The notes below the pieces were generated by a model, which worked only from the letters and a program-made list of their open reading frames with translations, had not been told where the DNA came from and ran no database searches. From NCBI GenBank assembly GCA_021234155.1, contig JAJEKV010000057.1, positions 5,115,821 to 5,179,820 on the forward strand: a DNA stretch of 64,000 nt, written 5' to 3'. Numbering within the stretch: position 1 is the stretch's first letter; each line of letters opens with the position of its first letter. Source of the DNA: Isoetes taiwanensis (lineage: Eukaryota; Streptophyta; Lycopodiopsida; Isoetales; Isoetaceae). Below, piece by piece: positions 1 through 64,000 of this stretch. The position numbers were made by a program, and so were the translations under genes.

Positions 1-1452
1 AGAATCCGCCCCTCAGTTGTCTTTCTGAATCCACGAATATAATCTTCTTCCATCCCTGTGCCCAATACATTCTTCCCTCCAGGCTTGCAATCTGGCCATG
101 GCTATGGCTTCCATTTTTCAATCTCTTGCCTCTGTGCATACAGAGCAAAACAATTAGGACCAAATTGCGGTGCTTAAAAATCCTTTCCATGTCTTGTGAT
201 CGGATCAATTCTCGGCGCATCCAGAAAATCGAGTAATGGCGATTGCTTGGGTTGATGCTTCACATCCCGACAGTACTTGGGTTGCTCCATGTTTTTGAAT
301 CCGAGATATGGCCTCACATTGGATCCAGTCCGGCGCCGGAAGCACCGCCTTACACACATCGCGTGTCCTCAGATGGTCGCGAAGAGAAATATGTGTCAAC
401 AATGAAAGAGTCTAGATTGCGGCGGAGAACCAGGAAAATAAAAAAAGAAAAAAGAAAAATGTGAAACACAATTACATATGAGTTGATAAGATTGTAAGGC
501 AAAGGCAGTTTGTTTGCTTCCACAAAAAGTAATGAACAATAAAAATGGATGGTAAACTCACCTAAAAAGCTCTTGCTGAATGTTGGCCAAATCTGCCTTG
601 GCTGAGTGTTGCCCGAATGAAGCAGGCAGATCTGTTTGCCAAATTTGCTGGCCGAATGAAGCTAGAATCTCTGAACATTAAATGCCACGCTCCCCAAGGT
701 CTTCATACTACTATGGGATGAAACCAGAAATAAAGTAGATGGGTTACGCTTTCGGGCTTCCCCAAAACAAAATGTTTGCAAGATCCTCCGAAGCTCTCGC
801 GTTGGATCCATGTATTGAATTTTTCATTCTCTCCTTCTACCCTAAAATAACCCTAAAAAGATGGCACGATGCTTGCTAGAAGAGATTTTGGTACTAAAAA
901 TAATATATAGATCCGGTATTCCTATGCTCACGTCTTCTAAGCGTATTTGCGAGAAATACGTCCACTTCCTATACCCCTTGCCGGACCAATGCCATAAAGC
1001 CCTAGAGAAAACAACCGGTTCCACGGTTTGGCATTCCACGGCAAACCCCCATTGCATGCACTTGGCTACTATGGCTGGAGGAATCATGGCAGCGAGAAAT
1101 CATGAACAAAAACATGGCAAATTCTCCCTCAAGGGCTTTCTGTTTTGTAACTCGCTGGCCGATTGTTGCTATACATAGAAGTGGGTCGAGCAAACAATTT
1201 TTATCACCTCTTTCGCGCCTCTCAAGCACCTCCACACGGTAAAAAACCAATTCCGTCCCTGCCATCAAGCTTGGCGATGTCGTAAAGGACAATAGAAGCT
1301 CCATCGGCCTCTCGTAAGCAAAAAACAGAGTGAGAATACGCAATCTTTTTTTTTCCTTTAGCTTTTTTTTTTTTTCAACCGTGAGATGGGCCAAACAAAT
1401 AGCGGCCATTGGATCTAGGGCGTGGTCCATTACACAACATTATAATATAAGA
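1..1452 (-). mobile_element. Helitron 5' end and body (family H1), 3' end outside the window
   Basis: On the minus strand a Helitron-like 5' terminus starts at 1452 with TCTTATATTATAATGTTGTG, followed by a CCCTAGATCCAATGG block. The same layout opens the Helitrons at 20190 and 26721. The base before it is A, as expected for insertion between A and T. It cuts the reading frame of the gag relic at 1453-1713. No 3' hairpin with CTAG is visible down to base 1, so the element probably continues to the left. No helicase or Rep coding was recognised, so it would be non-autonomous. The short ORFs in this stretch look like noise. Confidence 0.55.
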
Positions 1453-1713
1453 TTTCATCAAGCCACGCTTCTGCTTCCATTCCGGATCTGGTGTCTCCTG
1501 AGAACTGCTCGAGCTTTCTTGCTTTCCAGACATTGCTAAGCGCTGAGTCGACCTTCTTCTGATAATCAGATTGTGCCCTGCCCCTATTACGGTTTGGGTC
1601 GTCTCGTTGGTCCTGTCTCTCCACCTGCTCTTCCGATCCGGAATCAGAGTCTGAACTAGAGTCGGAGGAACCCGAGCTAGGGGAACTTCTTCTCCGGCTT
1701 CTCTTCCTTTGTT
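1453..1713 (-). pseudogene. gag N-terminal relic of the LTR retrotransposon, cut by a Helitron
   Basis: One minus-strand frame encodes an Arg/Ser-rich stretch (RKRSRRRSSPSS, then SSDSSSDSDSGS) followed by KLEQFSGDTRSGMEAEAWLDE. This resembles the start of plant Ty3-type gag proteins, where an SR-rich linker precedes a W/F-rich capsid start (FxG...EAExWLxEI). The frame is open from about 1713 to the Helitron insertion after 1453. It ends a few codons into the Helitron, so the capsid itself is missing here. It lies downstream (in sense) of the H3-like and unknown ORFs, which places those ORFs between the primer-binding site and gag. The family assignment rests on motif resemblance only. Confidence 0.5.
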
Positions 1714-2146
1714 ACCTTTGTTCAGCCCGGCCGGTGTTTTACGGCAATGGCACATTCGGTCTTGCCCCTCTGTTCTTTGCTGCTCTTGCCCGGCAATGCC
1801 CTTATCTCATGAATGTCGGATCGAATCTGTGATAGATCTTCCTCTGCTATCACTGCATCAAACTCTTGGCGTAGGTTTCTTGGCTGGAAACGCCATGGTG
1901 GAGTACGCTCTTGGTCATGATGTGCTTGTTGTTTAAGATTTCTAGGTACTCTAGCTGCATATACACATTAGATTATACTCTGATGATTAGTTCATTGTTT
2001 TGTCATTGCATTGGTTGTTTGATGATATAATTGTGGGGACAAAATATATCAAGAGAACATAATTGAAATTACCATTTGCATTTATGAATATAATAACACT
2101 TATACGTTCAAGGAGTTAGTCATAAGGATTGAAAATATTTTTAATT
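1714..2146. other. spacer between unknown ORF and gag relic
   Basis: About 430 bp inside the LTR retrotransposon with no supported coding sequence. The part from about 1940 to 2146 is AT-rich. Confidence 0.4.
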
Positions 2147-3790
2147 TTATTCTTGAAATTTCTTCAAATATTTGGGGTTGTCCTCCAAAAATTTCTTGAC
2201 TTGGATTGTGCCGACTGTTTGGCCTAGGTTCCTGAGGATATTTGTGGCAGTGCCTCCTTGAAGTGCGGTCTCCAAGTCCTCGATCATCCTATCCGAAGTA
2301 TATGCTGCAGTCACTGCCAACCTGCCCTACCGTCTGTAGGGGACTGCGAAGTCGAAGATACTTAATGCTATCATTCTCTTGATAAGGACGACATGGTCGA
2401 TGTTTGGGGCCATCCGAGCATGACTTCCGAATCCTTCTTCACCCCGTGGGCTGAATTGGCGGTGTATAACCGCTATTCTTCCGTCTAGGAGTAATGGATG
2501 GTAGAACCTAAGGGTTTTATCATGCCCTGCTTCCTCACCAGATGTTAAGGCTGCCCTATATCTTCCTGCGTACTCGTCAATCTGCACATCCTCCATTTCT
2601 CTGAAGTCCCGGTACACTAATTTGCTCAGGTTGATGCTGCTTCCATGCTGCCCTGGTGCCGATGCCAATGTGCTAGGTAAGAGTGCTGATGTTGACTTTC
2701 CCTTGATGCCCATGCGCTCTTGGATTGCCAGGAACTCTTCTTCTGACGGCAATTCCCTCTCGGTCATCCTCTGTCTGATGCTGATGTAAGACGTGATGTC
2801 TGATGACGTCTCGCCGGTGTATGTCCTGGCTTTCCTTATGCTGATGGGGAAGTCTTGAGTTTCTCGATCGATGAAGTCGTCGAGATGTGGTTGTTGTCGT
2901 AGGAGATGCAGAATTTCATCTACTCTGTAGCCCCTGTCTCAGCATTCTGGGAGATTTTTAATATCATGGAGGCTTAAGTATGCCTCTCCTCCTATGAACA
3001 CTGGGGTCAAGCTTGTTATTCCTTGCCCAAGTGGTGGGGCTCTTCTTGTTGCTCTGAGTCCTTATTCAAAGCTTTGAAGCTGCTGCTCTACCTGCTGCCT
3101 CTCCTGTGCTAGGTCGATGTCTTCTGAATCCGACCCGCGTCCTTCTTTTTCTTCTTCCTCCTCCTCGTACTCGAGGCACATTCTCTCCTCTTCTGCTGGT
3201 GCCATGGCCATGGGTTCAACTTCTAAGGGCTGCACTGAGGGTTCTCCTATCTGGGTTTGGCCTCTCTGAGATAGGTAAATAGCTACTGCTGTTGTATAGG
3301 AAAAGTACCTCCTCCTATTGACAGAGATAGACATGTAATTGGGTAGGCGAACTGCTTTGTTCTCTAGGTACTTGTCTATGTTTGGGATGTCATGCAGAGC
3401 TGACTTAAGGGCCATGCTGGGGGCAAAATATCCTATAAAAGGTGGGAGTTCTACCAAGGATGGTCCTATCTTAGCATAGAACTCAGACATAATGTCCTGG
3501 TAAAAAGGGGTGGCATTGATGGTGGTTTCCACATCAAGCTCCTTCTGGAAGACAGCGAAGACGGAGTTGATGTCAGCTTCGGCCACATAAGATGTGGCGC
3601 TGTACCATCGCCTGAATGCAATCGTTGCGCAGCTGGGGATATCAAACAGATAGGCAAGCGCCTTAGGGGTCTGGAAAATCGGCTTGGAGTGAGGAGCAAA
3701 GGTCTTGGATGCAAATGGGGGTTGTAATCTACTTATAGGCAAAAACTCTAATTTTGGGAAATTTTTGGATAAGGGAAAATCTAGGATTCT
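2147..3790 (-). pseudogene. long degenerate ORF of unknown function inside the LTR retrotransposon
   Basis: A single minus-strand frame runs from about 3790 to a TAA at 2149-2147 (over 530 codons). It is interrupted by only three in-frame stops, TAA at 3064-3062, TGA at 2941-2939 and TAG at 2329-2327, with no frameshift. No ATG opens it; a TAG lies just upstream in frame. The first 225 codons look globular (motifs such as RRWYSATSYVAEADINSVF, PPFIGYFAPSMAL) and end in an acidic Glu-rich stretch (YEEEEEEKEGRGSDSEDID). The later part includes DEILHLLRQQPHLDDFIDRE and KLVYRDFREMEDVQIDEYA. I do not recognise the family. By position it may be an accessory or capsid-related protein of the element. 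Confidence 0.5.
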
Positions 3791-3910
3791 AAGGTATTGC
3801 TAAGCAAAAGACAAGCTAATCATGCTAAAGAATACATTCTAAGGATCCTATTGCAACAAATTTCATCTAATTTGGAGAAAGTATGGACAAGTTAGGGCAA
3901 TTTTAGTGTG

Positions 3911-4396
3911 ACCACTCACACAGTGCGCCAGGGTCGAATCGGTTTGCAAACCGATTTGGTCTAGGCGCACTCTGTGAGGGGTGGGGCCTTGTTTGGGTCA
4001 AAGATGATGCCAAACATGGAAACTAAGGATAAAATTCTGCATATCTCGTCGAGATAGGTCGGATTGAGCCCTTACTTGCCTCATTTGGACAAGTTTTGGC
4101 CTAGTTTTGGGGTCGACCACTCACACAGTGCGCCAGGGTCGAATCGGTTTGCAAACCGAATTGGTTTGGGCGCACTCTGTGAGGGGTGGGGCTCCATTTG
4201 AGTTAGGGTTGGCCAATTTCTACAAACTAGGGGTCAAAATCCTACTAATTAAGATGAGCTGAGTCGAATGGTGTACTTACTTTCTGCATTTGGACAAGTT
4301 TTGGCATCAAACCATGCTCGACCACTCACACAATGCGCCGGGGTCGAATCGGTTTGCAAACCGAATTGGTCTGGGCGCACTCTGTGAGGGGTGGGG
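3911..4396. repeat. three copies of a 76-bp hairpin repeat at exact 205-bp spacing
   Basis: Copies at 3911-3986, 4116-4191 and 4321-4396. Each starts ACCACTCACACAGTGCGCC and ends GGCGCACTCTGTGAGGGGTG, arms that are imperfect inverted complements. In the first copy the core AATCGGTTTGCAAACCGATT is a perfect 20-bp palindrome; the other copies keep at least CGGTTTGCAAACCG. Intervening DNA is partly conserved (CATTTGGACAAGTTTTGGC before copies 2 and 3), so these are diverged tandem repeats of about 205 bp. They lie between the H3-like gene and the next ORF of the retroelement. Confidence 0.9.
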
Positions 4397-4532
4397 CCAA
4401 AAACACTTGGTTTTAGTCCAAATTTGTTAATTCCAACTAGAGAACTTAGTACACATCCTACTTACACCTGATTTAATACATTGATTTATCCAAATTACAA
4501 ATTTGTATTAACAAAAATTGTTTACAACAGTC

Positions 4533-5040
4533 TTAATCAAATTCTTTCTTAATATATTTAGCTAACCTCATGTCTTTGGGCATACATGTCACCCTATTGG
4601 CATGAATTGCACACGCTACAGAGTCTTCAAAATGTTGGACTATATGTTGCTCGGTTGCCTCCTGGAGTGAGAGCAGCATATCGTCCGTGACTCTCTTCGA
4701 CTTGTCGAATTCCTGCAAAATTTCCCGTGTCAGCCTTGCGAAAGGAGCCCTGGGAATGAGGAGGCCATAGCTCCTCTGGAAATGCCGTCTCGGGAGGCTC
4801 TGGCAAAGTATGAGTCTGTCCTCCTCTTCGGGGGTTTCTTCGGTGGAGCAGGTCTCTCAGGTGGCGGCTTCAGAGTGTTCTTCTTAGTCGGCCAGCCTCC
4901 TTCGACAAACGTGACCTTGTGCTCGTCGTAATACTTAGAGTATTCTTCGTACATTTTCATGTACGAGTTATGCTCTTTCAGCTTCTTTTTATACTCAAGG
5001 CTCGTGCTTGAGTATATACGACTCCCTCTATGGCCTCGGC
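4533..5040 (-). pseudogene. histone H3-like C-terminal histone fold encoded by an LTR retrotransposon
   Basis: The minus frame ending at 4533 encodes an H3 histone fold. Visible parts in order are QRSYGLLIPRAPFARLTREI (H3 alpha-N), LQEFDKSKRVTDDML (alpha-1/loop 1), LSLQEATEQHIVQHFEDS (alpha-2), and CAIHANRVTCMPKD followed by MRLAKYIKKEFD (loop 2/alpha-3, C-terminus). The LALQEA..., FED, CAIHAxRVT and MPKD signatures of H3 are retained. A lysine-rich stretch between 5040 and about 4800 (EYKKKLKEHNSYMKMYEEY, then APPKKPPKRR) lies in another frame. So either two compensating frameshifts or an unrecognised intron separate it from the N-terminal part at 5028-5753, which shares the fold's frame. 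LLIP..PF resembles the centromeric H3 (CENH3) form, but loop 1 has the ordinary H3 length. Confidence 0.85.
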
Positions 5041-5753
5041 TTCTTGGGGCTGTTGCTGGGGTGCTTTGGCGACGGCCACTTAGGGTACGGGGGCACCCTT
5101 GCTGCTTGCTCCTCCTCCTCCTCTTCGGCTGGAGTCTGCCCTACAGTCGAGGGTCCTGAGCCTTCGGCTGGTGGGGGAACCCTTACTCCTTCATCTGACT
5201 CAGTGTCCGATGAAGACTGCCGCTCCTCTGGGTCTGGCTCCTGAATGACGACACCTTTTGCCGGGGTTGTCTTCAATTTCCGTTTGGTGTCCTTCAGTAG
5301 CGCAGGGGCTTTTACCTTGTCCGCTCTCTTCTTCATACGCTCCTCCCGTCGCCTCATCTTCTCCTCCCTCTTCTGTTTCTTCTCTTCCCTCCTTTTTCGG
5401 CGCTCCTCCTTCTCCCGTCGGCGGCTCCTTGCTCTTCTTGATGCCTGTTTCTTCGCCTTCCCGCTTTCTCTTCTTCTCCTTTTTTGGCTGTCGAGCTCCC
5501 TCTGGAGCTCCCTACTCAATATCTCTGCAGCTTCTTCTTCTGTAAGTTCTTCACCCCCCTCCTCAAGGTCTTGGGGCCGATCCTCCTCCTGGTGCTCAGG
5601 GGCCTCCTCTTGGGCATCTGGGTTGGGCTGAGCCTCCTGTTCCTGCTCGGCTCGCTCCTGAGCCTGTCGGGCCTTCTGTTGAGCGGCCCGCTCTTGGGCG
5701 CTCATATGTCCAGGGGGCACTAGAATTCGGGCGGTCTGTTTGGTGCGGGCCAT
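5028..5753 (-). CDS. H3-tail-bearing, charged coiled-coil protein of the LTR retrotransposon (N-terminal part of an H3-like protein)
   Basis: The ATG at 5753-5751 opens a 241-codon frame beginning MARTKQTAR. After Met removal (expected before Ala) this equals residues 1-8 of histone H3, with Lys9 replaced by Ile. Next come an Ala/Gln/Glu helix (SAQERAAQQKARQAQERAEQ), an acidic section, then about 60 residues of continuous Arg/Lys/Glu (ERRKRREEKKQKREEK and similar), likely a charged single helix or coiled coil. A Ser/Asp patch and a Pro/Lys tail (SPKHPSNSPKKPRP) follow before the TAG. The histone fold at 4533-5040 lies directly downstream, so tail and fold probably formed one protein of about 400 residues. 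Upstream in-frame codons exist, but the H3 identity fixes this start. Chromatin binding is inference. Confidence 0.85.
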   Translation of the reverse strand: MARTKQTARILVPPGHMSAQERAAQQKARQAQERAEQEQEAQPNPDAQEEAPEHQEEDRPQDLEEGGEELTEEEAAEILSRELQRELDSQKRRRRESGKAKKQASRRARSRRREKEERRKRREEKKQKREEKMRRREERMKKRADKVKAPALLKDTKRKLKTTPAKGVVIQEPDPEERQSSSDTESDEGVRVPPPAEGSGPSTVGQTPAEEEEEEQAARVPPYPKWPSPKHPSNSPKKPRP

Positions 5754-5970
5754 GTTTTGATTTGAAGCGATTTGAGCTTTGGCGCCTAAAAATTGTTTTC
5801 TGAGATGAGCTGTTCTCCGAAGGCGCTGGGGACAAATGAGGAACCCTAATTTTCTATTTATAGGTAGGGGTAATTTAGGGTTTGAACCTGCAATTCCATA
5901 TTGGACCAATCTAGAAGGTATTAGTGAAGACATGAGGGGTACATTAGGTTTATTTAGCGAAAAAGCATCC

Positions 5971-6259
5971 ACCACTCACACAGTGCGCCAGGGTCAAATC
6001 AGATACCAAACGGATTTGGTCTGGGCGCACTCTATGAGGGGTCACCTCTTTTTGGGTCTAATTTTCAATTTACAAGGGGTTTCTTAGTGTTATAACATGC
6101 AAAACTAGCTAGAATCAAGGAGATAAGTTGAACTTCACCATTAGTTTAGCTAAATTATACATCTAACTAGGTCCACATGGGTCCACCACTCACACAGTGT
6201 GCCAGGGTCGAATCAGTTTGCAAACCGATTTGGTCTGGGCGCACTCTGTGAGGGGTCAC
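5971..6259. repeat. two further copies of the 76-bp hairpin repeat in the retroelement leader
   Basis: Copies at 5971-6043 and 6185-6259 (214 bp apart) show the same ACCACTCACACAGTG...GGGCGCACTCTGTGAGGGGT arrangement. The 5971 copy is diverged in the palindromic core (AGATACCAAACGGATTT). They sit between the primer-binding site and the H3-like start codon in sense orientation, so they would be in the leader of the genomic RNA. Confidence 0.85.
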
Positions 6260-6457
6260 TTCTTTTTGGCCATTTTAGGTTGGGTTTCTGCTAAAACTTA
6301 TTATTAACTTAGCATTAACCTATTTACTATACTAGAATTGGAAAAACATTTTCAATTTTTCGAGGTTCCTGCTTGGGTGGCTATTTCCCAAGACTTGAGT
6401 CTACTATTAGTCCTATGGGAAAATGGTCAGTGCTCGATCTTGGTCTGCCAAGATCAT

Positions 6458-6469
6458 GCTCTGATACCA
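6458..6469 (-). other. primer-binding site (initiator Met tRNA)
   Basis: On the minus strand TGGTATCAGAGC lies two bases after the LTR end. It is the usual complement of the 3' end of plant initiator tRNA-Met and fixes both the orientation and the LTR boundary. Confidence 0.92.
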
Positions 6470-6470
6470 C

Positions 6471-8066
6471 TGTGACATCCCCTGCTTCTTATACGATGCA
6501 CCATCGTATTCGAAGACGGAGCATTTCCCCTGACAGCCATCTGGCAGTGGCCATCCACCTGACTCCACTCCCAGTGGAATGAGCCAGCAAGGGAAGAGTG
6601 GATGTGTTATTCACCCGTCTTCCATCGGGTCGACCTATCTGCGGAAGCGTGAATACAATGAGCACATAACACAATATACAATACAATCACCCCGAAGGGG
6701 AAAACATCATATCATCATCAATATAACAACATCAACAGGAATATTGACAGTGCAAGGTAATCCTACCCAGGCTCAGACTCAAGGGGGTATGACTGACGGC
6801 TTGGGCCTCCAGAAGTCATTGCAGACAGAATTCATGGCACATGGATTTGGCTGGCATAAGAACATGGCTAAGGGTAGTCCACTTCATCCGCCCCTCCTGT
6901 GCACACTTTGCAGATTGGGTTGAAAAGCGTTGGGACCGGACCGTAGCCTGCCAGGTGCATAGCCGAAAGGGCTACTACTGGGTTGCATCTCCCCAGCCCT
7001 GATGAGGCCGGAAGAGAGTTGCCTCTCCTCCAGGGACTTCCATGCGCAACACAGGTGACTAGAGAACCACTGCCCTTATTCGACTTGAACCTATTGGAGA
7101 GTGACGCATCACTCCACGGGTGTCGAGCTCATGCCTTGCCCACACGCAGTGGCAAGCCATTAAGCCTAGTCCACAGGGATCCCTGATAGGCTTTACACAC
7201 CAGAGGGATCGTTCTGTGTTGGGACAAGTACCCCATTGTCTTGCCGGTCTAGCCCCTCAACCCACAACCTGGTGGGCTCCTGTGCACAGGCCGCAAGTAA
7301 CTGGAAACTAGAAGGTTGCCTAGAATCATCTGCTATACAGGCTTTAGGCCTCTACCCCCCTTCCCAATACATGGAGGTCATAGAATGAAATACCAACATC
7401 ATCATAGAACTGAAACGAAGAACATCATCTAATCTATCTACCTAAACATCCAGAGTTAGGTTCCTTAGTTAGGACTTATGATCTCGGGATCTGTAAGGCC
7501 TCTATGGCTGAATGAATATGCTAAACTACCTTACTGCCTAGCCCAAAGACGACTTTGCACAACAGAATGACTGATTACCTGCTCCTTGGCCCGCTTCAGA
7601 TCCTCGGAACGCATCCATGTCCCTGATCTTGCTGAAGATGGCTGCTACTCCACGAGCTGTTGTGCAAAGGCGGCTTTACGGAGCCTCGCAATGCGAATTT
7701 GGTTATGGCCAGAATGGCTCAAGAGAACCCTAAATGCGAAAAGGGAAAGGAGCTCTATGAAAACCCTTAAATGCAAAGAGAGGAAATGTTTTAGGGTTTA
7801 AGGGGAAACCCTTATATAGAAACCCTTAGGGTTAGGTTAGACATTGGCAAATGGGGTTTAGCCATTTGGCAATGGGGTCCATGGGGTTATTAATTGTGTA
7901 TGTTTATTTAACATGCACAATGTTCAAAGTTGCCCCCTAGGTGCAACCCTTGCCCCCTAAGTGCAAACCTACTACAACCACCAAGTACATGTCATCCGTG
8001 ACATGTACGGGTGACGTGGCAGTATAATATACGTATTTGGGGCGTATATTATGCTGGAACGTCACA
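6471..8066 (-). repeat. 5' LTR, 1596 bp
   Basis: On the minus strand it starts TGTGACGTTCCAGC at 8066 and ends GGGGATGTCACA at 6471, giving TG...CA ends with a short terminal inverted repeat (TGTGAC/GTCACA). The primer-binding site follows immediately. A TATA box (TCTATATAAG) lies at 7820-7811, about 250 bp into the LTR. Small inverted repeats (ATAATATACG/CGTATATTAT and ACATGTCA/TGACATGT) lie close to the outer edge. The matching 3' LTR is not in the window, so age cannot be estimated. ORFs inside the LTR are not supported as genes. Confidence 0.85.
7791..7820 (-). promoter_or_regulatory. LTR TATA box with adjacent telo-box-like motif
   Basis: TATATAAG (minus strand, 7818-7811) is followed about 12 bp downstream by AAACCCTAA (7800-7792). 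More AAACCC/AACCCTAA motifs lie nearby (for example 7821-7838 and around 7770). Telo-boxes (AAACCCTA) just downstream of TATA are common in plant ribosomal-protein and some histone genes. A regulatory role here is inference. Confidence 0.5.
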
Positions 8067-9557
8067 TTTGCACTCTCTTTTTTCCAGCTGTTTTGGCTTT
8101 AGCTTTGACCATAAATTTTTGTGTTGCCTTGGCTGCAATCTCCAAGGCTTCTTCAACATCATCTGGCTCCATTGAATCGTCGCAAGTCTCTAAAGTAAAG
8201 AAAGTGCTTCATTCTAATGTTTTGAAAGCAAGACAAAAAATGAAACACGTACCTGCCAAAGAACAAGACTTTTCCTCAACTTGAACTTCAACAGCAGCTT
8301 CAGGACTGTTTTCAGTGTCGTCACCAACATCTTCAGTAATTTTATCTGTAAACACGTCAACGTAAGTTTCAAAAAAAAAAAAAAAAAGAAACCCTGAAAA
8401 GGAGAAAGAATTACTTTCTGGGCTTTCAGCTTGTTGCTGCAATAGTAGTAGCTCAGCTTCAACAGCTGGGATCTCTTTTTGGAAAACAACCTCTGCTGCA
8501 AAATATTGATGTAATCAGACTGTAATCACCCTACCTTCCACAATTTCTGAAGTTTCTCCATGTACCCCTTGGTCTCTAAATCATGCACTGATTGCTTATG
8601 AGTTGTTGCAATTCTCAAAGGTGATGTAGATGTGGATGGACTTCCAACGTCGATAGCAGTAGCATGTTTTGTGCCAGGTTCAGCAACTGGGATGTCTGAG
8701 AATGGTAAATGCAACCCCTTCCCAACAACATCTTTCTTTTCACCTACAACATTAGATTTTGCTATATTCAAAACTTAAGCATAGTGCAAGAAACATGAAT
8801 TGTTTAGTTTACCTGCAGTTTTAGTTCTTGCTTTCTTGATACTACCCATATCTGCATTGACACAATTGGAATCATAAGCAAATAAGAAATATAAACACTT
8901 GATTGAGAATCAAGGGAGATGTAGAGTAGATAGAAGCAAAATCTGCAGAAAAAACAAGCAGATGCAAATCAAAACAGAACAAATGTTAAATAGATGCAAG
9001 TAGGTTTTTACTACAGGCAAACTTTCTGCTGATAATGTAACGACAAAATAGAAGTACATTAGTGTGCATAGCTATCAGAATGTAAAGGAAAACCAAATAC
9101 TAAATTCAAATGCATTTCAGAACATATGTAAAATGTAAAGAACAAAATATTTTATCAATACACCCTATCAAATACATCATTCAACATTAAATGTAAAGGA
9201 AAATCAAATACTAAATTCATATGCATTTCAGATCACATGTAAATGTAAAGTACAGTCATATGCAATACACCCTATCAATACACCCTGTAAAGGAATTCCA
9301 GAAAAGCACTTCATGGCACATGTAAATGTAAAGAACAGAAGCAAATACATTTCCTCTTTATAGTAAAGACAAAACCACGCCAAATCAAATGCTAACACAG
9401 TTATGTACATGATGGAAATTAACTACATCTAAGTACACTCAAACTAATTATGTAATGAAAATAGAAATAGATGTACCTTGAGAAGGGATTCCTAAGCAGT
9501 GCCGCAGGTCCTCGGACCATGAACAATCATGTACACATGTATTCGTCATTTGAAACC
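8062..9557 (-). CDS. 3' exons of a spliced gene of unknown function, ending at the LTR insertion
   Basis: Six minus-strand exons with GT-AG borders keep one frame: 9557-9477 (TNTCVHDCSWSEDLRHCLGI), 8851-8813 (MGSIKKARTKTA), 8743-8535, 8490-8415, 8345-8253 and 8189-8062. Phases agree at every junction, which makes chance unlikely. The protein end is acidic (ITEDVGDDTENSPEAAVEV, EPDDVEEALEIAAKATQKF) then basic (KAKAKTAGKKRVQM). I do not recognise the family. The last in-frame codon before the stop spans the LTR edge at 8066, so the stop (TGA, 8064-8062) comes from the retrotransposon. Upstream coding is probably the disrupted frame at 9704-10697; an intermediate piece near 9613-9660 (TNTCSSCNDCLDSTM) has an ambiguous phase. 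ATG in exon 8851 could be an alternative start. Confidence 0.5.
9075..9345. repeat. diverged tandem repeat, about 110 bp, two to three copies
   Basis: AATGTAAAGGAAAAYCAAATACTAAATTC and GCATTTCAGA recur at about 9075 and 9190, with a degenerate third copy near 9290. It lies in a probable intron of the gene at 8062-9557. Confidence 0.6.
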
Positions 9558-9703
9558 CTGAATACAAGACAAAATAGACAATATGTATGACCACAAAGTG
9601 GAGATATTACCATGGTCGAGTCAAGGCAATCATTGCAGCTACTGCAAGTATTGGTAATATGTGAGGATGAAGCGCTCCGTTTTGCTGCGAGTATGGGAGC
9701 GGG

Positions 9704-10697
9704 CTACAGGCCTATCGGGTCTGATCTTTCCAAATGCTTAGTCATCTCCTTTATTCTATTCTCACAGTTGGAATTAACTTCCAAATCCTTGCTGATTTTT
9801 TCAATGGCAGCTTTTAATTCTTGCAAATCAGCCTTTAAAAAATCAATTGGAATCATTAGAGCATCTAAGTCAGCAATATAACTTGATTTCTCCTCCTCTA
9901 AGTGGGATGCCAAAGCCATTTGCAAATCAGTTGGCTTTCCGCTTGCTTTTAAACCTGCCATAATACTGAACTGCTCACATATTTGTCCATCTTTATTCTG
10001 CACAAATCTTGTTAAGAAGCTCTTATCACTCTCATGCTTCAATAGTTCAATTTCCATTGCTTTCCTTTTCTCTTTTAAAGTCTGTATTTCATCAAGCATG
10101 GAGGCAGAATCTAATGCTCTTCTTTCCCTTCACCTTTTCATCATTTCCAACTGCTGCCCCAATTCTACCAGAGGCATACGTTTAGTAGCTTTAACATTGG
10201 AAGATTTTACTGTAGCTAATTCTGTCAGATCATATTCTTTTGAGGGCCTTTTGAATGAAGACTTGCACTTGCTTTCACCTCATCCCAATCAATGCTTATT
10301 CCTTTGTAATGAAGTGCATATGCTCGGGCAAAATACAATGGAATGTGACGATTTGCAATGTCCTTCCTACAAAAAACGTGCTCATACACAGAAAAAAATC
10401 TGCCATCCAAATAGGCTTAATCCTGCACTCTTGATAACCCCTCACAGCAGGGGCTTCAAAACCTCAAACATCCTGCACTATTTGCACTAGCCCTGGAAAC
10501 ATGCTCTCAAAATTGTTGCTCCTAAGCTGTCTGATGCTTACTTTGTCAAACTCGGGCGGCAAGACCTCCCGATCTGAAGAAGACCCACTCTTGAGTTTTC
10601 GGGCGGCAGTTCTAGTGGGAGACCTTGGCATGGGCTTTATAGGTTTGTTGCGAGGAGATTTCCTTGGAGATGTCTTTGTTCCAAGCTGCTTCGTCAT
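9704..10697 (-). pseudogene. disrupted coiled-coil protein, likely 5' coding part of the neighbouring spliced gene
   Basis: Read 10697 to 9704 on the minus strand. A basic Ser/Pro-rich N-terminus (TSPRKSPRNKPIKPMPRSP) is followed by LPPEFDKVSIRQLRSNNFES. After a stop/frameshift near 10464 comes AYLDGRFFSVYEHVFCRKDI. Another frameshift near 10275 leads to KRPSKEYDLTELATVKSSN, then one in-frame TGA near 10112, then a long coiled coil (LDEIQTLKEKRKAMEIELLK to ELKAAIEKISKDLEVNS). The overall shape resembles plant transposon-derived or plant-mobile-domain-type proteins, but no diagnostic motif was found. Two frameshifts and one or two stops argue for a pseudogene unless hidden introns explain them. 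Confidence 0.45.
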
Positions 10698-10759
10698 GAT
10701 ATCTTCCCTGGTGCTTCAACTCTCTGAAAATGCAAGCTTTTGGCTATGGAGGTCCTGAT

Positions 10760-11300
10760 CTTGGCTATGGAGGTTCGATTATGGATGTCAAGCTTTCGGC
10801 TATGGAGGTTCGAGCGGGAGGGAGGTTGAACAGAGAGCGGGAGGAGAGTTCAAAATTATTTCCCCTATTAATGATTCATTCCAAGAATAATTATTTCTGG
10901 GGGGAGGGATTTCCTTACATTTTGAATTTGTAAATGTAAAATACTGGCACTTTTTTTGCCCACCCTTTCATGCTTCTACCCATCCCTATGGCAGAAAAAG
11001 GTATGCACACTCAAATGATGATACCTTGAGTATTTTTAAACATTTCTGATTGATATTTGAAATGACTATCAGGAATAACTTATAGGAACATGTGGAAAGA
11101 AATTTGGCTTGATTTGAAACTAAGGTGATGGAGAGATACGTGTTCAAATTGGATAAAATTTTATGTCAATGAACTGTAAGAAACCAGCAAACAATTTTTT
11201 GGATCACGATTTCTATAAAGTTTTTGTTGTGTGCTTTCAACCATTGCAAGTCTAAATGGGACCTGAGATCATATGCATATGCTCAAAAAATGGATTTGAG
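10760..11300. other. intergenic, no supported gene
   Basis: It begins with short direct repeats of TTCGGCTATGGAGGTTCGA and CTTGGCTATGGAGGT (10737-10812). The rest is AT-rich and I see no gene, LTR end or TIR. Confidence 0.4.
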
Positions 11301-11309
11301 GCAAAAGGG

Positions 11310-12835
11310 CAAAACTCTCTGCAGACTAGTCTCTTAGATGTAGATAGTTTGCTACAGCAACTGCATAAATTGTACCATATGACAGGTTTACATGGGGGAA
11401 TGGACAGACAGGGCGATATCCTCACATTTTCAGAAACAGATGTATTTGAAGGGCTTAAATCACTATCTGTGGCAAGGCAGCTGATGCACTTGGGTTAATG
11501 GCAGAAATGATAAAATGGGCTGGCCCAACTGTAGCCAGTACCATCACTAAAATGATGAATAGAGCATTAGTTGAAGGCTTCCCTCACACATGGCAAGTCA
11601 ATAGAGTGGTACCAATCCATAAAGCAGGCGATGTCAATGACCCAAGCAATTATAGAATGATCATGATAAGCAGTCTGTTCTCAAAATTATTTGCCAAGCT
11701 TATAGAGATGAAGCTAAGTGATTGGGCAGAGATGCATAATGTCAGAGCATCTAGGCAGGCAGGCTTTAGGCCTAACAGGTCCATAATAGACCACTTAATC
11801 ACTATGAGAGCAGTGAAAGATGTTGTGAAGAAAACTAAAAAGCCGCTCTTTGCTTGCTTTGTAGATCTCACTAAAGCTTTCGATATGCTAAGAAGAACGA
11901 ACATATGGGTGGATCACATTGGAGTGCCACAAGAGCTCAGGAACGCAATAGCAGTGCTATATGAGAATGTGTTGGTGAGTCTATCTTTCCCGCTAAATAA
12001 ATCCTGTAAAGCAGAGATAATTAGTAATATTGGAGTAAAGCAAGGATGCCCTTTATCCCCTACACTGTTTGGAATATATATAGATCAATTAGAGACGTGG
12101 ATGCAGAGACATGGTGGAGGGGGGACTACAATTGCAGGATACTTGCTTATTTTACTCTTATATGCAGATGATATTGTTATTCTTGCTCAGAATCACCATG
12201 ATATGCAGAGGCACTTGGATGCATTAGCCAACTTTTGTGACGCTACCGAAATGCAGGTGAATCTGAATAAGACTAAAATTCTCATTTTTGGGAAAAGAGT
12301 TCATAACTTCCACTTCTAATACAAGGGAGAAGAGGTGGAAATAACAGACACATATAAATATTTGGGACTTATAGTGGATCACACTTATGGGTAGAACAAA
12401 GCAGTTGGGCAACGTACTGATGCTGGGATCAAAGCGCTAAATGCAATGCAGCAGAAATGCAGAAAAGCGGGAATTGTAGATTGGAAACTGAAGAAAATGT
12501 TATATCAAACATTGGTTAGGATAGTTGTGCTATACAGATGTGAAGTATGGGGGCCTGGACTCTCCCAAGAAATGTGGAAAAGAGTTGAAAAAATCTAGAA
12601 AAAGTTCATTTTGACGGAATTAGGGGTAAAAATGCAAACCCCGTATCATATGATGCTAGCTGAAGCAGGAATGGAGATGTTAGAGGCTGAAGCATTATTT
12701 CTGACGCTCAAATATGTGCAAAGGGTCCATGACATGAATGCTGATAGGCTACCGAGACTTGCAATGATACAGAGTAGTCTCAAGGGATGGTATAATGATG
12801 TGAATAAATGGTTGGATAAAATGGGGAATGGGCAT
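11310..12835 (+). pseudogene. LINE copy A: 5'-truncated reverse transcriptase domain
   Basis: The frame starts inside the ORF2 linker (LLDVDSLLQQLHKLYHMTGL). After a frameshift near 11460 it runs through the RT: QVNRVVPIHKAGDVNDPSNY, FVDLTKAFDM (motif A), VKQGCPLSPTLFGIYIDQLE (motif B) and LLLYADDIVILAQ (motif C, YADD intact). A TAA at about 12317 and TAG at about 12396 and 12597 break the later part. It is closely related to LINE B (16593-24486). The copy is interrupted at about 12835 by a plant L1 and resumes at 15041. It cannot be active. Confidence 0.85.
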
Positions 12836-15033
12836 TTTGCAGATGATACCTTCATCCTCTTATCCATGGACCTCCAGTCGATTAATCATGCCAAGGAGAT
12901 CTTAAATGCTTTTGATAACCTTTCTGGCTGCAAGATTAATCCCACAAAATCCAAGATTACCTCTCACAACCCGGATCTAGGAGCTCAGGTTGCCACTCTC
13001 CTTTAATGCAGTTTCAATCCCCCAAATGTTCATTCTAAGCTTCTAGGCATCCCTTTCGCCATCCGATCAAATGCTGCTGAATTATGGAATAACATCATCG
13101 AGAAATTCTACCACAAAGTCGACACTCTCAACTCAAAGTTCCTTTCTAAAGCTGGTCGGGCAATCCTTGCAAACTCGGTCATTGCCTCAACTCATGTGTA
13201 TCAATCCTCCTTCATTCTTGCTCCAAAATATGTATACAGGAAGCTACAAGGAATCCTTGGGAGATTTATCTCTTGTGGTAGCAACAGAAAATGCTGGACT
13301 CCAGTCTCCATGGAAGAGTGTTGCAAATCCAGGTCTATGGGAGGACTAGGCATCATCAACATTGAGAAGCATGCCATAGCCCTGGCAGCAAAGTATTTCT
13401 TCAGGGCCATTATCAACAAGATCCAGCATCCGGTTACAGTCCTCATCAAGCATTATATCCTCCAATGCAAGCCATATGGTTGGAACATCAAAATGTTGCT
13501 CCCTGACGCAGCCTTTTTTTATTTCCAGATCCCCAACAATTGTCCTCCCTTGATAAGGAAATGGATTATGGCTTGGAAGCAGGTAAAGGGAATGTATTCA
13601 TGGGAGAAAGGCATTTCCCTTTCTCAAAACATATTCTGGAATCCCTACCTCCTTGGTGAAAACAGCACCCATTGTCTCATCAGAAATTTCCCAGACCAAG
13701 CAAAACTTTGGCAAGAAAAAGGTTTAATTACAATTTCGGATTTATTCGATGCTAACGGTTCTATTCCTTTTGATTCCTCCATTATCAGGAATGAAGATGA
13801 CAACAGCAGATCCCTTTACAATGCCATCCTCAGCTATATTTCTCTAGCAGAATGGAATAACAGTGACATTACTTGGCAATACAAAGGGAAACTTCTCTTT
13901 AAAGTAAAGGAGGCATATAAGTATCTTATGAAAGATCAAGAGATGAGTATCCACCTCAAATGGGGAATATCCCAGGAATGTTGCAGATCCAATCTCATGC
14001 ACCTTTGGAAATCCCCAATCAATCCCAAAATCAAAGCATTCATTTGGCAATTATGGCATAAAAGCTTAGCCACAAATTGCAAGCGCTTCAGCTGTAACTT
14101 CTCGAATTCTAATATCTGCCCCAGGTGTCTCTCTCATGCAGAAAATGAAGACCATTTATTCAGATCCTGCTTTTGGTCCCAATGGACAATTGAGATCTCT
14201 TCAGAAGCCTTGCTACTAAATCTCTCTCTAGAGAGTCCTGAAGTCGACTTCTTTTTACCAAACTCTCCCAGACATTGGAGCTTCTATATCCTTCTCTGGA
14301 GAATTTGGAAAGGCAGAAACAAGCTGGTTTTCTGCAATGAAATAATATGGCCTCAAGCCATTCTCTCTCAAACCAACTATGATGTGTCTTGGATTTATAA
14401 AATTAACTCATAAGCTCACCTATTTTGCAGGAAAATTCTTTCTCATGAGTAGACGGATCTCCTTCCCAAACAAGAAGTACGAGGACATTCAGAAATGGGC
14501 AGCTGATTTCTTGACAGGCTGCTCCTTCCATCATTTCGAAGAAGACTGTGACTGCATTTGCTCGTGTGCCCTTCAGCCGGATTTGAAGAGAGAATTTATC
14601 TGTCAGGCTAGAGATGCAGCAGGAAAATACAATTTTGCTAAATCCAGAATCTGCCCATGTCTCTATTGCAAGATGACAATGATCACAAAAGGGCCGGACC
14701 CCCTAGACGATGCTGGCTACTCCTCTGGTTAGATTCAACGGACCTGTTGCAGTTGCTCGACATCCTGATGAAGACAACTCAAAACTCTGTTACACTCTGT
14801 TATCTTTATCTCAGAGCTTTCGATTTCAGTTTTACAACCTTTGTTTCAGAAAACTGTTATAGTTAATTCCTTTTTCTCCTATGACATCCTTCTATGGTGT
14901 CTTGGAAAATCGGATACACCTCTGTTTAAAAAGCCTCATTTTCTGGGAGGTTAGTTTTGGGTGGACACTCCCCATATAAGTGGTCATTTTTGTTCTCTTT
15001 TCAAAATTATAAATATAATACCATCCTTCAATC
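12836..15033 (+). mobile_element. 5'-truncated plant L1-type LINE inserted in LINE copy A
   Basis: The insert begins at RT motif C (FADDTFIL), then CKINPTKSKI and the thumb (FLSKAGRAILANSVIAS...). It continues to a zf-RVT-type C-terminus with the Zn motif CPRCLSHAENEDHLFRSC (C-x2-C-x8-H-x4-C) and FYILLWRIWKGRNKLVFCNE. The 3' UTR contains a conserved block (GACACTCCCCATATAAGTGG) and ends ATCCTTCAATCAAAAAAA, a short poly-A tail. The main frame is mostly open (13196-14413). LINE A protein sequence resumes straight after the tail. A clear target-site duplication was not found. A second copy lies at 62009-63590 on the minus strand. Confidence 0.85.
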
Positions 15034-15040
15034 AAAAAAA

Positions 15041-16593
<1,553 letters not shown>

Positions 16594-16652
16594 CCACAGG
16601 ACTGGGATGCAGTTCCAAACTGGGTGGGACTATTGCAGATTTTGATGGAGGC

Positions 16653-17605
16653 GTGGTGCGGGATGTTGTGCAGCAGGTGGGCAGCAGCAATCTCTGGATT
16701 TTGCAGCCCCTAAACGAGGGGGATTTTGGCAGCCCTAAGCGGGGGATGGTGGCAGCCCCTAAACAGGGGATTCGGCTTGGCTCTATTTCTACAATAGCTC
16801 ATGATATTGATCTAAAAGCGGTGGGTATTGTGGGTGGCCTGGATCCTTCTTCCATAGCTACCTATCAAGCTATGTTCATGGGAAATCTGAAACAAGAGTT
16901 ATTGGAAGCTATGCAAGGGACAATACAAGCCGCCATCAAATTTTGGTAGATTCGATTATCCAAGATCTCAAGAAGTCTTTCTTGGAGCAAATGAATGCGG
17001 AATTGGAGGCTTTCAAGAGTCAAATGAGGTCTGAATTTTCTGATTTTAAGGGGCAGATTCAAAATGAAATGGCACAGGTGCATAATGATGATGATTCCAG
17101 CACTGACGGAGAAGAAGATGATAGTACAGATCAATTGCAGCAGCAACTATCTTCGTTAATGGCAGCCCAAGAACAACACAATCAAACACTTGCAGCTTTC
17201 ATGGAGGAACAAGATAAGCGCAATCGAGCTCTAAATGTCCGTTTGGTGGGTCTTCCAGAAGAACCAAGGGAGAATACCGCATCCAAGGTGAGCGCTTTCT
17301 TTTTTGAAAAGATGCAATGTGAGGATTGTAGAATTTTGGAGGCATTCAGAGTTGGTAAGCCTACTGGAAATGCACGATGTATTGTGGTCAAATTTGCAAA
17401 TAGAGAGTCTAAGATGGAAATATGGAGGAAAAAAGCAATGTTAAAAGGAGAGGGAGTCTGGGTGAATGAAGATATGACAAAAGATCAATATGAAGAACAT
17501 AAAAGGGAACTTTTGAAATTCAAGGAAGCAAAAAAGAATGGTCGAGAGAAGGTGTTTTGGAGGAAGGGGCGAGTAGTAGTGGATGGTGATGGCACGAGGG
17601 CATAG
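16653..17605 (+). pseudogene. LINE B ORF1 protein (coiled coil plus L1-ORF1/Transposase_22-like RNA-binding domain)
   Basis: The N-terminal part lies in one frame to about 16943 (FMGNLKQELLEAMQGTIQAA). It then shifts to the main frame with a coiled coil (VDSIIQDLKKSFLEQMNAEL, then QLQQQLSSLMAAQEQHNQTL). Next is NVRLVGLPEEP, EAFRVGKPTGNARCIVVKFA and VWVNEDMTKDQYEEHKRELL, ending KVFWRKGRVVVDG. This succession (R.VGLPE, rVGK...rIVVKF, i.EDm...R..L) matches the L1 ORF1p RRM plus C-terminal domain (Transposase_22 family). No CCHC zinc knuckle is seen, unlike typical angiosperm L1 ORF1. Its role would be RNA binding and chaperoning in the retrotransposition RNP. Confidence 0.75.
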
Positions 17606-17675
17606 CATAGGAATTTGCCACCGCCGTGGTGATGTGTTGGAATATTAATACCGACACGGGGAAAAGATAACTACT

Positions 17676-18662
17676 ATGAGTAGTATACTTGCAAATATAG
17701 ATATTGTTTTATTTCTTGAGACAGGTGAGCATGAGGAATCTGGTCTGCCTGAAATTAATGGTTTTAAGATGATGCATTCTGTTTGGCCCCCAAAAGGATG
17801 GAGATACAAGAGTTACGGTGGCATTGCATGCTTTGTTAGGCATGAATTTGTGCATTTAGTTACAATTCTTTTTCCAAAAGCAACTCTGCAGTGCATTTGG
17901 ATTAGTGTGCCAGGGCAATTTGGCAATGTATATATTGCTGGATGTTATTATCCACCGCGAGGGTCTCCGGTATATAATTCAAATGAAGTGGATAGAGATG
18001 ATCGTTTTGCACAGTTGGAGCAGGATGTTGTTTCCTTTTGTGATACAGGGGAGGTTTTATTGATGGGAGATTTCAATGGACGAACTTCACAGAGGCAGGC
18101 TGCCATGGTAAGTACGGAGGGAGAGCCAGAGTGGGTAGAAATGCTAGATGACACTGAATTGGCGGAAATTGGTTGAAGCAGGAAATCAGATGACAAAATT
18201 CGGTGGCCTTCCCCTGAGGGAAATCATGTTCTAACATTTTGTAGCGGGTTAAACCTGGTTATTTATAATGGCCTTGACAGGTTTCCAAGATCAGAAGCAC
18301 TTACACGCCGAGGGGCAAGTGTGGTGGATTATGTCTTAGCTAAGCCCTCTTTTGTTCAACAAGTTGTAAATTTTGCTATTGGGAAAGATAGTATTGAATC
18401 AGATCATGAGCCTCTTTTTCTTGACCTTTGCATTGCTGGTTTGCCTAAGCATAAGGTTGTGTCACAAGCACTCCTTAAACCTATTATGAGGTATGATAAA
18501 TCTGATATGTACAAAGCTTGTTGTGAGAAAAATGCTTCTACTATCACATGGGCAACTAATGCGACAGAACTCAGTCATGCCCTTACTCAGATGGTTCTTG
18601 AATCTGCTAATACATGTTTTGTGTCGCACAGGCAGAGAATGGGGTTGCCTTGCAAGGGTTGA
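17676..18662 (+). pseudogene. LINE B apurinic-type endonuclease domain
   Basis: The frame 17676-18176 starts with IVLFLETGEHEESGLPEING (catalytic Glu position) and reaches VLLMGDFNGRTSQRQAAM (GDFN motif). After a frameshift near 18175 it continues with DYVLAKPSFVQQVVNFAIGK and IESDHEPLFLDL, the terminal SDH motif. These are hallmarks of the exonuclease-endonuclease-phosphatase fold that nicks target DNA. All key residues are visible, but the frame is broken. Confidence 0.8.
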
Positions 18663-18680
18663 TTTGACCACAAATGCAGG

Positions 18681-20189
18681 ATGCAAAGAAGACAATTTAA
18701 ATTAGCAAAGGGAGATGCGAAGGCCTTGGCAAGAAGGGACTACATCAGAATGGTTAAGAGGAAGAAACAGGCTTATTTGCGTAAGAAACATGAGCAAATG
18801 GTCACAGAATTATTGGCATATCCGAAGAAGTTTTGGAATAGATTGAAACCTTTCCAAAAAGCGAGTACAATGGTAGAGGTTGATGCTTTGATGAATCATA
18901 TTAAACATCTCTATCATGTGCCAGGTGTGGACACAAAAATGGATGGGGCATATGAGGAGGGCTTCTGTTTCTCCTTGGAGGACGTGCAGGATGGGCTCCA
19001 AAGATTATCCAATGGTAAGGCAGCAGATTCGGAAGGGCTTATAGCTGAAATGTTTAAATGGGCAGGTGATAATGTGGTAGAAGTCTTGGTAAAGTTGGGC
19101 AATGCTGTCTTGTTTGAAGGCTTCCCACACACATGGCAAGTGAATAGGGTGGTCCCTCTTCATAAGGCAGGTGATGAGTCTGATCCAAATAACTACCGTA
19201 TGATTATGATATGTAGTTTTTATGCCAAACTTTTTGTTAACATGCTGAACGCTAAAATAAGCACATGGTCCGAGGTTCATAATGTGAGAGCAACAGGGCA
19301 AGCTGGTTTTAGGGCGAGGAGGTCTACAACAGATCATTTGGTTACCATGAGAGCCATGATGGATTCGGTGGTTGGTAAGAAGAAACCTTTATATGCATTG
19401 TTTGTTGATTTCTCTAAAGCTTTTGATATGGTTGGGAGAGGACATTTGTGGGATAGAATGTCAGCTCTTGGTGTGCCTGTTGAGTATACGCATGCAGTGG
19501 CCAAACTTTATGATAAAGTATTGGTTCAGCTTTCTTTCCCATACATCAGTGATAAGTATGTTGAAAGCAATATGGGGGTTAAGCAGGGCTGCCCACTATC
19601 GCCCACACTTTTTGGTTTATTCATAGACCAACTGGAGGATTGGATCTGTCAAAATGGTGGTGATGGAATGCCTCTATATAGGTATGTTCTTCTGCTATTG
19701 TTGTATGCCGATGATGTTGTTCTATTATCTAGGAGTGTAGCGGGTCTACAAAAGCACTTGAATGCTCTTGAGGGATTTTGTGACATGAAAAGCATGCGGG
19801 TCAATATGGCTAAAACCAAGGTTGTAGTGTTTGGAGCTACCAAGGTAGATCATGTAAAGGTATTTTACAAAGGAGAGCATGTTGACATTGTGGATCGTTA
19901 TAAGTATCTTGGTCTAATTGTAGACAAAAGTCCCAACTGGAATATAGCGGCTGATCAAAAAGCGGATGGTGGGCTTAAGGCTCTCTATGCCATGCAACAC
20001 AGATGTAGGAAAGCAGACATATGGGATTTCAGCATGAAGAAGAAGTTGTATATTGTTTTGGTGCAATCAGTGGTGCTATATGGATGTGAGGTATGGGGGG
20101 CAGGTTTGGCGTTGGATAGATGGAAGAAAATTGAAAAAATACAGAAAAGATTCTTTCGTGCTGAGCTTGAAACTAAGGTGCAAACACCA
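18681..20189 (+). pseudogene. LINE B reverse transcriptase, open to the Helitron insertion
   Basis: About 500 continuous codons. They hold VNRVVPLHKAGDESDPNNYR, YALFVDFSKAFDMVGRGHLW (motif A), MGVKQGCPLSPTLFGLFIDQ (motif B), LLLYADDVVLLSR (motif C, YADD), MRVNMAKTKVVVFG, YKYLGLIVDKSPNW and SVVLYGCEVWGAG (thumb). The frame stops only because a Helitron begins at 20190. Removing 20190-23669 fuses QTP with YDMLLVECG, exactly parallel to QTPYHMMLAEAG of copy A. The RT catalyses target-primed reverse transcription. Confidence 0.9.
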
Positions 20190-20367
20190 TCCTATATTAT
20201 AATGTTATAGGGTGTTGTATCCAGCCCTAGATCTAATGGCTGAGATTTTGCCATCCAATTAAAGGTCGAAGAAGTCCAGCCCTAAAAACTTTATGTTTAA
20301 ATCGCCTCTCTTGATGAGTTGTAGGGTTTCGCCTCAACGTTCTTCTGCAGCAGACACTGCAAAATCG

Positions 20368-21805
20368 ACGCCACCAGTAGCGGGAAGATGAGAGTTTCTG
20401 GCCGAGCCGAGCAGGTAAATTCTGCTTTTGCACTATATCCAAGCTGAGTTAAGGGACAAGTCTCCCCTTCTGTAGGTGAATATTCATACGAATTGTTGGA
20501 GACGAATTGTTGAAGAGTGGCTGCACACATAAATTATAGGGTTTTCATATTAGGGTGCACTGATGGAATTATCACTGCCTTTGGTTTTGATCTGTGAGTT
20601 CTTCTGCTCTAGCTTTTCTAGCTGCCTTTGAAATCTGCAGGTGGCTAAGGAGGTGACTAGAGAGTTGCAAACAGGTGATAGAAGGGGATAGCAAGAAATT
20701 CCATCACAGCTTGCCTCTGTATATAGTTTGTCTATCAGAAGGAGATTGAGAGAGGTCTTTGTTAAACGTATTCTATGGTACAACTTATAAACATTACCTA
20801 TCCAAGCATTGTACAATGTGCGCGAAAATGACACAGGAAACCATGTCTGTCTGTCAAATTTGTTCTGACGATCAGCAAATTGTGGTCGTTGCTTGAAAGG
20901 GAGGGACTCGTGGCTGGAAAAGAACAAACAGCATCTGCAAGCGGTAAATCTAATTTGCATGTTGTTTTGTGAATATTCATTCCATTTCTTAAGTCTTCAA
21001 GTGTGGGCACAGCCCTCTTGGTGTCTGTTGTTGGGCTAGCAAGGGCACAAAAGTTCCATTTTGACGCCACCAGTAGCAGCAAGATGAGAGTTTCTTGCCG
21101 AACAGGTAAAATTTTGCTTTTGCACTATATTCAAGCTGAGTTAAGGGACAGGTCTCCCCTTCTGTAGGTGAATTTTCATACGAACTGTTGGAGACGAATT
21201 GTTGAAGAGTGGCTGCACACATAAGTTATAGGGTTTTCATATTAGGGTTCACTGATTTTGAGCCAATGCACTGATGGAATTATCACTATGTTTGCTACAT
21301 TTTGCCGGATTTGCTGCCTTTGGCTTTGATCTGTGAGTTCTTCTGCTCTAGCTTTTCTAGCTGCCTTTGAATTCTGCAGGCGACTAAGCAGGTGACTAGA
21401 GAGTTGCAAACAGGTGATAGAAGGGGATAGCAAGAAATTCCATCACAGCTTGCCTCTGTATATAGTTTGTCTATCAGAAGGAGATTGAGAGAGGTCTTTG
21501 TTAAACATATTCTATGGTACAACTTATAAACATTACCTGTCCAAGCATTGTACAATGTGCGCAAAAATGACACAGGAAACCCTGTCTGTCTGTCAAATTT
21601 GTTCTGATGATCAGCAAATTGTGGTCGTTGCTTGAAAGGGAGGGACTCGCGGCTGGAAAAGAACAAACAGCATCTGCAAGCGGTAAATCTAATTTGCATG
21701 TTGTTTTGTGAATATTCATTCCATTTCTTAAGTCTTCAAGTGTGGGCACAGCCCTCTTGGTGTCTGTTGTTGGGCTAGCAAGGGCACAAAAGTTCCATTT
21801 TGATG
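20368..21805. repeat. tandem duplication inside the Helitron, about 700 bp per copy
   Basis: Copy 1 (about 20368-21060) and copy 2 (about 21062-21805) share GACGCCACCAGTAGC, GATGAGAGTTTCT, GAGACGAATTGTTGAAGAGT and AAGTCTTCAAGTGTGGGCAC in order, at near-identical sequence. Copy 2 has a short extra segment near 21258-21300. The parallel minus-strand ORFs are a by-product of the duplication. Confidence 0.85.
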
Positions 21806-22664
21806 CTTCATTCTCTCCTTAATGCTCCAATGCTGGTCGAATTTTAAGCAGCGTAGCAAAGCTGGACCACTGTATATATTTGTGATGCATCAATATATGC
21901 TAATTTTTACGGTTGTCCAAGCTTCCATGCTTAGTAGTAAAACATCAAGCAAACACATTCGAATAAGAAGATCTGTATTGTTTTAAAATTGTTAGGAGGA
22001 ACATATTGCCATGAGAGGGGAGAAAACACATGAACAAGCAAGGAATATTATCGAGATAAACAAGAATAATCACCTTCTCTCAAAGAATGCTTAATTTTTC
22101 CATACAACTTAAAGGACATTACCTCTTTCTTATCCCAATATTGTTTAAGAAAAGGAGATTTCAAGTCTGTTTCTATCCATTCACTAGGCTACCACAAGTT
22201 CTTTAAAACTAATTAGAAATATCCCTGGCTCTGCGATAAAAAAGCAAAAGCTCGATATAAAAATGCAGAAGCTCTATTCAGTTTTGCAATATAAAATACA
22301 TTGCAAAAGGAAGTGTTGTGAATATATTGCAAAAGGAAGTGTTGTGTTATGATGATATGGTTAATGTAAAAGGAAGTATTGTGTTATAATGAGATGGTGT
22401 GTCACTCAAACCTGAGAACATAATTTGATCTTGAAATTCAACTAACATTCTTCCATGCCATGTCTTTTGAGAACATAATTTAATGTGGAAATTCCACTGA
22501 TCTTCTATGCCATGTGTCCAAAGCGCTAAAACAAGATTTCTTTTTTATAAATTTAACACTAAAATACCATATGAACCCAGGAAGATATGTGGATTTGAGA
22601 CTTCTTAAAGAAGAATTGATCATATACTTTAGCAGACATACATGTAGAACAAAATGGAGCACTA

Positions 22665-22945
22665 TAATTACAAACATGAATGGAAGCGTCGGACAATGGT
22701 TTGCTCACCCTACCAGTTTGGCCCATCGTAACTATGAACGGGAATGGAAGCGTGGGATAATGGCTTGCTCACTCCTTTCCAGTTTGGCCCACAGTCGGAC
22801 AATGGATCACCATAACTACAAACATGAAAGGAAGCGTGGGATAAGGGCTTGCTCACTTCTTACCAGTTTGGCCCACTGTAACTATGAACGAGAATGGAAG
22901 CGTGGAAAATGGCTTGCTCACTTTTTATCAGTTTGGCCCACAGGT
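22665..22945. repeat. minisatellite, four diverged copies of about 60-80 bp
   Basis: Repeated elements are GGAATGGAAGCGTGG, ATGGCTTGCTCAC and CAGTTTGGCCCA, with alternating TAACTACAAACATGAA and TAACTATGAACG starts. It lies within the Helitron. Confidence 0.8.
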
Positions 22946-23669
22946 TTGATAAAATTCTCTTTTTTTCTTTCCTTTCTTTGATTAAGACTAGACCATTGTT
23001 TTGCAACATACTTATTAATGGTTCAAAACACAGCTTCATGGATTTTCTTGAATATATGTATCCCATGTGTGCCTACTCTAATATTGTAGAGTCATGGATA
23101 CATGTTTCACATTTTATTTACACACACAATTAATAAGATCCAAGTAGATTTTAGGTAGCTCCAACTATAAGTGCAAAGTACTTTTAAAGGTAGCTATAAA
23201 TAAGGTGCAATACACAATGAAAAAATTGTCTAAGGTCACACTGAATAATGCAATGCCTTCAAACGGTATGGTGTTGTTCACAACACATCCATACTGGACC
23301 GCCTGAATCACACGAGTGAATGAAAGTCAAGTCCCCATTAGAATTGGATCTCACCTAAATCGCCCCATCTATTCCCCCCCTCCCCCCTCCCGGAAAGTTC
23401 GGTTTTTCAAGAACCGAAGGGGCATAGCCACAACACATCCACATTCATATACAAGCAGCAAGAGAGAGTGACTATATGAGATTCAATACACGACATCAAC
23501 ACCTCATACACATGGTCACTTGCAATCTACATGTTCTCAAAGTGATCCAATGGCCTAGAACTTATTCTATGCAAATGCGCAGTTACAATAGTCTAGAAGT
23601 TACTGTACGCAGTTTTCCAACACTTACAAGTTCAAAATTATACCCAGCAATGCTGGGCACCGTTACTAG

Positions 23670-24452
23670 TATGATATGTTGTTAGTGGAGTGTGGGATGC
23701 TCTCTTTGGAAGCGGAAGCACTTTGTAAGACTCTCCATTATGTGCATAAGGTGCTCTATGTCATGCCGAATGATAGTCTGCCAAGGTTGTCTTTGGAGGA
23801 GACACGCACAAAAGGATGGTTTGCGGACATAGAGGGGTGGCTAGCTAGATGGGGGATGCATATGGATGATTTAGAAAATTGTAAGGATAATATACGAGGT
23901 TGGGTTGTGGATAATGTAACCCGTGTGTGCTGGAGAGAAGGCGCGGTTAAGAAGGAGTTCTACAGGGTCCATATCAATCCCATGCTACAAGGGGCCAGTT
24001 ACTTACACGAACACATTTCTGTTAAACACAGATAGGCTATATGTAGGACGAGGTTAAGCTCACACAGGCTTGGGTGGAGTTGGGGAGATGGAGTGATATT
24101 CCACATGAGCTTAGGTCGTGCAAGTTGTGGGACTGTGGGACTCTTGAGGATGAGGCACATGTGCTACTTCACTGTTCATCATATGCCACATTGCATGCTA
24201 AACATGGTATGAAAGCTTATATACTTGCTGAATTGCCCTGGGGATGTGATTGGGGCGTATATACTTGCTATTTTGGACCATAAGGAAAGATGCTTGAAAG
24301 CAGAGGAGGACGAGGAAGAGATTGAGGGGGTTAATGCATTATTATCCGATGATGCATTAGATGAACTTTTCTATAATTACTAATGTACTGGTTTGGACGT
24401 CTCATAGGCCTGGCGGTCTCACAGACGTAATAATACAATTTCATTTCATTTC

Positions 24453-24456
<4 letters not shown>
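23670..24456 (+). pseudogene. LINE B C-terminal domain and 3' end
   Basis: This continues the RT ORF after the Helitron: MLLVECGMLSLEAEALCKTL, KGWFADIEGWLARWGMHMDD and FYRVHINPMLQGASYLHEHI. A frameshift/stop region follows, then GRWSDIPHELRSCKLWDCGT with EDEAHVLLHC (C-x2-C-like/H-x4-C Zn motif, first Cys pair altered). The acidic tail and the family 3' signature come last. Confidence 0.85.
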
Positions 24457-24486
<30 letters not shown>

Positions 24487-24487
<1 letters not shown>

Positions 24488-25183
24488 GAATGAAAGATGA
24501 TAGCCTTCCATATTTAGCATGACAAGACAATGAAACCAAGGGATGGTATGTGGAGGTGAAAAAGTGGGTTAACAAATGGGGAATGAACATCGAAAATATG
24601 CCCCATGGAAAAGATAAGATCAGAGAATGGGTTAGGATATGTATGCAGTATAAGTGCAGTATATGTGTGCAGTATATTTGGTCTTTCAGGTAGCCCATCG
24701 GCTCTAGATGGGACCTGAAAGACCAAATATCAATGAAAAAGAGAGATGCCATCTGTCGAATGCGAATGAGCTCACATCACTTAGGGGTTGAAGTTGGACG
24801 ATGGGGGGTTTCCTAGAGAATACCGCACTTGCAAGGTTTGTGGCGTGAGTGAGGTAGAAGATGAGGCACATTTTCTCTTATATTGCCCAACATATCAGAA
24901 TTTGCGGGATAAACTCGGACTAAAGGCTATGTCATTGCTAGACTTCTTCTCATATGCAAGCAACATAGTAGGAAAGTATATCATTGAGGCACAAGATTTG
25001 AGAGCAGTATCAATAAAAAATTACAAACAACTTCTAGATGATTTTAAGAGGAGTTTAGAGAGAGAGGCAGGTGATACCCCAATAGGGGGTACACTTTAGC
25101 ATGTATGTCTGAAAATATATGTACCTTTTTTGAAACATCTAATAGGCCTGATGGCTCATAGATGGAAATAAACAAATTTCTTT
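24487..25183 (+). pseudogene. LINE copy 4 (same family), 5'-truncated C-terminal fragment
   Basis: It begins right at the end of LINE B's (TC)n tract with DDSLPYLA and KGWYVEVKKWVNKWGMNIEN. It then has the intact family Zn motif CKVCGVSEVEDEAHFLLYCP (24788-25099 frame) and the 3' signature ATAGGCCTGATGGCTCATAG. Part of the middle is missing or rearranged (24650-24740 holds a short inverted repeat around TATTTGGTCTTTCAGG/CCTGAAAGACCAAATA). Confidence 0.8.
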
Positions 25184-25206
25184 CTCCCCCCCCTCTCTCC
25201 TCCTCC

Positions 25207-25237
<31 letters not shown>

Positions 25238-25290
25238 CTCTCCCCCCCTCTCTCCCTCCCTCCCTCCTCCCTCCCTCCCTCTCTCTCTCT
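25184..25290. repeat. pyrimidine-only tail (CTCTCC/TCCC)n of LINE copy 4
   Basis: A degenerate (TC)n tract rich in CCCC and CCCT interruptions. A different repeat family (R1) begins after TCTCTCTAGAGG. Confidence 0.9.
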
Positions 25291-26530
25291 AGAGGCCAAG
25301 CCCCAGGAGATGGACCCCAAAAATGTTCCTGAGGTAGCCTTTTCTGGCAACGCTCCTCTGGGAGGCCGTATGTTGATGCCTCCCCTCCCATAGCTCAATT
25401 TCCCTATCCGATCATTGAATCCACCTTCCAAGATCCTGCTTCGAGCAGGTGCAAAAGAATCCAAGATCGGTCTGATAAAACTTATCAAACCGCGAAAAGT
25501 TCTGCGGGCGATCATGTAGAAACCCGAGTATTTCATCGTTCGGGTAGTATAGAGGCTTCAGAATGGCGATTTGACTTTGCCATATCATCCGGAATGGCAA
25601 AATTACCCTAGGGACCAAGTTATATGTTCAGTTTTGGCAACGAAAGAAACACGAACACTCTACATGGCAGTATTCCGCAGCCACCTCCTAGGCCAATTGA
25701 CTACGAATGTGTTGAACATGAGCTACTTTGGTGCTTCTTAGAGAAGGAGTAGTCTTCCCCCACGAAACTTGGTCCCCATAGTAATGTCGACGTTCTGAGT
25801 CCATTGGCAGATCTAATTCACAGTTCGAGAGTGAAAAAAGTGCCCGTCCGGAGCCAGGAGCCTTTGGGAGAGGACCTTTGGGGCAAGCTGCTTCTGGGGG
25901 GTTTTAAGGGCCCTTCTTCTGGCATCAATGCTCGCCTCTACATGATGATACGGCACAAAGTTCTGTTCGAATCTGACTAGGATATGCCTCTGAAACATAA
26001 ACCCTGCGTGTTGCTAGGTTACTGTAGGATTTACGTTATGGAGGTCGAATTTTGGTCGTTTCCACTTGGGACATGATCGAGAAGTTGCAGTTGAAAATGC
26101 AAAGCAAGAGGAACTGATGGAATGGGGTTTGAATTTATCCTCCTCCCAATGTGGCAATTAGAAGTCAAGACTGCCTTTTGCAGTAGCAAGATTGTTTGGG
26201 ATTGTTCAGGATGACCGATAGATCCCAACTCTACTATTTCAGTTGCCATGGCTCTACATCCATGTTTAGAATTGATGCACCTAGTTATCTATGAAAACAA
26301 CTACGTTTCGGCCTCTAAAGTAAACGCTGTGTGTTGCAAGGTTATTGTAAAGTTTACATTATGGAGGTCGAGTTTTGGTTGTTTGCACTTGGATGTGGTC
26401 CAGAAGTTGTAGTTGAAGACGCGAAGCAATAGGAACTGACGGAATGGGGTTTGGATCCATTCTCCTCCCCCTGTGGCAATTAGAACTCAAGAGCTAATTG
26501 TATACATATTATCTTCAATAGAAGTATCCA
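25291..26530 (+). repeat. repeat family R1, plus-oriented copy
   Basis: It shares blocks with the inverted copies at 27.5-30.7 kb: a coding-like stretch (TKLGPHSNVDVLSPLA; FKGPSSGIN), a GGTTTACGTT-type block with a Cys/Leu-rich reading, and GATCCAAACCCCATTCCGTC-like sequence in reverse complement. The end segment is itself partly duplicated (about 26000-26270 and 26310-26480). No TIR or LTR edge was identified. Confidence 0.6.
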
Positions 26531-26720
26531 AAAGACTAGGAATTATTGACCCTGCACGTGATCTAAGGCCCTATTCAGACTTGTGACAGTTGTAATCATG
26601 CAAAGAAACAGTTCGAGATCCAGAAAACAGTTGCTGGTTTTTTGTGACAGTTTGCTGACAGAATTTTGTTCCACTTTGAACTCGTTTTTCTCCATCATCC
26701 CAGTTCTAAATTAGGTCATA

Positions 26721-27484
26721 TCCTATATAATGTTTTAGCGTGTGTCCGTTTTCCATCAAGCCCTAAATCTAATGGTGTAGATTTGATTGACTTAATCGGA
26801 TGGTGATGATTTTATTGCAATATCGAAGATTAAGGAAAAGGGAGAATGAAAAAGGAAAAGTGAAGGGAAAAAGGCACGAGGGAAAGGGGAAGAGAGGAAA
26901 AGGGCATGGGAAAAGGGGGAAGAAGAAAATGGTGAGGAAAGGGAAAAGTGACATGGGAAAAGGGAACAAGAAAGGGAAAACAAAGAGGGGAGAGAGGAAT
27001 GGGAAGGGAGAAAGGGCAATAAGGAAAGAGTGGGGAAAGGAGGAAAAGGGAAGGGAAAAGGGGCATTGGAAAAGCCAAAGGGGAAGAAAAAAAGAAACAC
27101 GAAAAGTAAAAAGGGAAGGGAACTCCATATTCAAACCCCTACAATTTGGCGTATCAACCTTCAGTTATATGTAGAATCTTAGCCATAATTTTGTATACGA
27201 CAAGCAACCAATTGAACAAATACTTCTTTAGGTATTTTTACATCCTCGCCTACTAACATGCACCTAAGCCCCACCCATAGAACACTATTGCAAAAATCAC
27301 AACATACAAGCTTGCAAGGCATGAATGGTATTCATGTTTCTTTATACGTGAACTAGCAAGTCATTTCGTCATAGCTATGTGGCACTACTTTGTTATAGAG
27401 GCCGTGCCAAACCAATATCAACTTAAAATTCAGCCAGTGCTTGACTGGTACCTATGCCCGGCAACGTCGGGCACCCGTTACTAG
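26721..27484 (+). mobile_element. Helitron (family H1), short 764-bp copy
   Basis: The 5' end TCCTATATAATG at 26721 follows A(26720), with the family block TCAAGCCCTAAATCTAATGG shortly after. The 3' hairpin TGCCCGGCAACGTCGGGCA is followed by CCCGTTACTAG ending at 27484, then T. It is a deletion derivative with no coding capacity. Most of the interior (26830-27123) is a purine-only tract of GGGAAAAG-type words. Confidence 0.88.
26830..27123. repeat. purine-rich tract inside the Helitron
   Basis: About 290 bp almost purely A/G on the plus strand (GGGAAAAGGG, GGAAAAGGG words). The ORFs on both strands are low-complexity artefacts. A matching tract occurs in the Helitron at 61562-62008 in opposite orientation. 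Confidence 0.9.
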
Positions 27485-27485
27485 T

Positions 27486-30400
27486 TTTGTAAATTTTGCA
27501 TAAAGATTGGTTGTCTTAAGCAACCTGGAAGTTCTAGCAGAGCCATGGCAACTAAAAAAACGGAGTTTGGATCTATCGGCCATCCAGAACGATCCCAAAC
27601 AATGTCTAGCTACTGCAGAAGCAGCTCTTGACTTTTAATTGCCACATCGGGAGGAGGACAGATCCAAACTCCGTTCCGTCAGTTCCAATTGCTTTGCATT
27701 GTCAATTGCAACTTCTTGTCCACATCCCAAGTGTAACAGACCAAAACTCGACCTCCAAAATGTAAACCCTTCAAGAACCTAGCAAGACACAGGGTTTACG
27801 TTCTGGAGGCCGAAACGTGGTTGTTTTCTTGGATAACTCAGTTTAGACATGCATGTAGCATCATGACCAATGAAAAAATGGGGTTCGGATCTATCGTCGT
27901 CGAGAGTATCCCAAGCAATGTCTTGCCGCTGCAAAAGTGGCTCTTGACTTCTAATTATCACAGCAGAAGGATAATAGATCCAAGCCCCATTCCGTCAAAT
28001 TCCTATTGCTTCGCGTATTCAACTGCAACTTCTCGACCATGTCCCAAATGCAATCGACCAAAACTCGACCTCCATAATGTAAACCTTTCAATAACCTAGC
28101 AACACACAGGGTTTACGTTTCGGAGGCTATATCCTAGTCAGATTCGACCAGGATCTTGTATACTATCATCTTGAAGAGGGAGGGTGTTGATGCCAGAAGA
28201 CGGACCCTTAAAACCTTCTGGAAGCAGCTCGCCCCAAAAGTCCTCTCTTGAAGGCCCTTGGCCACGGACGGGCAATTGTCCCACTCCGGAACTGTGAACT
28301 GGCTTTGCCAATGGACTCAAAACTTTGACATTACCCTGGGGACCAAGTTTCGTGGGGAGAAGACCACCCCTTCTCCAAGAAGCGCCAAAGTAGCTCGTGT
28401 CTAACACATTCAGGGATAGGTTCTGTACGTACGAAATCTAAATTCATGACGTATAAAGTTAAAAAATACGTATTTTTTTGAAAAAAACATATTTTACATA
28501 TTTTTTAGTCGCCGGCCGAAAAAAAAATTTGCGTACGCGAAACCTTCTAAACCACGTACGCGAAACAATGGAAACCGCGTACGCGAAAAAAGAGAGACAA
28601 AAAAGAAAATTGCTTTCGCGTACGCGCTTTATACTGTTTCAAATTTCAAATTGGTACACGATTTTTTTTTCGCGACGGCGCTTTATCTTTGTTCGCGTCT
28701 GCGATTTAGATGGTTTCGAGTACGCGAAATTCAAATTTCAAATTAAAAATAAATAAATAAAATTGCGTGCGCGGTTTTCACTGTTTCGCGTACATGAAAA
28801 AACTTTCACGTACGCGAAACAATATAAAGCGCGTACGCGAATTTTTTTCTTTAATTTTTTTTTTTTGCGTACACGGTTTTCACTGTTTTGCGTACACACT
28901 TTGGTTCTTTTCGTGTACGCGAAAATCTTCCAATGCCGGAATTGTTTTTTGCCATATTCTTTATGTATTATATGGCAAATCTGTGCCGTATCATACGAAT
29001 AATACGTACTGTGTATAAAATGTACGGAGTATTGAACCAATGTATTGAATAATACGTATTGCGTTGACTTCTAATTGTCACAGCAGGAGGAGAATAGATC
29101 CAAACCCCATTCCGTCAATTCCTATTGCTTCGCATCTTCAACTGCAACTTCTCGACCATGTCCCAAGTGCAACCGACCAAAACTCGATCTCCATAATGTA
29201 AACCCTTCAATAACCTAGCAACACAGAGGGTTTACGTTTCAGAGGCTATATCCTAGTCAGATTCGGCCAGGATCTTGCTGCATACTATCATCTTGAAGAG
29301 GGAGGTGGTTGATGCCAGAAGACGGACCCTTAAAACCTTCCGAAAATAGCTCGCCCCAAAAGTCCTCTCTTGAAGGCCCCTGGCCATGGACGGGCAATTG
29401 TCCCACTCCGGAACTGTGAACTGGCTTTGCCAATGGACTCAGAACATTGACATTACCCTGGGGACCAAGTTACACGGGGAGAAGACCACCCCTTTTCCAA
29501 GAAGCGCCAAAGTAGCTCATGTCTAAGACATTCAGAGATAGGTTCTGTACGTACGAAATCTAAATTCCTGATATATAAAGTTAAAAAATACGTATTTTTT
29601 TGAAAAAAACATATTTTACGTATTTTTTAGTGGCCGGCCCGGAAAACATTTCGCGTACGCAAAACCTTCTAAACCGGGTATGTGAAACAATGAAAACCGC
29701 GTACGCGGAAAAAGAGAGAGGAAAATAAAAAATAAAAAATGCTTTGGCGTACGCGCTTTATACTGTTTCAAATTCAAATTGGTACGCGAATATTTTTTTT
29801 TTTGCGTCGCGTTGATAATCTTTGTTTAGGTAATGCATGCGGTTTAGAAGGTTTAAGTCCAGCGAAATTCAAATTTCAAATATGTATTTGGAAAAAAAAA
29901 AAAACAAAAATCGCATACGCAGTTTTCACTATTTCGCGTGTGAAAAAATTTTCGCGTACGCGAAATAGTATAAAGCGCGTATGCGAATTTTTTTCTTTAA
30001 ATTTTTTTTTTCGCGTACGCGGTTTTCACTGTTTCACGTACGCGCTTTAGTTCTTTTTTCGTACGCGAAAATCTTTCGACGCTGGAATTGTTTTTTGCCA
30101 TATTTTTTATGTATTATACAGCAAATTTGTGCCATAATATATGAATAATACGTATTGCGTATAAAAGGTACGGAGTATTGAACCAACGTATTGAATAATA
30201 CGTATTGCGTCGACTTCTAATTGCACAGCGAGGAGAATAGATCCAAACCCCATTCTATCAATTCCTATTGCTTCGTGTCTTCAACTCCAACTTCGCGATC
30301 ATGTCCCAAGTGCAACCGACCAAAACTCGACCCCTTCAATAACCTAGTAACACACAGGGTTTGCGTTTTGGAGCCTATATCCTAGTCAGATTCGACTAGG

Positions 30401-31010
30401 ATCTTGCATATTGTCATCTTGAAGAGGGAGGGTGTTGATGCCAGAAGATGGACCCTTAAAACCTTCCGGAAGCAGCTTGCCCCAAAAGTCCTCTCTTGAA
30501 GGATCCTGGCCACGGACGGGAAATTGTCCCACTCCGAAATTGTGAACTGGCTTTGCCAATGGACTCAGAGCATTGACATTACCCTGGGGACCAAGTTTCG
30601 TGGGGAGAAGACCACCCCTTCTCCAAGAAGCACCAAAGTAGCTGATGTCTAACACATTCAGGGATAGGTTCTGTACGTACGAAATCTAAATTCCTGACGT
30701 ATAACGTTGAAAAATACGTATTTTTTTTGAAAAAAATGTATTTTTCGTATTTTTAGTCGCCCGGCGAGAAAAAATTTCGGACGTCAAACCTTCTAAAACT
30801 TCTAAACAGTATGTGAAACAATGAAAACCGTCAGACGCGTGAAAAAGAGAGAAATTTTTTTTGCTTTTCGGCGTCGGCGCTTTATCTGATTTCAAATTTC
30901 AAATTGGTACGCGAATATTTTTTTTTTTGCGTACGCGCTTTATATTGTTTCGCGTATATGGTTTAAAAGGTTTCGAGTACGCAAAATTCAAATTTCAAAT
31001 TTGTGCACGG
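27486..31010 (-). repeat. composite tandem repeat: R1 plus AT-rich CGTACG element, three units of about 1.12-1.15 kb
   Basis: Units start near 27943, 29064 and 30210 with TTGACTTCTAATTGTCACAG. Each has an R1 part ending CTAACACATTCAGGGATAGG and an AT-rich part starting TTCTGTACGTACGAAATC. The AT-rich part carries repeated CGCGTACGCG-type palindromes in AT-only filler. Minus-strand R1 fragments encode a conserved coding-like peptide (LLPTKLGPQGNV, FKGPSSGINTLPLQDD) in all three units. An extra partial R1 lies at 27500-27830. Function unknown. Confidence 0.75.
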
Positions 31011-31483
31011 AGGGATAGGTTCTGCACATACGAAATTATTTTTTTCTGGACGTATAAAGTCCAAAAATACGTATTTTTAGGTAAAATACGTATTTTTTGG
31101 TAAAATACGTAAAATACGTATTTTCCGTATTTTTCCCTCGTCGGCCGGAAAAAAAAATTTTCGCATAAGCTATTTCCCTTACGCGAAGATTTCAAAAAAA
31201 AAAAAAAATAAAAAATCGGCGTAAAGTTTAAACCTTACGAAACTTTTTTCACGTAAGGGAAACTGAACGTTTCGCTTATTTTTTTTTTTTTTTAGTTTCG
31301 CGTAAGCGAAAGTTAAGGTTTCGCTTACGCGAAAAAAGTTTCGCATAACGCTAAACGCGAAAAATTCTCGACGCCGGAATTTTTTTTTGCCGTAATTTTG
31401 ACGTATTATACGTCAAATTTGTGTCATATCATTCGAATAATACGTATTGAGTATAAAACGTATACAGTATTGAACCTATCCCT
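31011..31483. mobile_element. AT-rich MITE-like element with AGGGATAGGTTC terminal inverted repeats
   Basis: It starts AGGGATAGGTTC and ends GAACCTATCCCT (12-bp perfect TIR), 473 bp long. The interior is AT-rich with ATACGTATTTT and TTCGCGTAAGCGAAA-like words. The same ends occur at 28409, 29548, 30659, 32513, 34599, 50889-50899 and 53110-53121, so this is a multi-copy family. No target duplication was resolved and no coding sequence seen. Confidence 0.7.
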
Positions 31484-32475
31484 GGCGTACACGAAAGCAA
31501 CAAAAAAAAATTAACTTGTACGCGTACGCGGTTTAGATTTTTTCGCGTACGCGTAATTTTTTTTTCGGCCGACGACTAAAAAATACGTAAAATACGTTTT
31601 TTTTTAAATACATATTTTTTACTTTATACGTCAAGAATTTAAATTTCGTACATACAGAACCTATCTCTGCCCTGTACTAGACCCACACGGTTGATGCAAA
31701 AGAAATAACACAACATTCAACCTCTGCCAAACATCGTCACCAAGAAAGACGGTCTCCAACCATGGCCTACAAAAAAAAGGGCGGATTCGGCCCTGCCTGG
31801 ACCTCTTTGAGATTCTGTAGGGATCGAAGCTCTGCCTTGCCACTGAAACTTTCCAACCCTGCCATCTACAAGTGGACCAACAAATGCATACAAAACAAGC
31901 TGCGGAGAAAACAAGGCTGAGAAGAAGAGCCATTGCGCCCCAATCGAGCTTCACAATCTACCAAAATCTTTTGTAAGAAGCAAATGACAAATCCAGATAT
32001 ACAACACAAGGAACAATGAAACCTACAACACAAAGGACAATGAAACCTACAGTGGGGCTTGAACCCACATAGCCCATGGATCTAGCAACAGAAAAATAGA
32101 GGGGTTCAAAAGCAACCCGTCGTAGCAGACCAGCAACATCTCCTCTACCATGAAACCACCCTGCCTGTTTCTTCAAAATAAGTAACCGTAGTAGACTCCG
32201 AGGATTCAGCATGCATGGAAGTTTGTGTCAAGAGCAGCCCACCTTTTACTTCTGACCGTATCAAATCTATTCCTTCTACAAAAACAACTCAAAAAACTTG
32301 AAAAGACTCGAGATTTTTCAAGATTTTAAGCACCTCTAAAATTAGCAATAAGAACCGCAAATTTGGTATTTATACAACCCAAAATACAATATTGCCTAAA
32401 AATCTTATGCCCAACTAATGCCTAAATACCCTCCAGCAATACACAAAGGATTAGGCAAACCTTATTTGAATTTGA
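31238..32475. repeat. 1.2-kb segmental duplicate, copy 1 (partner at 52884-54115)
   Basis: Near-identical to 52884-54115 in the same orientation, including the AT-rich element end, the block from CCCACACGGTTGATGCAAAAG to ACACAAAGGATTAGGCAAAC, and the intervening spacing. A few substitutions and small indels separate them. ORFs seen in both copies (such as 31661-31954 on the minus strand) have no recognisable domain. Confidence 0.9.
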
Positions 32476-32510
32476 ATTTGGCGTACGCGAAACAGTATAA
32501 AGCGCGTACG

Positions 32511-32800
32511 CCAGGGATAGGTTCTGTACGTACGAAATTATTTTTCTCGACGTATAAAGTCCAAAAATACTTATTTTTAGGCAAAATACGTATTTTTCCC
32601 TCGCCGAGAAGAAAAAAAATTTCACAGACGAACTCTTTTCAAAAAAAGTTTAAACTGTCTGTGAAAAAAAAAAAAAAAAAAAAAATTAATAATAATAATA
32701 TTTTCGCGTAAGCGAAACCTTCACTTTCGCTTTAAAAAAAAAAAAGAAAAAAAAATCGGATTTTTCTTTCGCGTAAGCGAAAGCTCTGTTAATCATGACT
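32511..32800. repeat. partial AT-rich TIR element
   Basis: It begins CCAGGGATAGGTTCTGTACG at about 32511 and contains A-runs, an (AAT)n patch and TTTTCGCGTAAGCGAAACC. The other end is not visible. Confidence 0.6.
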
Positions 32801-34598
32801 TTTAATCGGACTTTTAATCATGACATGATCTTTGCAAGAACAAATCATGATTCAATAGGCAGCCCTAAGTACAATCAGGTGTAATTGTACTTAGGCCAAA
32901 GACGTGGTTATGAGAAAAGATATTCCATAAACAATTAATCTCAAGATAAATCATTATAAGTCACTCATCAGCTTTTAGAATTGCAAGTTCATATGAATAA
33001 AAATACCTTTCCAATTGTATTGTAGTAAAACAAACATGCTGCTCTCGTAAGTGGCAGAAATTTTTGAAGACCATGCATAGCATGCCGTCTTATCAAATGT
33101 CTTTTAAATGACTAGAATAGATTATGAAGTCTTGAGTAGCACCAGCTATCCCGAGCACATCATTAAACAAATGAACATCTTCATCAAAGAAATATAGCAA
33201 GGAGTAAAAGATCCTGTTATCTGCAGTAGAACCAGAGGACAGTTAGCCAAGAACATGGGTAAAAGCCTAAGCTACTAGCAGGCGTCATAAGGTCTTTTAA
33301 GTTTATCACCCTTCACCTTGCTTGTAACTAACAAAAACAAGGATCTAAGAGTAAAAACTATTCCCGAAGAACCTGGGCATAGTTCAACTAGAATGCCTCT
33401 AATTTCACTGTTCTAGGGAAGTTATTTTGCTGCACCAGCATTCTATAGAGGTCTGCACCACATAATTGCTTTAATGGTGGAGGAATACTGCAGACAAGTT
33501 ATACTGCAGACAAATCAAGCTTCGCCATATTCAAATAGTCTATGATACATTTGAGGATTTAAATGGTTTACTTTTGCCCTATGCTATTGCAGCTAAGAGC
33601 CAGGTTTGCTAAGATACTGTTAAAAGCTCCATGCCCTGCAATAAACTATGCAATCAGCTGCATATGACATGAATACTTATAACTTCATGCCTTAAGTTTA
33701 AACATCACATATCCACAACTACATGCAATAGCAAATATGAGGTGTAGATTTACAGCTACATATTAGTGCATATTTATACTGCTGCAATAAGCAATGCACA
33801 TATTAGATCTGCATGTGCCTCAAACAAGATAAAAATGCAACATGCAATTACGAATAAGAGGGGCAGATATATTCAGACCCATTTCTTAAGCCATGAGTGG
33901 CAGATATATAAGTGCATGGCTTTGCATGTTCCAGCTTACCATTCAGAAACCTTAAAAACAAAACTCAGTTATACTTTTAGCACAGCCAAAGCTCATCTAC
34001 ACTTGCAGTCTACTCTGTCCTGAGCTAGATAATGCAAAATTATTATCTGTGACTCTAATTAGGATATTACCATTGCCTTTCAAAAGCATGTTCACTTCAC
34101 AAATTATTCCAGCAACATGCACAAGCAATTAGTGATGTGCATTCGCTTTTATCCTAGTCCCTAGAGCATCCACTATGCAAATTTAAGCTTGTGCTCGGCT
34201 CATATGAACTTATCTAACCAGGCCAGGTTCATTGAACTACCATCATCTTCAACGGACTCTTTGAGATAAGAGAGCCCTTTTTAACTTCAAGCATTCAGAC
34301 AGTAAAGCAGCCAGTTTTGCTAAGACAATCCCAATAGCAACCACGTTTACACCATGCATAAACTATATTGCAATCGGCCGTCTCAAATCAATATATATTC
34401 ACAACCTCAAACAGCTTTTTTGAGCCAAATATGGTTTGACGACTTCATATAATGTCATCTAATAGCAGCGACACATGAAAACATGCAAATCAACATGTTT
34501 TATTTATAATAAAACATCAATTACTTTCAATTTTAGAAACATTTGGACCCCTTTATGCTAGAAAGTTAGGAAATGCGGTTCTGGCCTGGCGTAAAAAA
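32801..34598. other. intergenic, no supported gene; possibly a diverged array-unit relative
   Basis: AT-rich DNA without a convincing ORF. A stretch near 33257-33330 (TACTAGCAGGCGTCATAAGG, then CACCCTTCACCTTGCTTG) resembles the array-unit segment GCTAGCAGGTAAGCAATAAG...CGCCCTTCACCTAGTTG. Part of this region may therefore be an old, diverged copy of the array unit. Confidence 0.4.
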
Positions 34599-34980
34599 CA
34601 GGGATAGGTTCAATACGCTGTACGTTTTATACGGAATACGTATGAATTGTATGATACGGCACATATTTGCCGTATAAAACGTAAAAAATACGGCAAAAAA
34701 ATACGGCGTCGGAAGATTTTCGCGTCTGCCGAAAACAACGCGGAAAGCGTCTGGCGAAAATTTTCGGCGTCGCGAAAGCGATGAAAACCGCTTCTGTGAG
34801 CGCCAAAAAAAAAAAAAAAAAAAACCTCAGATCGCTGCACGCGATACGGAAAAATTTTTTTCTGATTTAAAATTTTTTTCACAGACGCTGGAATTCTTTC
34901 AGATAAACGCGAAAATACTTTCGGCGTCGCTAAGCGATCTGAAAGGTTTCGCGTCTGTGAAAAAAAAAAAAAAAAAAAAA
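34599..34980. repeat. AT-rich TIR element, inverted orientation, truncated at the array start
   Basis: It starts CAGGGATAGGTTCAATAC (reverse orientation of the family) and ends in a 20-A run directly at array unit 1. No second TIR. Confidence 0.6.
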
Positions 34981-35398
34981 CCCCCGCCCAAACTAGCTTC
35001 AGACAAAAGCCATACTAGCATGACTATCTACCTCGGTCAATCCCTTGGTAGACTTATCCAGCCATACATGGACTAGGCTAATCCAAGATGGTACTCCATA
35101 TCCATGGTCCATGATACTTATCAAGACATACAAAACTAGCCTAATCTTATAAGTCTTGAACAACAAAAATGACTTTTATGAATCAAAAGACCAAAATACT
35201 AAATTTAATAAAGACCTTTGGCATGTTTTTACAGAACTGTGCCTGTTCATACAGGTCAATACATGTTTTAAACGATTTCTTCGCAAGTACATCATTAGCC
35301 CACAAACCATGCAGGCTTATCATTCCAGCATCAACCTACAAACTTATGCAAGCTAATCTGTTTACACACATCTCCAAGTTTTACTTCGATTGAATGCT

Positions 35399-36189
35399 AT
35401 TGATGGCTGCTGCACTCCCTGCAGTAGGAGAAGGCCCGCACTCCCTGTGGGTTGCTTATGGCACTCCAAGTGCTGAGATCAGCTCAGACCTGTTCTTTGC
35501 AGACCGACCTCTGTGCTGCTTGGTATGAATGCCTCTGGAGCAGAAATAAAGTCCTTCCCCTTTCCCAGCTAGGGGGAGATTAGGATCGAAGGACAAGTCA
35601 CAACTGGATAGTATGGGCTAAGGAAGAGATTAAACGAGGAAGTCCTTATCAGTTGCTCACTCATTCCATGTTCTTGCGTTCCAGGGGGAACCTGAACTAG
35701 GAACCTCGAGTGAGTTGATCTTCTTGAAGCTGGAGTATATGCGGGCAGGTGTAGCAGCACTGGAGAGTGAGTGGACACCCCTTCTGGGGCAGGCTTGTGT
35801 GATGTGCTTCTTTGCTAGAAGAAGGTGCAGACATCCGTAGTCTGAGAAATGGAAGGGAGAACCACTTATAGTATAGCAAGGTAGCATGATAGTCCATGCC
35901 AAGTTAACGCGCAGGATGAAATTCGCTTCTGGGTGCTCTTCAACTGTTTGTATCTGTCGGTTATGAGCTTCAGATGGCTTTAACTTCGGACCTTACAGTA
36001 ATCTTTTCCATTTGTCCAGCTGAAAGGAATGATACTTGTCCCTCGATCTGTAGTCTTGGATTAATGGGTAGACCATTGTATGTAAAGTTATATCCGGCCT
36101 ATTGTGGAGCCATTCCAATAAGGTCTTGTACCCCCCTTTTTTTTTCGGTTTAATAAAATCAAAATATCTTGCATCCAAAAAAAAAAAAA
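35399..36189 (+). mobile_element. poly-A-tailed retroinsertion of 791 bp in array unit 1
   Basis: It is flanked by GAATGCT duplicates (35392-35398 and 36190-36196) and ends GGTTTAATAAAATC...CATCC plus A12. Other units have the uninterrupted GAATGCTTTGTATA site. Size, tail and target duplication indicate LINE-mobilised DNA: a 5'-truncated LINE 3' end or processed transcript. No coding match recognised. Confidence 0.8.
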
Positions 36190-37217
36190 GAATGCTTTGT
36201 ATATATGGATAATCCAAAAAGGAAGGATCTCACCAATATGTAGACCTTCCTCAAAGTATAAGAGTGATTGTCTATAATCATATCTTCAAATCACCAATTC
36301 TGAAATAATACTTCTAAGAGATGAAGTCTTGGTTACCTGCAGCCAAACCAATTACAAGTTAGCCTGATAAGGGTAAATGTAAAGCAGCTAGCAGGTAAGC
36401 AATAAGACTTCATGGCTTTTCGCCCTTCACCTAGTTGTATTGTATCCATCTATTTTCAATAAAAAATGCTAAACAAAATGTGAATCTTTATGTTAGCATC
36501 ATCAATCCTCCAAATACTAGTGGATCATGATTTTTACATGAGCATCATTAAACAAGCCATAGACTTTGAGCATGCGTTAGTACTCAAATTACAATGCAAA
36601 TACTCAAAACTTGTTTAGAAAAGCTAATTACATACATTTCTTAAAGCTTATAAGTTCATATGCATATGAACTCATCAATCTTTACAAAAAACCAAATCTA
36701 GGTATGCCAAAAATACAAAGAAAGTACTTGCTGCCATAAAATTACAGCTCTTAGAAAAAATGGCATAACTCTCTGTAGGAAGCTCTGTTTTTCTATTATT
36801 TATATGTTTCGGAAACGGCAACATATGCTCTACCATTTCAAGTAAAAATCGTCTGATTTTAAAAAAAAATGCTGCATCAAAAATTGATTTCCGGAATCAG
36901 ACCTAAATGCCCTTACCGCTTTCAAATGAAAGTTTGTGATCCAAAAGTTTATTCTTAAGATCTGTAGCCACATAACAAGATGATTTAGGGAACAAAAGGC
37001 CACACCTAAGAAGTGTTCTTGATGTGGGCTTTGTCCAAAAAAAAGGCTGGTTTATATCGATCCATAGCGCCTCATCATGCTAAAGCTGCAGCTTTTGCTA
37101 TGCATCGGCAAGGTTTGTGCCATCCTGATCATAGTGCTTATGAAATGAAGCGGCAAGAAGGCGCTCTCCTTGTTTGCCATTGAAGAGAAGAAAGGATGCC
37201 ACAATGGTGATAACTAC

Positions 37218-37538
37218 GGGTAAAAGCATGTTAGGGTGTCCCTTAAAAAGTATTATTTAGTGACCAAAAAAGTACCTAAAAAGGTACCCAAGACTGGGTA
37301 CTGGGTACCTGTGTAATATCTCAATAAAAAGTACACTCTAGAACTTTTATATATATTCTGGTCTCCAGTAGCATTATCTTTATCTTAACTTTGAATATTA
37401 ATGCGTCCTTGACTTTTATTTTGGACTTTCGTACTAGTTTTAATGAAAATAAAAATGAGAAAGTACCCAGTTCTGAAGTACCTAGTGTATGTACTTTTGC
37501 AGGTTCCAAAAGTGGTACACCCTAACATGCTTTTACCC
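37218..37538. mobile_element. MITE, 321 bp, 22-bp perfect TIR, CTAC duplication
   Basis: The ends are GGGTAAAAGCATGTTAGGG... and its exact reverse complement, 22 bp each. It is flanked by CTAC (37214-37217 and 37539-37542). Units 2, 3 and 4 keep the empty site AACTACCTCCATT. Inside are GTACC/GGTACC-rich words (AAGTACCTAAAAAGGTACCC). A 4-bp duplication does not fit hAT, Mutator, CACTA or Tc1; superfamily undetermined. Confidence 0.85.
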
Positions 37539-40500
37539 CTACCTCCATTATCAGCCATAAAATAGACATGTCTTTTTTATAATATAAATATAAAATTTCA
37601 AACCTACATGGTCCATTTTTTCAAATGACATTTGAGTCCCATAAAATACTCTAATTTTCTACAATTGAATGTGCTTTCTCTTGTGAAAATGAATGCATGC
37701 AACCATTTTCTAAAAGTGAGACACTTGGCAAACATGCCATGCCATCCCATAATTAAAAAGTAAGTGCTTTTCTATAAATTTGACATACCTTGTTCTAAGG
37801 TCTCATAAGATCAAACTGATGCGATCTATTAAGCAATAGGGTCAACATACAATGTTTTCAAATAGTAGTATCTATGTATTCCAATATTATTCCCAAACAT
37901 AAGAGAAATAAGAAAAGAATAACATTTTGGAGCCAAACGTGCACAACAAGTTTTGAAAATGTGCACAACAAGTTTTGTGAATATGGCACATGCTCCACCA
38001 CGTACCTGCTTGCACATGCATGTACCGTAGGATAGGACAAACCACTGCTTGTCATACTGTAATCATAGGGCGGACATGACCCTACTATTACAGCAGGGGT
38101 CATGTCTTACCCTATAATTACAATTAACTTAAATATGAATAATTGAAAAATGCACAAAAATACCTCTGTACATGTGCTTCGATTTCTTGTAACACTTCAT
38201 ATGCTCATTTAAGCTTTGAAGAATATTTGTTTGTACTCAGTTCCTGCTATTTAGAGCATGCTGAATTTTCCTGTAACTCGGTCCATAAATGGCAATTGAG
38301 AGTTTTAGGCCAAATGGCCTTAAAGGGAAATTATCCCTTGTATGTTTGAGCACTATGCTCTTGAGATTTTTTTCCACATGGCCTTAAAGGAAAATTATCC
38401 CATATATATATGAGCACTATGCTCTTGTTCATCATAATTCAAAAGATGTTCAAGAATGGAGGTCAAGTGTACATCATTACCAATGCCATTTTGGAACATT
38501 TGATTTACTCGAAATGAGGTCGAATGGCACTTCATTATGAAATATCATCTCAAGTATTTGATTTACCTGTACAAATGTAAATCCACAACATGCAAACATG
38601 TATGAGATATAAAATACTCAACATCTCAACTTTGTAGATCATAATATAGAGAAAGAATAAGAGTCTGATTGTTGTACCATTGACCAATGGATAAGAGCAA
38701 CATTGGTAAAACCAATGAATGGAAGTATCTAAAAAAAACCCGCCCAAACTAGCTTCAGACAAAAGCCATACTAGCATGACTATCTACCTCGGTCAATCCC
38801 TTGGTAGACTTATCCAGCCATACATGGACTAGGCTAATCCAAGATGGTACTCCATATCCATGGTCCATGATACTTATCAAGACATACAAAACTAGCCTAA
38901 TCTTATAAGTCTTGAACAGCAAAAATGACTTTTATGAATCAAAAGACCAAAATACTAAATTTAATAAAGACCTTTGGCATGTTTTTACAGAACTGTGCCT
39001 GTTCATACAGGTCAATACATGTTTTAAACGATTTCTTCGCAAGTACATCATTAGCCCACAAACCATGCAGGCTTATCATTCCAGCATCAACCTACAAACT
39101 GTTTACACACATCTCCAAGTTTTACTTCAATTGAATGCTTTGTATATATGGATAATCCAAAAAGGAAGGATCTCACCAATATGTAGATCTTCCTCAAAGT
39201 ATAAGAGTGATTGTCTATAATCATACCTTCAAGTCACCAATTCTGAAATAATACTTCTAAGAGATGAAGTCTTGGTTACCTGCAGCCAAACCAATTACAA
39301 GTTAGCCTGATAAGGGTAAATGTAAAGCAGGTAGCAGGTAAGCAATAAGACTTCATGGCTTTTCGCCCTTCACCTAGTTGTATTGTATCCATCTATTTTC
39401 AATAAAAAAATGCTAAACAAAATGTGAATCTCTATGTTAGCATCATCAAAAGTACTTGCTGCCATAAAATTACAGCTCTTAGAAAAAATGGCATAACTCT
39501 CTGTAGGAAGCTCTGTTTTTCTATTATTTATATGTTTCGGAAACGGCAACATATGCTCTACCATTTCAAGTAAAAACAGTCTGATTTTTAAAAAAAATGC
39601 TGCATAAAAAATTGATTTCCGGAATCAGACCTAAATGCCCTTACCTCTTTCAAATGAAAGTTTGTGATCCAAAAGTTTATTCTTAAGATCTGTAGCCACA
39701 TAACAAGATGATTTAGGGAACAAAAGGCCACACCTAAGAAGTGTTCTTGATGTGGGCTTTGTCCAAAAAAATGGCTGGTATATATCGATCCATAGCGCCT
39801 CATCATGTTAAAGCTGCAGCTTTTGCTATGCATCGGCAAGGTTTCTGCCATCCTGATCATAGTGCTTATGAAATGAAGCGGCAAGAAGGCGCTCTCCTTG
39901 TTTGCCATTGAAGAGAAGAAAGGATGCCACAATGGTGATAACTACCTCCATTATCAGCCATAAAATAGACATGTCTTTTTTATAATATAAATATAAAATT
40001 TCAAACCTACATGGTCCATTTTTGCAAATGACATTTGAGTCCCATAAAATATTCTAATTTTCTACAATTGAACGTGCTTTCTCTTGTGAAAATGAATGCA
40101 TGCAACCATTTTCTAAAAGTGAGACACTTGGCAAACATGCCATGCCATCCCATAATTAAAAAGTAAGTGCTTTTCTATAAATTTGACATACCTTGTTCTA
40201 AGGTCTCATAAGATCAAACTGATGCGATCTATTAAGCAATAGGGTCAACATACAATGTTTTCAAATAGTAGTATCTATGTATTCCAATATTATTCCCAAA
40301 CATAAGAGAAATAAGAAAAGAATAATATTTTGGAGCCAAAAGTGCACAACAAGTTTTGAAAATGTGCACAACAAGTTTTGTGAATATGGCACATGCTCCA
40401 CCACGTACCTGCTTGCACATGTATGTAGCCATCTTGGAATATCATTTAATCACAATTAAAAAAATCCTACCTCCAACCGTAGGATAGGACAGACCACTGC

Positions 40501-40705
40501 TTGTCATACTGTAATCATAGGGCGGACATGACCCTACTATTACAGCAGGGGTCATGTCTTACCCTATAATTACAATTAACTTAAATATGAATAATTGAAA
40601 AATGCACAAAAATACCTCTGTACATGTGCTTCGATTTCTTGTAACACTTCATATGCTCATTTAAGCTTTGAAGAATATTTGTTTGTACTCAGTTCCTGCT
40701 ATTTA

Positions 40706-41484
40706 CACTACTAGAGGATGGGTTGTTTGCGACGTCAGTTTGCGACGTATATGAAACGTCCACGTCGCAAAAATCGCGTACGTTCCCATGACGTCGCACA
40801 AAATTTAAACGACGTCGCAGATAAAATGTCCCACGTCGCAGTTGGAACGTCTGGTCAGACGTCGCAATGGCAAAAATCGAGTACGTTCCTACGACATTGC
40901 ACAAAATTCAAACAACGTCGCAAATAGAACGTCAGACGTCACAGTTAGAACGTCTAGCCAGACGTCGCAATTGCCTACTACGTGCCACGTCCCATTAGCG
41001 ACGTACCACGTTGCAAGTGCAACGTCATTACAACGTAAAACGTAGCAATTGCAACGTCTCATTATGACTTAAAGAATAAATACAGAATAAATACAGAATA
41101 AATACAAATATGAGTTATTAAGGTGTTGGTAAGGCCTCAGGTTTGTTAGCCGAAGGTTAGGGGTTCAAGTCCACGAAAAAACATTTTGGGCGCACATATA
41201 TGTACGTCTTAGCAACATGTAAGCGACATATTTAGCGTATTTTTGTACGTATTTGGGACGTCCATGACGTCTCTAATACATTGCAAATGCGACGTGACGT
41301 CGCATATGCGACGTGACGTCGCGCTGCGACGAATCCACGGCGACGTCATTCGACGAATCCACGGCGACGTCATTTGCGATGAGCGGGAAACGTTATTAAA
41401 GCGTGTGCATGCGACGTTTGATGTCCTCGTTACGTCGCTAAGATGTCGCAAACGACGTCGCAAACTGCCTATTCTGTAATAGTG
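40706..41484. mobile_element. CACTA-type non-autonomous DNA transposon, 779 bp, TTA duplication
   Basis: The 5' end is CACTACTAGAGGATGGGTTG and the 3' end the complement of CACTATTACAGAATAGGCAG, both continuing TTTGCGACG (about 28-bp imperfect TIR). It is flanked by TTA (40703-40705, 41485-41487). Units 1, 3 and 4 have the empty site GCTATTTAGAGCATG. The interior is dense in ACGTCGCAA/TTGCGACGT words in both orientations, plus three AGAATAAATAC repeats (41070-41105) and a tRNA-like stretch. Confidence 0.88.
41121..41175 (+). other. tRNA-like / pol III B-box-like fragment inside the CACTA-type element
   Basis: GGTGTTGGTAAGGCCTCAGG is followed by GGTTAGGGGTTCAAGTCCAC, where GGTTCAAGTCC matches the pol III B box and T-arm. 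No complete cloverleaf can be drawn, so it is not annotated as a tRNA. Confidence 0.4.
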
Positions 41485-41972
41485 TTAGAGCATGCTGAAT
41501 TTTCCTGTAAGTCGGTCCATAAATGGCAATTGAGAGTTTTAGGCCAAATGGCCTTAAAGGGAAATTATCCCTTGTATGTTTGAGCACTATGCTCTTGAGA
41601 TTTTTTGCCACATGGCCTTAAAGGAAAATTATCCCATATATATATGAGCACTATGCTCTTGTTCATCATAATTCAAAAGATGTTCAAGAATGGAGGTCAA
41701 GAGTACATCATTACCAACGCCATTTTGGAACATTTGATTTACTCGAAATGAGGTCGAATGGCACTTCATTATGAAATATCATCTCAAGTATTTGATTTAC
41801 CTGTACAAATGTAAATCCACAACATGCAAACATGTATGAGATATAAAATACTCAACATCTCAACTTTGTAGATCATAATATAGAGAAAGAATAAGAGTCT
41901 GCTTGTTGTACCATTGACCAATGGATAAGAGCAACATTGGTAAAACCAATGAATGGAAGTATCTAAAAAAAA

Positions 41973-44900
41973 CCCGCCCAAACTAGCTTTGGACAAAAAG
42001 CCATACTAGCATGACTATCTACCTCGGTCAATCCCTTGGTAGACTTATCCAGCCATACATGGACTAGGCTAATCCAAGATGGTACTCCATATCCATGGTC
42101 CATGATACTTATCAAGACATACAAAACTAGCCTAATCTTATAAGTCTTGAACAGCAGAAATGACTTTTATGAATCAAAAGACCAAAATACTAAATTTAAT
42201 AAAGACCTTTGGCATGTTTTTACAGAACTGTGCCTGTTCATACAGGTCAATACATGTTTTAAACGATTTCTTCTTAAGTACATCATTAGCCCACAAACCA
42301 TGCGGGGTGCTTATCATTCCAAAGATCAACCTACAAACTTATGCAAGCTAATCTGTTTACACACATCTCCAAGTTTTACTTCGATTGAATGCTTTGTATA
42401 TATGGATAATCCAAAAAGGAAGGATCTCACCAATATGTAGATCTTCCTCAAAGTATAAGAGTGATTGTCTATAATCATATCTTCAAGTCACCAATTCTGA
42501 AATAATACTTCTAAGAGATGAAGTCTTGGTTACCTGCAGCCAAACCAATTACAAGTTAGCCTGATAAGGGTAAATGTAAAGCGACTAGGTGTAAGCAATA
42601 AGACTTCATGGCTTTTCGCCCTTCACCTAGTTGTATTGTATCCATCTATTTTCAATAAAAAATGCTAAACAAAATGTGAATCTTTATGTTAGCATCATCA
42701 ATCCTCCAACTACTAGTCGATCATGATTTTTACATGAGCATCATTAAACAAGCCATAGACTTTGAGCATGCGTTAGTACTCAAATTACAATGCAAATACT
42801 CAAAACTTGTTTACAAAAGCTAATTACATACATTTCTTAAAGCTTATAAGTTCATATGCATATGAACTCATCAATCTTTACAAAAAACCAAATCTAGGTA
42901 TGCCAAAAATACAAAGAAAGTACTTGCTGCCATAAAATTACAGCTCTTAGAAAAAGTGGCATAACTCTCTGTAGGAAGCTCTGTTTTTCTATTATTTATA
43001 TGTTTCGGAAACGGCAACATATGCTCTACCATTTCAAGTAAAAACAGTCTGATTTTTAAAAAAAATGCTGCATCAAAAATTGATTTCCGGAATCAGACCT
43101 AAATGCCCTTACCGCTTTCAAATGAAAGTTTGTGATCCAAAAGTTTATTCTTAAGATCTGTAGCCACATAACAAGATGATTTAGGGAACAAAAGGCCACA
43201 CCTAAGAAGTGTTCTTGATGTGGGCTTTGTCCAAAAAAAAAGGCTGGTTTATATCGATCCATAGCGCCTCATCATGCTAAAGCTGCAGCTTTTGCTATGC
43301 ATCGGCAAGGTTTGTGCCATCCTGATCATAGTGCTTATGAAATGAAGCGGCAAGAAGGCGCTCTCCTTGTTTGCCGTTGAAGAGAAGAAAGGATGCCACA
43401 ATGGTGATAACTACCTCCATTATCAGCCATAAAATAGACATGTCTTTTTTATAATCTTCCTATATATATGATTACTATTTGGTTTTTGGAATTATAAATA
43501 TGTAACTTTCCGGCATGAAATTAGTGTGATTTTTAGTTTTTGGAATTACTGAGTTTTTAGAATGGTTTTTCCGGCATGTTTTTGCGTGAGTCGGTTCTAT
43601 CTATTTTTAACAAGCGCGCCCTCTGTTCCATGGCGATCTCTGCAAACACTGTGCCAGAGATCAAAATTGACAGAAAAAACCCGAAAGCAATCTCGAATTT
43701 TGGCGCCTATGTTGCTTTGGAAAAACGGGTAAAACAAAGGGCGCATCTCCGACGCTCCTGGCCTTGACTCCTAATTCGATCAGCTTGTTTCTAGATTTCT
43801 GTCTCAGATTCCAGGTTTATAGTTGCAACCCTTGCTGTAGCTCTATGGGTTTGTCACCAAAAATTGAAAACCCACCGGCGCCTATGGTAGGCGACTCGGC
43901 AATAGCTAGCCAAATTTGGAGATCTTAGGGAGCAACCCACTAATTCCTTCTGAGCACTGCCCAGGCCAGCATAAAATTCTTGAGCATGTTGATGCCAAAA
44001 AATTGATGTAGCTTAGGACATCCGATTTTGGACTCAGATGGGCGACCGCTCTTTTCAAAAATCTCTGTTCTTTCGAGCCTAAAAACAAATGAAATCCTCT
44101 GTTCAAATCCTAATTACAAAAAGATTTACAGTTACATGGACACTGTGAACGGATTTGTAGCCCATTTGATGCCGGAAGCCGTAGAGGCTGCATGCAATAG
44201 GCATGAGCCTTTCCGGGCCTGAGCCGTGCATTTTGCAGCAAGATAAGAATGCAGCTGCCTCAATTGCACAACTCAAAAGGCAATCCAGGCCATCGGAAAG
44301 CACAATTAGTTAAATCAAAATTAAAATGATCCAATCCAACTCCTTTTTCAGATGCCACAGTAAGAAGCTGATTTATGTCTTGGATCTCAAGCCTCTGGAT
44401 TGCAATAATAATCTGATGTGAAAGGGAAATTTAAGCCTATCATGAATTATGGCAAAGAAATTTGCAGTTCTTTGCGTTATTCTGTTTTACGCAACTCTAT
44501 AACATACGGACCCACAGAAAACTTAAGTTATGCCATGCAGGGGATCCAACTCAGTTGGATCCATTGTCAAGCTATAAAAACACCAAGAAGGGGACTACTA
44601 GAAGGACAATGTGTAACTTGGTATGGAAAATTCAATCTATTTTTCTTTCAATATTGCCATTGTTTCCTGCAATATGATTTTGCAAGGACAACACATGGAT
44701 TTTGCTATGGTGCAACGAGTGTTTTACTTTCATTAATCATTATATGTCATACATATCTTGGTGCAATTTTCGTACATTTGCAAGCATATTACATGGTGCT
44801 TCTTTAGGATGCAGAAAATTTTTTCTAGAAAGTAGTAAATGCTAATGCTAATGGTAAAGCGGTAAAGCCTTACCTCAACATGTACTTCCTAGGACCATTG

Positions 44901-47633
44901 CTTAAACAAATATCTACTTACTGACAATCACACCTAAATACTGGAAATAAACTCTATGTTACTTTTAAATCCAATTTTAACATCCACTTGCTCATTATGG
45001 AATGTTGGCTTTAAATACACATACTTGCCAATAGACACGCTTTAAATACACACACTTGCTAATAGACACAGGCATAACAAGTAATGCTTTGCCAGCCATC
45101 CCTTTATGTAACAAATGGAATATATGTGTTTTGTCTATCTTTGCCAGCAATTGAATATGTGTTTTGTATATCTAGCTAATAATGGTACACAGTGGTTGAC
45201 AGTATTGTAATGTTGATCAAAGTACACTTTTACTTTATATATTCAACAATAGTCCAAATATGACATCTAAACGAGTCTTCAAATTTGATATGAGGTGCAT
45301 GGTGAAATATTGTCCGACACAATTGCATACCATGATGTATGCTCGACATTGTTACTGAGGTTCTTTAATAGCAAGTGCTTTCAAGCACAAGGACTGTTGT
45401 ATACAATGTGGCATCGTCATTGATATAATTTTCCACTACTCTATCTATATTCTTCGACGTTTGTCACTGCACATAATTCTCAGCATTGTCGAGGATCTGT
45501 TTACCATCTAAAGAACTAGCAAACCCATTTACTACAATATATATCATAATGTATATACAATTATTCCATGGGAGGCATATGCGTAACATGGGGGGTCATA
45601 TAGATAGAGATTAATCCCATCCAACCAATCACGAAATGGATGGCCAAGATTTAACCTCCCAAGTGTTGGCATTTTGATATTGTTTTTCCGTGTAGCCAAA
45701 TTCGAGCTCTTCGCATTTGAGATTGCCAAAACCCCTGTGCAATTTACATGCTTGTGATCATATGGTGTTGCTAACCAAATATGTTGTCTCTATTGTGGAG
45801 TTCAAGCCCTTAATAATAATATGCAAGAATCTGCTATTTTGAAAAAAAAAAAAATTGGCATCAAAAGTTTCTTTACGTCCAATACATCTAGACAATGCAG
45901 GCTTTATCAACACATTAGGCACTTTCCAACATTTTTAATTGTGAGCAAGGGCCTTAATTGTGTGCACTTAATTTCAACACCTTTTTCGCATTGGAAGGCA
46001 TTCTCCCCTAATGAAAAAGGGATATGGGGAATCTAAACTTTGCGCAATCCCTCAAAGTACAATAATGCAAAATGAGGTGAAAGAGAACAACCAGACGACA
46101 TTGTGAGTTCAAGAGCTTGCGAAAAGCTTTCTCCTATTGATTCAAGAGCTAAATGGCATTATCACTTCCTTGGAAATTGATGCTCCCTCTACACCATGGG
46201 CGCCGCACCAAAGGTCACATCTGGGTTCGACTCCCAAGAGTGCATTAAAACGTAGCTACAAATACGAAGAAGAAATAAGAGAAAACGCAAATTGTCTTTA
46301 TCTACAACACGCTATATGCACCACTGCAATATATACACTACACTACGCACATGACCATTATCCAACTATTAATAACAAATACTTCCCATTGAGATTGTAT
46401 TATTAGATGCACAAGGCGCCGGCCCCGCCAGCGCCAAATTCTTGTATAAATATAAAATTTTAAACCTACATGGTCCATTTTTGCAAATGACATTTGAGTC
46501 CCATAAAATATTCTAATTTTCTACAATTGAACGTGCTTTCTCTTGTGAAAATGAATGCATGCAACCATTTTCTAAAAGTGAGACACTTGACAAACAAGCC
46601 ATGCCATCCCATAATTAAAAAGTAAGTGCTTTTCTATAAATTTGACATACCTTGTTCTAAGGTCTCATAAGATCAAACTGATGCGATCTAAGCAATAGGG
46701 TCAACATACAATGTTTTCAAATAGTAGTATCTATGTATTCCAATATTATTCCCAAACATAAGAGAAATAAGAAAAGAATAACATTTTGGAGCCAAACGTG
46801 CACAACAAGTTTTGAAAATGTGCACAACAAGTTTTGTGAATATGGCACATGCTCCACCACGTACCTGCTTGCGCATGCATGTAGCCATCTTGGAATATCA
46901 TTTAATCACAATAAAAAAAATCCTACCTCCAACCGTAGGATAGGACAGACCACTGCTTGTCATACTGTAATCATAGGGCGGACATGACCCTACTATTACA
47001 GCAGGGGTCATGTCTTACCCTATAATTACAATTAACTTAAATATGAATAATTGAAAAATGCACAAAAATACCTCTGTACATGTGTCTTGTAACACTTCAT
47101 ATGCTCATTTAAGCTTTGAAGAATATTTGTTTGTACTCAGTTCCTGCTATTTAGAGCATGCTGAATTTTCCTGTAACTCGGTCCATAAATGGCAATTGAG
47201 AGTTTTAGGCCAAATGGCCTTAAAGGGAAATTATCCCTTGTATGTTTGAGCACTATGCTCTTGAGATTTTTTTCCACATGGCCTTAAAGGAAAATTATCC
47301 CATATATATATGAGCACTATGCTCTTGTTCATCATAATTCAAAAGATGTTCAAGAATGGAGGTCAAGTGTACATCATTACCAACGCCATTTTGGAACATT
47401 TGATTTACTCGAAATGAGGTCGAATGGCACTTCATTATGAAATATCAAGTATTTGATTTACCTGTATAAATGTAAATCCACAACATGCAAACATGTATGA
47501 GATATAAAATACTCAACATCTCAACTTTGTAGATCATAATATAGAGAAAGAATAAGAGTCTGATTGTTGTACCATTGACCAATGGATAAGAGCAACATTG
47601 GTAAAACCAATGAATGGAAGTATCTAAAAAAAA
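41973..47633. repeat. tandem array unit 3 (subtype A), 5661 bp with a Helitron
   Basis: It carries the 216-bp A block (about 42690-42917) and A-type variants. Removing the Helitron at 43455-46444 leaves about 2.67 kb. No gene recognised outside the Helitron. Confidence 0.9.
43455..46444 (+). mobile_element. Helitron (second family), 2990 bp
   Basis: The 5' end TCTTCCTATATATATG follows A(43454). The 3' hairpin GGCGCCGGCCCCGCCAGCGCC-type (9-bp stem, CCC loop; 46414-46434) is followed by AAATTCTTG ending at 46444, then T. Removing it recreates TTTTTTATAATATAAATATA exactly as in units 1, 2 and 4, with no target duplication. CTTG instead of CTRR is unusual. Contained ORFs (43576-43767, 43906-44106 minus, 44028-44222, 44418-44807) show no recognisable domain. 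Some may be captured host fragments. Confidence 0.8.
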
Positions 47634-50092
47634 CCCGCCCAAACTAGCTTCAGACAAAAGCCATACTAGCATGACTATCTACCTCGGTCAATCCCTTGGT
47701 AGACTTATCCAGCCATACATGGACTAGGCTAATCCAAGATGGTACTCCATATCCATGGTCCATGATACTTATCAAGACATACAAAACTAGCCTAATCTTA
47801 TAAGTCTTGAACAGCAAAAATGACTTTTATGAATCAAAAGACCAAAATACTAAATTTAATAAAGACCTTTGGCATGTTTTACAGTAACATGCACATTGTT
47901 CATACAGGTCAATACATGTTTTAAATGATTTCTTCGCAAGTACATCATTATCCCACAAACCATGCAGGCTTATCATTCCAGCATCAACCTACAAACTTAT
48001 GCAAGCTAATCTGTTTACACACATCTCCAAGTTTTACTTCAATTGAATGCTTTGTATATATGGATAATCCAAAAAGGAAGGATCTCACCAATATGTAGAT
48101 CTTCCTCAAAGTATAAGAGTAATTGTCTATAATCATATCTTCAAGTCACCAATTCTGAAATAATACTTCTAAGAGATGAAGTCTTGGTTACCTGCAGCCA
48201 AACCAATTACAAGTTAGCCTGATAAGGGTAAATGTAAAGCAGCTAGCAGGTAAGCAATAAGACTTCATGGCTTTTCGCCCTTCACCTAGTTGTATTGTAT
48301 CCATCTATTTTCAATAAAAAAATGCTAAACAAAATGTGAATCTTTATGTTAGCATCATCAAAAGTACTTGCTGCCATAAAATTACAGCTCTTAGAAAAAA
48401 TGGCATAACTCTCTGTAGGAAGCTCTGTTTTTCTATTATTTATATGTTTCGGAAACGGCAACATATGCTCTACTATTTCAAGTAAAAACAGTCTGATTTT
48501 TAAAAAAAAGTGCTGCATAAAAAATTGATTTCCGGAATCAGACCTAAATGCCCTTACCCCTTTCAAATGAAAGTTTGTGATCCAAAAGTTTATTCTTAAG
48601 ATCTGTAGCCACATAACAAGATGATTTAGGGAACAAAAGGCCACACCTAAGAAGTGTTCTGGATGTGGGCTTTGTCCAAAAAAATGGCTGGTATATATCG
48701 ATCCATAGCGCCTCATCATGTTAAAGCTGCAGCTTTTGCTATGCATCGGCAAGGTTTCTGCCATCCTGATCATAGTGCTTATGAAATGAAGCGGCAAGAA
48801 GGCGCTCTCCTTGTTTGCCGTTGAAGAGAAGAAAGGATGCCACAATGGTGATAACTACCTCCATTATCAGCCATAAAATAGACATGTCTTTTTTATAATA
48901 TAAATATAAAATTTCAAACCTACATGGTCCATTTTTGCAAATGACATTTGAGTCCCATAAAATATTCTAATTTTCTACAATTGAACGTGCTTTCTCTTGT
49001 GAAAATGAATGCATGCAACCATTTTCTAAAAGTGAGATACTTGGCAAACATGCCATGCCATCCCATAATTAAAAAGTAAGTGCTTTTCTATAAATTTGAC
49101 ATACCTTGTTCTAAGGTCTCATAAGATCAAACTGATGCGATCTAAGCAATAGGGTCAACATACAATGTTTTCAAATAGTAGTATCTATGTATTCCAATAT
49201 TATTCCCAAACATAAGAGAAATAAGAAAAGAATAACATTTTGGAGCCAAACGTGCACAACAAGTTTTGAAAATGTGCACAACAAGTTTTGTGAATATGGC
49301 ACATGCTCCACCACGTACCTGCTTGCACATGCATGTAGCCATCTTGGAATATCATTTAATCACAATAAAAAAAATCCTACCTCCAACCGTAGGATAGGAC
49401 AGACCACTGCTTGTCATACTGTAATCATAGGGCGGACATGACCCTACTATTACAGCAGGGGTCATGTCTTACCCTATAATTACAATTAACTTAAATATGA
49501 ATAATTGAAAAATGCACAAAAATACCTCTGTACATGTGTCTTGTAACACTTCATATGCTCATTTAAGCTTTGAAGAATATTTGTTTGTACTCAGTTCCTG
49601 CTATTTAGAGCATGCTGAATTTTCCTGTAACTCGGTCCATAAATGGCAATTGAGAGTTTTAGGCCAAATGGCCTTAAAGGGAAATTATCCCTTGTACGTT
49701 TGAGCACTATGCTCTTGAGATTTTTTTCTACATGGCCTTAAAGGAAAATTATCCCATATATATATGAGCACTATGCTCTTGTTCATCATAATTCAAAAGA
49801 TGTTCAAGAATGGAGGTCAAGAGTACATCATTACCAATGCCATTTTGGAACATTTGATTTACTCGAAATGAGGTCGAATGGCACTTCATTATGAAATATC
49901 ATCTCAAGTATTTGATTTTTGCATACAAATGTAAATCCACAACATGCAAACATGTATGAGATATAAAATACTCAACATCTCAACTTTGTAGATCATAATA
50001 TAGAGAAAGATTAAGAGTCTGCTTGTTGTACCATTGACCAATGGATAAGAGCAACATTGGTAAAACCAATGAATGGAAGTATCTAAAAAAAA
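47634..50092. repeat. tandem array unit 4 (subtype B), 2459 bp, free of insertions
   Basis: The cleanest copy of the array unit. It shares subtype B variants and absence of the 216-bp block with unit 2. The fused minus-strand ORF 48282-48845 exists only because no stop happens to intervene; it has no domain and is broken in the sister units. Confidence 0.9.
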
Positions 50093-50515
50093 CCCGCCCA
50101 AACTAGCTTCAGACAAAAGCCATACTAGCATGACTATCTACCTCGGTCAATCCCTTGATAGACTTATCCAGCCATACATGGACTAGGCTAATCCAAGATG
50201 GTACTCCATATCCATGGTCCATGATACTTATCAAGACATACAAAACTAGCCTAATCTTATAAGTCTTGAACAACAAAAATGACTTTTATGAATCAAAAGA
50301 CCAAAATACTAAATTTAATAAAGACCTTTGGCATGTTTTTACAGAACTGTGCCTGTTCATACAGGTCAATACATGTTTTAAACGATTTCTTCGCAAGTAC
50401 ATCATTAGCCCACAAACCATGCAGGCTTATCATTCCAGCATCAACCTACAAACTTATGCAAGCTAATCTGTTTACACACATCTCCAAGTTTTACTTCGAT
50501 TGAATGCTTTGTAAT
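50093..50515. repeat. tandem array unit 5, truncated
   Basis: It matches the first 420 bp of the unit to GAATGCTTTGTA, then unrelated sequence starts. Marks the right end of the array. Confidence 0.9.
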
Positions 50516-50603
50516 TTTTGCTTCTTGTATCCAAAAGCATCTAAACCAGTAAAGGTTTACGGATATATCCAAGTGTAAATGCATTCCATCATTACTTATA
50601 AAA

Positions 50604-50604
<1 letters not shown>

Positions 50605-50651
<47 letters not shown>
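50605..50651. repeat. (AAT)n microsatellite
   Basis: About 47 bp of ATA/AAT repeats, at the edge of an AT-rich TIR element. Confidence 0.95.
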
Positions 50652-53121
50652 TTTACAGACGTTGAAAACCTTCATTTGCTTACGCGAAACTTTTTTTTCA
50701 AGGTAGTTTAAACTGAACGTTTTCGCTTATTTTTTTTTTTCGTGTAAGTTTAAAGTTAAGGTTTTTGAACGCTTTACGCCGAAAAAGCTCGACGCCGAAT
50801 TTTTTTTTTGCCGTGATTTTGACATATTATACGTCAAATTTATGCCGTATCATTCGAATAATACGTATTTGAGTATAAAACGCCTCTGATTGAACCTATC
50901 CCAGCGTGACGCTGCATTTTAAAAAAAAAATTTCGCGATAAGCTATTTCCCTTACGTTATCGGCATTCTCGAAAAAGCCAGCTTGATCTACTGGCAGAGG
51001 CGGCTAGATGTCGAGGAAGCCCCTCACACAGCAGCTTTAGACCCCGCCACTCAACGATTGACCATATCTTTACATGCGGGCATCGATTGAAGACGGCCGG
51101 AATCATCTAAGTAGGACTTGTATTGTCGCTTTGTGGACTTCGAAGGCTTTTGATACAGTTCCCCGAAAAGTCGGGTGGGCTAGATCTGCGTCAACCGGGG
51201 CTCCCGCCTGTCCGTAATGCCATATACAAAGTTGTATGAGAGTTGTTTTGGCGGGGATCGTACCGACGGGCCAAGCATTCACCAAGAGGTATCGGGGTCC
51301 GACAGGGGTTGTCCCCTCTCGCCAACACTTTTTGGCCTCTACATTGATCGGGCTTAGAGCCCGGCTTCATCGAAAGCATGGGGGATGGCATACGCCTTTT
51401 GCACCACGCCATCCGGCCACCATCTATGCGACGATGTTGGCCCGGGCTGCCCACACCCCGAAGCTATGCAGCCTCACCTAGATGCCCTAGACACATTTTG
51501 TCGCTACGACATGGCGTTAATCCGCCAAGACGGTGGTTCTCATATCCTCTTCATCGTCACCCCATGCCTCCCCGCGACTCACATATCGGGGGGGGGCGGA
51601 CGCCACCCACCTACAAGTACCTAGGGGTGGAGTTCCCCCCTCCCTCGCCTCCTGGGAGGCGCTCTATCCGCTTGGGTGACCTTAGGCCGCCGCTTTATGC
51701 AATGCAGCAACAGCCACCACCAGCAGCTCTATGATTGGGGCCATCACCACATCCGCTCCTAATCGGTCGAAAGCCCGTCCTTCCAGACGGTCGAGGTTTG
51801 GGGCCCTACCGCCTTTGGCGACTTGGAATGACTGGGAGCAAGGTAAGGCATTCTGGCACCGCACTTGGGGTGAAACCTTCACCCCTATCGATTGGCCGCA
51901 GAAACTGGATTCTTTGCCGCGGGCTGGCAGCCTTTGATAGACACATCGCCTATTTTCAGAAAGTGGTTACTATGGGTGATGCTCGGCCCCGCGACCGGGC
52001 TTACATGCGGGCCATGGGTCCCGAAATGCTTAGGGCCTGTTGGAGGGGTAAAGAGATCGCTGGTTCGCCAGATGGAACGCGGTGAGCACGATGCATACAG
52101 TGGGCCACCCGGTGCCGATCGTGGACGACCGCGGGAGTACCTAGATGCTTGTTTCCTTGGCAAGCTCGGGAACCCCGGCGCTCTAGAGCAGTCAAAATGG
52201 CCCATTACAAGGAGCATATCAACCCGTGTGTTAGCCCCGGCCCACAACTCTACCCGTTCCCATTTTGCCCCGAAAAAGCGCCGGACTCATTACCTCCATT
52301 CGCGACAGGTGCCCACCATCTTCGCGATCGAGGCGGGCGGGGGTGGATTGGGGAGCCCCGCCAGACGGAGCTCTGCCGGCCGGTCAAACGGGTGCCATTG
52401 AGGATGAGTCTCACACTTTCCGAGTTGCCCGGCGTTCGATCCCCGGTCGGGCCGATCACGGCTCCCCTTAGTACCGGTAGGACTTGCCCTTGCATTTCTG
52501 GATGAACACACCATCAAGACGTGCCACGGGGTCGCATACATCGGGGAGGTCTTGGACTGTGAGGTCACCTTTGCCCCCGTTTTGCCGTGCGGTGATTAGG
52601 CACTCCACGGTGTGGTGCATGATCAGATATATTTGGGTGTTTTACGATTTTATATGTTAGGGCCTTTTTGTTAGGCTGATTGTCGCCACGGTTTTCCCTC
52701 GAAAACCCTTCGGAGGGGTTTTAATCCGGCGAAGAATCCGCTTGTCGCATTTTTTGTATTGGGTCCCATAGACCCCATTGGTCTCCGTGGGACGATAAAA
52801 GTACCTTCCTTCCTTCCCATACCTATTTCCCTTACGCCAAGAAAAAAAAAAAAAAATCCGGCCAGAAGCGAAAACTTTACGCCGAAACTTTTTTTCGTAA
52901 AGGGAAACCGAACGTTTCGCTTTATTTTTTTTAGTTTCACAGAAACGAAAGTTAAGGTTTCATTTACGCGAAAAAAGTTTCGCATAACGCTTACGCGAAA
53001 AAATCTCGACGCCGGAATTTTTTTTTGCCGTAATTTTGACGTATTATACGTCAAATTTGTGCCGTATCATTCGAATAATACGTATTGAGTATAAAACATA
53101 TACAGTATTGAACCTATCCCT
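50652..53121. repeat. AT-rich TIR elements, one interrupted by a LINE relic
   Basis: 50652-50899 ends GAACCTATCCC and is a partial copy of the family at 31011. 50900-50956 plus 52823-53121 is a second copy, ending TGAACCTATCCCTGG, split by a LINE insertion at 50957-52822. Words such as CGTATTATACGTCAAATTTG and GAATAATACGTATT match the 31-kb copies. Confidence 0.7.
50957..52822 (+). pseudogene. GC-rich LINE relic of the same family as LINE A/B, with 14-bp target duplication
   Basis: Translated pieces in shifting frames match the family: GLDTVP-like motif A remnants, PTLFGLYID-like text from CGCCAACACTTTTTGGCCTCTACATTGATCG-type sequence near 51318-51348, KYLGVEF, and MAHYKEHINPCVSPGPQLYP (the INP signature). 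The 3' end (CCATTGGTCTCCGTGGGACG, then TTCCTTCC) parallels the GATGGTCTCATAGACG...TTTCATTTC tail. It is flanked by CTATTTCCCTTACG at 50943-50956 and 52823-52836. It is far more GC-rich than the other copies and heavily frameshifted. Confidence 0.75.
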
Positions 53122-54115
53122 GGCGTACGCGAAAGCAAAAAAAAAAAAAAAAAAAACCTTAAAACGCCAGACGCTGCGGTTTAGATTGTTCCAGATAATT
53201 TTTTTTTTTTTTCGGCCGACGACTAAAAAATACGTAAAATACGTTTCTTTTTTTTAAATATGTATTTTTTACTTTATACGTCAAGAATTTGAATTTCGCA
53301 CGTACAGAACCTATCTCTGCCCTGTACTAAACCCACACGGTTGATGCAAAAGAAATAACACAACATTCAACCTCTGCCAACCATCGTCACCAAGAAAGAC
53401 GGTCTCCAACCATGGCCTGCAAAAAAAAGGGCAGATTCGGCCCTGCCTGGACCTCTCTGAGATTCTGTAGGGATCGAAGCTCTGCCTTGCCACCGAAACT
53501 TTCCAACCCTGCCATCTACAAGTGGACCAACAAATGCATACAAAACAAGCTGCGGAGAAAACAAGGCTGAGAAGAAGAGTCATTGCGCCCCAACCTAGCT
53601 TCACAATCTACCAAAATCTTTAGTAAGAAGCAAATGACAAATCCAGACACACAACACAAGGAACAATGAAACCTACAACACAAAGGACAATGAAACCTAC
53701 AGTGGGGCTTGAACCCACATAGCCCATGGATCTAGCAACAGAAAAATAGAGAGGTTCAAAAGCAATCCGTCGTAGCAGACCAGCAGCATCTCCTCTACCA
53801 TGAAACCGCCCTGCTTGTTTCTTCAAAATAAGTAACTGTAGTAGACTCCGAGGATTCAGCATGCATGGAAGTTCGTGTCAAGAGCAGCCCACCTTCTACT
53901 TCTGGCCGTATCAAATCCATTCCTTCTACAAAAACAACTCGAAAAACTCGAAAAGGTTCAGGATTTTTCAAGATTTTAAGCACATCTAAAATTAGCAATA
54001 AGCACCTCAAATTTGGTATTTATACGACCCAAAATACAATATTGCCTAAAGATCTTATGTCCAACTAATGCCTGAATACCCTCCAGCAATACACAAAGGA
54101 TTAGGCAAACTTTAT
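52884..54115. repeat. 1.2-kb segmental duplicate, copy 2 (partner at 31238-32475)
   Basis: See the partner for shared blocks. This copy ends about 380 bp downstream of the SnRK2 stop codon, so the duplicated segment lies just beyond the kinase 3' UTR. Confidence 0.9.
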
Positions 54116-54497
54116 CGGGGAGGTTTCCATGGAAATGCAACTCGAGCGCCAATCGGATTATGTCGGCAGTTAGGCTGGCGGATTAATTTTTTGGTGTATT
54201 GCTCTAAGCAAGCGAGACAGGAGACCATACCTAATGGGATAATCTACTTTGCCTCTATAAGCAGGGACGCTAGATGCCCTTATCTAGTACTATAAACAGC
54301 CATAGCTTCACTATACCTATATAATTGACGCTGAGAAGGCATTGGAGCTTTGAAAGTGTGACATGGTAGATGACATCATGTTGGTTGAAACCTCTAAAAG
54401 TTGGCTGCCATAATCATGGCCAGCTGTGATACTGGCAACAATGCACCAGTCTAGCACAAAGTTCTATTTTCTCAATGAAATGGATTGCATAGTTCTA
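54116..54497 (-). other. probable 3' UTR / downstream region of the SnRK2 gene
   Basis: No ORF of interest. It directly follows the kinase stop codon in sense. No obvious AATAAA was fixed as the poly-A signal. Confidence 0.4.
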
Positions 54498-56053
54498 TCA
54501 TAAGGCATAAACAAATTCGCCACTGCTGTCACCATCAACATCTGCATCGTTTTCCAGATCCATATCATCTAAAACCAGACCAGCATCACCAAGACTGGTA
54601 TTTGGAGGAGGTACTCTACCTTCTTGAATAATGCGCATTATCTCCTCTATGTTCTGGGGTAGATGGTTGGGATCATCAAGCTCATTACCCATATCAGCAC
54701 CTTCCATGAGATCAACAGGCAAATTCTTCAAAAACCACTCATGTTTCATAATATCTGGAATGGTGATTCGCTGCAAATAAAGAGAAGAGGTTGGCTTACA
54801 AAGAGTATGCTGCAAAAGCAAATGCTTACTCTTGCTGGGTTTGCAACAAAAATGTGTGAAAGAAGATTCTGTCCTTCAGCAGATATTTGTATGTTGTCTG
54901 GAACAGCATATTGCACACTCAATATCCTCTGCATGGCAAGAACATTGATATTTAAGATCAGAAATTTTTTACTGACTAATCAGAGTTGACAATAATGCTT
55001 TTCCTACTGCAATCGTTTTAGAAATATTAGTTGGGTCTTCTGGATCTTCAAATGGGTAAGCTCCTACAAGCATGACGTAGAGACTGACGCTACAGGACCA
55101 AACATCTGCAATCTGTAGGAAATGATCATTTGTGTTGTCTGGAATGAGAGTATCTTGAAGCACGCCCCCCCAATACATACCTTACCATCATACTCTTTCT
55201 GAGATAACACTTCTGGTGCTAGGTATGCTGGAGTGCCAACTCTTGATTTTGGCTGAGAATGCAGTAGAGAAGACTGCATACAGCAAGCAGACATGCACAT
55301 TATAAACACCACCTATCCAATAATATACTAGCAAAGTAGGAAGCAGATTACCTTTGAATAGCCAAAGTCACAAATTTTTAACCGAGGAGCAGGGCTTCCA
55401 TCTAGCAATTGGTTTTCCAACTTCAAATCTCGATGACAAATCCCCTGCAGGATCAGAGTTTAAATATAAGCATCCTCCATTGAGGCCATGTTGAGAGACA
55501 CTCACAGCTACATAGAAGTGGAGGGCGAATGCAATACCATTGAGTGGCAATAGCTGACCCCAGATATCAGTTGTTGAAAGAAAAATCTTGCCTGGTACAA
55601 AAGGAAAGAAGTAGTCAAACTAGCAGTAAAAGTGTAATGGATTTGAAGCCCTTGGAGACACAGACAATTGACACATGAAGAGAACCTAAGATACACAAGG
55701 TAACGCATCCTACAAGCACAGCAATCTTCTATATGAAAGGCAGAAGAAACCTCATCTTCACTGAAACGCCCCACATTAGACATTCGTGTGAAAAGCTCAC
55801 CACCTGCTGCATATTCCATGACTATGGCTAGGTGGGTTGGAGTCAATATAACCTGAAGCAGACACAGCAATTTCACATGCTCAAAATTAACGGAACACAA
55901 ATTGCACTGAAACATAAAGCTCAACTACATTTATCCTGCATGCTAAGGCAAATTCATTTTAAGGATCGTTCAACTTGCCTCTTTGAATCTCACAATATTA
56001 TGATGCCGTAGTGAACGATGGTTAATGATCTCCCTTTGCACATTTTCGTCAAT
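54498..56053 (-). CDS. SnRK2-type Ser/Thr protein kinase (SnRK2.6/OST1-like), eight 3' exons, first exons not found
   Basis: Minus-strand exons: 56053-55979 (75 bp), 55852-55751 (102), 55591-55538 (54), 55444-55352 (93), 55273-55181 (93), 55112-55008 (105), 54928-54830 (99), 54770-54498 (last). All junctions are phase 0 and the sizes equal the usual land-plant SnRK2 exons. Visible motifs: REIINHRSL (alpha-C Glu), [37 protein letters not shown] (activation loop), [13 protein letters not shown], the SnRK2 box [15 protein letters not shown], and an acidic end closing SSGEFVYAL, typical of ABA-activated subclass III. The family phosphorylates ABF/AREB factors and ion channels and is inhibited by PP2C. 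The ATP-binding loop and catalytic Lys exons are not seen up to 64000. The first intron present has a GC donor. DVWSCS replaces the usual DVWSCG. Confidence 0.9.
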
Positions 56054-56273
56054 CTGCAGCACCACAGCCGATCCCAGTAAATCTTGGCCACCGTCGTTCA
56101 ATCACGACGCTAAAACTGAAAAAAAATGCTGGAAAAAACCCGTGTGCTTTTTTCGTGGTTCAAACACGACAGTGATGGATATGCGACGGATATGCGGCAG
56201 GTTCAAACCCGAGTACGGCCAATAGCACCCGAGTTCATAAATCCTTCGAGCTCCTTAAAATGCAAGTAACATA

Positions 56274-56483
56274 CCTTATCGGACTCTTGTATGTAATGGG
56301 AGTGTAATTTTTTTTTGCTTATCCTCATTGGAGGTGTACTAATAATTAATTATCAGTACTGGAGGTGTACTGATAATTAATTATCAGTACACCTCCAGTA
56401 CTGATAATTAATTATTAGTACACCTCCAATGAGGATAAGCAAAAAAAAATTACACTCCCATTACATACAAGAGTCCGATAAGG
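56274..56483. repeat. perfect 210-bp palindrome (two 105-bp arms, no spacer)
   Basis: The arms CCTTATCGGACTCTTGTATG... and ...CATACAAGAGTCCGATAAGG are exact reverse complements across all 105 bp, centred between 56378 and 56379. Each arm holds sub-repeats GGAGGTGTACTRATAATTAA. No flanking duplication is evident. It could be a foldback MITE or hairpin-RNA source. It lies 220 bp upstream (in sense) of the first visible SnRK2 exon. Confidence 0.93.
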
Positions 56484-56644
56484 AAAAAACCCCTGCTGTT
56501 AAGAATGCTCCGACCAAAAAACACAAAAGGCAAAAAGAAAAAAGACTGAAAAATATGTTGTTTTCGTTCACGTAAAATCAGGTTAAACTGTGTTGCCTGC
56601 GCCAATCTCGCAAATTATTGGCCCAGGCAACACAATGTTGTTTA

Positions 56645-56890
56645 GCTTTTAAAATTTGACCGCTATTTTTGAACGTCAAAAAGTAGCAAAAAATAATGGG
56701 CAGCAAAAATTTTGCCGTGCATACAAAGGGCATCAAACATTAAATAGTTAAGATGTCTATTTAAAATAGCTTTTAAAATTTGATGGTTATTTTGTCCGTC
56801 AAAACGGGTAGCAAAAAGTAGGAAAAAATAATGGGCAGGAAAAATTTTGCCGTGCATACAAAGGGCATCAAATACTTAAGATGTCTATCG
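56645..56890. repeat. tandem duplication, about 123-bp period, two copies
   Basis: AGCTTTTAAAATTTGA, AATAATGGGCAG and AAAATTTTGCCGTGCATACA recur in both copies (about 56645-56767 and 56768-56890). Confidence 0.8.
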
Positions 56891-56949
56891 TACCCGGCGC
56901 TCCTGGCTACTGCCAGTGGCCAGCTCCCAGTCCAGAGCAGGAATTTGCT

Positions 56950-57970
56950 CATTGTTGCTACTCCACGACGTCAAGGTAAGCAGGGTGAAAGGGTTTTCAC
57001 GCAGTTGAGCTTCGGCAGATGATAAGCAGACCGGCTGTCTCATGTTCGTCAAGAATGATGTACCCATTTGTCCAATTCCGGTTCTATGAAGGCCACCCGG
57101 GCTGATCAGGCCCTGCAGCAAATACGGGCGGGGTAAGCCTCATGTGTACACACCCTCCTAGCCTAGAGGACCACTTCCAAGCCATGTAGCGCGACGAAGC
57201 ACCCTCGCTGGGGTGACAACGCCCGATGTCAAGAACGAGAACAACCGCGAGTCCAAGCCACTGCAAATGGACTCCGGCCCCGGAGAATATGCACTCATAT
57301 ATCAGCCAAGAACTTAGCATATGCCCCGCATGTCAGAGTTTAAACCATGTCTATCAGCATATGATCCAAGAATCAAGAGTCATAATTCACATACATTTCC
57401 TATACATTTACCAGGAACAACATAAGACAATGCCAACATTTGCAATGATATCATAGACATATCACATTCATGTTCTACCACATGATGTCAAATATTCAAC
57501 AAGTACATGCTAGCACAATGCAACCTTGACACATCACCATGGTATCCAAGCATTTAGCATGTCTAGATATATTATATAAGAACACATAAAAGGTCTAGCA
57601 TTTTCCTCCCTATAGGAAAAGCTTATTCTAGGATGTCATAATGTCCTATTCCTAAACAATCATGATATCCCTATATTTTACATCCATATAAGGTACAAGG
57701 ATCACCTAGCAACTACAGCATACTTTTACCGGTATGCTTCCCCAAAGTCACTCTCTCCATCAGGAGCGAACATTTTACAGAATACTCATATGCAATTCAA
57801 TATGTTAGATACTCAGAAGCCCCCATAAGCTTCTTTAGGCCGTTTCGGCATACATTCTCTTACTATCTAAGTGAAAGATTAATGTATCTCACATAACCTC
57901 CACGGTTGTTTCTTAGCAGTGCAATTCCCTATCATAGTTTATTTTAGCATCTTAACTTTAATCTAATCAC
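56950..57970. other. unassigned repeat-like DNA, possibly an LTR fragment
   Basis: A GC-richer start (56950-57300) is followed by AT-rich DNA. The composition shift recalls long plant LTRs, but no TG/CA edge or primer-binding site is found. No gene seen; short ORFs lack domains. Confidence 0.3.
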
Positions 57971-57978
57971 CAAAGGTA

Positions 57979-58020
57979 CTAGAAACGTGTGCCCGGCGAT
58001 GCCGGGCATTAGCTGCAGAC
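57979..58020 (-). mobile_element. Helitron 3' end (family H1)
   Basis: On the minus strand the hairpin TGCCCGGCATCGCCGGGCA is followed by CACGTTTCTAG ending at 57979, then T (plus-strand A at 57978). The 5' end was not found to the right. The adjacent 58040-58130 is rich in GGAATGG/GGATAGAATG words. Confidence 0.7.
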
Positions 58021-58691
58021 GTGCAGAACAGGCAGATGTGGATAGAATGTGTAGGTGGAATGGAATGGGATGTGGATAGAATGTAATAGTTGGATAGAAG
58101 GGAATGGGAGGATTGGAATAGATAGGTGAAATGCAATAAATAGATAGATATGATGGAATAGATCGATATCATGGAGCGTGTAGATAAAATAGAGTACATA
58201 GGTTATTCGATTAGGAATTGGAAATGATGGTAGTGGTTTCTTATCTACTTGGCCCTTTGGCATTGTTGAAATCAATAGATGTAACTAAAGTGTAGGGCAA
58301 CGTTTTTGTATTTATAGATATCTGTAATAGGGAAGTGAAAGATGAATAAAGATATAGACTATGAAGGCATGCAACATTTATAGCAATACATGTGAAGATG
58401 AGAAACATATATTATTGTTGAAGCCTAAATGCTAATGAACTATAGCTCCATAGGCTGAGGCTGCAAGCAAATAGGACAGCACCGCAAAAAGCTTTAAAGA
58501 TGCAAACGAAGATGACATGAAAGATGCAAATGAAAGCGACATATTATTCACTTGTACTCTTTTTGAAGGGAATTTGTTCACAAAAAAGATATAATAATTC
58601 CTAAAAAGAAAAGCTATACATCAAAAAGGAAATAGAAAATGCAAAGATTTGAAATTATGTGCATGCTTGCAAAACCACAATCCTATATCCT

Positions 58692-58730
58692 CTAGACGTG
58701 TGCCCGGCAATGCCGGGCATTTCTCGAGAG
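58692..58730 (-). mobile_element. second Helitron 3' end (family H1)
   Basis: The minus-strand hairpin TGCCCGGCATTGCCGGGCA is followed by CACGTCTAG ending at 58692. The following base is A rather than T, so the junction is altered or nested. It lies 713 bp from the end at 57979 in the same orientation. Confidence 0.6.
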
Positions 58731-60165
58731 CGTGAGAATGGGTCTAGTTTTGCAATAGACTTTATAGAATCTATGTAGGTGATATGAGCAGAAAGGCATG
58801 TTGCGTGATTGTAGTTGAATAGAAATAGGAAACACACCTGCATGATGAGAACATATCTTATTCTTAAATGTAAACACACTATTATCCAATCTTGTACGGA
58901 ACATGTATGCTTCCTGAAGAAACGATCCTTAAAAGCAACAAAGTATATGAAACAGTGACAAAGGTTGATACATATGAATGATTCATCTTATGTCTATCTG
59001 TTATCAAAGTTCATAAAGAAAATCATTGTATTAGATTTCTTTTAAACAAATGGTTCATTAGCAAGTTCAAAGATCCATAAGGACCTTTGAAGGAAAAATA
59101 ATCATTCGCATTAACATTATCTACAATGAATAGATGTAGCCCATTATTGTTTTTTTTCTATGTTGGCAATTTTGTGGCAACTTATGGTTTAGGGTTTAGG
59201 ATTTAAGTGAAAAATTATACTATATGAAACCTAAACTACATTACCCTAAATCTTGAACCCTACATGTCAAAGATGTGTAACACAACCTTCAAAAATTGTT
59301 AAATACCATAATTTATTAAATTATGAGCTGAAGAAATTAGCAGACAAAATGTCTAAGGAACAATATGGACGAAAAGACTACTTTACCCTAAATCTTGAAC
59401 TCTACATGTCAAAGATTGTGTAACACAACCTTAAAAAACTAAATACAATAATTTATTAAATTATGAGCTGAAGAAATTAGCCATTAAGGAACAATATATG
59501 GATAAAAAGAATTACAATTGTTAAGTAGACTCCTTAAGTAGATGTATCAATTATAGATGTTAACCACTTGGACTCCTTGCTCACTTACAAATATAGAAGT
59601 GATGGCACTTTGATGGAAAACCAATTCATGGGTTACAAAGCAAGATAAAGGAATCCCAAAGTAAATTGAACAAAGTAATGATAGAGTAAGTTGAAGAAAG
59701 TAATGTGGTCATTCTAATGCAAAAAGCTTTGGCAGTTAAGCATAAACTAAATCATAGCGAAGACCTAGATTAATAGAAGATAGCATTTGTGAGCATTACG
59801 TACTTCAAATATAATATAGAATTAAGTATTTACATAAGAACATCATACCTTGTAGCATGGCAAAGGACCTCATCAGTAGCGTAATACCAAATAACTTACA
59901 GTCTCCTTATAAATTGCAGATGTCTCACCTAATATTTTCGTATAGTAAAATGGTCATAAATTTGAATCTATCGCCATTGTAGGTTCCATTTATGTTTGAA
60001 ACTGATGCCTTACATGACTTCATTTTTACCATGCATCCAAAGGAGGATGGTGACAGAAGTGACAAAAATCAGTAATCGATTGTAATAGAATACCTTGGAT
60101 AATCTCTCTTCACTTGCTGCAAAACATTGAATACCATCAGCACATAATCTTATCTATTTGGACAT
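58731..60165. other. AT-rich region without supported genes; one 148-bp tandem duplication
   Basis: ACCCTAAATCTTGAAC..TACATGTCAAAGAT and TTATTAAATTATGAGCTGAAG recur at about 59231-59365 and 59379-59506. This region may belong to the bodies of the Helitrons ending at 57979 and 58692. No coding sequence recognised. Confidence 0.5.
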
Positions 60166-60170
60166 GAAAC

Positions 60171-60507
60171 TGTTGGAATATAAATATGCTGACTAAGCAT
60201 AATGTGCTGAAACAGCAGTGGTTCAGCACTTAGCACATAGGTGCTGAAATGTACAGAAGGCAGCACTTTGTCAGCACTGAGCACCGACCCTAAATCAGTG
60301 CCGTAATTAGTGGGCGGTGGTTAAACGGTAAACTACTATTCTTAGTCTCACCGGTTGTATATATTGATTGTACGTTATGTACTATGCAATGCTCAGAAGT
60401 AGAGATTGTATTTCCTATTGCTTTTCTCAATAGATTTGTTCTTGTCTTCTATTCTATCTCTTGAGTCGATCTTGCGTGTTTGTGCTGGTTTTGCACTAGT
60501 TCTATCA
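60171..60507 (+). mobile_element. solo LTR, 337 bp, GAAAC target duplication
   Basis: It starts TGTTGGAATATAAATATGC and ends GCACTAGTTCTATCA, flanked by GAAAC at 60166-60170 and 60508-60512. TATATATTGA lies in the middle. Ends and size fit a Ty1/copia LTR. No internal region is present, so it arose by LTR-LTR recombination. Orientation is assumed plus from the TGTTGG start. Confidence 0.88.
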
Positions 60508-60512
60508 GAAAC

Positions 60513-61555
60513 CACATCATCGTACATCTCCTTATAGATTGAGATTCACAAAGGTGGGCATTGTTAAAATGCGGATCTGGGAGCTTGAACACTAACAAAT
60601 GGTGCCTACTATAACATATAAAACAGAAAGAAGATGAGAATGTTCAGATTCATATTATTGATCAAGGCATTATGGAAGGAAACAATAGTTAAAAAGACAG
60701 GGCAGAATGGAGTTAGTTCTCACTGAATTGCGTTTCCAGTTCGACACAACAGACTCAAATTTCAAAACAAAGAAAATGAGTGCTGTTAGAACCTTTGCAA
60801 ATATAGGCAATTTTCATGTATAGAAGGAATTTGAATACGTTAAAAGCAATAGAAAGTAAATGCAAACATCTACTACATAAATCATCTACTACATAAATCA
60901 TGGCTGCACAGTAAGATGACTCCTCTCCCTGTTCCTGCCAAAGAAAGAAATGATTAGCAGTTCGAAATGGACCCTGATATGGTAAATAGGAGGAACATAC
61001 GATTATAGCTGGGAAGATGGGCTACGCAGCAAGTTGCCTCCTGTTGCTGTTTCTGCACCAAATTTATAAAAGATGAAAAAAGACAGTGCAATTTAGATCG
61101 ATTCATATTAGCAAAAAAATGCTCTTATGAGCTTCAATGCGCGGCATATTACAGAACATTACAACTTCTACCTTTTCATGAACACTCTAGAAGCCAAAAT
61201 TTGATTTTTAGAAGTTGCAAGCGATCCTGAAAAATAAAACAATCGTAATATTACTTCTTGCATCACGTTTTGCATTTCAAGCTCTTCAATCCTACTCACG
61301 GTCATGCACATGCCACAGCTAAGCTCAAGAGCGACGCAACTGGAAGAGAAAATTTCATAGGGGAGGCAGCGAAGAATCTTACGGAGCGGAGGACATTTTG
61401 CACCGTGCTGTTGCCATTGAATGACAATGGCCAGTTCAAACTTTGGCATTCAATGCCGCACCCCGCGAGGAGACCGAATGGGGAGAGAGGGAACGCCGCA
61501 TGCGGCGTTACATGCGGCGTTCCATGCACATTTCCCAACCCCTTGCCATTTTAAA
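60513..61555. other. intergenic, no supported gene
   Basis: Mostly AT-rich with small repeats (CTACTACATAAATCAT twice near 60870-60900). GC rises at 61310-61540 with GCGGCGTTACATGCGGCGTT direct repeats. The overlapping ORFs there have no recognisable domain. Confidence 0.4.
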
Positions 61556-61561
61556 AAAGAA

Positions 61562-62008
61562 CTAGTAATGGTGCCCAGCATTTCTGGGCATAAGTTCGGA
61601 ACCTGTGTGGACGAAACCTGTTCTTCTTTTCCCTTTTTTCTATTTTTTTTACTCGTCTTCTTTATCCTTTTTTTTCTTTTTTTAACCTCCCCTTCCATTC
61701 CTTTCCCTTTTTCCTTTTCCTTTTTCCCTTTCTCTTTTTCTGATAGACTTTTTCCCTTCCCTTTTCAGTCTTTCCGCTTTCTTCCTAATTTTCCCGTGCC
61801 CTTTTTTCCTTTCCCTTTCCTCTTCCTTTTCCTTTCTTCTTTCCCAGGCCCTTTTCTTGTTTCCTTTTCCCGTCTTTTTCATGTGCCCCTTTTCTTCCTT
61901 TCCCACTCTTCCTCTTTATCTCATGCCGTCCGTTTTCTAATTTCTCTCTCCCCTTTTTCTTGTACCCTTTTGCATTTTCCTCCCCCTTTTCCATCTCTTC
62001 TTTCCTTT
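61562..62008 (-). mobile_element. Helitron 3' part (family H1), interrupted by an L1
   Basis: On the minus strand the hairpin TGCCCAGAAATGCTGGGCA precedes CCATTACTAG ending at 61562, next base T. Further upstream in sense is a purine-rich tract (plus-strand pyrimidines 61620-62000) like that of the 26721-27484 Helitron. The poly-A end of an L1 abuts it at about 62009, so the 5' half is displaced or lost. Low-complexity ORFs here are artefacts. Confidence 0.7.
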
Positions 62009-63590
62009 TTTTTGATTGAAGGATGGTATTATATTTATGTTTAGAAAGGAGAACAAAATTGACTACTTATATGGGGAGTGTCCACCCGGGTTAGCCCTCA
62101 TACTTGAAGGCTTTAAAAAAACTAGATAAACCATTACCAAGGCAGAAAGTGCCATATGGTAAATGGGCATGATTTAAAATGTTTAACTGTTGAAAATAGT
62201 AGTTCTAGAACTGAAAACCAGACTTTAAAAACTCTGCACATAGGTGACAGAGATTAACAAAATTTTTAGTTAACTTCATCGTCTTGTCGGGTTTCCCAAA
62301 GGTCAATCAGAAGAGAAGCCAGCTTCGTCCAAGGGATCCGGTCCCCTTGTGATTATGGTCATTTTACAGTAAAGACATGGACAGATCCTTGATTTGGCAA
62401 AATTGTATTTCCCAGCTGCATCCGTGGCCTGACATGTAAATTCCCTTTTCAGATCAGGTTCAAGAGAGCGCACGAAGCAAGCATGATGTCGCAATCTTCT
62501 TCAAAGTGATGCGCGGGGCAGACTGTCGAAAAGTCGCTGCCCATTTTCGGATGTCTTCATACTTTTTATTTGGAAAGGTGATCAAATGCGCGCTCATGAG
62601 AAAGAATTTTCGCAAGATAGAAGAACTTATGAGTTGATTTTGTAAATCCAAGAGACATCATAGTTGGTTTGAGAGAGTATGGCTTGTGGCCATATTATTT
62701 CATTGCAGAACACCAGCTTGTTTCTGCCTTTCCATATTCTCCAAAGAAGAATGTAAAAGCTCCAATGTTTGGGGAGGGGGTATAAAGAAGTAAACCCCGA
62801 AGCTGTCCAAAGATAGATTGAGCTGAAGAGCTTCGGATGCAATTTCGATTGTCCATTGGGACCAGAAACATGATCTGAATAAATGGTCTTCATTTTCTGC
62901 ATAAGAGAGGCACCTCGGACAAATGTTAGTAGTTGAGAAGTTGCAGTTAAAGCGCTTGCAGTTGGTGGCTAAACTTTTATGCCACAATTGCCAAATGAAG
63001 GCTTTGATTTTTGGATTAATTGGAGACTTCCAGAGGTGTTTGAGATTGGATCTGCAACGTTCATAAGATAGCCCCCATTTAAGGTGGATATTCATTGTTT
63101 GATTTCTCAATAAGTATTTATAGGCATCCTTGACTTTGAAGAGGAGTCTCCCTTTAAACTGCCAAGTGATGTCACTATTGTTCCAATCTGCTTGAGCAAT
63201 ATAGCTAAGAATAGCATTATACAGAGCTCTGCTGCTTTCATCTTCATATTTAATGATTGACAAATCAAAAGGAATAGGACCATTATCATCAAACAGATCT
63301 GAGATTTTAATCAAACCTTTATCTTGCCATAATTTCGCTTGATCTGGAAAATTCCTGATAAGACAATGTATGCTGTTTTCTCCAAGGAGGTAAGGATTCC
63401 AAAAAATGTATTGAGAGGGAGAGATACCTTTCTTCCAAGAAAACATGCCATTTACCTGCTGCCAAGCCTTTAACCATTTTCGGATTAAAGGAGGAGTGTT
63501 GGTGGGGATCTTTAAATAATAATAATAAATAATAAATAAATTTGTATTATCACGCCCATTTTGGACCTTGAAGGTCATTGAGCGAACAGT
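62009..63590 (-). pseudogene. L1-type LINE, second copy, 5'-truncated
   Basis: Sense is the minus strand. It runs IPTNTPPLIRKWLKAWQQVN to HLWKSPINPKIKAFIWQLWH, then the zf-RVT-type CPRCLSYAENEDHLFRSC. A frameshift near 62780 leads to HWSFYILLWRIWKGRNKLVF. The 3' UTR block (GGGGAGTGTCCACC in plus orientation) and the T-run followed by GATTGAAGGATGGTATTATA at 62008-62035 match the 3' end of the copy at 12836-15033. The two copies are clearly related but diverged. A (TAA)n patch at 63518-63541 marks the 5' truncation area. Confidence 0.85.
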
Positions 63591-63592
63591 TA

Positions 63593-64000
63593 CAATCATG
63601 TTTTCAACTTCAATAACAGGGTTCTATGCAAATCGATTTCACGAAGAAAGCGTCCAAGCTTCAAGAAATTAGTTCCCATAAGAGAATCAAAGTCCTGAGT
63701 ATTAATCCCAAATCTCAATCTAATATCGTCGTACGCGGGACAACGTAATAGTGCATGGACCTCATCCTCAATCTGATTCTGATCACAAAAGGAGCATAAT
63801 CTGAGCTCCCTTGGGGTACCTGACCATCTGCCTGTCTCACAATGTAACCGGTGAGAGCTAGTTCGGAACCTCGCAATTATCTGCTTGAGGTCCTTAGGTA
63901 TACCAGATTTCAAATAGTCAGCTTCCGCATAAACTAACATTGGATTTATCAATTCCTTATAAACTGTCATTCGCGAACCTTTATCCTCCCATATCTTAGC
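63593..64000 (-). pseudogene. LINE A/B-family C-terminal fragment, continuing past the window edge
   Basis: The minus frame 63970-63596 encodes MTVYKELINPMLVYAEADYL, SSHRLHCETGRWSGTPRELR and the Zn motif CSFCDQNQIEDEVHALLRCP (C-x2-C-x9-H-x4-C), the C-terminal block of the TC-tailed LINE family. It directly precedes the L1 fragment in sense. The 3' tail of this copy is not seen, so the L1 probably inserted here. Confidence 0.8.

Follow-up and report, generated by a model that had tools for sequence, protein, structure and literature searches.

The minus strand of the 64-kb window (the whole stretch of DNA analysed here) carries what looks like the damaged 5′ portion of a plant LTR retrotransposon. 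Within it, as the first-pass annotation had proposed, lies an H3-derived coding sequence with both an authentic tail start and a histone fold. The sequence is in sense with the element, downstream of an LTR end and primer-binding site and upstream of further open reading frames. We give a probability of roughly one half to the reading in which the element carried this sequence as a gene, furnished with its own TATA-like box and situated between the primer-binding site and gag. Capture of an H3 gene, selection on its fold, and a role in chromatin are what we infer from these features.

The H3-like reading frame

The H3-like ORF occupies positions 5753-4533 of the minus strand and has three parts: the H3 tail start; about 310 charge-rich residues; and the H3 fold. 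Its opening, ATGGCCCGCACCAAACAGACCGCCCGA, encodes MARTKQTAR from a real ATG at 5753, and all nine residues, counting the methionine, are identical to H3, just as first annotated. This tail (5727-5753) begins piece 1 (5031-5753, 241 codons), the rest of which is rich in Lys, Arg, and Glu; with 24% K+R and 21% D+E overall, the piece bears out the earlier description of a charged region after the tail. Piece 2, a linker of 79 codons (4790-5026), follows in another frame, and piece 3 (4533-4787) encodes the fold, corresponding to H3 residues 52-133, together with a stop codon. Since pieces 1 and 3 share a frame and the middle piece (about 5026-4790) is in another, the ORF contains two frame changes and so lacks a single continuous reading frame.

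The larger open stretch that spans piece 1 (5975-5031) was stop-free in none of 5000 mononucleotide shuffles. The middle of the ORF was also considered as an intron between the two same-frame pieces. This was rejected because the middle has its own open, protein-like frame, although 83 of 5000 shuffles were as open as the stretch that spans piece 2 (5140-4733).

A TATA-like box (5854-5863, minus strand) precedes the H3-like ATG by about 100 bases, and another (3729-3738, minus strand) lies before a second extra ORF. The pattern CTATAARTAG, picked after both of these boxes had been noticed, has two matches against 0.37 expected, a count reached in 6 of 100 shuffles.

Between tail and fold, H3 residues 9-51, including most of αN, are unrecognisable, and similarity resumes near residue 52; a complete αN helix is absent. 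Also absent are the tail lysines K9, K14, K27, and K36 in their contexts, along with S10 and G12-G13. The position of K9 is occupied by isoleucine.

The histone fold

Two overlapping pieces of the fold region match Pfam Histone at 46.4 and 40.1 bits (cut-off 26.4), with E values of 5.6e-12 and 5e-10; no hand-entered reference is involved in these matches. H3 residues 52-133 align without a gap to positions 4787-4542, with 41 of 82 residues identical (tblastn E 8.6e-22, for a hand-entered H3 query). A PDB search returned 174 sequences at E<=0.001 (best 2.7e-12), and the 60 listed among these 174 are H3 or histone-domain entries. Taken with the nine identical tail residues, the Pfam and PDB matches make this a real observation at the level of sequence: the tail and fold are H3-like beyond chance, and the fold claimed at first pass holds.

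The fold retains C110, A111, H113, A114, R116, D123, and L126 of the H3 core. Five of these (C110, H113, R116, D123, and L126) we take to be H3-H3 contact residues. Positions R63, F84, R128, and R129, presumably residues with known roles in H3, are altered, and residues 87-90 read DMLL, which we take to be neither the H3.1 nor the H3.3 pattern. An AlphaFold model, made from an eight-sequence alignment, is weak to fair (pLDDT 65.7). Its best matches in the PDB are mostly nucleosome entries, with about 50% identity, a TM score of about 0.54, and an rmsd of about 9.

The fold probably diverged as part of a working protein, the frame breaks coming later. A canonical H3 decaying to 50% identity would be expected to accumulate stops and indels. 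Despite 50% identity to H3, the fold has no stop in 82 codons and no gap. When H3 was brought to 50% identity in a neutral simulation (point changes alone, without insertions or deletions), 213 of 2000 runs remained stop-free and the mean number of stops was 2.2. Moreover, measured against eight references the fold retains 21 of 27 invariant columns, compared with 19 of the 54 variable columns (p 3e-4), a figure inflated by the fact that seven of the eight were retrieved through words shared with the fold. With four hand-entered references, not selected by words, 22 of 33 invariant columns are kept against 19 of 49 others (p 0.012), and 11 of the 33 are changed. Retention of H3 core residues above the neutral expectation suggests that the protein probably evolved as a working one before it broke. 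There is a single readable copy, so the evidence for past function is moderate.

Search for relatives

Three queries were run against a protein database. Of 10 candidates for the full 405-residue query (lengths of about 223-708 residues), one matched its fold region; it is an ordinary H3 bearing a read-through tail, not a protein with the long charged tail. The linker plus fold matched seven of 24 candidates. All seven are divergent H3s, 141-180 residues long and 46-50% identical, and likewise lack the long tail. This second search took lengths of about 90-285 residues, so a 405-residue relative could not turn up in it. For the N-terminal 75 residues (lengths of about 133-422), none of 76 protein candidates matched at E<=0.01.

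Viral contigs contained no match for the fold, the second extra ORF (searched as two pieces), the N-terminal ORF, or the hairpin pattern described below, and prokaryote contigs contained no match for the hairpin pattern. The protein, viral, and prokaryote collections are believed to be poor in plant DNA, so these empty results say little.

Anatomy of the locus

Reading down the minus strand from 8066, the order is: LTR, primer-binding site, hairpins 1 and 2, TATA-like box, H3-like ORF, hairpins 3 to 5, second TATA-like box, second extra ORF, and a gag-like start. The candidate 5′ LTR (6471-8066) has TGTGAC...GTCACA ends and contains a TATA-like sequence, CTATATAAGG, at 7810-7819. Its start is placed at 8066 as a candidate, on the strength of TGTGAC, a mirror of the GTCACA end with a single occurrence in 6400-11000; that frequency is near chance by estimate and has no significance alone. 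The primer-binding site, TGGTATCAGAGC, lies at 6458-6469, one base past the LTR end (...GTCACA), and its pattern matches once against 0.02 expected; we take it to be of the tRNA-Met type. Another sequence, TGGTATCTG at about 6008, was tried as the primer-binding site and rejected in favour of 6458-6469, because it forms the middle of a variant hairpin.

The hairpins are five near-palindromic repeats of 77 bases each, 94% alike, spread over 3908-6258 on both sides of the H3-like ORF. Two lie 5′ of it (6182-6258, RNA fold z -4.3; 5968-6044, z -6.4) and three lie 3′ (4318-4394, z -6.5; 4113-4189, z -6.4; 3908-3984, z -8.0), the last two following at a spacing of 205. Rfam has no match at gathering score within the window. 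The repeats fold strongly and may serve the retrotransposon in protein binding or in transcription.

The second extra ORF (2147-3688, minus strand) comprises 513 codons in one frame with internal stops at 3064, 2941, and 2329. It matched no Pfam family at E<=10, and a single-sequence structure model of its first 208 residues is unusable (pLDDT 38.9). Beyond it, at 1436-1711 on the same strand, is a probable gag start: a Ser/Asp-rich stretch followed by FSGDTRSGMEAEAWLDEI, the motif by which we take it to be gag. Pfam gave no gag match for this stretch; its best hits, SR-25 (E 0.075) and CCDC106 (E 5.8), fell short of the cut-off. The character of the sequence shifts past about 1435, where the element is cut or leaves. 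Neither a second LTR copy within the 64-kb window nor a pol domain in the scanned minus-strand ORFs of 1-6000 was found. In the proposed setting, an H3 ORF between an LTR with primer-binding site and a gag relic, the primer-binding site directly follows the LTR end, as in LTR retrotransposons; the gag relic is a call by motif.

Elsewhere the window contains reverse transcriptases at 11459-12316 and 18663-20207, which we take to be LINE-like. Relics of LINE-like type with reverse transcriptase and zf-RVT domains extend over 11459-15040 and 62007-63623; parts of these (13516-15040 and 62007-63522) are 77% alike in opposite orientation. In a recently expanded array at 34973-50513, blocks of about 0.3-3.2 kb recur several times and are about 93-99% identical; 46445-49607 and 37583-40705, for instance, match at 96%. 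A protein kinase piece at 55511-55924 has plant kinases SAPK10/SRK2E as its best match, which marks the window as plant DNA. The 210 bases at 56274-56483 match their own reverse complement at 100%, perhaps as an AT-type simple repeat.

Canonical H3, CENH3, or a passenger

What was captured might have been CENH3 rather than canonical H3, in which case it could have given the element access to, or influence over, centromeric chromatin. There are eight sites at which two hand-entered plant CENH3 sequences agree with each other but not with H3; the fold matches CENH3 at four of them, H3 at none, and neither at four. The CENH3-type residues are P63, A65, T85, and L89, but P63, A65, and L89 are found as well in some divergent database H3s. 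A small tree joins the fold to one of these proteins, P0007 (support 89). The pair sits in a larger group (support 80) made up of divergent H3s plus both plant CENH3s, and canonical H3 lies outside it. Human CENP-A also falls outside this group, however, and the tree has supports from 26 to 95, long branches, and hand-entered named references. BLAST scores against the fold run the other way: 82.0 bits for the divergent H3s P0003 and P0002, 80.9 for P0004, and 79.3 for canonical H3, against 69.7 for maize CENH3, 67.4 for Arabidopsis CENH3, and 63.2 for human CENP-A. Loop 1, moreover, has the H3 length and aligns with H3 without a gap, whereas both plant CENH3s require a two-residue gap there. 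One divergent database H3, P0006, has the full MARTKQTARKSTGG tail (MARTKQTAR), a 3-residue insert in loop 1, and the motifs LLIPRAPF and HANRVT; by our reading, the insert makes it CENH3-like. Its tail is a point for CENH3, as it places MARTKQTAR on a CENH3-like protein. On balance, a CENH3 captured and put to use on centromeric chromatin is unlikely.

A different question is whether the gene belonged to the element at all. Counted for an element gene are the sense orientation of the ORF, its position between the primer-binding site and the other ORFs, and the hairpins on both sides; counted against it are the single copy, the broken gene, and the lack of a second LTR, pol, or a Pfam gag. A single copy, or a nested insertion, might instead have taken up a host gene for a long-tailed H3 variant that played no role in the element's life. 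Only one copy is at hand, the TATA-like box would suit a captured gene that brought its promoter, and transduction of host genes by LTR elements, in single or few copies, has been described (PMC7264820). Such a one-off event is possible, if less probable than an element gene: no poly-A tract is seen where the ORF ends, hairpin arrays of the same type lie on both sides of it, and it is on the element's strand, although none of these points is decisive. The frame breaks, and the 940 bases that separate tail and fold, could also be explained by an ordinary H3 pseudogene that came to rest by chance beside an unrelated charged ORF starting with MARTKQTAR. A host pseudogene had been raised at first pass as the finding that would speak against the element. 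It is very improbable, because the perfect tail at a real ATG has the same strand and frame as the fold, and because the fold, gapless and stop-free at 50% divergence and biased toward conserved columns, is unlike neutral decay (here the moderate strength of that evidence applies). The tail might also be a short mimic, comparable to the ARSK motif of influenza NS1, that arose independently on a protein carrying an H3 fold. The identity does end exactly after residue 8. Yet both ends of H3 occur on one protein, which is explained more simply by descent from an H3 whose middle was replaced, so that mimicry too is highly unlikely.

How the element might have used its histone

For the preferred reading, an H3-derived gene of the element, a mechanism can be proposed, although it is much less sure than the anatomy. 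The element would have captured an H3-type gene of its host, either canonical or CENH3-like. In the captured gene, tail residues 1-8 and a large part of the H3 core would have survived, while residues 9-51 would have given way to the charged region, with the loss of K9, and selection would have preserved the fold until later decay. The protein might then have paired with host H4 and become a foreign component of nucleosomes or H3-H4 complexes, one unable to carry H3K9 or H3K27 silencing marks. The outcome could be weaker silencing of the element, or chromatin marked for its integration; integration targeting by the H3-like protein is an equally possible role. The hairpin repeats might be sites where this protein acted, or else transcription elements of the extra genes.

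A bolder version, which we consider distinctly improbable, has a plant LTR lineage encoding its own H3 (perhaps CENH3-like) as an anti-silencing weapon that assembles with H4, presents ARTKQTAR to H3K4 readers, and bears isoleucine in place of K9. Wherever it was deposited, such a K9I H3 would resist or block H3K9 methylation, and the hairpin repeats would mark the element's own DNA. The model is provided by K-to-M or K-to-I oncohistones. In the parts of two papers available, K27I (PMC6562757) and K36I (PMC11748643) are named as recurrent H3 mutations, and K9I has no match in either text. An inhibitory effect of K9I on H3K9 methyltransferases is therefore suggested by analogy. Furthermore, S10 and G12-G13 are gone, so methyltransferase binding may be spoiled.

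If intact relatives exist, this would be a retrotransposon equipped with a core component of the very chromatin that silences it; resistance of transposable elements to silencing via altered nucleosomes would become testable, and a natural K9-less H3 would be at hand. If those relatives share the H3, some plant parasitic DNA may act directly on its silencing chromatin. If the capture was a one-off, the locus is no more than a curious find, an H3 derivative with a long tail preserved in an element that is dead.

Comparison with known systems

The first-pass annotation knew of no plant retrotransposon with this layout. As regards plant LTR elements this stands, in that none with a histone gene appears, by title and abstract start, among the open-access matches listed. 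The novelty does not extend to transposons at large: a hAT DNA transposon in Pyrenophora tritici-repentis includes a gene resembling H3, with 26 H3L copies reported (PMC3538342), so a transposon carrying H3 is not unheard of. In both cases a divergent H3-like gene travels with a mobile element, in Pyrenophora beside the transposition genes. The hAT element, however, is a fungal DNA transposon with terminal inverted repeats, whereas the locus described here belongs to a plant LTR element, and the available part of that account mentions no long insert in H3L, in contrast to the charged region of the H3-like ORF.

Extra ORFs and acquired domains have been described in several plant LTR elements (PMC7264820, PMC6317226), among them an orchid Ty3/gypsy element with AlkB (PMC9289625). 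These elements resemble this locus in having a sense extra ORF with an acquired host domain. As far as the consulted portions of these sources go, the domains are chromodomain, plant mobile domain, AlkB, G-patch, B3, and others, and not histones; and, unlike the elements compared, the present one has two extra ORFs upstream of its gag-like stretch.

Single histones carried by parasites are also known from viruses (PMC9145170): the H4 of bracovirus, whose tail is extended and which is incorporated into nucleosomes of the host, and the H3 of xenomavirus. These are animal DNA viruses, and their folds are about 87% and 77% identical to host histones, against 50% here.

Finally, the VANC proteins of Arabidopsis VANDAL transposons strip methylation, and their targets are often tandem repeats (PMC5735166). 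VANC is not a histone, and its function has been demonstrated, whereas an anti-silencing function for the H3-like protein is a guess from sequence. The likeness lies in the arrangement: an anti-silencing factor encoded by a transposable element, with tandem repeats as its targets, as the hairpins here might be.
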